Source: Asterella californica
Lineage: Eukaryota; Streptophyta; Marchantiopsida; Marchantiales; Aytoniaceae
Assembly: GCA_036924285.1 (NCBI GenBank)
Contig: JAYKYS010000009.1
Location: 8,618,001 to 8,682,000, forward strand
Length of the DNA: 64,000 nt
Direction of reading: 5' to 3'
The translations under genes were made by a program, and so were the position numbers. The notes below the pieces were generated by a model. It searched no databases. It had not been told where the DNA came from and saw only the letters and a list, made by a program, of their open reading frames with translations. Shown in pieces: positions 1-64,000 of this stretch (its first letter is position 1; the number at the start of each line of letters is the position of its first letter).

Positions 1-1041
1 TAAAGTCATATCTACGCCTAGAATACTCCCCAAAGCAATACAAATGTCGCACTGGAAACTTTTCAGCCAGCTGTCGCTAACAACTCGAGACCTAGAGTAG
101 ATATCGTTGCCGATACAACTCGGCAAAAAAACCAGCGAACTTTCACACATGATAGGTACAGATCTACAGCTCAGTCTCCTCTCAAACTTGCCACGTAGGT
201 AGAATACTAAAATCTCTACTTGCATGTCAAATTTCAGGAAGATCTGACGGCTAGATCTCCTCCCACAATTAACACAAATCCACAGAAACTAACACGCACT
301 TCCAATCTCAGATTCAGGACAGAAGCTTCTTCGACTAAATGAACCGTCCACTTCCACTCCAACTTCCTGTGCTATCAATTCAGAAGGTAAACTCACTACA
401 CAGGAAATTTGAGCCGATTTGACCGTTCTGATCGTCCTCCATAAATCTGCAAACTCGCTGCTTCAGATTGACAGCTTTCTGGACCCCGTCGCCTTCAAAT
501 CGCCATTGCGCTCAATCCGCAGAACATCCGGTGGTGAAATTTGTGGTCAGAGCTTCAGCAGCTGACAGACTACAAGCTCATGAAATCTGGTCTCAATCTG
601 ACGGTTCAATCACTCAAACCCCTTAATCTTACAATCGGAAGAGAAACTCTTGTACTCTCATCACTCTATGAACTTCAAATTACCATAACGTATGCCCTGG
701 ACCTCCAAATCGAGTGAAATTTGTGGTCAGATTGCTCCTCTTGTCAAGAGCTCTCCGCCCATGCCCTCTGATCTCCAAAATCCCTCGTCAAAGTGCCCCG
801 AACCTCCCAGAGCGCACACTTAGGTAGATGACAAGTTATCTTCACTTTTGGGTGGACCAATGGGAAGTTAAAGGACTCAACCTTGTCCTTTTCTGCCCCA
901 TGGAGACCCCCAGCAGATAATAGAGCATTCTAAGCTCATAAGAGCAATGTTTTAGATCCCATTACACCACAACTTCTACAACTGTGTGCAAAACGTACTT
1001 ATACGGGTAATTTACATATTAACTGGTCCCACAACAGGACA
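1..1041 (-). repeat. 3' LTR of element 1, partial
   Basis: Gap-free direct repeat of 8078-9118. It ends at 1041, where the polypurine tract begins. About 990 further bases are expected to the left of the window. Confidence 0.93.
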
Positions 1042-1053
1042 TTCACCCCCTCC
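1042..1053 (-). other. Polypurine tract of element 1
   Basis: Read on the minus strand this is GGAGGGGGTGAA, directly before the TGTCC start of the 3' LTR. This is the expected plus-strand priming site. Confidence 0.75.
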
Positions 1054-1086
1054 AAACCTGCACATCCTCCGGTATGTGCCAACTTG

Positions 1087-3621
1087 TTATCCATAGTCAT
1101 CATCGTATCCCTCATCGTGCTCCGAATTGTCAGGTTCATCATCATCTTCCCTCGCATAAGGTCTGGAAAGATGAGAATCAGACTCGAGAAGTTCATCGAA
1201 ATCAAGAAATCCTTCACGTCTTCGGAAGACCTTGACCCTTTTACCAGCAATGGGTAACTTCAAGAGTGTACCATCCAATTCTCGCAAACCATATGTTGCA
1301 TTGTCGTGAACGACAACAACAACATAAGGACCAAACCAACGTCGTGCAAACTTCTTGATAGTGCTGTGTTGGTTATCCAAACTGTTGTCATATACGATGA
1401 CCCAGTCACCTTCGCGGATCGGCTTCTTTCGCAGTCGATGTGTCTTGTCGAACCGCTCCTTGTTCTTCAACCTCGCCTCCTTGAGTTTGACCAATGCTTC
1501 TTCGAGGTCCTCCTCACGTCGCTCAAGCTGCTGAATTCGTAGTGCTAATAGTCCTTCCCTATCAGAACCATCCTCCCAAGGTAGACATACCCAAGTAGGA
1601 ACGTCTCCTTCTGCTGGCATGATAGGTTTTTGACCGGTCATCAATTCTGTGGGCATGTAACCAGTGACAGTACTATGAGTAGTTCTATCAGCCCACAACG
1701 CAAAAAGAAGAAGTCTAGGCCAGTCCCCATGACGCCCCCTGCACGCTTTCACCAATGCTTGGATGATTGGTGGGTGCCCTCGTTCACTTTTCCCATTCGC
1801 TTCCGGGTTCATCGAAGTGGTCAACTTCAATCGTATTCCATATCTGTTGAAGAACTCACGTGCTTCATCTGCATTCAACTCTCCTCTATCTGCACGGATT
1901 CTCCCCACGCTTCCATATCTAGAAACTATATCTTCTAATATGAATCGACAGGCAGGTTCAGTAGCTTTGGTGCGTAGAGCCCTCCCTTCTACAAAGTTAG
2001 ATAGCTCTTCCCGAGCCAAAACTAAATGACGCATGCCCCAAATTCCTGGTGGCATGGCAACCAAATCCAAAACCCATTGGAAATGAATGTACAAGGGATA
2101 TGTGGGTCTCAATCCATCCTTATACCGAATCTTGGATTGGAATTGACATTCAATGCATGACCCAACAAACTTCTCTACATCTCGATACAATCCTTTCCAC
2201 CAATACCTCTCCTTGATCTTGGTAAAGGTCGCCCATGTACCTCGATGACCTGCCCATAAGGTATCATGAAATTGTTCGAGTACTTGTTTCTTGGTCTCTG
2301 CATCATCCACTACTCTCAAGGGTACTCCATCTCTCCTCTTTGGCCTCTTCCACAGATATCCATCTCGTAATAGATAGCCATAGGCCTGATGTCGTATCTC
2401 CTTGAAGACTTTCTCCGTCCATTCTTCATACTTCTGAAGAGTGCTTAGATAGCGTCCGATTTCTTTGAGCCTCCCACAGTAGAGTTCTTCCCTGAAAGGA
2501 AGAACACCATCCAAGCGACTCCGGTCCTCGCTTGATAGTTGCAGAACTTGCCCCTCCTCTGCATCATCTTCATCCATATCTTCCGCCTCCATATCTTCTT
2601 CTTGAGAGTACCTAGCTCTAGACAACATGTCTGCCATCGAGTTCATCTTCCCTGCTATGTGCCTCAACTCTGGATTCAACGACCTAATGTAAGCTATCCA
2701 ACGTAACATAGCAATATCAGGCGTTGTGCAGTTTGCTATCATTCCCAACAGAGGTAAGCAATCAGTTTCAAGTAGTACATGTGCTCCAATGAGATACTCC
2801 TTCTCAGCTTTCATTGCAGTTACAACGCCCCATAGCTCTCGTTTGACTTGAGAGTATCTCCTTTGTCGATCCGAAAGTATGCGAGCACCAAATCTTGTTG
2901 CAAACCTCTTTTCCTCACCATCATCCTGCCCTATTGCCCAACCTATAGCGATAGGACTAGTATCAACAGTAACGACTATGGGTCTACCACAATCATAGCT
3001 CAACTGTCGTAGAACTGGTGGTGATTTCAACGCTTCTTTTAGTCGCACCATAGCGACCCTCTGCTCCTCACCCCAAGTGAACCTCCTTCGCTTCCTCAGC
3101 AACTCATACAACGGTTCAGACATGTGACCAAAATGAGGAATCCACACTCGATAGAACAAACAAGCTCCCAAGAATCTCCTGACCTCTGTGGTGTTGACAC
3201 AATCTTTCATCCTCCCAATGGCATCAACCTTTGATGGGTTTGGACGTCGACCAAAAGCTCCACAAAGATGACCAACAACAACAATCTCTGGTACTCCAAA
3301 GCTCGACTTCTCTGCTGAAAGAGTGAGATTTACCTCCTCAAGCCTTGTTAAGATCATCTCCACATCGTGAATATGATCAACCACAAACCTTCGACATCCA
3401 TCCTCAGTCAGCTTCTCATCTTTGTCTTCGGCCGCACACCCTTTCATAGGAATATCATCTATGAAAGGTATGGTCTTCTCCGGAATGAATTCTCTCAAAA
3501 TCCTATTCATTGCATTTTGCACATGCGCAACAGAGTTTGTCGCTCCTTGCGGTAATGTACACATCCTTACAAGCCCAAGCGGAGTACGCATGGTGGTGAG
3601 ATCTCTGCTCTCCATTGCCAA
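1087..3621 (-). CDS. Element 1 pol, C-terminal part: RT, RNase H, integrase
   Basis: 844 aa in frame with the preceding RT piece, beginning directly after the internal TAG. RT catalytic motif is FIDD (in place of YxDD). RNase H follows, then an HHCC integrase zinc domain (H-x-TLWAGHRG...CIEC). The integrase core has D in VLDLVAMP, D in IRADRG and E in NGKSERG, so the DDE triad is present. The C-terminus holds a GDWV-type SH3-like fold region and an acidic tail. No chromodomain was recognised. The product would copy and insert the element if the upstream stop and frame change were bypassed. Confidence 0.9.
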   Translation of the reverse strand: MAMESRDLTTMRTPLGLVRMCTLPQGATNSVAHVQNAMNRILREFIPEKTIPFIDDIPMKGCAAEDKDEKLTEDGCRRFVVDHIHDVEMILTRLEEVNLTLSAEKSSFGVPEIVVVGHLCGAFGRRPNPSKVDAIGRMKDCVNTTEVRRFLGACLFYRVWIPHFGHMSEPLYELLRKRRRFTWGEEQRVAMVRLKEALKSPPVLRQLSYDCGRPIVVTVDTSPIAIGWAIGQDDGEEKRFATRFGARILSDRQRRYSQVKRELWGVVTAMKAEKEYLIGAHVLLETDCLPLLGMIANCTTPDIAMLRWIAYIRSLNPELRHIAGKMNSMADMLSRARYSQEEDMEAEDMDEDDAEEGQVLQLSSEDRSRLDGVLPFREELYCGRLKEIGRYLSTLQKYEEWTEKVFKEIRHQAYGYLLRDGYLWKRPKRRDGVPLRVVDDAETKKQVLEQFHDTLWAGHRGTWATFTKIKERYWWKGLYRDVEKFVGSCIECQFQSKIRYKDGLRPTYPLYIHFQWVLDLVAMPPGIWGMRHLVLAREELSNFVEGRALRTKATEPACRFILEDIVSRYGSVGRIRADRGELNADEAREFFNRYGIRLKLTTSMNPEANGKSERGHPPIIQALVKACRGRHGDWPRLLLFALWADRTTHSTVTGYMPTELMTGQKPIMPAEGDVPTWVCLPWEDGSDREGLLALRIQQLERREEDLEEALVKLKEARLKNKERFDKTHRLRKKPIREGDWVIVYDNSLDNQHSTIKKFARRWFGPYVVVVVHDNATYGLRELDGTLLKLPIAGKRVKVFRRREGFLDFDELLESDSHLSRPYAREDDDEPDNSEHDEGYDDDYG

Positions 3622-4638
3622 CTAGAACTGATCATACCCAGAGTATAAATCTCCAATCGAGTAGATAGCACGACCAGCAAAAGCTTCTGCAACTTCATCT
3701 ACTATGGGTCCTGCTCCCATGTTTCGAATAGTCACCTTGTTAGCATGTTGCATGTCTTGGATGAACCTAAGAGCCCCTGACTTCTTAGGTACAGTAAACC
3801 ACCGACTCGAGTAAGGTCCCATAGATGGCTCTAAAATACCCATGCGTATCTTCTCTTTCAACAATTCCACAAGCTTTGGCAACATAGCTCGTGGCACTGG
3901 TATAGGCTTCAAGTCCCAAGGCACATGTGGTACTGTGAAGATCACCATGGGTGCTACGACACTCGTATCTGCACATCCAATCTCTTCTGCACTGAAAGAA
4001 AAAGCCTTTCCATGCCTTCTCAACATCTCATGAAAACGCTTTCTCTCTTCCTCAGTGAGAAACTCACCCCCTCCAATCTGCAGTCGTTTGAGTGTCTCTT
4101 TTGTGAACTTGTGCCCTACTCTCTGTGAATCCCGCAGAACTGGTTCAGTCGATGCTCGTTCCACTTGCTTGTTAGAGTCTTCAGGTAGTTGAGTAGCCAC
4201 CGGCTTCACTTTTCGCGCCATAGTCTTGTATTTTGTATGAACCTGCGCTTCTTGATGTTTCATGGCTCTACTCCTTTCTAACTCCAACTCATGATCTCCT
4301 TTCATCTGAAGCTGAACCTTGTAGCCATCCTCGACAAATCTTGTAATCTCCTCATGTAACTCACGTGAACGGATTGCGACTAATCCATTAACCAAAGAAT
4401 CGGTGCTTATAAACGACAAAACCTCCTCAAGAGTATCTTCAAAGCCCTCTTCTTCATACACCCCGTTAATGAACTCCTGATCTACCAAAACTCCTTGAGT
4501 TTTGAAGAGATCTTCCTGCTTCTTCACACTTCGTCTTTGTACACTATCCATCTCTTCTACCACTCGAAATCTATTTACACATGTTTCAGAAAACTGAGCA
4601 AATCCACATTTAAACATCTCTTCTTCATCTTCTGGCAC
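3622..4638 (-). CDS. Element 1 pol, N-terminal part: linker and start of reverse transcriptase
   Basis: 338 aa from a GTG-initiated frame that is open further upstream, so this is probably not an independent start but the -1 continuation of gag-protease. The C-terminal third is the start of a Ty3-type RT: the conserved proline-rich entry region, RFIQDMQHANKVT, and SIGDLYSGYDQF. The frame stops with TAG at 3624-3622 inside the conserved YDQF-x-L motif, where relatives carry Q. The next in-frame codon continues the RT, so the stop interrupts one domain. Confidence 0.85.
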   Translation of the reverse strand: MPEDEEEMFKCGFAQFSETCVNRFRVVEEMDSVQRRSVKKQEDLFKTQGVLVDQEFINGVYEEEGFEDTLEEVLSFISTDSLVNGLVAIRSRELHEEITRFVEDGYKVQLQMKGDHELELERSRAMKHQEAQVHTKYKTMARKVKPVATQLPEDSNKQVERASTEPVLRDSQRVGHKFTKETLKRLQIGGGEFLTEEERKRFHEMLRRHGKAFSFSAEEIGCADTSVVAPMVIFTVPHVPWDLKPIPVPRAMLPKLVELLKEKIRMGILEPSMGPYSSRWFTVPKKSGALRFIQDMQHANKVTIRNMGAGPIVDEVAEAFAGRAIYSIGDLYSGYDQF

Positions 4639-4697
4639 TAGCGGAAGGCTCTTTCTCCTATCAACACTCCCATACTCCCGCTCTACATGAGTGCTAA

Positions 4698-7043
4698 CTA
4701 AAAATCCAAAAACTCTTTGTCAGTCCTTAAGGGACTGTCTCTCAACTTCTCTCTGTTCCTTTCATGACCCGTACGTACAGTAAGAAACTGTACCGCCCTC
4801 GTACCATCTTGACTTTTGATACGAGCATAATGAGACCCATCGTCCATTACTTTCGTCTCCATCCTAGACGCAGTAATGTACGGTTGACCTAGGATCACAG
4901 GATACGTAGCTATACTCTGAACAAAAAAGTTTTGTTCTATCTCTACATCTCCTATCCGAGTCTTGACAGCTGGACAAGCACCAAAAAGTTCACCTCTTTG
5001 GTTGTTAGCAGCACGAAGAACCCATCCATGTCCTGTGTCCATTGGCCACTTCTCCTTCTCGTAAACATTTTTGGACATGATATTAATCTCCGAACCGTGA
5101 TCCACCAACGCCACTATAGCCTCTGACAAGTTACCCAGTCGGACCCTTGTCCCTGTGGTTGCACGAGCCCAATATGCTCGAGAATAGTGACTCTCATGTT
5201 GCTTCTCGTCGCCATATTCTGCAGCACAGTTTGAAACTCTTGCCTCTCTTCCTTTCGACGCCTGTAGTACATGCTTTTGAGCAAATACGCGACCTAACTC
5301 TTCATCTTCTTCCCCAGTGATGTCAGTATCCAATGCTTTCACCATCACTGTATCTGCAGTCATCTGCCTCTTTCTCTTGATCACATCTATGATCAACTCA
5401 TGAAAGTCACGTTTGGCTATTCCCAAGGCTTCTCGCAAGGAAAATTCTATCTTTGCATCCAAAATTCTCTCTTCAAGAATCTCCTTCAAGTTGGTGGTGG
5501 TCTCGATATCTGACTGTAGTCTGTAGGTCGGTGCTTTACCTTTGCCCTTTGAAGAAGCTCCTTTGCCTTTCTCTCTCATCTCCGTGTCATAAATAGGAAC
5601 ATCAACCATAGGTTCAGATGTAGATGCCCCTTGAGACGTTGAAGGGATATCAGAAGGTGATGCCTCTTGTTGCCCTCTCCTCTTCGTGGCTCTGGCTCTC
5701 CTTGTAGCCTCCTCCGGGTCAACAACATCATCATCACGTCTCCTTTTCTCTTCCACAATCGCATCTTGCCAGCTTACATGCTTCTCTTGTACCAAGTAAG
5801 CCTTGACACACCCTGCCTCTACAGGATCATCCCATCCAGTAATGCGGCGAATTGCCTCCGCACCTCGTAACATTACTTCTCGTGGAACTTCAACTACATC
5901 GCTCTTAATAGCTGCTACAACCGGTACATCTACTTCAGTCGCAAATGTTTCTGGCTCTATTGTGCGTATCGCCGTAGCTATACCAACCTGACCTCTCACC
6001 AAACTCTTCATTCCTCCCTTACCAAAGTTGGTATTCAACGGCGCACCAGTTTGGGCGAGATGAATCTTTCCATCTCTAAAATTCACGACTCCGGTTCTGA
6101 GAGCTTCGGAAAACTCCTCACAATCTCGTCGTTGGTGTTCAGTACTGTCACACCAGATACATCTTCTAACAAAATTTCTGCTAGTTGATGATGCATTGGT
6201 ATCACCAGGACTCCGACTATGCTTTAGCTCTGCCATCTCTATCCTTAACTCTCTCAGACCATTAACCAACTCATCGATAGCAGAATCTTCAATCTTGCTA
6301 TTGGCAGACATGGGCAATGGAGCTAAAGAGACATCAGACCTCAAGGTTGCAGCTCTACCTCTTCCACGTTTCTGCTTCGTGAGAATAGTAACAGCTTCCT
6401 CTACCTTTCTCCAGTCCGTGCTCACTCCTCCTTCTTCTCCCTTGTCTGCTAACATCAAGAAAAGCTTGTCCTCTAGATTTTCATCAGCAGCTTCTAGAAA
6501 AAGTTCTGTCTTCCTTAAGTCAAGCGTTGTCCTCTCGGATGGAGACAATTGACAGAACCGTTTCTCAAACTCACGCAGCAACTCATTTGACGTCATCTCA
6601 TTCCGCGGACGCTGCTCTATCCACTCCAAGAATGTTCTTTTGGTTACTCTATCCGCATCATCATCAAAAAATTCACTCTTCAACCTCTGCTCATACTCCT
6701 CCCAAGAACTCGTACGTGCATCCTTCAACTTTGTCACTTGACTACGGATCTCAAGTATCACAGCCAACTCGAAACTAGAAATCATCTCTGTCTTAAGCAC
6801 ACGATTTACCTCCATCTGACAAATATACTCCCGAACATACTTCGTGATGTTCCTTCCATCGAACCTCCCCAACTTCTTCACCACCGCTTGTAGAGCTCTT
6901 GTAGACTTCTGCTCTCCAACATCGCCTCCTTGTTGTTGTCTCAACAACATCGTCAATGCTCGAAGCAGATCGTCCGCTCCTCCTCCACTCGTCCCCATTG
7001 CTTCGGGAAGATTCATACTTGACGCTCCTCGGCAACAACTCAC
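4698..7043 (-). CDS. Gag-protease polyprotein of element 1
   Basis: A 781-aa frame starting with ATG just after the primer-binding site. The N-terminal 250 residues match retrotransposon gag in layout. A CCHC zinc knuckle (CIWCDSTEHQRRDC) sits near residue 293. A long charged linker is followed by a retropepsin-like domain near residue 645, where the active site reads DHGS instead of the usual DSG/DTG, followed by a family-typical LGQPYI motif. Gag would form the particle and the protease would cut the polyprotein. The frame ends at a TAG after a run of five T, and the next frame lies at -1, so pol could be reached by a -1 slip. Confidence 0.9.
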   Translation of the reverse strand: MSCCRGASSMNLPEAMGTSGGGADDLLRALTMLLRQQQGGDVGEQKSTRALQAVVKKLGRFDGRNITKYVREYICQMEVNRVLKTEMISSFELAVILEIRSQVTKLKDARTSSWEEYEQRLKSEFFDDDADRVTKRTFLEWIEQRPRNEMTSNELLREFEKRFCQLSPSERTTLDLRKTELFLEAADENLEDKLFLMLADKGEEGGVSTDWRKVEEAVTILTKQKRGRGRAATLRSDVSLAPLPMSANSKIEDSAIDELVNGLRELRIEMAELKHSRSPGDTNASSTSRNFVRRCIWCDSTEHQRRDCEEFSEALRTGVVNFRDGKIHLAQTGAPLNTNFGKGGMKSLVRGQVGIATAIRTIEPETFATEVDVPVVAAIKSDVVEVPREVMLRGAEAIRRITGWDDPVEAGCVKAYLVQEKHVSWQDAIVEEKRRRDDDVVDPEEATRRARATKRRGQQEASPSDIPSTSQGASTSEPMVDVPIYDTEMREKGKGASSKGKGKAPTYRLQSDIETTTNLKEILEERILDAKIEFSLREALGIAKRDFHELIIDVIKRKRQMTADTVMVKALDTDITGEEDEELGRVFAQKHVLQASKGREARVSNCAAEYGDEKQHESHYSRAYWARATTGTRVRLGNLSEAIVALVDHGSEINIMSKNVYEKEKWPMDTGHGWVLRAANNQRGELFGACPAVKTRIGDVEIEQNFFVQSIATYPVILGQPYITASRMETKVMDDGSHYARIKSQDGTRAVQFLTVRTGHERNREKLRDSPLRTDKEFLDF

Positions 7044-7061
7044 TCAACCACCTCAAAGCGT

Positions 7062-7080
7062 GCTCTCAGTGGAAGCACCA
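7062..7080 (-). other. Primer-binding site of element 1
   Basis: On the minus strand, TGGTGCTTCCACTGAGAGC begins four bases inside the LTR terminus. It starts with the TGG expected for pairing with a tRNA CCA end. The donor tRNA was not identified. The gag start codon follows only about 20 bases later. Confidence 0.6.
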
Positions 7081-7084
7081 AATA

Positions 7085-9118
7085 TGTCGTAGCGAGAGCC
7101 TTTCCTTTGAGCAAGGGCGTACCTTCTGGCTGTGGTTAGCGATCGATACACAGCAGAGCGACTAGTATCTCGTAGATTTCTCTCTAACTTCCTCGATAAC
7201 TAAGCACTTTCTTTCTCTCAGTAAAGGGTCAAGATAACTACACGAAAACGTTGGATGATCATGGGCACGACAAACGAGATATGTGATGACATGATCTCTC
7301 GATAGTATTCCTCTCCGAAGTTTCTCACTACTAGGGCTTCGTACATGGCTTTGGGTCGACAGATGTGTCTTATCTCGCACTGGGTGTTAAAGTTTACAGG
7401 AGGGAGCTGATTTAGATCCATCCTTCGTTAGATGAGAATAAAGACGGTGAGATCTCATTCTTGGCCGTAAGTGACAACAGATAAGATCACAGGGACAGGC
7501 GAGAGCATGACTTGCGCGGTAAAGTTATGCCCGAAGGATCCTATCAGAAACTGTTGAAAGTGAACTCATTCCATATACATCAGTTTAATCGAGAAAGGGT
7601 TTCGAAAAGGGAATCTGGGCGGTAAGTAGAGTCCTTCGTCCATCTCTCACAACATGTGCACTCCAACTACAAAGGTATATCGATCCATAAAACTCTGATT
7701 CAATCTCATAGGATCACCACGATCTCTCCACGAACAATATCTTGGATTTTTCCCCAGGTCGAATGCCCCCCACACAAGTCACTCCCCTTTGCTTAAAAGT
7801 TTCGAACACAAAACAAGGATAGGTGCAAGCTCCCTAACCAAGCAACCCAAGCCTCACGGACCGATGAGGTGGCACACATGCACATCGCATGTTTGGTGCC
7901 GTCATACTCATCCACGTGTGGGTCTTCTGGGAAAAGGTTCTAATGCATGCACCGTAACGTGTCCTAAAAACCGGAGACTAGGCTAGACAGGTAGTCGACT
8001 CTACAGGTCAAGGATCGCACTTTGCCACGTTGAGTGCGAACCTAACAACCACATGACGTGGATACAACGTCGGTCGCTAAAGTCATATTTACGCCTAGAA
8101 TACTCCCCAAAGCAATACAAATGTCGCACTGGATACTTTTCAGCCAGCTGTCGCTAACAACTCGAGACCTAGAGTAGATATCGTTGCCGATACAACTCGG
8201 CAGAAAAACCAACAAACTTTCACACATGATAGGTACAGATCTACAGCTCAGTCTCCTCTCAAACTTGCCACGTAAGTAGGATACTAAAATCTCTACTTGC
8301 AGGTCAAATTTCAGGAAGATCTGACGGCTAGATCTCCTCCCACAATTAACACAAATCCACAGAAACTAACACGCACTTCCAATCTCAGATTCAGGACAGA
8401 AGCTTCTTCGACTAAATGAACCGTCCACTTCCACTCCAACTTCCTGTGCTATCAATTCAGAAGGTAAACTCACTACACAGGAAATTTGAGCCGATTTGAC
8501 CGTTCTGATCGTCCTCCATAAATCTGCAAACTCGCTGCTTCAGATTGACAGCTTTCTGGACCCCGTCGCCTTCAAATCGCCATTGCGCTCAATCCGCAGA
8601 ACATCCGGTGGTGAAATTTGTGGTCAGAGCTTCAGCAGCTGACAGACTACAAGCTCATGAAATCTGGTCTCAATCTGACGGTCCAATCACTCAAACCCCT
8701 TAATCTTACAATCGGAAGAGAAACTCTTGTACTCTCATCACTCTATGAACTTCAAATTACCATAACGTATGCCCTGGACCTCCAAATCGAGTGAAATTTG
8801 TGGTCAGATTGCTCCTCTTGTCAAGAGCTCTCCGCCTATGCCCTCTGATCTCCAAAATCCCTCGTCAAAGTGCCCCGAACCTCCCAGAGCGCACACTTAG
8901 GTAGATGACAAGTTATCTTCACTTTTGGGTGGACCAATGGGAAGTTAAAGGACTCAACCTTGTCCTTTTCTGCCCCATGGAGACCCCCAGCAGATAATAG
9001 AGCATTCTAAGCTCATAAGAGCAATGTTTTAGATCCCATTACACCACAACTTCTACAACTGTGTGCAAAACGTACTTATACGTGTAATTTACATATTAAC
9101 TGGTCCCACAACAGGACA
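7085..9118 (-). repeat. 5' LTR of element 1, complete, 2034 bp
   Basis: The outer end is set by the end of homology with the left LTR (9118, next to the sequence of element 2). The inner end is set at a TGTC/GACA inverted terminus next to a primer-binding-site-like sequence. Only 8078-9118 can be compared with the left copy; 7085-8077 is assigned by structure. No gene is seen inside. Confidence 0.82.
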
Positions 9119-10702
9119 GCGGGTCCTTGCTGGACGTGTGATGGTCCTCATCAGCAGAGGGATTGTCCACAGAGGAGAGGTTATGAGACGTCAGGGACAT
9201 CAGGGACGTCTCAAGCAGCACCAAGGCAATGTGAGCATTGCGGACGACCTGGTCACAGTAGTGACCGTTGTTTTGATCTCCATCCCGAGGTGCGGCAAGG
9301 GAAGGCTGATCGTGGACGAGGCGGAGGAGCTCAGGGAGGCCGTGGTGGTCGAGCTGGAGGTAGAGGTCCAGCACCTGGGAGAGGACCGGTCGGTCCACCG
9401 TCTGCTACGACGTCAGAAGCAGGTATGGCTGCTCGGATTGAGCAGTTGGAGCAGAGGATAGCTAGTATGACTATGGCTCAGCGGAGATCAGGTGGAACAG
9501 AGGCTTCCACGTCTTATGGAGGAGAAGGAGGTGACTTCGACTTCATGGCTGGTGTGGCGCAGATTGAGGCATCTGCGGCAGTGACTAGAGGTGCAGTACG
9601 TGCCTCTGAGCCACGAGGTGCGTCAGTGGAGTTGGATCCACAACGCGGGGAGGCTGGTAGACAGGCCAGACTTCCTCAATCGTTCACGTTATCGGAGGCG
9701 TTGAGGACCACATCTATGGTTCCTAAACGGCCTACCGATGATGCAGTGGAGTTGGAGGCATCGACATCCAGGAGTGGGTGTGATGTGAGTCCACCCTCGA
9801 CGTCTGTGGATGCGACGTCGAACCCGATGTTGGGGGCGGCTACAGCAGTTTTGCGAGCCTCACTATTCTCAGCCACGGATATGAGAGCACTGGGAGTCAA
9901 CTTGGCTCTAGTGTTCCAGTTGGCGGCCACGCTCAATGAGAGCGAGGATGTAGTTACCTCTAGTGCTGAAGTAGTTCAGCGAGAGGCGGTAGACGTGTCC
10001 ATAGAGTCGAGGATCATGACAGCTATCAGTGGTACTTGGCAAGCGGCGGCTGCTAGGTTAGATGAGTTACCAGCTAGGCCGGCGATTGACCGTGCTGGTT
10101 TGGCACCAGGTGTGGTGTTGTTGGACAACAGAAGTGGTATCTTTTGTTTGGTGGCACCTTCAGGGAAAGTGTATCGACCTCAGAAGGTCTTGTTAGACTC
10201 TGGAGCCCAACCGTTAATGTTGAGAAAGGCGGCGTGTATTGGTTTGGGTCTGAAGAAGTCCGAAATAGAGAGATGTCCATTCCAGTTGCAGACATCTCTA
10301 GAGGGATCAGGAGGTACGGCTCTACATATGACACGTGAGATGTTCACGGTGAGAGTTCGGCCAGATCACCCCACGGATGGCTCTATGGTGAGGGCCAAGG
10401 CCATCGTTACAGCCGTAGAGTCTTATGATGTATTGGTGGGAGGTGCTGTGTTGTACCCTATGGGGTTTGTGATCGACTATTGGGCGGAGACAGCATCTTA
10501 CAGACCTGGTTGGCAGTCCGGTGAGGGACGAGTGAGCCGCTTACCAGTGCGGTTCAGTGCTAGAGTTGTTGGACGATGGCATCCGTTGCAGGGTTCAGTT
10601 CGGTCATCACTTGGCCGGGCGAGTTGTTGGAGGGCAATGCCCATGCGGAGGATACTCCGGTCTTTGAGGAGGTGGAGGACATGCCTAGCATGTCTACGTT
10701 AG
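9119..10702 (+). CDS. Element 2 gag C-terminus and aspartic protease (5' truncated)
   Basis: The frame is open from the element 1 junction at 9119; an internal GTG at 9290 is not the true start. Two zinc knuckles follow at once: CWTCDGPHQQRDC (9128 on) and CEHCGRPGHSSDRC. Next come a GR-rich linker, a coiled segment and a long variable region. A retropepsin-like domain has DSGA at about 10196-10207, followed by conserved YDVLVGGAVLYP and YRPGWQSG. Knuckles bind the RNA genome and the protease would mature the polyprotein. The frame ends at 10702, overlapping the methyltransferase frame by about 127 bases in a -1 relation. Confidence 0.88.
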   Translation, partial: AGPCWTCDGPHQQRDCPQRRGYETSGTSGTSQAAPRQCEHCGRPGHSSDRCFDLHPEVRQGKADRGRGGGAQGGRGGRAGGRGPAPGRGPVGPPSATTSEAGMAARIEQLEQRIASMTMAQRRSGGTEASTSYGGEGGDFDFMAGVAQIEASAAVTRGAVRASEPRGASVELDPQRGEAGRQARLPQSFTLSEALRTTSMVPKRPTDDAVELEASTSRSGCDVSPPSTSVDATSNPMLGAATAVLRASLFSATDMRALGVNLALVFQLAATLNESEDVVTSSAEVVQREAVDVSIESRIMTAISGTWQAAAARLDELPARPAIDRAGLAPGVVLLDNRSGIFCLVAPSGKVYRPQKVLLDSGAQPLMLRKAACIGLGLKKSEIERCPFQLQTSLEGSGGTALHMTREMFTVRVRPDHPTDGSMVRAKAIVTAVESYDVLVGGAVLYPMGFVIDYWAETASYRPGWQSGEGRVSRLPVRFSARVVGRWHPLQGSVRSSLGRASCWRAMPMRRILRSLRRWRTCLACLR

Positions 10703-11700
10703 TACCATCTGCCTTGGATGTTCCACTCTGGAGTTCGAGTGGAGAGTTGCAGCAGTATGCTGATCAGTTGGTGCAGCAGGCTTGGAGTGAAGCTTTTGTA
10801 CCACCAGTAGAGGAACAAAGGGTTGTTCCTGCTACTGGCCCTGTGACCTTATCACCGTTGGATACGACTCCTATTGTGTGGCAGTATCCAGAGGAGGGTG
10901 TATGTGTGCTGGAGCTGTTTGGAGGTATCAGCACAGGTTTGGCTGCGGTATTGCAGGCAGGTATACAAGTACAACGATACTTGTATGTGGAGAGAGATGA
11001 GATTGCGAGACGCATCTCATTGCGACATGTGGCACGTTTGGTGCAGAGATATCCTGAGTTGTTGCCCATATCAGCTGTTAGAGGATACCAGCAAGCATTA
11101 CCGTCGGATATTTCGCTGTTGGGGGCGCAGGATCTTACGTTTGTTGGCACCATTCACTTGGTGATAGCCGGATGGCCATGTCAAGGTCACACGCGTGCTG
11201 GGAGAGGTCAGGGTTTACATGACCCGCGATCTAGGATGTTATGGGAGATGTTACGGATCTTACGACATCTCCAGATGCATCAGGTGGATTCTCCAGCGTA
11301 CATCTTGGAGAACGTTCCTTTGTTGGGTGATGCTCGTACACAAATGATGGCGAGTGTGCACCAAGTGCGGTCTTGGATTGGACCAGCAGTGTTGTTGGAT
11401 GCAGCGAGAGTAGGATCTCGTGCACATCATCCACGGTTGTGGTGGACGAACTTGTTACCGAGAGAGGTGCTTAAACGAGCACACGATGGAGTGAGACGAC
11501 CAGCACATCTCACGGTTGATAGCATCTTGGATGCAGGACGACGATCTCAAGTAGTGAGAGTCGTCGATAGGTCACCCATGGCAGTGGTGAACCTAGTGGG
11601 ACGGCCCATGGTAGCATTACCTACTTTGGTAAGCTTTCCAGCGTCACATGCTTACAGAGATGGAGGCCCTGGGCTTGTGTGGGATGCTCAATTACGGTAG
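10576..11700 (+). CDS. Cytosine-5 DNA methyltransferase domain of element 2 (motifs I-VIII)
   Basis: 374-aa frame. After a 105-residue leader it shows C5-MTase motifs in order: motif I VLELFGGISTGL (111-122), motif II YVERDE (137-142), catalytic motif IV AGWPCQGHTRAGRG with Cys202, motif VI ENV (245-247), and motif VIII-like RVGSRAHHPRLWW (278-290). The FGGISTG form of motif I and the SRAHHPR region resemble DNMT3/DRM-type enzymes more than DNMT1/CMT. It would methylate cytosine with S-adenosylmethionine as donor. The frame ends with TAG at 11698-11700, before motifs IX and X, which follow in the same frame. The ATG at 10576 may be bypassed, because the frame probably opens by a -1 shift from gag-protease. 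Confidence 0.88.
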   Translation: MASVAGFSSVITWPGELLEGNAHAEDTPVFEEVEDMPSMSTLVPSALDVPLWSSSGELQQYADQLVQQAWSEAFVPPVEEQRVVPATGPVTLSPLDTTPIVWQYPEEGVCVLELFGGISTGLAAVLQAGIQVQRYLYVERDEIARRISLRHVARLVQRYPELLPISAVRGYQQALPSDISLLGAQDLTFVGTIHLVIAGWPCQGHTRAGRGQGLHDPRSRMLWEMLRILRHLQMHQVDSPAYILENVPLLGDARTQMMASVHQVRSWIGPAVLLDAARVGSRAHHPRLWWTNLLPREVLKRAHDGVRRPAHLTVDSILDAGRRSQVVRVVDRSPMAVVNLVGRPMVALPTLVSFPASHAYRDGGPGLVWDAQLR

Positions 11701-12099
11701 TTGGTGGAGCCCAATGTCGATGAGAGAGAGCGAGCGATGGGTTTCGCTACGGGTACGACGGCAGTAGTTTCGGTGTCGGAGGCTTCACGTCGTCAAGTAT
11801 TGGGTCAAGCAATGGACTTGAATTGCTTGACATGGATTGTTAGCCTTGGATTGGTTGAGCAGCGTCGGATGCGATCGACGGGTGTTACTGCTCGAGCACT
11901 CTTGAGCTCTTTGCCTACCGGGTCGGTGGAGACAAAGGCTGGGGGCGAGGCACGTGGAGTTCGTCATCCTTGGACATCATGGGATGTCATAGGAGAGAGT
12001 GTGGAGTTTGCAGCTAGAACTGCAGAAGTTTTACGTACAGTAGCGGTGGAGGTTGTTGGTGGTGAGCAGAAGGAAACTGCTCCAGAGGCTGCAAGATAG
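11701..12099 (+). CDS. C-terminal motifs IX-X of the element 2 methyltransferase, after an in-frame TAG
   Basis: Directly in frame with the preceding piece. ERERAMGF and RRQVLGQAMDLN are the conserved C-terminal C5-MTase segment that packs against motif I, so the enzyme is only complete if the TAG is read through or was once a sense codon. After residue 60 it becomes a family-unspecific linker, which relatives would join to the integrase. The listed start (TTG) is not a real initiation codon. Confidence 0.82.
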   Translation: MVEPNVDERERAMGFATGTTAVVSVSEASRRQVLGQAMDLNCLTWIVSLGLVEQRRMRSTGVTARALLSSLPTGSVETKAGGEARGVRHPWTSWDVIGESVEFAARTAEVLRTVAVEVVGGEQKETAPEAAR

Positions 12100-12164
12100 C
12101 AGTCAACGACTTCGTCTTCTACCTCTAGCATGGTGTTCCAGACCAGCGAGATATCCATGATGAT

Positions 12165-12767
12165 GTGACCGTGATGGAGTATCTACGTACTGGTGTGGTA
12201 GTAGGCACAGTAAGTGCCAAGGAGCGAGATCGTGTCCTTCAACGAGCGAAGAGATTTCGACGAGAAGGACGACATGTACTTCGAGTGTGGGGTGATGGGA
12301 GGGTACGGATAGTGCCACATCCATCTCAGAGGGCACAGTTAGTACGACATGCCCATGAGGAGTTGGGACATTTTGGAGTGAAGCGTACAAATAGCTTACT
12401 CCAAGGACAGTATTGGTGGCGTGGTATGCACATCGATGTGCAACAGTTTGTCGCACGGTGTGTGGTTTGTGATCGAGTACGAGCATCGTTTAATGCTCCT
12501 ACTCCACAGTTACACCCCTTACCGATTATGGGATTGGGTTACCGTTGGAGTTTGGATTTTGCGGAACCCTTACCGTTGACCGTACGTCATCACCGGTATG
12601 TGTTGGTGATGGTGGAGCACTTCTCCAAGTGGATTGAGTTGGTGGCATTACCAGACAAGGCGAGTGAAGAGACAGCGTATGCGTTCTTAGATCGAGTGCT
12701 GAGTCGTTTTGGAGCACCAGCTGAAGTGCTGACAGACCAAGGTATAGAGTTCCTTGGTGAGTTTTAG
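12165..12767 (+). CDS. Element 2 integrase, N-terminal part
   Basis: About 200 aa, in a different frame from the methyltransferase. MEYLRTG opens a typical gypsy RNase H-integrase linker. The HHCC zinc domain follows (HAHEELGHFG...CVVCDR), then the integrase core with first D in RWSLDF and second D in VLTDQG. Ends at TAG (12765-12767) inside the conserved EFLGEF-x-AL segment; the same frame continues. This product inserts element DNA into chromosomes. Confidence 0.9.
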   Translation: MTVMEYLRTGVVVGTVSAKERDRVLQRAKRFRREGRHVLRVWGDGRVRIVPHPSQRAQLVRHAHEELGHFGVKRTNSLLQGQYWWRGMHIDVQQFVARCVVCDRVRASFNAPTPQLHPLPIMGLGYRWSLDFAEPLPLTVRHHRYVLVMVEHFSKWIELVALPDKASEETAYAFLDRVLSRFGAPAEVLTDQGIEFLGEF

Positions 12768-12770
12768 GCC

Positions 12771-13592
12771 TTGTGTGATCAGGCGCTGATTGATCATCGG
12801 ACTACATCTCGAGATCATCCTGAGGCGGATGGTTTGGCGGAGAGGGTAGTTCAGACGGTGAAGAGAGGATTGCGCAAGTATGGCTTGCAAAAGGGCCACT
12901 TGGGAGACTGGGATGTGCAGTTACCATGGTTGGTTATGGGCTACCGTTTCAGCCGACAAGTGTCTTTGGCTTCCTTCTCACCGTATTTTCTATTGTATGG
13001 CCGAGATCCAGATCTACCTTCGGCCATTCGTCGTGATTCTGCTGAGGTGCTGGACCTTGATGATCCGGATATGTGGGTGAGAGCATGTTCTCAACGAGCA
13101 GAGACATTTCGGAGAGTTATGCCTATGGCTTTTGAGAACCTAGCGATTGCTCAGCATAGAGACACGTTGCGATATGCGACTATCCGAGGAGGAGGTTATC
13201 GGCCGTCGATTCGCAGGTTTTATCTTGGCGATTATATCTATCTACAGCAGACTGCACCGACGACGTTGGACGTGACCGCAAGGCGCACTATTTTACGAGT
13301 GCGTGAGGTGTTACCTTCTGGAGTACTCATGTTAGAGGGCCGTGATGGTGTTGTGTGGAAGGACCATGTGTGTAATTGCGCGCCATGTCATCTTCCCAAC
13401 ATTGATGGTACCGTTGACCCAAGCTTAGCAGTTGTACGCGCGGGCTTGAGGTGTATGTTGTGTGGGTCTGTCGGTGGAGCAGCCCGTATGTTGATGTGTG
13501 ATGGTTGTTCGAGAGATTGGCACATGTCATGTTTGACTCCACCTCTCAGTGTCGTTCCTACTGGACGGTGGGTTTGTCCTCGATGTATATAG
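12771..13592 (+). CDS. Element 2 integrase C-terminal part with terminal PHD finger
   Basis: Continues the same frame after the TAG. Catalytic E lies in DGLAERVVQT, so the DDE triad is complete across both pieces. The C-terminal domain has GGGYRP and GDYIYLQQ. The last 45 residues form a full PHD finger, C4-H-C3: CMLC, MLMCDGC, WHMSC and WVCPRC. PHD fingers of this class bind histone H3 tails. By analogy with chromodomain-bearing integrases, this could direct insertion to a given chromatin state (inference). The frame ends naturally at 13592, 65 bases before the proposed LTR. Confidence 0.9.
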   Translation: MCDQALIDHRTTSRDHPEADGLAERVVQTVKRGLRKYGLQKGHLGDWDVQLPWLVMGYRFSRQVSLASFSPYFLLYGRDPDLPSAIRRDSAEVLDLDDPDMWVRACSQRAETFRRVMPMAFENLAIAQHRDTLRYATIRGGGYRPSIRRFYLGDYIYLQQTAPTTLDVTARRTILRVREVLPSGVLMLEGRDGVVWKDHVCNCAPCHLPNIDGTVDPSLAVVRAGLRCMLCGSVGGAARMLMCDGCSRDWHMSCLTPPLSVVPTGRWVCPRCI

Positions 13593-13656
13593 TGGAGATA
13601 GTCGATTAGATCTTTGCGTGGTATGGATTGCAGACAGGCGACTAACGATGGGGCGA

Positions 13657-14274
13657 TGTAGCACCCGGCCTCCTGATCCTTGCACCCATGAAGGTGTGTA
13701 TCACGTAGTTGAGATATGGAGCTATCTGGAGTTAGAGGGACCTAACTGCCAGTTAGTGGGGCGATTGTGGTACACTTGTGTATGTGTATGACATCGTCCA
13801 TGTGTTATGTGTATGTGTGGTGTACCTCTGACAGCGATGTATGTTGTGTAGCGATGTGTATGCGCACGACAGCTGTCACGTCAGTTTGGGCACCTCGGCT
13901 AGGTTGACCGAGTGCGAAGTGGCGCATCCCGGTAAGGCCGTTAGTGCCGTTAGGGCGAGTTGGAGAGAGAGCCCACTAGGGGTAAACTTCGCAGGTAGGG
14001 CTTGGAGGCCTTAGTTCTTTGAGTTGAGCCTTCAAGCTCCAAGCTATGGTGGATAGTCTAGTTGAATGTAACCCGGATTCTCTTCGTGCTTAGAGTGGGT
14101 TTGGCTTGACCGTTTGTGAGTAATCCTTGTTGTGGTGTTGGAGATGGTAATTTCTCAATGCAGATTATTGTGGTACACTTGTGTATGTGTATGACATCGT
14201 CCATGTGTTATGTGTATGTGTGGTGTATCTCTGACAGCGATGTATGTTGTGTAGCGATGTGTATGCGCACGACA
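13657..14274 (+). repeat. Probable 3' LTR of element 2 with an internal 108-bp duplication
   Basis: Starts TGTAGCACCCGG after the purine-rich ACGATGGGGCGA, as plant gypsy LTRs often do. A segment at 13764-13871 recurs at 14167-14274 with about one difference. The partner 5' LTR lies outside the window, so the right end is unproved. Confidence 0.5.
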
Positions 14275-16243
14275 AATTCAATCCATATGTCACGAAAATC
14301 TATCTAGAAAGCTAAAGCTATAGATGTCTAAAACATATACATAGCTTTTAAATTATATATATATATTAGTCTTTGTTACTACATGATCTCGTAAACAACG
14401 CTCGTCAAGTATCACACCTCAATCTTAAAACCATGTCATCACTTCTGTCTAGTCAGCATCCTACTAAATCAGCGTTGTGTCATTGTGGATGTCACATCAA
14501 CCACTCAAACACCATGTCAGTGCTATGATGTTCCAACCGTAGAAGTTTTAATTGTCTAGAACTTTTTCATATTTCCTTCAAGGATCAAACTATCAGTTTT
14601 GGTCTCTTCGACAAGAATTATACAACGATATTGTTAAACACTTGTTTACAACAAATCTAGAAAATAATATTCTTATAACCATTTCACTCTCTAGCTGATC
14701 CATGACCGACAGAAGATAGATACAAATGATGGAAAAGATTACATCTGACAACTGCTATGTTCTATTATTTGTGATATAGGTGAGCTTCATGAATTTTAGA
14801 AAAGAATTATATACATAATGTATGTCAAAACTTACGAAAGAAATCTATAACGCATGTATGTTGAAGCGTACTCCAAGAATCATAAAACCAGTTTCTTGTC
14901 TTATAAAAAATTAGATTATGTTATAAGGTTTAATTTCTTATCTAACCTTTCCCACGGGAAGGATTAGGAATTCTCCTCCTCTGAACTTGGAAGAGATGAT
15001 ATTAATATGCATGCTTTATGAACATACGCAGATTATTTCTGTTCAATTACTTGAGCAATTTAGTGGTTTTTCCATCTCGAGTTTCTCATTTCTCTGAACT
15101 TAGTTCATGCGTTAATAAAGAGTGTCAAATTTAACGTCCGTGGTGTTTACTCTTTTTTCCGTGGGTGATAGTTCTAGGCACGGGCTGTCCAAATTACGAA
15201 TAGTCTGCTAGTATTTATGTAGTGTCCGTGAGAAGTTCAGCCATAAGATACATTCAGTTGACAACGTCATAATGATGTTGTCAATGATAATAATGTCAAT
15301 GATAATAATGCTGCTGATAATGACATATACTATTTACAGGCAACTTATTTTGACCTAATTTCTAAGTCATAACAACTTAGATCGAAACAACTCGTTTGGA
15401 TCTAAGAGTTAGGTGTTGTTTTGAACTGGAATGAAAACAACGTTTTTTTAAGAGTATTTAGCTCTATGTAACTTCTTGCAAACAGCTCAGTTTGTGACTT
15501 TTTTTTAGTCTTGTTAGAAACATCGTGAGAAGGGCTTTTCAAGACATTGAGATTTGAAGCTATATTCTTGATGCTGCAAGCATTCAAATTTTATTGATTT
15601 TTTTAAGTATTTGATGGTGGACTTTTTGTTTCGACCTAGATTTAAATTAAAACTTAAATGTGTCGACTTGGAAATCTTAAACAAGTATATTTAAGAACTG
15701 TAACTCTCGTAGATACACAAACAAAGAGAATTCACTATAGTAAATAAGAAGATGAATTGATTGTTCTATCTTGTTCATATCTTTTCAAATTTGAATTAAA
15801 TAGAATAATTTAAAACTTCTCTTTTAGATCTCACGAGCATGAATTATAGACTTGGATAAAGTTATCTTTTCATTCGTATTTTAAACTAAATTAAAAATTA
15901 GTATTCTTTTGTTCGTTAGAAATTTTATTTCTTAACTCTGCACCCCGTAATTCCATAAACCTCATTCATCGTAAAACAAAAACTAGAGAGAGAATAGGGG
16001 TGCTCGCTGAAACGTCGTGAGCGCGTTTCCCAGTGCTCAAACGCGGCGCACTGATATGCGAGGATGTGATTTGGGCGAACGAAGCCCAACTCTTCTTTGG
16101 CGAGCGGCCATCCTAGTAAAAACCTCCCTCTCAAATTCAACGCCAAAACAGATAGAAGTAATGTAGTTTCCAAGAATACCAAGTTCTAATATAAGTAAGT
16201 ACAATGGTACGCATAGTACTGTAGTCGGGTGGATGGTGGAGGG
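14275..16243. other. AT-rich intergenic stretch without recognisable gene
   Basis: Only short, low-complexity open frames on both strands. Small GATAATAAT repeats occur near 15280-15320. A frame at 16137-16424 (minus) runs over the edge of the small DNA element and resembles nothing known. Confidence 0.6.
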
Positions 16244-16424
16244 CACTGGAGGGACCCTCAAGCCCCTCCACGTTTAGACGGATTAAAGCTCTGCATTTGC
16301 ACGCTGCAGCGTTAATGTAGCTGTCCAAACAAGCACACACCGGGCAGGGTGTAGCGGAATTGAGAGAAGTACGTGTTATAATGTGACTTGAGAAAACTTT
16401 TGGCAAGGTGAAGCAATAGCGCAC

Positions 16425-17337
16425 TGTAACGACCTATGTTACACATAGGAAGTTTGTCTATTAGTAAGGTGTTTAGTTATAACTAAGTGTTGAGAATGTT
16501 TATTGGTTGCCAAAGTACTTTAAGGAGGTATCAAGTTAGTCATGACTAGCTAAAAGTTAGTTATGGTTAAACTTAGCTGTACTTTTGGCAGAATTCAGAT
16601 ATTTGCTAAAGAGTGAGCACTACTATCTTGTCATCTTGTCTAAAAGGTAGAAAGGGGGTGGAAAGTATCCCTTATCTCCTTTTTGACTTGATATTAGTGG
16701 TTGGATTAAAGTTGTGGACTTTGTGGGCATTAAAAACAAGAAGAGATTCCACATGTTTCCTTTTTAGTGGGTCCTAGTGTAGAGGGGGGGTGGAAATTCG
16801 AGATTCCTTGAGAATATTCCAGAATCCTTCTAGAAGTTGTTGACTTTGAAGGAATAAGCCCATGTGAAAAGGTAAAAAGCCCATGTGATCAATGCTTTTA
16901 CCTTAAGTAATATCTTAGTAAAACCCGGTAAAAGTAGTTACGGCTGAGTTACCGGAGGGTACCAAAGTAAAAACCTAGAATGTATAAATAGAGGAGTAGA
17001 GAAGAGCTCCTCATCATTGTTTTCACATTGTCGTAATGACAACTTGAGTAATATAGAGAGTGTGGGATATTTTTAGCATGTGAGAACTTGAGAGACGTCG
17101 TTAGAATGGAGGATTTTAGTTGATGTGTTTAAGGAGATTTTTAGTTGATAAGTTTGTGGGTGTATGAATGAGTGAACTCAGCATTTTCCCTTCAAGTTCA
17201 TGGTGTGCTTCCATCAAAGCCATCAGAGGTGACCCCTGAGTGAGAGACAGGCCCTACATGTTGCAGATTCGTGGATGACGATCGTGGAGGTTGAGAGATC
17301 GGGGGGTAGTGATCGATAGGACCGCGGAGGGTTTACA
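16425..17337 (+). repeat. 5' LTR of element 3
   Basis: 913 bp, TGTAA...TTACA. A TATA box (TATAAATA, 16983-16990) and a downstream CTCCTCATCATTG initiator-like stretch mark the likely U3/R boundary. Confidence 0.95.
16983..16990 (+). promoter_or_regulatory. TATA box in the element 3 LTR
   Basis: TATAAATA about 350 bases before the LTR end, the only good TATA in the LTR. The same sequence occurs in the right LTR at 24815. Confidence 0.6.
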
Positions 17338-17339
17338 TT

Positions 17340-17360
17340 TTTGGTTCCGTTGCCGGGACC
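17340..17360 (+). other. Primer-binding site of element 3
   Basis: TTGGTTCCGTTGCCGGGA follows the LTR end. It closely resembles the TGGCGCCGTTGCCGGGGA site used by many plant gypsy elements. Confidence 0.7.
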
Positions 17361-17639
17361 TCACTTGAAAGGATCGTTGAACGATGTTTAGAGTTCAGTT
17401 CTATATTCGACAAAAGGAGATTATGAGAGAGCACATGGAGAGAACGTTGGGAGGAGAGAGAGCTAACGCGATGTTAGCAACGTTAGAACCTTTCGTGTAT
17501 CCCGTAGTGATATATGACGCGTTCGAAGTCATTCTTTACATCTTGTTCACTTAGAAAGGGTTTGAGGAGAGTTGAAAGAGGGTGCAACAAGAGTTGTAGA
17601 GAAAGGAGGAGAGAAAAGTTATTAGAGGAGATAAATTTG

Positions 17640-18120
17640 TGAGTTTAGAAATTCTGCTCTCTAGAAAATTTGTACAGTCGCTGTCAACTTTTCTGTGAAT
17701 TTTATTTTCCTGTGATACTTTCCATTGTTTTAGATTGGCTGATAACCTATCTAAGACAAAAGAAATCATAGGAAAAGGTGGTCTAGAGAGGGAGCAATGA
17801 ATTTTCAAAGTTGAGGGGGTCTATTCGTGAGAGTTGAGGAATTCTGTTATCTGGAAAAAATTTACAGTCATTGTCAGATTTTCTGTGAATTTTATTTTCC
17901 TGAGAAACTTTCCAGTGTTTTAGAGTGGCTGATAAGCTATCCAGGACAAAAGAAATCATGAGAAGATGAGGTCTGAAGAGGGAGAAAGAATTTTTCAAAA
18001 AGGAGAGGGTTGACAACCACGAGGGAAGTGAAAATATACAAATTTCAGTTCTCTGAAAATTTGTACAGTCATCACCATCTCTTCTGATTAGGGAATTTTC
18101 TGTTGAAACTTCATGATTTA
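17640..18120 (+). repeat. Tandem repeats of about 193 bp in the element 3 leader
   Basis: Blocks near 17648, 17841 and (partial) 18035 share ATTTGTACAGTC, TTTTATTTTCCTG and GACAAAAGAAATCAT. The copies have diverged, which contrasts with the nearly identical LTRs, so the array predates this insertion. Confidence 0.75.
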
Positions 18121-18225
18121 GTAGCTTGGAGGTTGAGCTACTGGAGATAACAAAAATCTTGGAGAGATCTCTTACCAACTAAGAGATACACGTTTCGGCA
18201 TACAAGGAGGTCTTGAAGATACTTC

Positions 18226-18543
18226 ATGAGGAATCCTGTTCGAATGACGAGGTGGAAGAAGAGACGTTTAGGAGTTCGAACAGAGACGGAGAAGCCCAAG
18301 TTGAGTATAGATGAGTTACGAACCCGCATCTATAGCACTTGGGGTGCCCTCTTTACCCTATACGAAGAAGCTTCCGCGACCATTGGCACAGATTTGAAGA
18401 AAGCCGAGTTTAAAGCATCATTCACTGTGGAGGCCACGAATGCTCCTGGTGAAGTAGAGTTGGATTTTTACAAGAGTGAGTTCAAGATGTCTGTTGTGAT
18501 TAGTACAAACGATGGTGAGGAGGATCATATCTTCGATAGTTAA
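18226..18543 (+). CDS. Small frame of unknown function in the element 3 leader
   Basis: 105 aa with a basic N-terminus (KKRRLGVRTETEKPK). No family recognised. It precedes a second small frame and gag within the element, so it may be an element-specific accessory product or chance. Confidence 0.35.
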   Translation: MRNPVRMTRWKKRRLGVRTETEKPKLSIDELRTRIYSTWGALFTLYEEASATIGTDLKKAEFKASFTVEATNAPGEVELDFYKSEFKMSVVISTNDGEEDHIFDS

Positions 18544-18681
18544 ATTTAGATTAGATTTTATTTCGTGTATAACATGTATAATACACGATTTCCAATATAA
18601 AGCTCGGAAGAGTTAAGAAAGTGATGTAGAATTATTTTCCTCTATGATATTTTGTCCACTTAATGGTTGAGAAGGTGCAAC

Positions 18682-19158
18682 ATGAGTGGAAATTTAAAAG
18701 ATTGGAAAGTTAGACTTAGAAACCTTCCTCAAGGTTTAGATGTCATAGTAAGTGTCGGAGAAAGTTCGAGAGAGATTATCGTCGAGTTTGAAAACCCTAG
18801 TACTAAACCTCAAGTAGAATCTCCGAGGAGAAGAGTAGAAACCGACTTGTGGTGTTATTTCTGTAGAGGGTTGGGACACAAAGTAGTGAATTGTCCAACT
18901 AGAATCAGAACCGAGAGAGCTAAAGGGAAGCGGGAGTTTACTGATTTAAGTCTTCGAGTGGGTCCATCGTCACCAGCGCCAATTCATCTTCTAGGCGAAG
19001 ATCTTTGTCCAAGTTGTGGAGTGGGTGATCTATCCAGAGGACACAAGTGCGTCGATGTGGCCGCTCTACTTACGTCAGTAGTCGAGAAGTTGGACGAGAC
19101 TCAAAGAGCTGAGACGGAGAAGTTGTCGACTTCAAAAGAGGACTCAGCTGAGTTGTGA
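18682..19158 (+). CDS. Zinc-knuckle protein encoded upstream of gag in element 3
   Basis: 158 aa from the ATG at 18682; the frame is open from a TTG at 18667. It contains a CCHC knuckle CYFCRGLGHKVVNC near residue 58 and a second Cys/His cluster (CPSC...RGHKC) near residue 112, then an acidic coiled tail. It is separate from gag, which has its own degenerate knuckle. It may supply nucleic-acid binding that gag has lost (inference). Such an extra knuckle frame is not a standard gypsy gene. Confidence 0.6.
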   Translation: MSGNLKDWKVRLRNLPQGLDVIVSVGESSREIIVEFENPSTKPQVESPRRRVETDLWCYFCRGLGHKVVNCPTRIRTERAKGKREFTDLSLRVGPSSPAPIHLLGEDLCPSCGVGDLSRGHKCVDVAALLTSVVEKLDETQRAETEKLSTSKEDSAEL

Positions 19159-19370
19159 TGGAGATCGTCATTCGGATGGTGGAGAAGGCGGTGATGCGAC
19201 TTAGACTCATGATTACCTTGGGAGAAGAGATGGCACAAGAGGTGTTGTTACAACCATTTCCTTTTATTTTACCTATGGTAGATTATTCGCGAATGGAATT
19301 GGTGATGTTCGTGCTCTTTTAGCGAGTAGTTATTGCACGAAAATTGGAAGTGTAGAAGAGTAGTTACAAG

Positions 19371-22292
19371 ATGGAGAAGTTACCAGTGTTTCATGGGAAG
19401 GACAATGAAGATGTAGAACCATTTGTACGAGATTTCAAAAGGGATTGCATCGGAAACACCGTGAGAAGGAAGGAAGAATGGGTGTTGTTACTGCCAGAGT
19501 TTTTAGAAGATTTTGCTCTTACGTGGTATGAAGACCGAGTGAAGAGCAAGACACCTGGTGCAGTTGAGGACACATGGGAGACGTTGAGTAATGCACTCAT
19601 CGAAGAATTTCTTCCAGAAGAGAGTTATGAGAAGCTCATGGTGGAGCTTACTCATTTGAAGCAACGAGACGACGAGAAAGTTCGGCAATATGCCGAAAGG
19701 GTGGATAAATTGGAGCAACGGTTTCGAACGGTCCTACGGAAGAGTGGAGACAATGTGGAGCTAACGATGGCGGGGATTGGAGCAGTGTTGACCAAGAACT
19801 TGGTGGGAGGATTGAGGCCTTCAATTCGAACCCAAGTGAGGTACGAGAAGCCATCAACCAAAGCGGAGGCCATCAAGATAGCGACAAATATGGAAGAGAG
19901 TTTGGATGAAGGAGATATCATCCAACCTCATCATGCTGCTCTGGTGTCAACTCCGACTCCTAGTGTAGTCACAACAATCGCACCTGCACCATCACAATTG
20001 GTGATTGCTTCAACGTCAGCTCCTACTCCAACGGTGGTGCCAAGACCATTTATCCCTACAGCGATGTCTACTGCCACCTCTGATTTCCATGCTGAGTTGA
20101 AGAGCATCACCGATACTCTTGCGGATCTCAAGATAAACGTGGTGCAGTTACGCGAATGGAGGAACAAAGGTGGAGGAGGAGGTCAAAGAGGTTACGACAA
20201 CAATCCTAACCGAGGAAATCAAGGTAACTTTGGAGGCAACCAAGGTAACTTTGGAGGAATCACTTGTTGGACGTATGGAGGTTCTCATTTCCAGCGAAAT
20301 TGTCCTAACAACGGAGCAAGAGGTGCTGAAGCTGTCAGAATAGGAAATCCATCACAAGGACGAGACAAGGGGGTGGCTACTATCGATGTCGTGCGAGATC
20401 CCATCTACGAGAAAGGAGAGAGTTCAAACTCTTCTCATGCACCGGTGGAGCTTTTAGCTCAAGAAAGGAAAAGAACTCGATTTTCTGATGAACCGGTTTT
20501 CATGGAGGAATCAGCTAGTAGAAGCACTCGTTCGAGTAATGTTTCGAGTACACCAAGGGAGCCAAGAAGGAAGTTGGGGATGGCGGATTTCACCATTTCA
20601 TCTTCCCAAGCGGGATATGATGTGGTTGAAGATGTGGGTGCTCAGAAAGCCAACATCACTGTTGGACAACTGATCGCACTTAATCCCAGCTTACGAAGGG
20701 AACTCAGAGGAGGACTGAGTTCTAAGAGAAACAAGAAGAAGAAACCCAAGAGCAAGACATCAAAGTCTGTGGGAGTTGGTGTGGTGGATGTGCATGCTTC
20801 AGAGGTATGCACTAGGGCTTCAAAGATTGAAGGCCGGTTGAATGGTCACTATGTCTCTGACGTATTGGTGGATGGAGGGTCGGCTGTAAACGTCATATCG
20901 GAGAGGTTGATGAAGAAGTTGGGGATGGAACCAACTCGCCCGGCTAGCATTGTCGTGGGGATGGCTAACAAGCAACGGGTAAGACCTCTTGGCGTGTTAG
21001 AGAAGGTGGTCGTGTCTGTGATGGGAGTTCAAACATTGATGTCCTTTCAAGTGTTAAAGGACTCTAGTTATGATTTGCTCCTAGGTAGGCCTTGGTTGAG
21101 AGCTGTGCGCACCACGGATAGGTGGCACAAGGGATACTTACGGATTGGGCCTAGAGATCATAGAGTGATAGTTCCTCTCTCGTGTGTTGGAGTTGTGACT
21201 TCTGACTCTGATAGACCCACTAGTGACTACTGGGAATCTGATACGGAGGATGATCAGAGTGTCTCGGAAGTAGATACCGGAGATTCTTACGATCAAGAAT
21301 CCTCCTTTGAGGACGAAGGATTTGATCGAGATGAATCATTACATCAGCTTAGTGCTATTGACTTGTTGCCTAGACCAGCAGTGGAGAAAGATCCTGACAA
21401 AGAAGAGTTGAGTGAGGCAGAGATTGTGAGAAGACTCTCTACCTTGAAGTTTGGTATCAATGTCACTCAAGAGGAGAAAAGTAGATTCCTAGATATATTT
21501 CGAGAATATATCCATGTGTTTGCTTTCAGCTACAAGGATTTGAAGGAGGTGACTCTCGAGACTCATCGAATCGAATTGGAGGAGCACGCAAGACCAGTTC
21601 GACAGAAGCAGAGAAGGGTCAACCCCACAACGGCAATGATGGTCAAGGAGGAGATAGACAAGTTGAAGGAGGCGAGTTTCATCTATGAGGTGGAGAACTC
21701 AGAATGGGTTTCACCCATTGTGATTGTCAAGAAGAAGAATGGTAAGCTGCGAGTGTGCATAGACTATAAGAAGCTGAATGCAGTTACCAAGAAGGATTAT
21801 TATCCTCTACCATTTATAGATGAGATTTTGGAGGAAGTTGCTGGTCATGAGTGGTACAGCTTTGGTGATGGTTATAATGGGTATAACCAGATCAAGATAG
21901 CACAAGAGTACCAACAATTGACTACTTTCACTACTCCTTGGGGAACATTTGCATTTCGGGTGATGCCATTCGGATTGTGTAATGCTCCGGCCACGTTTCA
22001 AAGGTTCATGAACAAGGTGTTTGAACCATTCATAAGGAAGTTTGTTCGGGATTTCATTGACGATTTCTTTGTGTATGGACGAAAGGAGGACCACTTTGAT
22101 CATGTGATCAAAGTTTTGCAGCGGTTGGAGCAAGCTAATGCTTCTTTGAATCCAGAGAAGTGCATCTTTGGCTGCGAAGAAGGTCTGTTGTTAGGACACA
22201 TCATTTCCAAGAAGGGGATTGCGGTAGATCCTGAGAAGGTGAAGAAGATTTTGGATCTTCCATTTCCAATCAACTTGACAAAGTTGAGATAG
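19371..22292 (+). CDS. Gag-protease-reverse transcriptase of element 3
   Basis: 973 aa, one frame. The gag domain spans residues 1-180 (VRQYAERVDKLEQRF). A degenerate knuckle CWTYGGSHFQRNC near residue 298 has Tyr in place of the second Cys. Retropepsin has DGGS near residue 500 and LLGRPWL. RT spans about 770-970: CIDYKKLN, FGDGYNGYNQI, MPFGLCNAPATFQ and catalytic FIDD. Ends with TAG at 22290 inside the LR-x-FLGMVGYYRR motif; the next codons continue the same frame. Confidence 0.93.
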   Translation: MEKLPVFHGKDNEDVEPFVRDFKRDCIGNTVRRKEEWVLLLPEFLEDFALTWYEDRVKSKTPGAVEDTWETLSNALIEEFLPEESYEKLMVELTHLKQRDDEKVRQYAERVDKLEQRFRTVLRKSGDNVELTMAGIGAVLTKNLVGGLRPSIRTQVRYEKPSTKAEAIKIATNMEESLDEGDIIQPHHAALVSTPTPSVVTTIAPAPSQLVIASTSAPTPTVVPRPFIPTAMSTATSDFHAELKSITDTLADLKINVVQLREWRNKGGGGGQRGYDNNPNRGNQGNFGGNQGNFGGITCWTYGGSHFQRNCPNNGARGAEAVRIGNPSQGRDKGVATIDVVRDPIYEKGESSNSSHAPVELLAQERKRTRFSDEPVFMEESASRSTRSSNVSSTPREPRRKLGMADFTISSSQAGYDVVEDVGAQKANITVGQLIALNPSLRRELRGGLSSKRNKKKKPKSKTSKSVGVGVVDVHASEVCTRASKIEGRLNGHYVSDVLVDGGSAVNVISERLMKKLGMEPTRPASIVVGMANKQRVRPLGVLEKVVVSVMGVQTLMSFQVLKDSSYDLLLGRPWLRAVRTTDRWHKGYLRIGPRDHRVIVPLSCVGVVTSDSDRPTSDYWESDTEDDQSVSEVDTGDSYDQESSFEDEGFDRDESLHQLSAIDLLPRPAVEKDPDKEELSEAEIVRRLSTLKFGINVTQEEKSRFLDIFREYIHVFAFSYKDLKEVTLETHRIELEEHARPVRQKQRRVNPTTAMMVKEEIDKLKEASFIYEVENSEWVSPIVIVKKKNGKLRVCIDYKKLNAVTKKDYYPLPFIDEILEEVAGHEWYSFGDGYNGYNQIKIAQEYQQLTTFTTPWGTFAFRVMPFGLCNAPATFQRFMNKVFEPFIRKFVRDFIDDFFVYGRKEDHFDHVIKVLQRLEQANASLNPEKCIFGCEEGLLLGHIISKKGIAVDPEKVKKILDLPFPINLTKLR

Positions 22293-23396
22293 TTTCTTGG
22301 GATGGTTGGATATTATCGTAGGTTTGTCTTTTCCTTCTCAAACAAAGCAATAGCTTTGACTATGTACATGAAGAAGGGAGTTGATTTTGACTTGATAGTG
22401 CATGATCAGAAGGCAAAGGAAGCATTTGAGGAGCTGAAAAAGGCATTAGTGACAGCTCCTATACTTGCTAAACCTGAGTGGAGTAAAGCATTTATTCTGT
22501 ATACGGATGCCTCCAATGTAGCAATCGGATGTACATTAAGTCAGCTAGATGGAGATGGGCATGATCATCCTATAGCTTATGCTAGTAGGCAGATGGTTCC
22601 AGCGGAGAAGAATTACTCCGTGACTGAACGAGAAGGATTAGCGGTGATCTTTGGATTGAAGAAATTTCGACACTACTTGCTAGGAGGGAAATTTTCCATA
22701 GTCACAGATCACAAGGCTTTAAAGTATATCTTTAATAAGCCTAATGCCGAAGGTCGTATTGCTCGTTGGAAGATCCTTCTAACAGAATATGATTATGTGA
22801 TCGAAGATAGACCAGGGAAGAAGCATGCGAATGCTGATCTTTTGTCAAGGGCTTATGATGATGAGGGAGAAGAACCGTTTGATGATTCATTTCCAGACGA
22901 GCATCTGATGACCATCACAAGCATCGAGGAGATACCGGACGAGTACAAGGAAATCTGGAGTTTCCTTGTAGATGGCTCTTTTCCAGAAAGTATGCATACC
23001 CGAGAACGTAACGCGTTGATCAAGAGATGCAAACCTTACACCATGGTGGAGGGAATTCTGTTTCATCAAGGAGCAGATGGGTTACTAAGGAGAGCAGTTG
23101 GTCAGAAGGAGGCATTCAAGCTAATGCACGAGTTTCACGACGGAACTGTTTGCGGAGGTCACTTTGTTGGTAAGATAACAGCCTTCAAGATTTTGGATGC
23201 GAGTTATCACTGGAGAGCGATTTTCAAAGAGTGTTTAGACTATTGCAAAACTTGCGACGTATGTCAAGCATTTGCTCTGAAGTCTACTAGAACACCTCCG
23301 TTAAGATCAATTCCAGTGTTAGGACCATTTGAGAAGTGGGGTATTGACTTTGTAGGTCCTCTTAATAAGACACCTCGAGGCAATGATACATTGTAG
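22293..23396 (+). CDS. Element 3 RNase H and integrase N-terminal part
   Basis: In frame with the preceding RT after the TAG; the first ATG is at 22302. FLGMVGYYRRFV starts the RT-RNase H connection. RNase H has YTDASNVAIG, the E in the SVTEREGLAV helix and TDHKAL. The integrase zinc domain (HEFHDGTVCGGH...CKTCDVC) and the first catalytic D (WGIDFVGP) follow. The frame ends at a TAG (23394) caused by a small deletion; the integrase core resumes in another frame. Confidence 0.9.
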   Translation, partial: FLGMVGYYRRFVFSFSNKAIALTMYMKKGVDFDLIVHDQKAKEAFEELKKALVTAPILAKPEWSKAFILYTDASNVAIGCTLSQLDGDGHDHPIAYASRQMVPAEKNYSVTEREGLAVIFGLKKFRHYLLGGKFSIVTDHKALKYIFNKPNAEGRIARWKILLTEYDYVIEDRPGKKHANADLLSRAYDDEGEEPFDDSFPDEHLMTITSIEEIPDEYKEIWSFLVDGSFPESMHTRERNALIKRCKPYTMVEGILFHQGADGLLRRAVGQKEAFKLMHEFHDGTVCGGHFVGKITAFKILDASYHWRAIFKECLDYCKTCDVCQAFALKSTRTPPLRSIPVLGPFEKWGIDFVGPLNKTPRGNDTL

Positions 23397-24244
23397 TCGC
23401 CACTGACTATTGTACCAAGTGGGTAGAGGCTAGACCTTTGAGAGAGACCAATGAAACAGAAGTCGGTAGATTCCTATGGGAGAGGATCATCACAAGATTT
23501 GGATGTCCGTTAGAGTTGGTCTCAGATAGAGGAGGAGAGTTTGTAGGGAGCATGACTACTGCTATGCTACAACACTTTTCTATCAAGCCACGAGTAACGA
23601 CCTCATACAAACCAAATGCTAATGGTCTTGCGGAGAAGACCAATCTTACACTTTGTATGATGCTCGCCAAAGATGCTGGTGTTGAGACTGCGAAACATAC
23701 TTGGCATAAGAGGCTACATGCCATCTTATGGGAGTACCGAACGACAACAAAGACTTCTACTGGGTACTCTCCATTTCGACTGGTTTATGGAGTGGAGTCC
23801 AAGTTGCCGATCCAATTCGAATTGGATACTTTTCAAACTATTCAACGAAAGTTGAAGAGGTCGAGAGGAGAAGACGTGGTCAGATCAAGAAGGGAGCAAC
23901 TCATGGAGTTGGAAGAGACCCGAGCGGTAGCAATGATCCGGATGGAACGAGCTCAGGCGTATCAAAAGAAGAGTTACGACAAACGGTTGGGCAAGAGGGA
24001 GGTAAAACCTTTTCAAGTTGGAGATTGGGTTATGTTATATGATGCTATCAGATTCAAGAGGGCTAGGAAGAAGTTTCTTCCGAGGTATTTTGGTCCTTTT
24101 GTTGTAGATAAGGTGTGGAGCAACTTCACATATGACCTTCAGGAGTTGGGAGGAAGGAGATTCGATCGGGTCAACCATGACAAGTTGAAGTTGTTTCATC
24201 GACGAAAGTTCTCTCTTCACTCCGAGGACGGAGCGAAAATTTAG
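23394..24244 (+). CDS. Element 3 integrase C-terminal part, after a frameshift
   Basis: Homology resumes near 23394 with ATDYCTKWVEARPL. The second catalytic D is in LVSDRGGEF and the E in NGLAEKTN. The C-terminal domain has PFQVGDWVMLYD and RYFGPFVV and no chromodomain. An internal ATG at 23438 is not a functional start. Stop (TAG) at 24242-24244, immediately before the polypurine tract. Confidence 0.88.
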
Positions 24245-24256
24245 TCCGGGGGTAAA
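24243..24256 (+). other. Polypurine tract of element 3
   Basis: The G-rich GTCCGGGGGTAAA directly precedes the TGTAACG start of the right LTR. It overlaps the end of the integrase frame by a few bases only. Confidence 0.7.
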
Positions 24257-25169
24257 TGTAACGACCTATGTTACACATAGGAAGTTTGTCTATTAGTAAG
24301 GTGTTTAGTTATAACTAAGTGTTGAGAATGTTTATTGGTTGCCAAAGTACTTTAAGGAGGTATCAAGTTAGTCATGACTAGCTAAAAGTTAGTTATGGTT
24401 AAACTTAGCTGTACTTTTGGCAGAATTCAGATATTTGCTAAAGAGTGAGCACTACTATCTTGTCATCTTGTCTAAAAGGTAGAAAGGGGGTGGAAAGTAT
24501 CCCTTATCTCCTTTTTGACTTGATATTAGTGGTTGGATTAAAGTTGTGGACTTTGTGGGCATTAAAAACAAGAAGAGATTCCACATGTTTCCTTTTTAGT
24601 GGGTCCTAGTGTAGAGGGGGGGTGGAAATTCGAGATTCCTTGAGAATATTCCAGAATCCTTCTAGAAGTTGTTGACTTTGAAGGAATAAGCCCATGTGAA
24701 AAGGTAAAAAGCCCATGTGATCAATGCTTTTACCTTAAGTAATATCTTAGTAAAACCCGGTAAAAGTAGTTACGGCTGAGTTACCGGAGGGTACCAAAGT
24801 AAAAACCTAGAATGTATAAATAGAGGAGTAGAGAAGAGCTCCTCATCATTGTTTTCACATTGTCGTAATGACAACTTGAGTAATATAGAGAGTGTGGGAT
24901 ATTTTTAGCATGTGAGAACTTGAGAGACGTCGTTAGAATGGAGGATTTTAGTTGATGTGTTTAAGGAGATTTTTAGTTGATAAGTTTGTGAGTGTATGAA
25001 TGAGTGAACTCAGCATTTTCCCTTCAAGTTCATGGTGTGCTTCCATCAAAGCCATCAGAGGTGACCCCTGAGTGAGAGACAGGCCCTACATGTTGCAGAT
25101 TCGTGGATGACGATCGTGGAGGTTGAGAGATCGGGGGGTAGTGATCGATAGGACCGCGGAGGGTTTACA
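24257..25169 (+). repeat. 3' LTR of element 3
   Basis: 913 bp, identical to the left LTR except one G/A change near the end (17158 versus 24990). TATA box copy at 24815-24822. Confidence 0.95.
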
Positions 25170-25474
25170 GCACTGACGGATGAGCTCGTCCAGCGCAAGA
25201 AGGTCTCAGGTTCAAAATTTGAGTCGAAATTTTATGACATCGAAGGTCGCAGTCTTAGGGTTCTTGCTTCCCTCCGATAAAGAGAAGTGAGTCTCCAAGA
25301 CACCCTCGCGGTTTAGGCGATAGCTTTGCAGATCATATGATAACACGAGCAGCATAAACTGGCAGAGAGTAATCTCCCAGACACGGAAAACGATTACCGT
25401 TTCCATTTAATTTACACGTAAAAACAATGCATTTATCCGTCAAAACGTGGAGGGCCTAGAGAGTCCCACTGGAG

Positions 25475-28180
25475 GCACTGGTTGTCTGTGAAATTCGTCA
25501 AAAAGGCAGGGAGAGCGCGAAGCAGGAAGCGTAGGTTCTTGAAGGCGTGGGTCCAGCTGTGGCGAACATCGTTGGTAGCTTCCAACGGACCTGCAGCGGA
25601 GATCGTTGAGTCGTTGACTACCGACTTTCACGTGTTGACCAGACAGATGTCCGGGGCCAAATCTTGTTCTTGCAGATGCTTCGGCGACACGGCGAAGGCC
25701 TCATTGGCCACTGTAAGAACAGCCAGTTTCGATTCTTCCACCTTATGCTCGGCAGTCATCATAACTGAGAACGGTCCAACAACTCCTCGATGTCTTCGCT
25801 GCCAAGCAAGGAGCGAAACCAAAAGTAATACTTTGCATGGACTCTGGCCTATAGTGGATAGGCCAGTGATCATGAGTCCTGTGCACCAGTGCTCGGGAAT
25901 GTTTCTGGTGAATATCGGTAAATTCCCTGTAGAGAATAAAAGAAATCGAGAACAATTAGAACCTTTTAATTAGACTCAGAGTTAACTCTACTTATACTGA
26001 ATTACATCAATTAATATAGGTCTACATGAATCCTGATCGTTCAATGAAGTGAGAATTACAAAATGTTATTATTTCCATGCACGACAGGCGATTAACATGA
26101 GTTAACGTCTTGTTTAATTAAACAGTGAAAGGATGTTTTCTCCCTCAGACTAGTTCTGAACTCTCTGATTCGGTTCAGTAGTGGAAAATGTCAAAAGCTA
26201 CAGAAAATTCAACAAAGCGTACCAGATTCTCCCGACGACTGATGTGCACCATGAAACTTGACTCTCGACAGATAAATGGATTACTAACTTTTGTTAATAA
26301 ACCCAAAAGTTAATAGCAGTTAATATAACTTTAACAACCTTAAAAACTTTAATAACCTCTAATCCTAATTAGAGGAATATTCACGCAAGATCTGGGAACT
26401 TTGTTCGCTTGTTTCTTCGTGAAAATATATTGAATGTTAATGAAAATTTATATCAAATTGATAAAATATTAAAACATTTTATAAATATTAACTGTTAACT
26501 AAACTTAGAAAACCAAGAGAACCCGGCCATCCAACCATAAGGAGAGTGCTGAGAGACATGCTCCCCAAAGTACATATGCGTGCTGCACCCTGTCACATTT
26601 TATGAAAACTTTAATTAAATAAATTAAATTTTATATATTTACCCCTTCCATTAGATGTGGTGAATATGCAAGGCAGTTAATCCTAATTAAGAGAAAGTGT
26701 AGATCTACCGTTAAAAGCAATTATACATGACTATATTCAGACATGGAAGATTATTTCGGTGTGTATATGAAGATTTCTGGTATTATCAGTTATTTTTAAA
26801 GACATGCATTTTTCTGTGTAAGAATATTAAGATTAACTCTTTGTCATATGAAGAATATAAATAAATAATTATAATTATAATTATAATACTTTATTTATTT
26901 ACATATACTCAAGTTAGCACAGTGACAACTCTGTTCCTTAATAGACCCGACGTCGAGAGTTTGAAATCGACACATTCGTCTGCAGAGTGGAAGAGAAATG
27001 ATTCTTTTTTCCAGAGAAACCCCACAAAACATAATCAAAATGCTTGTCTCCTAAAATTAATCACGTCTACATACAAACGAATATATGATTATATCTCAAA
27101 AGATTTAGAGAAGTAATTTTAGAATTAAAATGTCCCTAGAGCGGTCGAGGGTGACATATGATACGTTCTGAGGAAAAATTAGTTCATCTAGAAAATAAGA
27201 ACACTCTAATCCAAGAAGTGAACTGAGCTAGTGTCAGTAGAAATAGTAGACTTGCCATTCTAGGACAACAATCCAGAATGAAATCTACATTATATATCTT
27301 CCACAGTTCATTGTAATTCTGCACACTTTGCTGCTCTCTAAACATCGTTAGTGATTTGCTGCTTTCTAAACATTATGTACACATTCTTTGGTTATTCACC
27401 TCCTCCATCTTCCGATGGAAAAGGCAAATATGCCTCCTGAGAGGATTAATGAGCAGTGTGTCACGGATTTGTACGTTTCGAAGCGCGGCACTGGGGTTAA
27501 CGTTTATGGGTTATCTCTTACTCTCTCCATCTTTCCAACTACGTCCGAAAATAGAAATTTTTAATTAAAAATTAAGTTATTCACTAATTAAAATAATCTC
27601 GCCGCGCCTCCCCCTACCTTGCCCGCCTCTTCGTGCTTTTCCCGCTTGTCCGTTTCCCTTATCCTGCGAAGTGTATAGTTTCGGTGCTTATTAAACATCG
27701 TTAGTGATTTGAAGTGGGTGTGCAGTCTAGTAGTTTCTGATCTCGAGAGAGCGTTTTCTTACATTATATTAAATCACTTGAAAAACATTGGTGAGCTGTG
27801 TATGGTCACGGGCACGAAGCTTAACATAACATGCATAAGACTAAATTTTGTTCACGAGTGTTATGTTGTTGAAGCTTCGGCCGATGGCGTGTCTTATGAA
27901 CGTAATCTACTCCCTCGGATAGCGATTTAGGCCCGTAGGATGGACTTACCAACAGGGCCTGTTGCTAATAAAGTATAAAGCAGTGATGAAATTTTTGTTG
28001 CAGCGTGATGTCACAGGCAAGAGACACGAAATCACAAGCACTCTGCGACACAAAATCCAGCTATGAGCTTTATGCTGGCTAATGCACTTCCCGAAATGAG
28101 GAATGGGATTAATAGGCAGCACAAGCCAGAGTCTCGGGCACCGGATTTACACATGTAAGTACAATGCGGGCAATGCATTA
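25475..28180. other. Gene-poor AT-rich intergenic stretch
   Basis: No known gene seen. Minus-strand frames at 25440-25955 sit near a possible acceptor (TCTCTACAG) but match no family. A degenerate copy of a dispersed repeat lies at about 26420-26560. A short duplicated phrase (AACATCGTTAGTGATTTG) recurs near 27342 and 27695. Confidence 0.5.
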
Positions 28181-28218
28181 TGTATAGGGTAATGCGCTCT
28201 TAAACCACAAGTGGGGGT

Positions 28219-28226
28219 ATATAAAC
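28219..28226 (+). promoter_or_regulatory. Possible TATA box of the transposon A accessory gene
   Basis: TATATAAA within a G/C-run palindrome (GGGGGTATATAAACCCCC), close to the left terminus and upstream of the accessory gene. Transposon B has TATAAAAA in the same relative place. Confidence 0.4.
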
Positions 28227-28804
28227 CCCCAACCCCCCACGTGGCGTACTCGCGAGTCCTTCTATCGAACACCGGCTTTTGCCGCTGCGTCTTCTCGACG
28301 GCCGAGCTTCCCGACGGCCAGCTTCTCTAGGGTTCGGTGTCTCCAAGCCTGCTTCTCTACTTCGAGCCGCGCTGCGGACCATCGTGAAAGTGAACGTGAG
28401 AAGGCACACTGCGGGCAATGATTTTCGTTTGGTGCCTCATTGTCATAGTGGTGGTGGGCGATCACGGTTCAGTTTGATTTTGTGCAGGATCGTTTGCATC
28501 TGTCGCTTTTGTGAAGGGTGGTCACCTGCGTGGAGTATTTTACAATTGTTTCTCTGTGCTGCATCGACTTCGTTTCAGGGTGGGGCCAACATAGATCGTT
28601 TCTTGACGGTGGGACATCACCAGTGTGGGGTATACAGTGGAGTTTTCGCTCTTGAGTATACTGCATCGATTTTCTTCCTTGGTGGGCCAGGATACATAGT
28701 TTCTTGTCTTTGTGCAGTCTCCACGTGATATTTTTTTGTCTTGATGTACTCTTCGTGGAGGTTTATTGTCTTGGTGCAGTCTTCGTGGAGGTTTAGTTGA
28801 AATT

Positions 28805-28985
28805 CAGTGCTTCTGTGAGTGTCGCTGCTGCTTCTGTGAGTCTATGTGAGTCTCGCTGTTGCTTCTGTGAGTCTCGCTGCTGCTTCTGTGAGTCTTTGGG
28901 AGTCTCGCTGTTGCTTCTGTGAGTCTCGCTGCTGCTTCTGTGAGTCTCTGTTCGTTGCTTCTGTGAGTATCGCTTCTGTTTGCCT
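28805..28985 (+). repeat. Short tandem repeats in the accessory-gene leader of transposon A
   Basis: Repeated units of about 21-30 bases with GCTTCTGTGAGTCTCGCTG, at least six copies, ending just before the accessory ATG. Transposon B has a different TGTGAG-containing tandem array in the same place. Confidence 0.85.
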
Positions 28986-29004
28986 CGTGTACTGCCGCCG
29001 AGCT

Positions 29005-29397
29005 ATGCCGCACAAAGTCAAGAGTCGGCGAGTTCGTCCAGATGACGAGCTGCATCAACATTGGTCCGTAACGGGAGGTTGTCTAGGTGACACTCAGCTT
29101 ACAGTCAGTGCATCTGAGTTACAGGCAGCTTTTCCGCACTATGCTGTAGCTGTGGCTCAAACTGTTGTGCTGGAAGAGGTTTTTGCACATCAGCCAGACA
29201 TCAAGGATGAGTTACTGTGTTGTGTATCTGCAGCATACAGCGAGACTGTTCCGAAAATGCAACGTTTTGCCATTTATCGAGAACTTGCATTCTTTCTGGG
29301 ATATGCGGACCGAACAGAACTTCCTCCTTTGCTAGAAGAGGCAGTAAAACGGGAGTTCCACGATGTAGGCGAAGTTTTTGTTGGCTTCCAAGCATAG
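29005..29397 (+). CDS. Accessory protein of transposon A, conserved in transposon B
   Basis: 130 aa from ATG 29005, the start that matches the transposon B copy (both begin MPH). A longer upstream frame through the CTTCTGTGAGTCTCGCTG repeats is probably leader. The C-terminal half aligns clearly with the B protein: QRFAIYRELAFFLGY, DRTELPPLLEEAVKRE and FVGF. Predicted soluble and helical, without signal peptide, membrane segment or zinc motif. Family not recognised. Its retention in two diverged transposons suggests a role in transposition or in countering host silencing (inference). Confidence 0.75.
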   Translation: MPHKVKSRRVRPDDELHQHWSVTGGCLGDTQLTVSASELQAAFPHYAVAVAQTVVLEEVFAHQPDIKDELLCCVSAAYSETVPKMQRFAIYRELAFFLGYADRTELPPLLEEAVKREFHDVGEVFVGFQA

Positions 29398-29482
29398 TCT
29401 GAGCGGCAGTGTTTGAGTTTTTTCTGTTTCTCTTTCTGCCTACTTTTCTGTTTTTTGGTAGTTGCATGCATGATGCATCTCG

Positions 29483-29574
29483 GTTAGCGAGTCTAGGAGT
29501 TGCTGTAACAACTCCTATGAAATGCTACGCCCAGTTGGGGGCTTCAAGAGTTCAACCCCCTGTAGCATTTTTTA
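29483..29574 (+). ncRNA. Structured RNA-like cassette with Pol III B-box-like motif, transposon A
   Basis: GTTAGCGAGTCTAGG leads into a hairpin AGGAGTTG/CAACTCCT. A longer stem ATGCTAC/GTAGCAT then encloses CCCAGTTGGGGGCT and GAGTTCAACCCCC, and a T-run (TTTTTT) follows. The first and last motifs resemble tRNA A and B boxes. The same layout occurs in transposon B with different but still paired stems, which argues for a selected structure. It is not a canonical cloverleaf, so a functional tRNA is unlikely. Confidence 0.5.
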
Positions 29575-29631
29575 ATATCTGTTTCGTGGATTTAAGTTTT
29601 GTATTTCTGATAGGTTTCTGGAAAGTGTATG

Positions 29632-30020
29632 AACAGGTTAGAAATCTGTATTGACAGGTTTTCAAAACCTGTCGAAAGATGTAAGTTGTAGATTACCTGT
29701 TTAGAAACAGGTTTCTAATTACCTGTTTAGAAACAGGTTTCTAATTACCTGTTACTCAACAGGTTCCTAAAACTTGTTCAGAAACACGTTTTAGATAACC
29801 TGTTCCAAAACAGGTTCCTAAAACCTGTATCGTAAACAGGTTTTAGGAAACCTGTTTCAAAAACAGGTTCCTAAAACCGTTTCTTCAACAGGTTTTATAA
29901 AACCTGTATTTTTTAAAAAATATTTAAATTTAAAAAATTAATTTTCAATAAATATAAACGTGTTTACATCTGATCTATTCTGACCTGTTCCAAAACAGGT
30001 TTATAAAACCTGTTCCAAAA
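29632..30020. repeat. Array of AACAGGTT/AACCTGTT palindromic repeats
   Basis: About a dozen irregular copies of ACAGGTTCCTAAAACCTGT-like units, each self-complementary. They lie between the accessory gene and the transposase 3' end of transposon A. Confidence 0.85.
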
Positions 30021-30461
30021 CGAAATTCCTAAAACCTGTAATTTTTTTAAAAAAATAAATTTAATAAATAAGTTTTTAATAAATTTAAACGTGTTTACAC
30101 ACAGATTTAGGATTTATTGTTTCGGAACCTCCCTTTATATACATGTTGATACATGTTTAGGGTTACTTGTTTTGAAACGAGTTTGAAAAAACAGGGGGTT
30201 GAAAAAAAAATAGAAATTCATGCCAAAGTTTAATCACCATTCGCTGTTCCAGACATGCATGTACGCTCAAAAAACAAAGAGTTTTTATTGAAAATCTCCA
30301 TGGAAAATAAGACAGTTTCAGAGAAAACATTATCACTGTTCAACAATGATCTTCCGCTGTTCTCGATCTGCCTGCACGTTCCAGAAATGAAGAGTCTTTA
30401 GAAGATGCACCTTATCAGAGGAGGATTACTCGAACACTAAAGATAAAGAATAACTTACTTG

Positions 30462-32911
30462 TCAAGTTGTTGAACGGACACCGAACAATCTCTCTCTTAG
30501 TGTGGTCTTCCACAAGGTAGATCGAGGTGGTAACACCCGAGTTGTGGATGTCCTATGTCGTACCGATGTGTGTTGCGGTCGACACTCATAAATCTTGATG
30601 GGCTCTCGAACAATGTTCTCATTCCAATCCATGGCGCATGCAGCAAGTCGCGCCTCATGAGTTTTTTGGAAGTGAATCCTCTTAGTGGCAAACTTGCATA
30701 TCACTGAGTTGAATGTCTCAGACATGTAGTTCTCTCGCGCTCGTGTGTAGAACCGCATCTTAGCCGGCGTTATGGCCCGTTGAAGAAAAGCCACCATGGC
30801 AATATGCGTCAGAGAATCTACAGTACATGAATACCGAATTCAGTGTAGACATCATACATCGACAGAACCGAAATGAGTTTAGGGAATATCAAAGAGAAGT
30901 AAACTTGCTCTTCTCGTAATACTTGTCAACTGCTGGTCGGTTCAAGTCGTAACCATCGCAGCAAGGTCTTTGTGTTCCAGTCAGCCGTTGTAAGATGAAA
31001 CAAGATAAATGGTCCCCTGTCCAATGGTCTACTGCGTTCCTAATGCTAAACACAAGGTAGAGCAATCGTCCTCCTCTTGAGCATAACGACCATCAGGTCC
31101 CACGGTCCTTCGCGCATTCAGTTGACAACAAATGTAAATCCAGCCCTTCAACTTGTCAGCAATGCCATGCTCAGATAGCTCCGGGTACATCAAACGTTGA
31201 AATCTCATCGAGCCTCTCTCCTCTAGATGCCTAAGTTGTGCCACTCGCTGAACTAACACATGCTTGTTACCAACTATCAGAGCTCCTTGAAGACGAAGCC
31301 AAGTCACCAAATGTCGCTTGGTCAAGAGCTCCAAGTCAGCAATCACTTCGGCGTCCTCCACACCGTCAGGGGGTCGCTTTTTGGTCTGTAGGTCCACCAA
31401 AAACTTCTTCACCACGTTCTTACACTTGTGCCATAAATCCTTTTGAGACACAATCCCGTGACGAAGCAATATGGCATCCACAGAGGATTTATCGTCATGT
31501 ACCACCTCATCGGACACGATGCCACGAGCGATCAAGCGCTGAATACCGATCTCAAACGCACGATCCTCTATAAGCCACGAGTTGTTGCCGACCTCAACGC
31601 GTGTCATGTTCATCATCTCAATGACACGTCCATCATGAGCAGCAATGAATGCACATGTACCATTGTACCCATTCCTCGTAGAATCGTATCGCAGATCAGC
31701 ATACACTACAAAATTACCTAGCAGATGACAAAAATAAACAAAAAATCAAATAATTCTCCGTGTGGCAAAATGCATAAAGTATCTCTCTAAGCATACAAAC
31801 AATAAATAATACAGCTAAGATGAGCATGAGGTCAAAAATTTCTCAATACGTACGAAAAATAGGTGTTTAACTCTTAAAGTCAACGCTCGAGAAGTTCCAG
31901 AAGGTAACTCATTCAAGTCGGGAAAGTGTCTCCTCATCACTTCACTTTGCACTTCATCCTTCAGTCTTGCCCATTGATCCAACGTCGCCTCCACCCATCC
32001 AATCTCACGATGTTTCCCACTCTGGAAATAAAAAAAATGGGTCCTCGACACTGGAGCCAACCCTCCCTCTATATACACCGAGTCTAATTGGGAAAACCCT
32101 AAACCGGCACATAGTGCTGCACTATAAAGCCTATGAGTGATGTCTGGGACATGATTGTACATCTCCATCTGTGTTGATCTCCAACCGTATGTGTGATGAT
32201 CTGGGCAGATAAGCTTTACAGACCAGCTCTGATGGATAGACGAGATTATGAGAGGTAGAAAGAAGTGCTCGCACCCATGGTGAGGACATTTCACTCTAAA
32301 CAGTTGGAAGAGCTCTCTCAGTCTAGACTGTGCCAGAAAACCGTATACGGGGAGCGGATCAACTTGAGCTCCTACAACACTTTCATCCTCTCTCCTCACG
32401 GTCCCAGTGACCGGCACCTCTGGCACTTGTGAATCAAGTACGACCTCAGCTAGTGTCGGTATGGTCTGTCCATCCTAAACAACAATATGAGAATAATAAA
32501 CAAGATATTTTGAAAAACATTCAGACAAATATGCTTGCAAAGTGGAAAACAATGTACCTGAGTCAAGGTCGAATGGACGCCAAGAGCGTGTAAGACTAAC
32601 GGATCAGCGTCAAATTCTCCATCATCCGCGTCTGTAGCATCTACCTCCAGAACACCCTCCTCTGGGATTACATCTGGATCTGTGGGTATCACTTCAGCCT
32701 CCCTAGCCATCTGATCTATTCTGGCATCAGCGGTAGAGAAAAGAAACCTCAACACTGTAGCGTGCCCAGCTGTAGGTCCCAATAGTCTCATCAACTGAAC
32801 ATAACATGGAAGCAAACTCTCTGGGATCCTCACCATACCCGTAGGGACCTCCAAACATCCTCTAGGTGCATGACGATCTCCGGGGCGTCTAGGATGAACT
32901 CGTGGTGGCAT
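30462..32911 (-). pseudogene. DDE transposase gene of transposon A, multi-exon, probably frameshifted
   Basis: Spliced minus-strand gene aligned exon by exon to the transposon B copy. Exon 1 is 32911-32558 (start MPPRVHP), exon 2 32474-31850, and exon 3 from 31705. Exon 2 to 3 splicing restores FVLYADLRYDS. Catalytic-type motifs: DLRYDS, VVHDDKSSVD...LWHKCKN and MSETFNSV with ATKRIHF. Near 31050 the frame changes before HWTGDH, where B has SHWAGDH, with no good intron to explain it. A last exon starts near 30830 and ends at 30462. N-terminal Cys/His pairs (CPHHGC, CPDHH) form a zinc-binding region. Confidence 0.7.
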
Positions 32912-33239
32912 GATAACAATAATGCTAAGCCTGATAGTAATCAACCCTATCCGTCCGGAGGTCCAAACCTCTATTTGGTAATGAACAATACAAATTCAAG
33001 GATGACCTAAATCCTAATTAGCTTAGAACAGCTAATCAAAACTATAACCCTAATAAACACAAGACAAAACCCTCCAAAAAATAAGTCTTGTGCAAGTTGC
33101 AGAAAACAAGAAAGAGAGAGAGACAAGACTAGAAGCTCCTGAAAAAGAACTAGAGAAATGAGAGAGTGAGAACAAAGAGGAGAGCTATGGGCGAGACCCA
33201 AGCTCTCCCCCTCCAAGCTGGAAGGGCCAAAAGGGACTC

Positions 33240-33440
33240 CTGCCAGCCGAAATTTGGCTGACAGGAGCCTCCTGACGTCCGCGCGTCAGGAGGCCCTTCT
33301 CTGGACGCCGGAAATCATTTCCAGCGCCGGAAACCAGTAGAAAAAACCGCGCGGGCCGGGGAGAAATGGGACGTCGGGAGCTACTTTGTTCTCAGGGAAC
33401 AAGCAGCCTGCACCCCGTGCAGGCTGCTTGTTCTTCTCTT
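33240..33440. repeat. GC-rich long palindromes upstream of the transposase in transposon A
   Basis: The hairpin GAACAAGCAGCCTGCAC/GTGCAGGCTGCTTGTTC (17-bp arms, 33398-33433) and a CCTCCTGACG/CGTCAGGAGG palindrome near 33269-33294. Both lie between the transposase start and the right terminus. Likely protein-binding or cruciform-prone subterminal sites. Confidence 0.8.
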
Positions 33441-34962
33441 CTTTGGTTTGGCTCTTCTAACCTGCAGGAGTTTTGCACAAGGTCTTTTCAAAATTCAAAT
33501 TTTGAGAATATTCTTTTCAATTGACTGAGATTGATTTCAAACGTTGCTGAGCCGTTAGATATCGGCTGGAGGTCATCAAGGGCTCATTTTGTAGGTCTAC
33601 ATCTACTCTTTCATTCAAGAGGTAGATGACAAGTTCTCGTTCAGAAATAAATACAATAGGTACAGGCGCAGTTCAGGTGGGCACTCCCGCATTCACTAAT
33701 CAGCACGAGTTCGTCACTAAACTGATTAGCGGTGGTATATCCCACCGCTAATGTACTGCCTCTTGTGGTATAAGAGTGCATTATGTATAGAGTAATACAT
33801 TCTTAAGAGTGCATTATGTCCTTTGAAGGTCATAGCCGAAACGGAGACATGAAACAGAAGTAATGCACGACTAAGAGTGCATTTGACAGCCTAAAGGTTT
33901 GCATGAATTTTTAAACAACCTGGTTTAACTACTTTTTGCATACAGTTAGAGGAAAGGTGGAAGCTTCGAAAGATCTCTTGCCCTAAGGAAATAAGGAACA
34001 AGAATAGCTGTACTGAAATAGTAGTATAGCTACCCACTGATGATTTCTCCTCATTATACCATACTACAACTCCTTCCTATACTACTCCGTGTGCCTTGTG
34101 AAACACGTAACGCAATGAACGACGACGCGACGTGAAACACGCGATGCAATGACTCCGTGTGCCAAGTTACTGTACTAATTGTTGTCAGTTTTAGTCAGAA
34201 ATATACTTCCTCAGTCCCTCGAAGTTCAAACTTTCTTCCTCAGTCCTCATACCGACTAATGAACGTTTTGTGCACCGATACCTTCGGTGAATAAAGATCC
34301 ATAGTATGAGACTACTTTGCAAGCACGAGTGAACAGTGAAAGATGATGGATTGATCGGGGTCTAACGTCAGACTCACTGGACATGCAGAAATTTGCTTTG
34401 ATCACACCCTGAGTACATCGTTGTGTTTGATCACATCTCTGTTATCGTTGTGTTGTTTGATCGCACGCATGACGGGTGATACCACTTCGTGTGCCATGTC
34501 AACTCACAGCATAGAGTATAAATGTAAGCTTTTTGGCACATATAGTCTAAGTGTACATGTTGACGGAAGAAGAGCACAAAGACGAGAGCCATTTGAAAAA
34601 CCATGTAGCTACGAAAGGCAAATGTGCTATGAAATGCTAAGCTTTCTTTTTTTGTGAAGAGTGAGACTAGTAAGGTGGGATGGCAAATAGAACGCAGATT
34701 TTTTCACTGGTTAGTTTGTGAGTTTGCAATTTTGAGATTAGTGAGTTTGTGAATTGTAGAGACTAGTCCGGTTTGGCTGGACGATAGAATTCTAGAGCTA
34801 GGTCATGGATTTTTATCACTGGTTGCTTTGGAATATCCAAATAATCACCGTTGTGTTTTATCATTACAGAATATAAAACAGTTTTTGTTTCATGTCGGAC
34901 AGAATAGATGGTCATTCAGAAGTTCAAAGAGATCAGAGAGGGGTTTAAACCCCCCCTCCAAG

Positions 34963-34970
34963 TATAAAAA
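34963..34970 (+). promoter_or_regulatory. Possible TATA box of the transposon B accessory gene
   Basis: TATAAAAA after a GGGGTTTAAACCCC palindrome, mirroring the arrangement at 28219 in transposon A. Confidence 0.4.
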
Positions 34971-35084
34971 GGGCCTGAGGAGGGGCCACGGGCTGGCCAT
35001 TTGACGGTCAGCCTGTGGGGCAGCTACTGGACGGAGGGCGCGGGGGCTGCCCCGACCGCTCAGTCCTGCCACACAGCAGGCTGC

Positions 35085-35165
35085 TGTGTGCTGAGCAGTC
35101 TGCGCGCGCAGACTGCTCATGTGATCTCCTTGCTGTGAGCAGTCTGCGTGCGCGCAGACTGCTCC
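35085..35165. repeat. GC-rich palindromes of transposon B
   Basis: Two near-copies of a perfect palindrome built from GAGCAGTCTGCGC and its complement (about 35093-35118 and 35139-35165), preceded by ACACAGCAGGCTGCTGTGT. They sit in the leader region of the accessory gene. Confidence 0.85.
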
Positions 35166-35461
35166 AATGTGCCTTTTTGAAAACTCGCCGACTCTTCTTC
35201 TATCGCAGACTCCGTTTTTTCTTTTCGTCGCCTCGCCGCCGTGTTCGATTAGTCTCTAGAGAAAGGACTTCCGGGATTTTGTGCTTGTAAAATCATCGAA
35301 GGTGCGCTTGTTTTTTCATTATCTGTCACTGCTGAGTCGTTTCTTCATGGCCGCGCGCAGTCTTACATTCTGAATCCCGCATTGTGGCTATGGAGTTGAG
35401 TTCGATGGCATGAGTAACTTCACTATCGCACTTTCAGGAATGAGTGTTAGGGGTACTTTTT

Positions 35462-35555
35462 ACGTATGACTGTGAGACTGGGTTCATCGCTGTGAGACTG
35501 GGTTCATCTGGGTTCATCGCTGTGAGACTGGGTTCATCGCTGTGAGACTTTCATG
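35462..35555 (+). repeat. Tandem repeats before the transposon B accessory gene
   Basis: Four copies of CTGTGAGACTGGGTTCATCG, about 20 bases each, one shortened. Confidence 0.85.
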
Positions 35556-35675
35556 AGAGCTTGGCTTTTGGCAGATTCTGCAGACATTGTGTACGATTTT
35601 ACTTTGTTTTTTTTCTTCTCCATAGGTTCTTGGTCTTCTGATCGAAAATTTCTCTTCTTTGCAGTCTTTTGCATA

Positions 35676-36062
35676 ATGCCTCACAGCGAGAAGGATAGCC
35701 GTGTGAGGTGGGACAATGTCGGGGAATACTGGATTATCAAGGGAGGGGCTCTTTGTGATCGTGAATATCGTGTTTGTGATGATGAACTGCGGGAATGGTT
35801 TCCCCTGTTTGCCAAAGCAGCGAAGGAGGTGTCTGATATCAAAGAAGCTCGGGTAGTCTTTGATAGTGACCATGAACTGCTTGGGTGTCTCGCTGCTGCG
35901 TTTTCTGAGAAAATTGCCAAGAAGCAACGCTATCAAGTTTACAGAGAGTTGGCTATGATCTTGGGGTATAGAGATCGCAAAGAACTGCCATCTTGCCTTG
36001 AGGAAGCTGTGAAGGCTGAGCTAAGTGAGGAATCAGAGATTTTTATTGGCTTCTTGCCTTAG
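35676..36062 (+). CDS. Accessory protein of transposon B
   Basis: 128 aa from ATG 35676, which follows a good 3' splice signal (TTCTCTTCTTTGCAG at about 35650-35664), so a leader intron is likely. Homologous over its length to the transposon A protein at 29005: both begin MPH and share VRW/VRP, W-x-I/V-x-GG, QRYQVYRELAMILGY, DRKELPSCLEEAVKAE and a FIGF/FVGF end. The family is unknown to me. Acidic and basic residues alternate, and no nuclear-import or zinc motif is obvious. Confidence 0.78.
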   Translation: MPHSEKDSRVRWDNVGEYWIIKGGALCDREYRVCDDELREWFPLFAKAAKEVSDIKEARVVFDSDHELLGCLAAAFSEKIAKKQRYQVYRELAMILGYRDRKELPSCLEEAVKAELSEESEIFIGFLP

Positions 36063-36109
36063 GACTGAAATATTCCGTCCTTTATACTGAGAAGTAAAGC
36101 TCCTCCGCA

Positions 36110-36362
36110 GATGCTTGAACTCTGTTGCTCTCAGTGACAGGTTTGAAATTTTCGTTTTGAAACTTGTTATATTATCAGGTGAGCTCTTTCTGGTTGCTGC
36201 CTGAACTTTGTAGTTCTCAGTTACAGGTTCGAAATTTCTGTTTTGGAAACTGCGTGAGCTCTTTCTGGTGGCTGCCTGAACTTTGCTGCTCTTGTGACAG
36301 GTTTGAAATTTCTGTAATTTGTTATATTGTGGGGTGAGCTCTTTCTGGTTGCTGTCTTTTCA
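36110..36362 (+). repeat. Tandem repeat of about 80 bp in transposon B
   Basis: Three to four units with GTGAGCTCTTTCTGG, GCTGCCTGAACTTTG and ACAGGTTTGAAATTTCTG. They lie just downstream of the accessory stop, the position of the AACAGGTT array in transposon A. Confidence 0.85.
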
Positions 36363-36462
36363 CAGGATTGCGAATTTCTGGCTTAGCTTCTGGATTAGTG
36401 GTTGATTTATCATTCGTTTTATGGTGGATGGTTTGGACGTTAGGCATTCATTTTTGCACCCG

Positions 36463-36548
36463 GGTTAGCCGGTCCAGGAGCTTCTTAGCTCCTGCGAAAG
36501 ACCACCCCAGTCGGGGGCTATGTGGGTTCAACTCCCAGTGGTCTTCTC
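36463..36548 (+). ncRNA. Structured RNA-like cassette with Pol III B-box-like motif, transposon B
   Basis: GTTAGCCGGTCCAGGAG, then hairpin CAGGAGCT/AGCTCCTG, then stem AAGACCAC/GTGGTCTT enclosing CCCAGTCGGGGGCT and GGGTTCAACTCCC. Loops and box-like motifs match transposon A while the stem sequences differ yet still pair. The best reading is a Pol III-type small RNA or structured 3' element of the accessory transcript. Confidence 0.5.
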
Positions 36549-37032
36549 TGTTATCTCTAAGGTGCCAAGAAACTACTACTCTAACAAAATCAAAGAGTCT
36601 CACAACCTCGAAAGACAGTAACAGAGAATACAAAAAAACTTGAGTTATAGCTCTACATAAAACTGAGCATATAACCTGAAATCACATCTGATTCATAAAA
36701 CAAATGCTCCAAGCTTCCAACCTCCGAAAGGTGAGATAATCCGCGATAATATTGACTAGTGCAAAAATTACAGTCTCAAAAGATGAAAATAGTTTATCAA
36801 AAATGAAGGGGTTGAGTGCAGAAGAAGCTATTGATAACTCTGTATATTGATGATTGACTAGATAGCTATAAATTCGACCCATAGTGTACTGCATTCCTGC
36901 AACAATATTTATATGACCTTGATTAGTTTTGAGCATAGCATAGTGAAAATCTAAATAAATATAAGTACTATCATTCCTGCTGAAATATGAAATAAATGAA
37001 AATAGTTTGGTAGTACTGACCAATGAGCTTGA

Positions 37033-39263
37033 TTAGTGTCCAAATATTTTTTTTCGGAGCTCATCTTTCCATTCAGATGTACGACGTACAAGAACTCGAT
37101 TGAAGGCAGGTCGTCGTCGAACTGTGGTATCGTTCTGCCGGCGTTTTCTTCTCATAATCATCTCTCTACGAATATTCTCGTTCCAATCTAAGGCAGCACA
37201 CGCAAGCCGAGCCAAGTGTGACTGGTCCCAATGAATCCTCTTCGTCGCAAACTTATTGATCACCGAATGAAATGTCTCGCTCATGAAGTTCTCCCGAGCT
37301 TTTGTGTAATAACGCATCTTCAACCACGTGAAATGCTTCTCGAGAAATGCCGACATCGCAAGATGTGTACGACCTCCAAGTGGGAACCGAGCCCCCTCTC
37401 CGTTAGCTCTAGATACACATTCTCGATCACCAGGGAGAATACGACAGTCGGAGTGATCCCCCGCCCAATGTGATGCCGCGGTCAAGATATCAAATACCAT
37501 AATATGCGGATGCTCATCACCTCTGAAACACATAAAAATTATATAAGGACGGACACTATAATTGTACGAGTTATATAGAAACAATAGGAGAGTTCAATGA
37601 TCAATGATACCTGTCACGTGCGGCACGAGCACATGTATAGATCCATGACTTCAACTTGTAGGTAATGTCATTTGCAGCCAACTCCGGGTACTTCAATCCA
37701 CGTGTGCGTTCAGGTTCCCAATAATCTTCGGCTGAAAGTCCCAACTCCTCAGCGACACGGTTCACTAGTACCGCTTTACTTCCAGCAAGGGGTAGACCTT
37801 TTGCTCGACAAAAAACCTTCAACATTGGTACTGAAAATACCGAAAGCTCTGTCCTACTACGAGCCTCTTCAATACTTTGATCCGAAGAGGACATCTTCGC
37901 ATCTTGTAGATCGTCCTTGAATTTTTGCACGATATTCTTAGTCTTGTGCCACAAATCCTTTTGATTGCAGATACCATGCCTACATCACATCTTTGCAAGT
38001 AAGTGTGTGAACCACCAAAGAGTTCAAGATACAAATTCATGACTTTTTTGATCAACAAATGGATTTTGTCTTACGTACATGTCAATAATCGTGTCCACAT
38101 TCCGGTTATCATCATGGATGATCTCTGAGATGAGGATGCCCTTGTCCAAAAGTAGAGCTATGCCCTTCTCCACCGCAGCAGTTTCGATCTTCCAAGAACT
38201 AGTGGCTTCAACCCTCGTCATGGTGACCATCTCAATCACACTATTGTCTGCAGCATTGATAAAGGGTACGGTCCCATGATACCCATTTCGAGATGAATCC
38301 CATCGACAATCTACATACAGGACTAGCGGCTCTGCAGTTCATATACTCATGAAGGTTAGATATACAATAAAAATATACATAGAATAGATACATGTCACTA
38401 CAAACATCCATCTTACCTGTGGATGATAGCAGAGACGCATGCATTGTCTCTTTTTTTGCTGCCCATAACTCCTCTACAGCAATACACCAACCAATAGCAC
38501 GTCCAATGCCGCTTTGAAAGTCATACCAATGAGACTCACTAGGCACGCTCAAACCCATTGCCTCCAACATGCTTGCAACTGATGTATAGCTGAGTCCAGC
38601 ACAAAGAGCGGCATGGTACATTTGCCCAATAATATCAAGTGACCCTCGATCATACTCCATCTCTCCCGACACAAAAATCGTCTGATGTCCGTTGTCACAA
38701 GTGAACTTCAGCTGCCAACACTGGAGGTAAGCGGTGATAGCTGGAGCTAGACAATAAAGAAGACATCCTTGACGAGGACACTTCGGACGGAAGACCTCAC
38801 AGAATTCTATAATCTTTGCTCGACCCCATAAACCGTACTGAGCGTCCTTGTGTTCTCGAGGTGCAATCTCGATCTCAACAAGCTCATCCTCCTCCAACCC
38901 ATGCACCGGATCATCACAAGGTCCGAAGTGGTGCTGACTGTCTGGAATCATCATATGACTATCCTCTACATTATCTACAACCATATCCTCAACTGGCTCT
39001 ATGTCATCGACATCAGCAGGCTCTACTTGCGCAACACGATCAACACGTCCTCTCTCCAAACCCTCTATACGTCCAGACGCTCCGTCCAACAACCACCTTA
39101 GACATTGAGCATGTGTGGCAGCAGGACCTAACGCATGACGCAGTCGATTATAAGAATCCAACATGTCCTCAGGTATCCGAATAACTTGAGAGGTATCCGG
39201 CCGTCTCCTACGGTGATAGTTGATCCCGTCACTACTGAACTGCCCCCAACGTCTCTCCGCCAT
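37033..39263 (-). CDS. DDE transposase of transposon B, four exons, apparently intact
   Basis: Exons 39263-38417, 38331-38079, 37979-37611 and 37522-37033 join in phase with GT-AG introns to give 652 aa. Exon 1 has an N-terminal region with paired Cys (CPRQGC; CDNGHQ), then MYHAALCAGLSY. Later exons hold VDCRWDSSRNG, HDDNRNVD...DLWHKTKN, ASHWAGDHSDC and MSETFHSVINKFATKR. The spaced D...D...E fits an RNase H-fold transposase related to an uncharacterised animal family with a similar D-x-R-x-DS motif. I cannot place it in a named superfamily. It would cut and insert the element in the nucleus. Confidence 0.75.
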
Positions 39264-41200
39264 AGAGACAACTACTATAAGTGAAAAAAACCAAATTCAG
39301 ATTACCGTGGAAATACTAAATAGATTATGTGTCTAGCTTCATGACATCTTGTCCCTCATATACTATTATACTAATGCATCAATAAAACAAAAAAACTACA
39401 AAAATATCCAACTTCAAACCCTAGACAGAAGAAAAATAAAGCAGAGCAAAACATGAAACAACAATAGAAATCATGAAAAACAGCTCATGGGTGTAAATAC
39501 CTGTCTCAAGAACAAATAAATGTGTAAATTACCTCCTCCTTTCTCACAGAAATATACTCCAAATTAGTTCCTCAAATCTGCGAAGAGCTCACAAAGTATT
39601 CAATTTAGTCATATTACATAAAACATTATAAAACATTCTAGATGTCTAAACTATATGCGAGTACAAAAGACACTACTTAGCTTAGGATCTGAAAAGTTAC
39701 CAGGAGAGAGGAGGAGGCCAGCAACTTCTTTGTGCAAGTGCACAATGAGGATTCAAGGGAGAGAGGAGAGGAAAGACCTCACCTTCGCTGGCTTGGTCAC
39801 GGGAGAGGAGGGGCTGGCAGAGTTTCCCAGGAGGAAAGGACAGTCAGTAGTCACAGCCCCTGACGCAGTACAATCTTGTTACAAACTGCCCTTGTTTCAG
39901 GGCAGCTGCCCAAATGGAAAATGAATTCAAATTTTGAAAATTGACTGCCCGCTTTACATGATTGGCTGAGAGTATTTTGGCTCTCCTAGACTTTGTAGTA
40001 GCCGGAAAACGTTTTTGACTTTGCCAAGAATGTAGTGTATCCAAACCGCTGTCAAACGATACTAAGCTGACCGGAAATGGCTCACTACAGGTGCCGTAAA
40101 TTTATTTCGCGTTTTCTCTGGGTTACCCAGATTTCACTTTTTTCTCTATCTGTTCCCGAAAAGTGAGGACTCTGGGTAACCCAGACCCTATGTACTTGGA
40201 GGCGGGGTTTAAGAGCACAAAAGAAAACTTCCAAGTTGCAAAGAGGATTAGTGAAACGTGAATTTCCACTGCGATTTAAAAGCAAAACATGAACTCGTGA
40301 TGATGCCGTTAAAAAAAAACAGGGAGCAAATTGGCCATGAAAGCTCACACAGGAGTCGATATATTGTGGGTCTTTAGCAACCGAGTTGATAAAATTCAGA
40401 AACTAGTCATGCAGCAAATTCTCATAAAATTTTCAACACAGTAACCAGACGACAACAGACTTCCTTGATGGAGAATTTGATAAATTTACTTTTGAATGTA
40501 GAGACCCCTACAGACTTGTGCTGACGCACGTCCTATGATCATGATACGAGTGACATCGAAAGTAATCTGTCCATCACGACTGCTTTCTTGTCAGTAATTT
40601 GAATTAACTAAACATTACTATCTCGGACGATCCGTAATGCGAACTGCAGAGTCAAAGTCTCAGTCATAGTCCTTAAACCACCTGGGTCCCTATTTTAGCG
40701 ATGGGTTAACCCACCTCTAATCATTTTAGTCGTGATTTAGGAAAATCAGACGGAGTTGGGTTTATCCACCAGTAATGCGGACACTTGTCACGAATTTATT
40801 CGTTACTCTGTGATCTTCATCTACGGTGCAAAACGTTCGTCTCTTTGAGACCTAAGATCTGAACCAGTCTTGACTCAAAATGGATGTCTGACGTGGACAA
40901 TAAGACAAAGATAAGATTTTGATATCTGTGACAGAATCTTGAAAATATTCTGTTTTTGAATTTCAAAAAGTTCTAATATGAAGTTATTTTGTTATTGTGA
41001 CAAAGTGAATTCGAAATAAGAACAATGTGTACCTGAAAAGCAAAAAAGAGAGAAAAATTCTGGCTCCAGGCAGTCCGTCACTATTCGATGCAGGTCTGGC
41101 TTAAGCGGCAGAATGCCACATCAGCAGGGTGCCAGGACGCCCCTTTTATAGGGGACCTGGTGGTTTAAGATAGTTATGTTCGACCCACAGTTCCGGACTC
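39264..41200. other. Non-coding right arm of transposon B
   Basis: No gene seen. Contains a local inverted repeat CTGGGTTACCCAG...CTGGGTAACCCAG at about 40118-40189, and low-complexity sequence. Confidence 0.6.
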
Positions 41201-41735
41201 CTAGTCAGTTGAGGACTGAAGAAGAGAGTTTGAACTTCGAGTGACTGAGGAAGACCAGATGTTCATATGGGGGACTAAGGAAGTAAATTCTTGTAATTTT
41301 AATGGAGAATAGTGTGGTTACTCTGTTAGGGTTTAGCACTCGTAATTTTGAGCTTGACACGAATGAGATCTGCCACCAAAGATTTTCTTGCATCCAGCTC
41401 AGGTCCAGTATATAATTTTATAAAACTGCAGAGTCCAGTGCAAAGAGAGAAGTCAAAAATATCTCTGTAGTAAAATGCGGTCAGTTCGGGAGGAGCTTTC
41501 CAACGGTTCAACTTTCGATCCAAACGGAGCTCGTATAAAGAAGTTACACTTTGACAAACTCTTGGTCAATGCAACTTTGATTGTGTTTTTGAAGACTTTT
41601 ATGATCAGATTTGGTGTTTTTGAGATTTTTGCGTGCTTGACTGGATTACAGGAGATAATAATATAGACACTACTTCCACCTCCACAACAACTTTGGGAAG
41701 TTCTAGATTTTTCTCAGCTACTTTATATTCTGTCG

Positions 41736-44282
41736 ATGGCTAACGTTAGTGATAACTTGCTTCATGATCATCATAAATTGGACAAGACAAACTATCCAAT
41801 ATAGTGTTTCAAGGTTCGAGTCATCTTCTAGAATTATGACTTGTGAGACATTATGCTAGGTGATGAAGAGAGACGTTTTGGATCATCAGTGTCAAATCTT
41901 GGAATAAACGAGATCAACAAGCACTTGCAATCATCAAAATGACTATCAAAGACTCTGAAGTCTTAGATATCTTGGAGGCTAAAACTTCAAAAGAGACTTG
42001 GGATACATTCATCGAAAAGCATGAAGGAGCAACTCGTGAGAGGAAGAGAATGCTTCGCAGAAAGTTGAATACTTTGCAAATGGCTGCAAGTATTTCGATA
42101 GAGAACATTTGAATATGCAGTGAAAAGTCTGGTACAACAACTGAAGAATATTGGTGAGGCTATAGACGATGCCGACTTGGTGCTGATAGTGCTCCAGAGT
42201 TTATCAGAACCATATGAGTATTTTGTCAAAGATGTGGATGTACGCAATGAGTCTGTCGCATTCGAAGAACTACAGACACTAGCTTTGCAAGAAGCTATGA
42301 ATATCGAGACCAAGTCCACTCAAGCAACTGCCACTGATGTTGCTTTCTTCTCCAAGAAGAGAGATAAAAAACGTGGTAGATCTCAAGATTCGCAATCTAG
42401 ACACAAAGAGCATTGGGAGAACAAGCGAGGAAGTCTACACGAGACTCAGAGGGCAAGTTCAACAACTCCAACAAAGGAAAACTTGAGAATTGGAACTACT
42501 GTAAGGAACGTGGTCACTTCGCATATGAATGCTGGAAGAAAGCGTTTGATCATGATCACAATGGTGGATTGATTCTGGAGCATCGAACCACATCACATCA
42601 AAAGAGTGGTTCCAAGATTTCCATCCTCTAAATGAACCAAAGATACAACTTGGTGATGATAACGGATATCAAGTCAAGGAGGAAGGAAACATCCGTATCA
42701 AGCTTCCTTCAGGTCAGATCAGAACCATTGGAGGTGTTTGGTTTGTACCTGGTGTGGTGCACAATCTGTTAAGTGTTGGTAAACTTGCTGCAAACAGATT
42801 TCAACTCTCATTTGATGAACAAAGATGTTCCATTCTTGATCAAGGATATGTAGTAACCACATGCTGAAGGTTGACCACTTGTATGAATTACAAGCCCTAC
42901 CTTTGGTTGCTCTAGTTCTAGCTGCTGTAACAGATACGAGTCAATTATGACATCTGACTTGGACACTTACATTATCAGAAAATGTAGAAGTTGTTCCATG
43001 AGGACTTAGCCCTTGGTATTTTCAAACTTGTCCTTGTTAACATCCCGTGTGAAGTTTGTCTCAAATCTAAGCAGACCCGAAGGAAGTTCTACAAATCTAC
43101 TGCAACACGAGCAACAAAAATCCTTCAACTGCTACATACAGATCTCGTGGACCTATTGAGACTATTTTGCTTGGAGGTTCTAAGTACTTCATGCTGGTTA
43201 TTGAGGATTTCTCGAGATATATTTGGATTTTCTTCTAGTTAAGAAAGTCTGAAGCACTCTCACATCTTCAACAACTTGTTAACATGGTGGGACGACAAAC
43301 TGGACAGCTAGTGAAGAGTCTATGAAGTGATAGAGGAGGAGAGTTCACTTCCAAGGCTTCTGACAAATTTTGCTGAGAAGGAGATACTGTGGCAGTTGAC
43401 TACGGCGCATACGCCTCTGCAAAATGCAGTGGTTGAACGGAAGAACAAAACTGCCGTGGAGATGACAACAAGTCTTCTCATTGAACAAGATCTTCCGAAA
43501 GATCTTTGGGTTGGAGTTGTGAATACTGCAGTTTATCTTCAGAACAGAGGTCCAACAAATGCTGTTCATAACAAAACTCTATTTGAAGCTTTCACAAGGG
43601 AGAAACCAGACCTCTCTAACCTACAAATTTTTGGCTATAAAGCATATGCTAGAACTCTTAAAAAATTACTCCAAAAGTTTGATGATAGATCTCAGGTTTG
43701 TACATTCATTGGATATCCACAAGAGAAAAAAGATATAGACTCTTGAGTGCTGCAAGAAAGATCATTATCAGTCGAGATGTAGTATTTTTAGTGGTCCTTC
43801 CATCTCAAAATTCACAACATCATCTTTCTGATCTGCCACCTCTCTCAATCCAAACACCTACTTCAGAGAATCATGGAGAAGAAGCTCAGCAAGAACCACC
43901 ACCTACACAAGTTGAAGTTATTGAATCATGTCCAAGTACATCAGATTTGTCTCTGATACACGAGACTACTCCAGATTCTAATTTTGCTGCTCAACCAAGG
44001 AGACCCATCAAAATAAAAAAGGTTTTTGCAAGACTAATGGATTGTATTCTCATGGCTGAAGCTCAAGGCGATGGAGAAACTATTTCATTCGAGAAGGCTT
44101 TCAATAAAGATCAATGGAGACGTGCAATGGAGAAAAAATACGATGCATTACTCAAAAATGAAACATGGAGCATAGTACCTCTTCCATCTAACAAGAAAGC
44201 ATTTGAATGTAAGTGGGTTTATGAGATCAAGAGACATGCAGATGGATCTATTGAGAGATACAATGCTCGTCTTGTGGTAAAA
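41736..44282 (+). pseudogene. Decayed Ty1/copia polyprotein, lineage 1: gag to start of RT
   Basis: The first ATG (41736) opens a copia-type gag with many stops. Frame 42120-42572 keeps the gag helical region (LVLIVLQSLSEPYEYF). A knuckle remnant (YCKERGHFAYEC) has lost its first Cys. Pre-integrase Cys motif CEVCLKSKQTRR (43050), integrase core SDRGGEF (about 43330) and VVERKNKTAVEM (43433) follow. Then comes the RT entry: KWVYEIKRHADGSIERYNARLVV (in pieces, to 44280). Homology stops abruptly at 44282. Inactive. Confidence 0.85.
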
Positions 44283-44363
44283 CTCAACTCCATTCGAGTT
44301 CTTTCTGCCCTTGCAAAAAGTTGGTGGAGAAACAGTCTGGATCATCTATCCTCTATCTGAGAT

Positions 44364-45978
44364 ATGATGAAGGAGGCGAGTTTCTTTCTGGAGAGTTCGA
44401 TGCATATCAGCGTGAGCATGACATTCGACGCTAGAAGACTTGTAGTTACAATCCACAGCAAGAACGGGGTTGCGGAGCGCAAGAATCGACACATAGCAGA
44501 AGCTGCTCGTGCAATGTTGAATGAGAAGATCATACCTAGACCTTACTGGGCAGAAGTTGTTTCATGTGCAATGTATCCGATGGACCGGACGTCAGACACC
44601 GATGGAGGTCTTCATAGACAGTAAGCCTGATTACTCTTTTCTTAAAAGTTTTGGATGTATCTGTTATGTGCACATACCTGATGAAAGACGTAAAAAACTA
44701 GATCCAAAAGCAGATAATCTTCCTTGGCTATGCTTCTGATATGAAAGGATATAGATGTTACAATCCTTCTTCCAAGCAGTTCTATATCCGTAGAGATGTT
44801 ATTTTTGATGAGCTATAGTCTTGGTTTACTCTTGCACATGTCGTAGCCATCCTTGTACCTACTGTAGAATCAAGGAGTCAGTCCATTGTAGTACCTTAGA
44901 GTAGTACATTGAGTGGAAGATCTAGAGAAGTCACCGATTCCATATCAAAATCAGTTGCACATAGAGCTGTTGTTAACGTTAGAGTCCACGTAACACAGCC
45001 TAGTGGAACTAGTGTAGTTTCTACACAAGATGAACGCGTGCTATTGTAGCGTATGTTTGACTCATCCAAATATGTGAATCTTCCACATCCATTGGATACT
45101 TTGTCTCAGAACTTGACGTCTACGTCAGATCAGTTGCAAAGGGAGGTGACTAGTGCACCGATTATCTCTCGCATATCTGAACGGACAAAACATCTAGTGA
45201 GTAGGTATGTGCATGAAGGTTTTCTTGCTGCACACCATGCATATATGGCTAATGTTCTTCAGGAACAAGAATTGAGTTCACTTGAGGAGACGATGCACAA
45301 AGCCCAATGGGTAAGTGCTATGGAAGCTGAACTTGCTGCGCTTCATCACCAACAGACTTGGAAGTTGGTGGATTTACTTGAGGGTAAGAAGCGATTGGTT
45401 GCAGGTGGGTCTTCAAGGTCAAACGCAACTTGGATGGTACCGTGTGTCAGTACAAGGTCAGATTGATAGCCAAGGGCTACGCACAGCAATATGGAGTGGA
45501 TTTTGTGGAGACCTTTGCTCCAGTTGCGAAGATGGTGACTATTCGAATCGTAGTTGCAATTGCAACTCAGAAAGGTTATAAGATGCACCAGATTGACTTC
45601 AAGAACACCTTTCTCAACGGTGATCTTGAGGAGGAGGTCTACATGCATCAACCTCTAAGTTCTCTTCTCGTGTATGTAAGTTACGGAAGGCCCTCTTTGG
45701 TCTGAAACATGCACCAAGAGCATGGTATGCAAAGATCAATTCCTACTTGCAGTCTCTTGGTTTCCATCTTTGTAGTTCAGACTCTACCTTATATTCATTA
45801 AGAATACAAGACCGGATTGTTGTGATTATCATCTATATTGATGACTTGATCATTACTGGTAACTAGGAGGAGCTTATTTCTCAGATCAAGGATCACTTGA
45901 AATCCGAGTTCGAGATGATGGACTTAGGAGAACTCAAGTACTTCTTTGCTATGGAGTTTATTAGAGATGGAAAGGATG
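44364..45978 (+). pseudogene. Decayed Ty1/copia fragment, lineage 2: integrase end and RT
   Basis: Begins inside an integrase (NGVAERKNRHIAEAARAML), then FGCICYVHIPDERR and the RT: MEAELAALHHQQTWKLVD, ETFAPVAKMVTIRIVVA, ALFGLKHAPRAWY and catalytic YIDDLIITG, and ends after MDLGELKYF. Sequence style differs from the flanking lineage 1 pieces, so it is a separate element lodged in lineage 1. Several frameshifts and stops. Inactive. Confidence 0.82.
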
Positions 45979-46118
45979 TTAGATGCTCCTAGCTTTACCC
46001 CTAGGAGCAGAGCAAGGAGTAGAGGATGGTGCTATGCTCCTAGGAGCAGAGCACCATCCTAGGGGTAAAGCTAGGATGGTGCTCTGCTAGCTTTACCCAC
46101 CTAGGATGGTGGGTAAAG
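45975..46118. repeat. Palindromic filler at a copia-copia junction
   Basis: Interleaved inverted repeats of CTAGCTTTACCC, GGATGGTGCTCTGC and CTCCTAGGAGCA, several copies each in both orientations over about 140 bases. Confidence 0.85.
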
Positions 46119-47280
46119 GATGCTTGTGGAAATGTCTACAAATGTCAAGAATGTGTTTCTTAATGGGATTCTTCAAGAAGATATCTACTTGCAGCAACCA
46201 CTTGGATTGTTCGTAGAAGAGGTGAACAATTAGTGTGCAAGCTACATAAAGCATTGTATGGCCTCAAACAAGTTCCAAGAGCTTGGTATACAAGAATCGA
46301 CACCTTTCTTGAAGCAGCATGACTTCTCATCTACTAGAGGTGATCTAAACTTCTATGTTTTGATTACTTCTCAAGATAGTGCGTTATTATTATTGTACGT
46401 GGATGACTTGATAATATCCAGAAGTAATCAAGGAAGAGTGCAGAAGATTCAACAAGCTTTACTGCAAGAGTTTGATATGAAAGATCTAGGACTTCTCAAC
46501 TTTCATCTCAGAGTTCAGTTTTTAAAGACAACGACATGTTGTACCTCACTCAAGCAAGATACATAGAAAGTATACTTCGGGATTTTCAGATGGAGAAGTG
46601 CAAGCATGCGCCTACTCCCATGGTTATCTCTAAGGAGTGGTAACGTTCTCATGTTGATAACGAGCGTGCAGATGCAACAAAATTCAAGAAACTGATTGGG
46701 AAGTTGATTTACTTAGCTGTCACTACTAGACCAAATATCTCATATGCAGTCAGCAAACTCAGTCAGAATATGGAGTCTACCACAATAATGCATATGAGGG
46801 CAGCAAAGAGAGTTTTGCGCTACCTCATGCGAACTACAGTTATGAGTTCAGATATAGCTCAGATAAGTCACTTGGACTTGTCGAGTTTACAGATGCTGAT
46901 TGAGCAAGAGATTTTTCTGATCATAAATCTATGTCCGGATTTGCATTTATGCTTGGAGGAGGTGCCATCACTTGACAATGTATAAAGCAGCCAATTATTG
47001 CTTTATCCTCCTCTGAAGCAGAATATAGTGGCTTGTGTAATACAACACAAGAGACCATTTGACTAAGATGGATGTTGGAGGAAGTGTGAACCAAGACATT
47101 CCAACAGCATGAGTGAATAACATTGACGAAAAATCCAGTGCACCATGCTAGAACAAAACACATTGAAGTACAAGTCCACTTCATTAGAGAAAAAATAATT
47201 TCAAGAGAAGTTGTTACTCAATGGGTAACAACTGATTATCAAATTGCTGAGATATTCACCAAGCTAAGAACTTGTTTTTG
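46119..47280 (+). pseudogene. Decayed Ty1/copia lineage 1: RT and RNase H end
   Basis: Resumes the first lineage: [16 protein letters not shown], then catalytic [29 protein letters not shown], and the RNase H end with IIALSSSEAEYSGL and HIEVQVHFIREK. Multiple frame changes. About 40 residues of RT are missing relative to the piece ending at 44282. Confidence 0.82.
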
Positions 47281-48281
47281 AATAGTGATGTCCAACAGGT
47301 CACTTACATACACATATAGTATCGAATGACTAGAAACGTCTCCATTCTTGGTCAGCTATAGCACCACAGCTAAGTGCGACGTTGCCATGATGTATGTAAT
47401 TCGATTCTGAGTTCTGGTTTCAGTGTTCTCTACTGTAAATCTGAACCATCAGAAGTGAGCTCTAACGAGCATCTATGAAATTTCATATCCAATGGAAAAA
47501 TGGACTGCTAATGAAACCTCTGCGCTGGCAAGTCCGGCCAGTGGTGTGCTCGGGAGTCTTGAGTGAACCGGGAAGAAATGGTTCCTTCCTAGCCTCTCCA
47601 GGAAGGGTGCTATGCTACAGCCACTCCGTTGTCGACTTCGAAACATCTGTACAGTATGCCGAAGCAGTCCCTGAATTCTGGATACTCAAAACATCAATTG
47701 CAGAAGACTATCTTCACTACAGTACTGGACCGACAAAAAGGCATCATGCGGATGATAAATGCCCGTGATGAGATCTAGTAAAGATCAGATTCAGTACGTA
47801 AACAGACTAGGGTCGAGGGTCCAGACGATCGAGACCATATGGCCGCGATGGTCTTGGTCTCTAGAGTGGTCCTGTGCATATTCAGGAAGCCACAAGTCAA
47901 ACTCTTGACTGATCAAGTTGTAATGTTTGTCAGGACGGGATTCATTCGTTCTAGTGGAGCATGCTGGGCCCAAGCATTCGTGGCATTCATTTCTTGTCCT
48001 CGCCAAGCACACTGTCAGAGTTATAGCAATATCGATTTCCCTACCCAAGATCAAGGCGTGGTTCTTCGTTTCAGAAGGCAACTCTCCAAAGAGCAGAGTA
48101 TTATTTACAAAAGGAACTTTTCGGACAGTTGAAAATCCAGGAATGTACAGAGTGTCTGTATACTTGCGTTCCGATTCACAGTCATAAGAAGCTAATATTA
48201 AAGCCTATTGCAGCACAGGCATAGTACTGACACTGAAACTGAAAGTATGAGAGGTGCAACTCGAAGGTGAGATTCGAGTGC
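47281..48281. other. Intergenic stretch, no gene recognised
   Basis: May contain the decayed 3' end or LTR of the copia element, but no second copy is present to prove it. Confidence 0.5.
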
Positions 48282-49682
48282 TTACGGCTGACTCGAGAGT
48301 GATGGATTGAATAGTTGAAAGGATATGCGGTTGAAATCATCGTAGCCCTCGAATTCCCATTCCGTCAACTGCAGTGCACGATCAGTGGACGTGTCGTGGA
48401 TCCACACCCTGAAATAAGTCTTGAGAAGGAAGAGACTATGAAGAGGTTCAACACGATAGCAGTGGTCATCGGGGGACACAGTGCGGAAGTTGAAGCGAGA
48501 TTGCTGGTTGCATTTCTCCATCGAGATTCCCACGAAATATAACAAGTCACCTCTTCCGTAGCACTGAACGTATCGATCCCCCAACTTCATGAGCATGTTG
48601 TCCTCCCGCGTTCTCATGGCCCCGTACACCGTCCTCGAAAGCATCTCGGGGATATGTTCGGACGACCGCTCCTTCCACTTGTACTCTTCGAATGAATGCA
48701 GCCGCACGTGCAGCTCGTAGACTGAGAAGATCTCCCGGCCCGGATACGTTCGAGTTAGTAGCAGAACCATCCCTCGATGTTCTATCAAGCCCTCGGGACT
48801 ACCCATGCTGAAAGATATCCTGAAGTAAGTCCATTTGTTGTGGTCGAAGTCGAACTCCAGCATATAGCTCGGTGCTCCACAGATGATGGCGCAATAGAAG
48901 TACTGTCCACACTGAGAGGTGACGGAGTTGAGCTCGAATCTGATTCCCTGTGATATGCCAGGACTAGTCGTCCATCGCTTGCTCCGAGAATCGTAAGTCA
49001 GAGTCGCTCCCGGTAAGCTTTTGCTCACCGCTGCTACAATGACCTGGTAGGCATTGGTTCTGGGTCTGTAACTCATGCCCACGCGCAGGCATCCGGAGTT
49101 GATGAGTTTTGCAACCGATCGGTCCGGAGTTGAAACTGATTTGTGCTGAGTTTGGAACACGTGGTGCAGACAGTTCCCCTGCTGCGAATCGAGAGGCACC
49201 TGCAGACGTCTCTCGGATTTTGTAACCGGATTCCGGATGAGCAGCTCTCCGAAGTGATCTGTGCTCATGCAGAGGAGCCCTCCTGCTGAGGCAAGTACTC
49301 TCAGATTCGACCGGAACGGAGAAGGGTGCAGCCACTGGCCACCATTCATGTTGGTGTCCAGAACCCTCAGAGGAGCAAGACTATGAACCAGAATGCTCGT
49401 AGACGAATGACAATTCGGACTGTTGTTTATGGACCGTATGTAGCGGTTCCAGCCCCGGGAAACCGAGCAAAGCGCAAGCAGCGAGTTGAAAGGAAGCTTA
49501 CTAACGATATGATTCAGCAGAATGTCTTCAGGCAAATTCTCCCAGACTTCAGACTCCATAGTCCCCGGATCCAAACCTTCGCAGTCGCTACCTTCAGAAG
49601 ATCCAGAACCGCTGGACTGCGATCTTTTCACGACCATAAAACATGACGGAGCTCGACCCTGAGTAGAGAGTCCAGAGCCCAT
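48282..49682 (-). CDS. F-box protein
   Basis: 466 aa, single exon. F-box at about residues 46-84 (VWENLPEDILLNHIVSKLP...SVSRGWNRYI), after a serine-rich acidic leader. The C-terminal part has no clear Kelch repeats, but carries VLASAGGLLCM and RNPVTKSERRLQ, as in plant F-box proteins with a beta-propeller-like associated domain. Likely substrate receptor of an SCF ubiquitin ligase. It is paralogous to the divergently oriented gene at 50289. Start chosen at the first ATG (49682). Confidence 0.88.
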   Translation of the reverse strand: MGSGLSTQGRAPSCFMVVKRSQSSGSGSSEGSDCEGLDPGTMESEVWENLPEDILLNHIVSKLPFNSLLALCSVSRGWNRYIRSINNSPNCHSSTSILVHSLAPLRVLDTNMNGGQWLHPSPFRSNLRVLASAGGLLCMSTDHFGELLIRNPVTKSERRLQVPLDSQQGNCLHHVFQTQHKSVSTPDRSVAKLINSGCLRVGMSYRPRTNAYQVIVAAVSKSLPGATLTYDSRSKRWTTSPGISQGIRFELNSVTSQCGQYFYCAIICGAPSYMLEFDFDHNKWTYFRISFSMGSPEGLIEHRGMVLLLTRTYPGREIFSVYELHVRLHSFEEYKWKERSSEHIPEMLSRTVYGAMRTREDNMLMKLGDRYVQCYGRGDLLYFVGISMEKCNQQSRFNFRTVSPDDHCYRVEPLHSLFLLKTYFRVWIHDTSTDRALQLTEWEFEGYDDFNRISFQLFNPSLSSQP

Positions 49683-50288
49683 TAATTCTACCGTTTCATG
49701 ACCAGAGTCAAGAATCTCACTAGCTAGTACGTACGTCGAGATAACCGATCGAGATATGCTCCCTTTGAGTCAATTTCACAGGTGAAAACCTAGTCTGGTA
49801 AGGACTGCACGAGACAATACAGCTGCGGTTTTGTCCGCGCCGCGTTCGAGCTCGAGAGCTGCAGCTAACGGTTTTTCACCTTTTCTCGACCCACCGTTGC
49901 AGCTGCGGCATTCAAACGTAGTACTGGAACTTGGAATCAACGTTAAGAACGCTATCATGCTCTTGCAATTGGCCGATATAATGAACGTCATTCGACCAAC
50001 GGAGACATTTCTCGAGCTGTGAGCATCATCTCAGGCGTCACGAGATGCACTTGTTAGGTTTTCTTCCTTTCCAGCTTTGGCTTCTGCATTCCACTTAAGC
50101 ACAAGTTGCAATTGCGGGTTCTGGTCAGAACTGAGACCGCATGCGGTCGATCGTCAGCAGCGTGGGCGTAGTTAGCAACTCGGTCGACTACATATACTCG
50201 ACCTTTGGCTAGGCCGTTATCCCTAATCAGTCGTGGCGGCAACGTGCGTTCGATATTTTCAGCTCTCGTTGAGCTGAAAGAACGTAGT
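49683..50288. promoter_or_regulatory. Shared upstream region of the two divergent F-box genes
   Basis: 606 bp between the two start codons. No coding frame of note and no convincing TATA pair. The arrangement allows a bidirectional promoter. Confidence 0.5.
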
Positions 50289-51623
50289 ATGGAACCGCCC
50301 TGCTCTAGCTCCGCAATGGTGAGCAACAGCCTTGAGGAGCTTGTCGAGCGATGGACAATCGACTCCACAGCAGAGCAAGCGCTAGCTTCCCACGACATCG
50401 ACCTGGAAATTGGTCTTGCGGATCCGCTCTACCTCGATCCGAACCTGTGGAAGTACCTTCCTGACGAGCTGCTGGATCAAATCAGGTCCATGCTCCCGTT
50501 CAGGAGTCTTCTCAGATTCTGTGTTGTTTGCAGAAGCTGGATGTTGGCGATTCTGGGTTCTGACCATGTTGGTTGCAATCCTCCAAAACGTCGAACGAAA
50601 GGACTCCTGATTCAGCTCTGTAACCATCCAGTTACTGCATTCAACTCAGGCAGGTGGGAGAGTCTGCCTAAACTAGCAGGTCCCGGCGAATCTTTCAGGT
50701 TCAAGGTTGTTGCGTCGGCTGGAGGTTTGCTGTGCATGAGATCGAACGTCGAAAGGGAGCTCGTGGTATGGAATCCGGTCACGAGAAGAGTGAGGCACTT
50801 GCAAATTCCTCCCATCGAACCTGGCTTCCACGACGATGTCATAAAGCGCATGAGCCTCTTGAACATAACCGAGAGCTATTACCGCATAGGCCTGGTGTAC
50901 GATTCGGCAGAAAATTGCTACCGAATCATCGTAGCACTTGTTATGAACGGAGTCCCGGGTGTGACATTGGTCTATTATTCTGGCACGAAGAGCTGGACGC
51001 GAGCTCAAGCAGTACCTGAAGGATTCTCCTTCTTCCTGAACGCTCTCTCGAGCGAGAATGCTTTCTTCTGCGCCATGCACAGTGACCGGCGCATGCTACT
51101 AGAATATCATGTCCAGCACGAAACCTGGACAGCGACTCTCATGCCTATAACCGTTTCTTCCCCCAAGAGCTTGATAAGAATCAAAGGTGAAGTTATGCTG
51201 CTGACTGAAATTCGGCAAACGGACTTGAAGGTTGACAAAATCTTTGTGTTTCAGCTCACAGGGGAAAGCGAGATGATCGAAGAGATTCTTCCACAAACGT
51301 TCGTGAGGGATGTATTCAAAGCTGCGAGCACGAGTCCTGAGGGATCGACAGCGGAAGTTCAGTGCCTAGTAGAAGAAGACGTTGTGTTCTTCGTGGCGAT
51401 GTCGATGGGAACAGACAGTTGTTGGTTTCGGCTGCGACGAGAATCCACCTTCATGAGAGTTTGGATTCATGATGCAAAAGGCCAAGTCTCGGATTCCGAT
51501 TGGTCGTCTATTGGGTTTAAACCTGATCATGTTAACTGGGCTTACAGCTGCAGGATGATGAGGTCCGATTACTCTCGCCTTGCTTCACTTATTATTGTAC
51601 CTTCTCTTGTGAGCCAGCCCTAG
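50289..51623 (+). CDS. F-box protein, paralogue of the 48282-49682 gene
   Basis: 444 aa from ATG 50289; the frame is open upstream to a TTG at 50205, but this is the first ATG in it. F-box at about residues 52-90 (LWKYLPDELLDQIRSMLP...VVCRSWMLAI). Shares VVASAGGLLCM, WNPVTRRVRHLQIP and the NCYRIIVA region with its neighbour, and both end in VSQP/SSQP. Likely SCF ubiquitin-ligase receptor, arisen by inverted tandem duplication. The protein pair is strongly diverged, so the duplication is old. Confidence 0.88.
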   Translation: MEPPCSSSAMVSNSLEELVERWTIDSTAEQALASHDIDLEIGLADPLYLDPNLWKYLPDELLDQIRSMLPFRSLLRFCVVCRSWMLAILGSDHVGCNPPKRRTKGLLIQLCNHPVTAFNSGRWESLPKLAGPGESFRFKVVASAGGLLCMRSNVERELVVWNPVTRRVRHLQIPPIEPGFHDDVIKRMSLLNITESYYRIGLVYDSAENCYRIIVALVMNGVPGVTLVYYSGTKSWTRAQAVPEGFSFFLNALSSENAFFCAMHSDRRMLLEYHVQHETWTATLMPITVSSPKSLIRIKGEVMLLTEIRQTDLKVDKIFVFQLTGESEMIEEILPQTFVRDVFKAASTSPEGSTAEVQCLVEEDVVFFVAMSMGTDSCWFRLRRESTFMRVWIHDAKGQVSDSDWSSIGFKPDHVNWAYSCRMMRSDYSRLASLIIVPSLVSQP

Positions 51624-54487
51624 CTAGTAGTCAACCTCAAGCATGAGGGGTATATATGCATGCAGGCAAAGTCCACTACATCTCTTTCCCTTACCCTAAA
51701 CTAATCCTGTTTAGCTTTCCACTTCAGATCTTTCCTGTCAGCTGTAGCATCAATATTGATTTACCTTTCACATCTTCAGGTTTCAGTAGCTGACAACTGT
51801 AAACATTTCACAAAATCTGAATCATGGAATTCTTGTTCTCTTTCTCGGTTCCATTGTGAATTCTCATATACAAGCATGCAGTGGGATGATTTGGAGCATC
51901 ATGCTTGTACCAGAAGTTACAACCCATTTATTCATTAGTTTTTAACTTAATATTCAACTGGGTGGGGTCGAAGATACAGTCTTACTGCAGACAGTTGTGT
52001 CATGAGCACTTACTATAACTATGCATTGACAATGTTAATGGAGCAACTTTATGAAGTAAGATAGAGTAAAATGAAAGATTAAAACTGAAAATACTCACAC
52101 AATATGAGATATATCTTAATTAAACGAATGGTTTATTGCTTTCTTCAACCCAAAAATCACAAAACTTCTTTCGTTGCTGTTTACGTTAGGAACAATTTTA
52201 ATTTCGATTGCTGTTCACAAACCTTCTTCGTTTCTGATTTGTTTCTTTTTGTTCGTTCGTTGCCGTTTAACTCTCTTGGGCTCGAGAATTTACGCATCTG
52301 TTGGGCTCAAGGAACTACCCATTCACCACTTTTCAAACAATCATCCAGATGATATCTACTTGCACTTTTTGAGAGATATAGATGTTGTTTTAATTTCTAG
52401 ACCTAAATTGTGGTTTATCAGTTTTACAGATCTGGACAGTGGTGTATGGGAAAATATCGATGGTTTATTTAATAAATGCGACTCGAATATGCATGCAACA
52501 TCAGCTTCTGGGGAACCGTTGCCACTTGTTCACATCAGAAAACACATAAATGCTAAGTGAATCTATAAACATTTAATATTAAGTGAACTTGGAGACGTGG
52601 GAAGATATCCACATAACCCATGAGGCAAGGAAAATTGAACGCACTTCCAACAGTGTATAACATTCTCTATATATATATGAGGCTACAAACAAATAACCAA
52701 GAAATTAGTGAGAGATTTAAATTAAACCACATGCATATATATAACCAAAGAAGGTGTTAGGATGAGGGTTAAATATGATATGCATGCAAGATGAACTTTT
52801 GCTCGTTTGCTGTTATCGAGAAAATGTATAAATATTATGTGAAATTTTTATACCAAGCTCATAAAACATTAAAGAATTCTATGAATATTAACTGTTAGTT
52901 CAACTTGGAAACGTGAGAGGAACCAGACATAAACCAGAATATACATATTTGCCTCCTCCATCGGTACTCTTGCTCGCTTCTTGTTATCAATGAATATATA
53001 AGTTTTAACTAAAATATCTATATTAAAACTAATCTAGAAAAACAAAATATCTATAAATATTAAAAGAGTTAAATATTAAGAGAGTCCAGAGAAGTGAGAA
53101 GATCCCAACATAACCCATAATGGGAGAGAAGAGGTACACTCTCCTGAAACTAAGTCCAAGAAACTACAAGCAAAGAATCAAATTTTAACGAGACATTTAA
53201 TTTATTACCTAGATTAACAAGGAATTTAGTTTAATTTATTATCTAACCTAGGTAATAAATTAAACCCTTGCCTATTTTCCTCCTCCATTAGAAGATGGAG
53301 GAGGTGAATAATATGCATGGGTGATCATTTTTTGAGGGTGAATATATGCATGCCTATCTACATACGGGAAAAGGCAGAAATGGTTCAAGTGATAAAGCCT
53401 GCAGCGACTATGGGGATTGCTCTGGTCCCAAATAACTTCCCGGTTCCTCCTCATCTGTTTCTGTCCTCTCTTCCTCGTTCCCTGCCCGCTCTCCCTTCTC
53501 CCTCTAACCCCCGCCCCAATTCTTCTTGGGTTTCTCCCCTTCATTGTCCTCCCCCACCTTCCCTCTCCCACTCCTCTACCTGGTTCTCTCTCCGCACTAT
53601 TCTCGACATTTAGTGTGGGTAACATTATTTCACTAGCTTCCAACAAAAATCTAAGAAACTAAAAATTCATATACGAAAGGTATATGAATAGGTATATACC
53701 TTTTGATGAATTCATGATACCTTTTGATTTTTTGTTGCTTGCAACTTTCCAACTCAAGCGTTATAGTGAAAACTCTATATGTATATCCGAGCTCATAACA
53801 AATTGAATCATACTAGACAATTCAGACTCGGGCTTGATTTCCATCGTCTTAATAAACGAAGATAAGTAGAAAGAAACCGCTCCAATTAATCATAATCGGA
53901 GGCAACCCACTGCTTATTATATTCTCCTAATTTTCATTTACATGCATATCTTGCTTGAATTTACGTGTGATACATTATACAATTATCTCTTCTACCTTAT
54001 AATATCTTTGATTTAAAATTACGACCATGTAACACCGCGCAGCGTAAAGGCACTCATTTGCGAACAAAAATATAGGTCTTGGATAAATATGCATGCAAGA
54101 TAAACTTCAGTGAATTTTTGTTCTTGAAAAGATATAAATGCTATGTGAAAATTCTACACCAAATTGAAAAAATAACTAAATTTATCTCTACATATTAAAT
54201 AATAACCGGACTTGGAGGTGCAAAGGAACCAGACATATCCCATAAAGTAAGCATAGACTACCGCACTGCAAGAATTACAAGTGCGATCACACGCACTAAA
54301 AGAACTCAAGTGCGACCATTTGTTGATGAAAATAAATATTTAATCTAACGCATTTATTTATTTATTACCGAACCCTTTCGCCTGGCAGATTTGCCTCCTC
54401 CATCAGAAGATGGAGGATGTTATATTATATGATATGCACGCTCCCCAAATGTAGTCCGGTTTAGAGACACAACGCACTGGGAATTCA
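51624..54487. other. AT-rich intergenic region with dispersed repeats
   Basis: No gene recognised. Holds four or five degenerate copies of one repeat (near 52570, 52810, 53030 and 54120) with ATAAATATTAA, ACTTGGA-ACGTG and GAACCAGACATAACCCATAA. A palindrome TAATTTATTACCTAG/CTAGGTAATAAATTA lies at 53199-53262. CCTCCTCCAT...ATGGAGGAGG hairpins occur at 53277 and 54391. Confidence 0.6.
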
Positions 54488-56065
54488 GTGCGATCACAAG
54501 TCATCGATCACACATCTTCCGGGGGAGAGCAAGATAAGTATGACATCAAGCTCCTGGCCGGTTTATGCTTCCGCAGGCTCTTCATGTCTCGAGGTGACGA
54601 AGTGTCCACCTTCTACGGAGTGATGATTTCCATCAACCCTGTGAATCCAGATTCCGGGCTGGGGTTCGAAGTTGAGAGAGGTCAGAGAGCCTTCCGTCCG
54701 TCACGATGGAGTGGAGCAAGTCACAAAATCATCATCTACCGAAAGAATTTCAAACTGGATCAGTCAAGGCGGGAAAGTCATGATGGAAGTGATGATTGGC
54801 CTCTAACGTGAAGCCTGGAGTACAACCGTATTGAATGTATAGACTCATCAGATATTAATTTCGTTCCTGCTGTGTCCGGACAATATCACACACGTCGAAT
54901 ATCATAACGGAGTTAGCCTTACTGTATATGCAATCCGTTCTCTCCCCTTGCGCTTCTTCATCAACCTTGCGGAGAAGAAAATAATCTCTCCCGTCACATG
55001 GGCTTTCAGGGCGAGCACTTTTCCTCGTCAGGCCAGACCACTGAACCAGAATCTGACGTAGACAGAAATGAAACTTGTTCCAACACAAGTTTAATTGCCT
55101 CAGGATTCACAACAAGTCACGAGACTTCCTTGCACCCTTCTCTCCCCGAGATATATCACCGTCCTGATTTAAAACACGCCTAAACGTTCGCTTACCTCGT
55201 TCAAGACATGTGCAATCTCTGAACTTTCTTCGGACTCGTGCATTTCTCTTGAGTGGATCCACACAGATATGCAGATTTCTGCAGCCCTCTGACTTGCTCT
55301 GCCCACTGCACGTCCTCGTCAGCCATCCTGCTCCTCACATCAGCCCCTTGATGACAGAAGTCCAATGTATGACTCTTGACTTCCTAGGATAAAGAAAAAC
55401 TGTTTTCAGGTAAATGGAAAACTCTTCTTGAGATACAGATGGTGGTCCTCTCTGCCTGCATTGTTTATTTTGAGTTGGAGAGGAGGAGGAAGTTGGTGGG
55501 GCTGCAGCTGCGGCCTAGAGAGACGGTCCTGCCTGCCTCTCGTTTTCCTTCAAGTGGCTAACACGGGGCACTCTTGACCGTCGTCCTCAGTAGCACACGA
55601 TCAAATCGTATTGGCCTTGCCTGACGGATTTCTCCTCGGTGTTCGCACCCTCTCTTCTTTCTCGCTAGAACATTTTGAGCTCATCCTCTCGCCCTCGCCG
55701 GGTTCGGTTTTATTCTTACTACTTCTTCAACTGTTCATCGTTATTATGTCGTCGCGGGGACGCTGGACTCGCTCACCGATTAAGCGTGGAGCAGTTCTCG
55801 CAACAGGAGCGAACATAATCTGAGGGATGTGCTCAGATGTTGTCAGTCATGAACGCGTGAGCTTATGTATATGTACAGTGAATGAATGTATCGGATGACG
55901 ACAGGCTTTCTGTTTCACTGTGTCTTGGAGAACTTATTGGTGATCGCCCGTGCCCCAGATATCCGCTAACAAAGAATGTCGTGAGGCGAAGGTGAGCTCG
56001 ATTCGAATATGGGTTGACGAAATATTGCTCGACTTCAGTAGAGGTGGCAATCGTAGTTGGGTGCG
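54488..56065. other. Intergenic region upstream of the phosphoglycerate mutase gene
   Basis: A 107-aa frame at 54488-54811 (plus) matches no family and is left uncalled. The 55400-56050 stretch is richer in G+C and is the likely promoter and 5' leader. Confidence 0.45.
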
Positions 56066-57962
56066 ATGGAGCAATGTTGTTTAAATCGGGGGGTTCTGCA
56101 GCTTCCCCGCATTGACACCTTGCACCGTGCGGCCGGAGGAGGAGGAGCAGCAGCAGCAGCAGGTTCCTTCCCTCTCTCCAAGAAGAGATCGCTTAATTAT
56201 AAAACGATAAACTCTGCAGTAGTCGTTCTGCGAGGTTATCCGATTCGGGCACAAGCTTCTGTTCCGGGGGCTTCAACACCTGCAAACGCGGCTGCAGCTG
56301 CGAGCGTAGCCGCGAGTCTGCAGATCCGTGAAGCGGCAGGATATCGCGCAGAACATGTGAAAGTACAGACGCATTTGGTGCTGATGCGCCACGGTGAGTC
56401 GTGATGATCATTCAGCTTTTCAACCAAATCATGTAGGTCAAGTGAGCTTGTGATTGTCTTAGGAGAAAGCTTTGAAGCTTCTAGGCCGTCTCCTCCTTTG
56501 CTCGAGTTCACTTTCATGCATATGTGTGTCTTTGGACGTTTCACCCAAGTTTTGTATCTCCTTAGACAAGAGTTTTTATACGTCCTCTGTGGAAAGTAAA
56601 CCGAGAACTGAGATCATAAATCGATATCTTAGTTGGTCGAAGGAATGAAGCCAATCGGTCGTAAACATCGTAAGGCGCTTATTTTCCAAAATCTCATCAT
56701 ACTCCGGATTCTTTGGTGATCAGTATAGCTTAATTTGCTGACAGGTTAACATTTGGCGCAGGCGAGAGCATGTGGAACGACCTCGAGCTCTTTACTGGGT
56801 AGGTGAAACTTGAGGCTTTCGAGCTCTTTCCCACACTGTTCCCAAGGCAGTTCCATGTGCTGAATATCATCAGACATTTACCTCGTACTGTTTTCCTGAC
56901 ATGCATGACTTAGTCCTCAGGTAGCAGAAGATGGGAAAAGTGGTCATTAGATGTGTGCCGATGGCACTGATATCAGGTTTATTCAAATGCTCTTATTTTA
57001 AACGGAAAGTTCCGATATGCGTGCTTGATCATGGACTGTCAAGATCGGAAGAGATAGTGGAAGACGTCTGAAAGTCTTCTGTTGGACAGAGATGTGGATA
57101 TTCCGCTGACTGAGAAAGGGGTGATGGAAGCTCTAGCGGGTGGGAAAGCTCTCAGTGAAATTGACTTTGACATCATTTTCACAAGCCGTCTTGTCCGTTC
57201 AAAACAGACTGCCTTAATTGCCATGACCCAGGTTTCACTACACATTTTCCCCCCGCATACATAGCATCAACTGAGTTTAGGCTGCCAAATTGTAATTTGC
57301 AACAATGCTCTGACATGTTAATTTGCAAGGACCAGACCAAAAGCTCGGAAGACAACTTCATTACTGTATCAAGTGCATATCTTGGTTGTTCAGCACTCGT
57401 CCCGCAGAATGCACAGCTTCTGCTACATAGAGTGGGAAGGCCTTTGAATGCATGCAGTATGACCTTAACCGGATGTTGTGAGCGAATGCAGAGCAAGTAC
57501 AAACGTGTCCCTGTGTTGGTAAGAGGTGGATATTATGGGAAGGGTAAAACTGGAGATGCGAACCGACTGAGATTACGAGATGCAGCTGCAAACGCGTTGG
57601 AGCATGCCTCTTGTCAGATGGTTCCCGTGTATGCAGATCCTGCTTTAAATGAGCGTTGCTACGGTGATTTGCAGGTTTCTAGTTTACATCCATTCTTCAT
57701 TAACTGCAGCTCAGTACAGTAGTTGCCATATTGAAGGTTTGGTTGGTGAGATGCGAAGGACAAACATGACTCTTTCTCAGTCTGGTGGGAGTCGGACGGT
57801 TTTTGAGCCCTCAATAAACCTCAGTCAGCATAAGGAATTATCTGTTCACACGGTTGTACAGGGCTTGAGCAAAGACGCAGCAAACAACGAGTTCGGGGAA
57901 GAAGTGGTCCGGAAATGGCGAAGGAGTAACGATACTAGACCGCCTGATGGAGAAAGCTTGCA

Positions 57963-58040
<78 letters not shown>

Positions 58041-58770
58041 AGGGTTTGTGGACGTTATCCCTCACATGTCGACTGTCTTAGTTATTGCAGAAAAGATTTC
58101 GTGTAGGACAGTTTATATACAGAATTCGCCGTCCCTCGAAGAACTCCATGCCACGAGGTTTCTGGACTCGGGAACTTTGACGGAGGTTGTTATCAAGTCC
58201 AACTCACCAGGTTGAGCATTTTTTCCAGGACACGTATAGAAGAACGACCCTGTTTTTCCAGCAGACTATCGAGGCGCGACTCAAGGAGGGAAAGAATGTG
58301 TTGGTAGTAGCGCATGGCAATGTAATGAGATGCATCATCTCGTATCTCTGCGGATTATCGGCTGAAGAAATGCTTGCTCTCCAGGTGTGTGTTTCATGTA
58401 CAATGAGTTTTCTCCAGGTGTGTGTTTCATCTGTAGGATGAGGCGATGAGAATGCTTCGTAGCAAAAGTTCTTACTTCCTTCCACCTTGTGAAGCTGTCC
58501 TGTCATATTCTATTATGTACTATCGCTAGTCCTTCCTTTACCAGTCTGCGCTGTGTATGCGTTGGAGATTTGCTGATGCTTAATGAACAAACGCGAAAGT
58601 GACTACAGGTGGTAACAGCTGTGCCGTACGCATACGCCTACAACGGAGATAGTTTCGCCCAGCTTTGCTTGTTACCGCCGGTAGGTTTGAACAAGAATCA
58701 TGCAACCGCAGATTGTAGTTCGGTTACATCCTCCGCCTTGGAAAAAGGGGAGCCGGATTCTTTGATATGA
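56066..58770 (+). CDS. Cofactor-dependent phosphoglycerate mutase, probably plastid-targeted
   Basis: Seven exons with GT-AG introns: 56066-56393, 56762-56798, 57090-57231, 57492-57674, 57862-57963, 58229-58384 and 58609-58770. All phases fit, giving 369 aa. Residues 1-100 form an Ala/Ser-rich leader like a chloroplast transit peptide. Catalytic core: LVLMRHGESMWN (phospho-His), FTGDVDIPLTEKG, FTSRLVRSKQTA, LNERCYGDLQGL, VRKWRRS and VLVVAHGNVMRC (second catalytic His). It interconverts 3- and 2-phosphoglycerate through a phosphohistidine intermediate. The C-terminal tail differs from most family members. It could instead be a divergent phosphatase-like paralogue. Confidence 0.88.
57967..58035 (+). 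repeat. (TC)n microsatellite in a phosphoglycerate mutase intron
   Basis: About 34 TC units starting three bases after the 5' splice site of the exon ending at 57963. Confidence 0.97.
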
Positions 58771-60493
58771 TCTTCAGTGCACATGTTACACAGAAAAGGC
58801 CTTTCTGTCCGCTTAAATTGCTGAGGTTCTCTTCCCAACCTAGAACATCGTCAGCAAATGATAATTTTGACATGTTCTTCATCTTGCGCTTGCCATATTG
58901 TCAACTCTAATACATTCTTTTAGAATAAACATGATCTTTAATTTTCAAAAGAGGATTTTTAAACTTTAGTGCGGTTGTATGAGCTCCTGGTGTACAAATC
59001 GTGCTCGGTACCCAGTTCGAGTTCACCAATTCTGGAAATGCTCCCCTTGAGCTGTCGAAGCTAAACTATAGAACGATCTGGAAATGCACCCCTTGAGCTG
59101 TCTAAGCAAAATTACAGAACAACCGCCGTTGAGAATTGACACGGATATACACCTTTAGAAGTTTAGGGTCTACCGCTGATGCAGGGAAGCAGCTACCGAA
59201 GTTCAAATCGTATAGTTCTGGCTCGGGGCTTAAATGTGAAGAAAAAAACTCATGCTTACCAAGTAAAGAATTCTTGCTTACCAGGGATATTAGAATCCTA
59301 AACTGTATACATTTGACTTAAATCTCTATTCCTACCTCTCTACTCAGAGTACTAACATTTTCTGACAGACCAAGAGCGAATACTTGCATTTTATCCTAAC
59401 CAAATTGGTCGACGTTATCTAAGAGATATTCCATTTTTCAGACTGTACGAAAAATAAGGAAATACTCTTCTACCAACCTGCCCAGGCATCTTCCTAAGAA
59501 AGAGCAGAATTCTATTTCATGAGTATCATGAATTCATACTGGAACAGGACATGGCGATAGGGAGAATACATTCATCCTCCATTTCTTTCTTACCTACCTG
59601 GTTTACCACCGAAAAGTAAATTTTATAGAAGAAAGACGAATCTTGCTATCGTGGGCCGCTGTGTACTGTGGCACTTGAACGTGCTCAGGTACTAATTCAG
59701 TACCAATAGGTATTCACTGGCCCCCTTCCTTTGACAGCGACTACTCCGACTACTTAAACTACTTTGACTACCTCAACTTCTCTTACTCTTTCTTCACGTT
59801 GCCGTCCATTAGAACCTGTTGGTAACAATTCTATCATCTAAACTATTGCTTCTCGCTATTAGAGCCGGATTTCATCTATGAGGGATTAGGTTAATTGGGG
59901 TTAAGCCGACGTGTTAAACAAGACAAGCTACCCTGATGGGGCAACCCTGTGAACACAAATCTTCTAAGACATCTATACCTAGAGCAGAATGAACCTGCTT
60001 TCTCATCGTCTGGAGTGCAACGACGGGACATCTTAAGCTCATCAATTTCTTCAAAGTGCAGCTTTCATGAGCCGTTCACATACTTCCCTCGAGTAGAAGA
60101 GTCAGGGAAGCTATGGTACAGGGCTCCTGCCTCAGCATTTTTCAGCAAAGACAGCAATCCACGGATGCTCATCCGCTGTTGCGAGCCGCGTGTCAAGCAA
60201 GGAGGAGCTTCTACAAACTCATAGGGGGGAACGTTCGTGCGCCTTTTCCGGGTCGCTACCGAGTCCCACTGGCATGCTTTGAAACTGAAATCCGAAGGAG
60301 GTTACCAGTTCATAAGTCAAGCGTGCCCAAACTAAGCCAAAGAAACCACGTGAAGAATTGACTGGCAGCTGTTTGTTGGATGAAGATCTTGGAGCTAACG
60401 ACAATGAAGTTGAGGTGGTTACGGGCGACAGTTCCGAAGGCCGATGTCTGTAGATGGCAGTAGCTTATCCAGTTAAATATCTGCAGTATTACG
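58771..60493. other. Intergenic region between two convergent genes
   Basis: No gene recognised. A short direct repeat (CTGGAAATGC, CCCCTTGAGCTGTC) occurs at 59033 and 59079. Frames at 59949-60361 (plus) overlap the likely 3' UTR of the SMP-C2 gene and look like chance. Confidence 0.5.
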
Positions 60494-63400
60494 TTACTTG
60501 ACGTGTCCATTGCTCTTCTTGGAGATGCTTCCGAGAGAATTGGTCATTCCTCTGGTAATCGCCTTCCCTCCCTTGCCAACCATGCTTAAACCCATGCCGA
60601 CACCGCTTCCAACCATACTAACACCACCTCCAACAGCGCCAGTAACCACCTTTCCAGCACCTCCAACCACTCCTCCAACAGCATCTGCCGTACTATTCAG
60701 AATACCTTCGTTTTTCAATCTCTCTTTCTCCGCTAGTTCCGCTTTTTCAGCTTGCATGGCTTCTTCGCATTCTTCTTTGGTATATTCATGGTACAGAAGC
60801 TGAAATGCGCAAGAAAAGATTCCACTTAGTTCTCCTCTCTCACCAGGTCCTGTCTCGACAACCAGTCTTCAACCGGAGGAAAACAAGATTCCCTCGTCGC
60901 TTTTGTTAGACATCTTACCAGCATGCACCCGTTTGTCTTCCAACGGTATCACTTCACTATCACAAGGGAAGTGATTGCACCTGGTTTAAAGCCAGGTGCA
61001 ATCACTTCCCTGCTCTTCTGCTCTATTTCTCAGCAGTCGTCATTCATGTCGGTGTCCAAAGCTAACAATAATCACAAAACCCACATCCAAAGTTTTCTCC
61101 AGGAGCACATCTGAGCACTCTCAAGTCCATACGAGGCGACAACCGACTATGCCCCAAGTGTTCATTCTAAGGAAACGAAGTAAGAGAGTTGACTGACATA
61201 CTCAACACTCAACTCTCCCCCTCCGTATCCTCCTCCATCTTTTAGAGAAAGGGAGCTTAAGTTACTAAAGACGACAACCCTGTTATCCAGCATAACAAAG
61301 GTCGAACTAGTGAGTGTGAAAAAGTACAATGAGGTCAGAACTAGCATTCAGTACAACACTCGGATTTAGTGACTTACTTCGACATGGAGTACGCCACGAT
61401 CCTTTTTGTCCTTAACTGAAACCGTGTCCAAAGATGGAAGTAACGGCAGTTGAAGGCTTTGTGGCTGTTCCGGAACCAATTTCGAAATAGGAAATGTGAC
61501 CAACCCAAGGGTCTTATCTTGGCCCATATCTTGATCGAAAACCTACAAAGGGGAACGATAAGATGAGCCACTCTGCATGTAAAGCTCCAAATTGACGTCC
61601 ATCTTGACTGCAGTTGTACTGGCCACAACTCAGTTTGTCTTCACCTCGATAATGAAGACAAACAGTCACAAGAAATGGCTCCCCAGTGATGTTCCATTCA
61701 ACTGTTTTCCCGAAACATGACCAAAAGATTAGAGCATATATAGAGAGTGTTACCTGGAAATGTATAACCTGTGTCTCATGGTCTTCGACACCTAGCCAGT
61801 AAGTTCTATCCCACACCGGGTTAAGATTGCCATCAACCGTATGGGTTTTATACTTGAACAGAGGCCGGACGTACAAGAGCACGTACGGATCAGACTTGCC
61901 CACCATCTCCATATTCTTCAGATGTTCAGCCTTCACAACTGTGCATGTTAGTCTGCCCTGGAGCTTCAGTTCCAGATCACTGCACTTACCACAGACGTCA
62001 TGTAAGAAGGCAAAGCAGCACAAGCCTTATGATAAACTGGAAACAGACGTTGCTCGCTTCAGTTCCAGATGCCTGCACTGACCACATGAGAATCATAACG
62101 CCAGCACGACACGTAGTTCTAAATCGAACAGTTGATCCCACAGGTTGCTCGTGGCCGGTCTAGGTTTAGCAACCCAAACCTGACATCAGGATTTGCTGAA
62201 AGTGGTACAACAATTCTGTGCGGCCATTGTAAAGTATCTGTTACAATATTCTCCACCAGATCCTGTCCAAAAACAGAACCACATGGTATGAAACTGCAAA
62301 TTGCGGATGATCAAAGGATACAGAGACCGAGGTTTGAATGGAAGTCCAGCTATCTTTACTTCCAAAAGTGAAGGTAAAAAACTCCTGTCACATAGCTGTA
62401 TTCAGATACTCGATTCTTACTCTTATCATGTCTGAAAGACCTGGAACAGCTGTCAAAGAACCACCAATCACTTTCAAGGTGTACTTGATCTCCGGCTTGG
62501 GCTGCATCACCAGAACGTGAGCAACACAGACCATTAGATTATCTTCATACGTCGAGAATGGCAGATATGCTCAAGGACCACTCTCTAGTATAGGGGTATC
62601 ACGCAATTAGTCCAGCCAAGTACACAGTGAGAATCAATTAGGGGCCGAATGTGCGCTAACAATGCCGAGAAGAGTTAGCGAATTGTTATATAACCAGAGG
62701 GTGTGCCGAATGGAAATGTGTAGTGCGAAGCGCATTTCCAGAATAGGTTCCTCTCGGTATGTAGTCGAATTCAAGTAGACAATGACAAGAGAAGGAATGC
62801 AGTATGCTTCAAAGGCTAAATGCAAACCCCTTGCCGAATTGAAGTCAAACTAGATTTGTCTACTGCAATGTTGAAATAAGCGAAGGTTATGAAATCAAAA
62901 CGTAGATAGCGCTGCACCATAGAATCCATTGCAAGAAACGAAGGTTATCCAAGCAGAACGAAGAAGACCATTAGATTAATGAAGATCCCTACACAGTAAA
63001 GTTCTGATTATAGAGACTGTGCAGAGGGGGAAATACACTATTCAGGGAAGACGCAACACACTCCCAACCAATTACCTTGGCCAATAGTGCGACCACAACA
63101 GCTGAAATACAAGGCATCTCCTCTGACAACTGAAAGATGACCCGGACTGTCGCAAAGAATTTGAAGTTCTTGAGCTGTAAAAGATGCAATAACCGTTAGA
63201 ATAGTCCATTCTTCCGGAAAAGTTTACCTTGAGCAACAAGTACTTTACTGACCGGTCGGACAAGTACAACGGGTAAGGTAACTCGAAAAGTCGGTGAAGA
63301 CAACTCTAAAAGTACATCAAGGTGGCCTAACGACTATAAATGTCCTTGGTGGAGGTATATCCAGCGCGTTCATCTATCCCGAACATATCAAGTTCATCAG

Positions 63401-64000
63401 ATCACTGCACCATCTGAAACACTTTACTTGAGTTGAAGGATAATCAAATGATCGGCTTGTGAAAGATGCACGATATCAAAGACTCCGAGTTAGACAGTTA
63501 AAGACCTGCACAGGTAAAACGGCTCCTATCTTGGTGTAAACACCTAGTACAATGCTGGGATCACCACCCCATCGAAAGTCCAAGTCCATAGTGACCTGGC
63601 CCTCTTTCAAGCTCTGCATCCTGATTCCTGCATTACCATAGAGCTCTCAAGCCGTGAGTTTAACTAGTAACCGAGAGCACGACCGAGGAATGCGCCCCAT
63701 GAACAACCAAAATCCTTCGCGACGCGTCGTGACGTTCATGTTAATCCGCAAACTGATCAAAATCTAATTTTTCACAAATACATATGGTGCCCCGTATGAA
63801 TTATGTTCCCCACCTTCAATCTGAGGAGCCACATTTCCCAGAAACAACTTTTGGAACTTTAACTCCGAAATACCAACCGGCCGATAACTTTCTAGGATGG
63901 GTTCCACTGATCCTTTGATGACTGCTCCGGCTGCCTGTATCCAAGATGGAAAGAGATTCCTTTAGAGTTTACGCTTTCGTTCCTTAACCAACTGCTCGAG
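60494..64000 (-). CDS. Synaptotagmin/CLB1-like SMP and C2 domain protein, 5' part beyond the window
   Basis: Eight exons visible: 63934-63814, 63627-63506, 63174-63076, 62501-62421, 62262-62180, 61979-61754, 61542-61378 and 60799-60494, joined in phase. The first five encode most of an SMP lipid-transfer domain (GSVEPILESYRP, LDFRWGGDPSIVLGV, FQLSEEMPCISAV, TLQWPHRIVVPL). The next two encode a C2 domain (GKSDPYVLLYV, NPVWDRTYWL). The tail is charged, then glycine-rich (VGGVVGGAGKVVTGAVGGG). Such proteins tether the ER to other membranes and move lipids, with Ca2+/phospholipid binding through C2. The glycine-rich tail matches the plant NTMC2T4/CLB1 type. The N-terminal membrane anchor is not in the window. 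Confidence 0.88.
60966..61010. repeat. Perfect 19-bp inverted repeat in an intron
   Basis: GGGAAGTGATTGCACCTGG, seven-base spacer, exact complement. It lies in the last intron of the SMP-C2 gene. Confidence 0.95.

What the first reader, a model, noticed from the sequence alone, without database searches (positions are those of the whole stretch)
10576..12099. Retroelement encoding a DNMT3-like cytosine methyltransferase
Seen: C5-MTase motifs I, II, IV (PCQ), VI (ENV), VIII-like and IX-X in order, between a retropepsin and an integrase, on the same strand and in overlapping or adjacent frames. Known: DNA methyltransferases captured by retrotransposons have been reported in dinoflagellates and the charophyte alga Klebsormidium. 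Inference: the element may methylate its own or related copies, trading expression for host tolerance, or may maintain a silent, heritable state.
Basis: partly seen in the sequence, partly recalled or inferred. Interest (0 to 1): 0.9.

Follow-up and report, generated by a model that had tools for sequence, protein, structure and literature searches.

The report
Jumping gene carrying DNA methyltransferase
The window holds one decayed copy of an abundant, recently active retrotransposon of a plant-lineage genome that carries its own DNMT3-type DNA methyltransferase, a kind described before in a green alga, so it extends a known oddity and does not reveal a new one.

Summary
A DNMT3-type cytosine methyltransferase (MTase), motifs I to X in canonical order, lies at 10903-11847 between a protease-like region and an integrase. 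It belongs to a Gypsy-type retrotransposon family: a 44-base MTase motif occurs 991 times in the host genome, control 0. Better-preserved copies show the layout: ORF1 = Gag, CCHC, protease, MTase; one in-frame UAG followed by CAGUCA, which fits the UAG-CARYYA readthrough consensus; ORF2 = RT, RNase H, integrase, PHD finger. The window copy is a wreck: another Gypsy sits in its gag region, a private 1.63-kb deletion took RT and RNase H, and frames are broken. The ends are split repeats, A-coding-B-A-B, with 4-bp target duplications. MTase pN/pS is 0.255 among copies picked for open frames; 5 of 12 copies have identical repeat pairs. All this matches KnitGypsy-Dnmt3 of Klebsormidium (PMC5890265). 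Added here: another genome, high copy number, MTase before a likely leaky stop, 4-bp duplications, PHD finger; a word search of that paper's main text found none of the last three for its Gypsy element. What the MTase does is untested.

The parts
9119..10563 (+). 3' part of Gag (two CCHC knuckles, 9128-9169 and 9230-9271) and protease-like region (DSGA 10184-10222; YDVLVGG 10424-10480); the 5' part of the element lies left of the window, cut off by a nested Gypsy
   Evidence: ORF; motif positions; no Pfam hit; 84.9-92.9% protein identity to 15 other copies
10576..11847 (+). ORF1 segment with the DNMT3-type C5-MTase, motifs I-X at 10903-11847; premature stop at 11698-11700 private to this copy
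   Evidence: the stop is absent from 15 of 15 other copies compared
11848..12096 (+). C-terminal tail of ORF1 after motif X
   Evidence: ORF; 11701-12096 is 89.4-95.5% identical to 15 copies
12097..12105 (+). family ORF1 stop UAG plus CAGUCA: fits the type I readthrough consensus UAG-CAR-YYA
   Evidence: same 9 bases in 21 of 21 distinct copies read; consensus as given in PMC3542737 (passages)
12118..12160 (+). stretch around the junction of the private deletion of about 1,633 bp that removed RT and RNase H; a short sequence is shared by both edges
   Evidence: (1 hit in the genome, up to 3 mismatches)
12150..13451 (+). integrase (H2C2, DDE core); premature stop at 12765-12767
   Evidence: Pfam Integrase_H2C2 1.7e-17, rve 3.9e-12; stop absent from 14 of 14 other copies that have this stretch
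13452..13586 (+). PHD finger at the integrase C-terminus
   Evidence: Pfam PHD 6.7e-11; KDM5B PHD 1.7e-12
13764..13871 (+). terminal repeat B, first copy (B1), preceded by a purine tract
13872..14166 (+). terminal repeat A, second copy (A2); its partner A1 lies left of the window, from C765:8614260
14167..14274 (+). terminal repeat B, second copy (B2); right end of the element
14275..14278 (+). 4-bp target-site duplication AATT (other copy at C765:8614256-8614259)
1..9118 (-). separate Gypsy retrotransposon nested in the gag region of the MTase element (reaches left to C765:8617009); its 4-bp duplication GCGG is at 9119-9122
   Evidence: LTR pair 1-1041 / 8078-9118, 11 of 1041 differ; RT, RNase H, IN; boundaries

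Best explanation
The MTase is a resident domain of a Gypsy-type retrotransposon family. SHOWN: it forms the C-terminal domain of the Gag-protease ORF, just before a conserved UAG in a readthrough context; RT, RNase H, integrase and PHD follow in the same frame; copies carry 4-bp target duplications; several are young; the MTase is under purifying selection. INFERRED: lying before the leaky stop, the MTase is made at Gag level, in excess over RT and integrase, and enters the particle with Gag; there, or just after integration, it methylates the new cDNA de novo, so that the copy arrives already methylated, which may mark it as self, protect it, or keep it quiet at low cost to the host. The PHD finger probably steers integration through a histone tail. 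The window copy itself is dead. The confidence below is for the SHOWN part; I put cDNA methylation as the MTase's job at about 0.4.
For: 991 genome hits of an MTase motif, 0 control. In 15 of 15 copies fetched ORF1 of 1367-1381 aa ends in the MTase (all 15 had been picked from the list for such a frame). ORF2 of 1038-1041 aa is open in 9 of 15; in L013 it holds RT, RNase H, integrase and PHD. UAG-CAGUCA in 21 of 21 distinct copies. Exact 4-bp duplications in 10 of 12 copies, 3 of 4 bases in the other 2. Repeat pairs without mismatch in 5 of 12 copies. pN/pS over 105 pairs of 15 copies: MTase 0.255, gag 0.239, PR 0.201, RT-RH 0.088, IN 0.151, PHD 0.295. MTase variants shared by copies are less often amino-acid changing (29 of 81) than singletons (55 of 96), p=0.006. 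Symbiodinium DIRS-Dnmt3 MTases methylate CG de novo in yeast (PMC5890265).
Against: No methylation, expression or particle data. The K. nitens Gypsy MTase showed no activity in yeast, which its authors call inconclusive. MTase constraint is weaker than that of RT and IN. Copies are not more CpG-depleted than the rest of the window. All copies were found by their MTase, so relatives without it would not have been seen; the 15 were picked for open frames, which favours low pN/pS and a conserved stop (5 of the 21 copies with the UAG context were not so picked). Readthrough is inferred from sequence only.
Confidence: 0.9

Rival explanations
1. The MTase acts mainly on the host genome: many copies supply extra de novo methylation, and the host has adapted to it.
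For: High copy number (991 motif hits) and young copies. The authors of PMC5890265 speculate so for Symbiodinium.
Against: The host has DRM loci and a DNMT3-type exon of its own. K. nitens, with such elements in fewer copies, has a plant-like methylome. No methylation data here.
Confidence: 0.15
2. The MTase is a structural or nucleic-acid-binding part of the particle, with catalysis unimportant or directed at RNA.
For: It sits in the Gag-side polyprotein, and its pN/pS is Gag-like rather than RT-like.
Against: The catalytic PCQ and ENV motifs are invariant in the 7 aligned copies.
Confidence: 0.2
3. The MTase serves defence of the host cell against DNA viruses, as proposed for accessory domains of retrotransposons in PMC6338049 (passages).
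For: Published hypothesis only.
Against: Nothing here bears on it; the same passages suppose that land plants lost transposon-encoded MTases.
Confidence: 0.05
4. A host DNMT3 fragment was joined by chance to retroelement pieces at this one locus.
For: The window copy is broken and lacks RT.
Against: Protease region and MTase together in 15 of 15 copies, integrase too in 14 of 15; 991 motif hits; one duplication, AATT, flanks the whole window element.
Confidence: 0.01
5. The window represents an RT-less, non-autonomous subfamily in which the MTase replaced RT.
For: No RT or RNase H in 6 frames between the Gag remnant and the PHD finger.
Against: The deletion junction occurs once in the genome; L013 and the six loci have RT after the MTase.
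Confidence: 0.01

Closest known systems
KnitGypsy-Dnmt3 of Klebsormidium nitens (PMC5890265; seen: abstract, word-search passages, parts 1, 3, 4 and 5 of 7 of the main section; figures and supplements not seen)
   Same: DNMT3-type MTase without the DRM rearrangement, intronless, inside the polyprotein of an LTR Gypsy element; purifying selection on the MTase; repeats arranged as in DIRS elements although the domains are Gypsy
   Different: Other genome (517 Mb); 991 motif hits against 'fewer copies' in K. nitens (fewer than Symbiodinium); MTase here ends ORF1, before a UAG, while the paper says 'Pol polyprotein ORF'. In a word search of its main text 'PHD', 'readthrough' and 'target site' occur 0 times and 'TSD' once, for LINEs. 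Sequence relationship could not be tested.
SymbioDIRS-Dnmt3 and SymbioLINE-Dnmt of dinoflagellates (PMC5890265)
   Same: Retroelements carrying a DNMT; the DIRS type has A-coding-B-A-B repeats
   Different: They use a tyrosine recombinase or are LINEs; here a DDE integrase and 4-bp duplications
Chromoviruses (Gypsy with a chromodomain at the integrase C-terminus; abstract start of PMC3605345 in listing)
   Same: Chromatin-reader module at the integrase C-terminus
   Different: PHD finger instead of a chromodomain; MTase present
Plant DNMT3 and DRM (PMC6453930, PMC12344493; passages)
   Same: Catalytic domain closest to DNMT3 among solved structures
   Different: Not a host gene; no DRM-type rearranged motif order

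Membership tests
KnitGypsy-Dnmt3-type element | Non-rearranged DNMT3-type MTase inside the element's coding region | tested here: met
KnitGypsy-Dnmt3-type element | Gypsy domain set (protease, RT, RNase H, DDE integrase) | tested here: met
   RT, RNase H and integrase in copy L013, protease by motif only; the window copy itself lost RT and RNase H
KnitGypsy-Dnmt3-type element | DIRS-like split repeats A-coding-B-A-B | tested here: met
   16 copies, window included: A1 upstream in 15 of 16, no B found before A1 in the stretches searched; complete B-A-B in 13 of 16
KnitGypsy-Dnmt3-type element | Purifying selection on the MTase | tested here: met
   pN/pS 0.255, 105 pairs of 15 copies picked for open frames; the paper reports Ka/Ks < 0.2
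KnitGypsy-Dnmt3-type element | Common descent with the K. nitens element | not testable with these tools
   Protein database off; no K. nitens sequence at hand
KnitGypsy-Dnmt3-type element | MTase in the Pol ORF | tested here: inconclusive
   Here it ends ORF1, upstream of the UAG; the published figure was not seen
DIRS (tyrosine-recombinase) retrotransposons | Tyrosine recombinase; no target-site duplication (recalled) | tested here: not met
   rve integrase and no tyrosine recombinase in the two ORFs of L013; exact 4-bp duplications in 10 of 12 copies
Ty3/Gypsy LTR retrotransposon | Order protease-RT-RNase H-integrase, TG..CA ends, short target duplication | tested here: met
Ty3/Gypsy LTR retrotransposon | Two like, complete LTRs | tested here: not met
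   A at the left, B-A-B at the right; this lowers 'typical LTR element', not 'Gypsy by its domains'
DNMT3 | Closest to DNMT3 by sequence, canonical motif order | tested here: met
   no tree was built
DRM | Rearranged motif order | tested here: not met
   Order I, II, IV, VI, VIII, IX, X

The most novel reading that the evidence does not exclude
A mechanistic hybrid: split-repeat ends as in DIRS elements, regenerated through the internal B-A junction, but inserted by a DDE integrase with a PHD reader; and a DNMT3 made at Gag level by sitting before a leaky UAG, packed into the particle so that every new cDNA is methylated before or at integration. A retroelement would then set the epigenetic state of its own offspring.
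Probability: 0.25. Interest if true: 0.8.

Novelty: new member of a known kind. Interest (0 to 1): 0.5.

Why it matters
Why a transposon would keep an enzyme that normally silences transposons is left open in the 2018 paper (PMC5890265). This family is abundant, partly young and structurally clear, and its MTase is under selection, so the question becomes testable by methylation sequencing of young and old copies. The position of the MTase before a likely readthrough stop gives a concrete hypothesis: a particle component at Gag dose. If the host is not Klebsormidium, which its 517-Mb genome suggests, such elements are not confined to one alga among streptophytes.

Tried and rejected
Structure prediction of the MTase from one sequence gave mean pLDDT 37.9 and was not used. 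Searches outside the genome found no relative: none among viral contigs by protein (1 stretch matched a pattern, no relative) and 0 by two patterns; 3 bacterial contigs with the motif-IV pattern look like chance, with no MTase match beyond the pattern. The tools say that records near the window's own genome may be left out there. The idea that the MTase replaced RT was rejected. The idea that the genome reads TAG as Gln, raised because 10 of 11 ORF ends of the window's three retroelements are TAG, was dropped: one F-box gene ends in TAG where its neighbour paralogue ends in TAA, and the premature stops of the window copy are absent from other copies. A seemingly divergent MTase in L010 (75.8%) is a frameshift. 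No phylogenetic tree was built: reference sequences were not at hand. The host species was not settled.
Full report
What is in the window. Frames 10564-11697 and 11701-12096 encode a C5-MTase with motifs I, II, IV, VI, VIII, IX and X in canonical order at 10903-11847 (motif names recalled). Pfam DNA_methylase matches at 2e-8. Among solved structures DNMT3A is best (3.5e-8), then DNMT3B (1.1e-5), HaeIII (0.0051), a plant DRM chain (0.012), and HhaI, DNMT2-type and DRM2 near 0.1-0.2; no DNMT1 or CMT chain is among the 48 listed at E<=1. A profile of 7 copies keeps DNMT3A first (1.5e-10), the best DRM chain at 1e-4. Upstream are two CCHC knuckles and a protease-like DSGA motif (no Pfam support); downstream an integrase and a PHD finger.

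The family. The window lies in contig C765 of a 517-Mb genome. A 44-base stretch around motif IV occurs 991 times with up to 3 mismatches, the reversed control 0 times. This counts motif-bearing copies, whole or not. I fetched 20 stretches: 15 element copies, 4 host MTase loci, and the left neighbour of the window. The 15 were picked from the list for an open frame of 1367-1381 aa, so the intact fraction is no family estimate; and since all copies were found by their MTase, relatives without it would not have been seen. In 15 of 15, ORF1 holds Gag, CCHC, protease region and MTase (Gag by eye, no Pfam hit). ORF2 follows in the same frame after one stop and is 1038-1041 aa long in 9 of 15; in L013 Pfam finds RVT_1, RNase H, H2C2, rve and PHD in it. 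One of the 15 (L022) shows no integrase match in its stretch.

The stop. The codon between the ORFs is UAG and the next six bases are CAGUCA in 21 of 21 distinct copies: the 15, the window, and L006 and L008-L011, which were not picked for open frames (L007 is the same place as L023, and L032/L033 repeat L013/L021). This fits the type I readthrough consensus UAG-CAR-YYA (PMC3542737, passages). Hence the MTase is probably made at Gag level and RT-IN only by readthrough; this is inference. Genome-wide counts of this context could not be had (and repeats unanswered).

The ends. Repeats run A-coding-B-A-B: A1 upstream in 15 of 16 copies (window included), with no B found before it in the stretches searched, and B1-A2-B2 complete at the right in 13 of 16. 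The element starts TGTCACG and ends GCACGACA. Of 12 copies tested, 10 have an exact 4-bp duplication outside these ends and 2 (L025, L027) have 3 of 4 bases (in L017 the last two bases of the element had to be read by eye, since the aligned end was 2 bases short). So a DDE integrase appears to insert an element with DIRS-like split repeats. A purine tract precedes B1. How the ends are regenerated I cannot say; the internal B1-A2 junction would be the natural template.

The window copy. Its left end is at C765:8614260, its right end at 14274, with AATT on both sides. A minus-strand Gypsy (window 1-9118 and further left to 8617009) interrupts the gag region, with GCGG duplicated. A deletion of about 1,633 bp with a short sequence shared by its edges removed RT and RNase H; its junction occurs once in the genome. 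There is a frame break between protease and MTase (ORF1 is open in the other 15) and premature stops in MTase and integrase, absent from 15 of 15 and 14 of 14 other copies compared. Its A and B pairs differ at 6 of 402 positions, the most of the 12 copies measured; 5 of 12 have no mismatch. The copy is dead; the family has been active recently.

Selection. Over 105 pairs of 15 copies, pN/pS is 0.239 gag, 0.201 PR, 0.255 MTase, 0.088 RT-RH, 0.151 IN, 0.295 PHD (few sites) (gapped and stop codons left out, 3 stops in RT-RH and 5 in IN). Variants shared by two or more copies are less often amino-acid changing than singletons for the MTase (29 of 81 against 55 of 96, p=0.006), for RT-RH (p=0.002) and IN (p=1e-7), but not significantly for PR (p=0.12) and gag (p=0.21). 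So the MTase is kept by the replicating lineage, though less tightly than RT and IN.

Host. Three DRM-type loci (C419 30.57 Mb; C526 5.10 and 5.13 Mb) and a DNMT3-type exon (C1 40.15 Mb) are present (the 5.10-Mb locus was classed by its likeness to the 5.13-Mb one, not searched itself). DRM is restricted to streptophytes (PMC12344493, passage) and DNMT3 is absent from angiosperms (PMC6453930, passages), so a non-angiosperm streptophyte is likely. Its size is far from that of K. nitens (about 0.1 Gb, recalled). The species was not identified.

Comparison with what is known. PMC5890265 describes KnitGypsy-Dnmt3: Dnmt3 in the Pol ORF of an LTR Gypsy, repeats arranged as in DIRS, Ka/Ks below 0.2, silent copies methylated at CHH and CHG, no activity detected in yeast (inconclusive there). 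Our family matches in the points I could test; its ORF placement may differ. PMC12344493 mentions DNMT3 inside retrotransposons of streptophytes and dinoflagellates. Nine paper searches were answered; in the listed titles and abstract starts of those aimed at further cases or at a PHD finger on Gypsy integrases I recognised no other description. The lists are capped, I opened few of the papers, and subscription journals are mostly missing. Therefore: new member of a known kind, with added anatomical detail.

Function. Most likely the MTase methylates the element's own cDNA in or near the particle, as the 2018 authors suggested for DIRS. Nothing here tests it. CpG observed/expected of 15 copies is 0.66-0.75 (window copy 0.80) against 0.74 in the rest of the window and 0.67 and 0.71 in the other Gypsy elements, so there is no footprint of unusual methylation. 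Of 21 repeat-pair mismatches, 20 were classed: 19 transitions (12 CHH, 4 CG, 3 CHG) and 1 transversion, too few to read.

Noticed in passing
window 16425-25169: Another Gypsy element on the + strand with LTRs of 913 bp that differ at 1 position, so a very recent insertion; two of its ORF breaks end in TAG.
   Followed up: partly
window 1-25169, three retroelements: 10 of 11 ORF ends examined are TAG, 1 TAA; might reflect a mutation bias of methylated DNA in this genome.
   Followed up: partly
L030 and L031 (C526 5.10 and 5.13 Mb): Two nearly identical DRM-type ORFs on opposite strands about 30 kb apart: perhaps a recent inverted duplication of a host de novo methyltransferase.
   Followed up: no
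window 48282-49769 (-) and 50172-51623 (+): Divergent pair of F-box genes whose products end alike.
   Followed up: no
window 17638-18010: 183-bp tandem duplication, 81% identical, in the leader of the + strand Gypsy.
   Followed up: no
window 31029-39296: Several long ORFs; the two tested (31029-31745, 38241-39296) had no Pfam match; a guess is an undescribed DNA transposon.
   Followed up: no
window 13452-13586: The PHD finger on the integrase resembles those of KDM5B and PHF21A; its histone target is unknown.
   Followed up: partly
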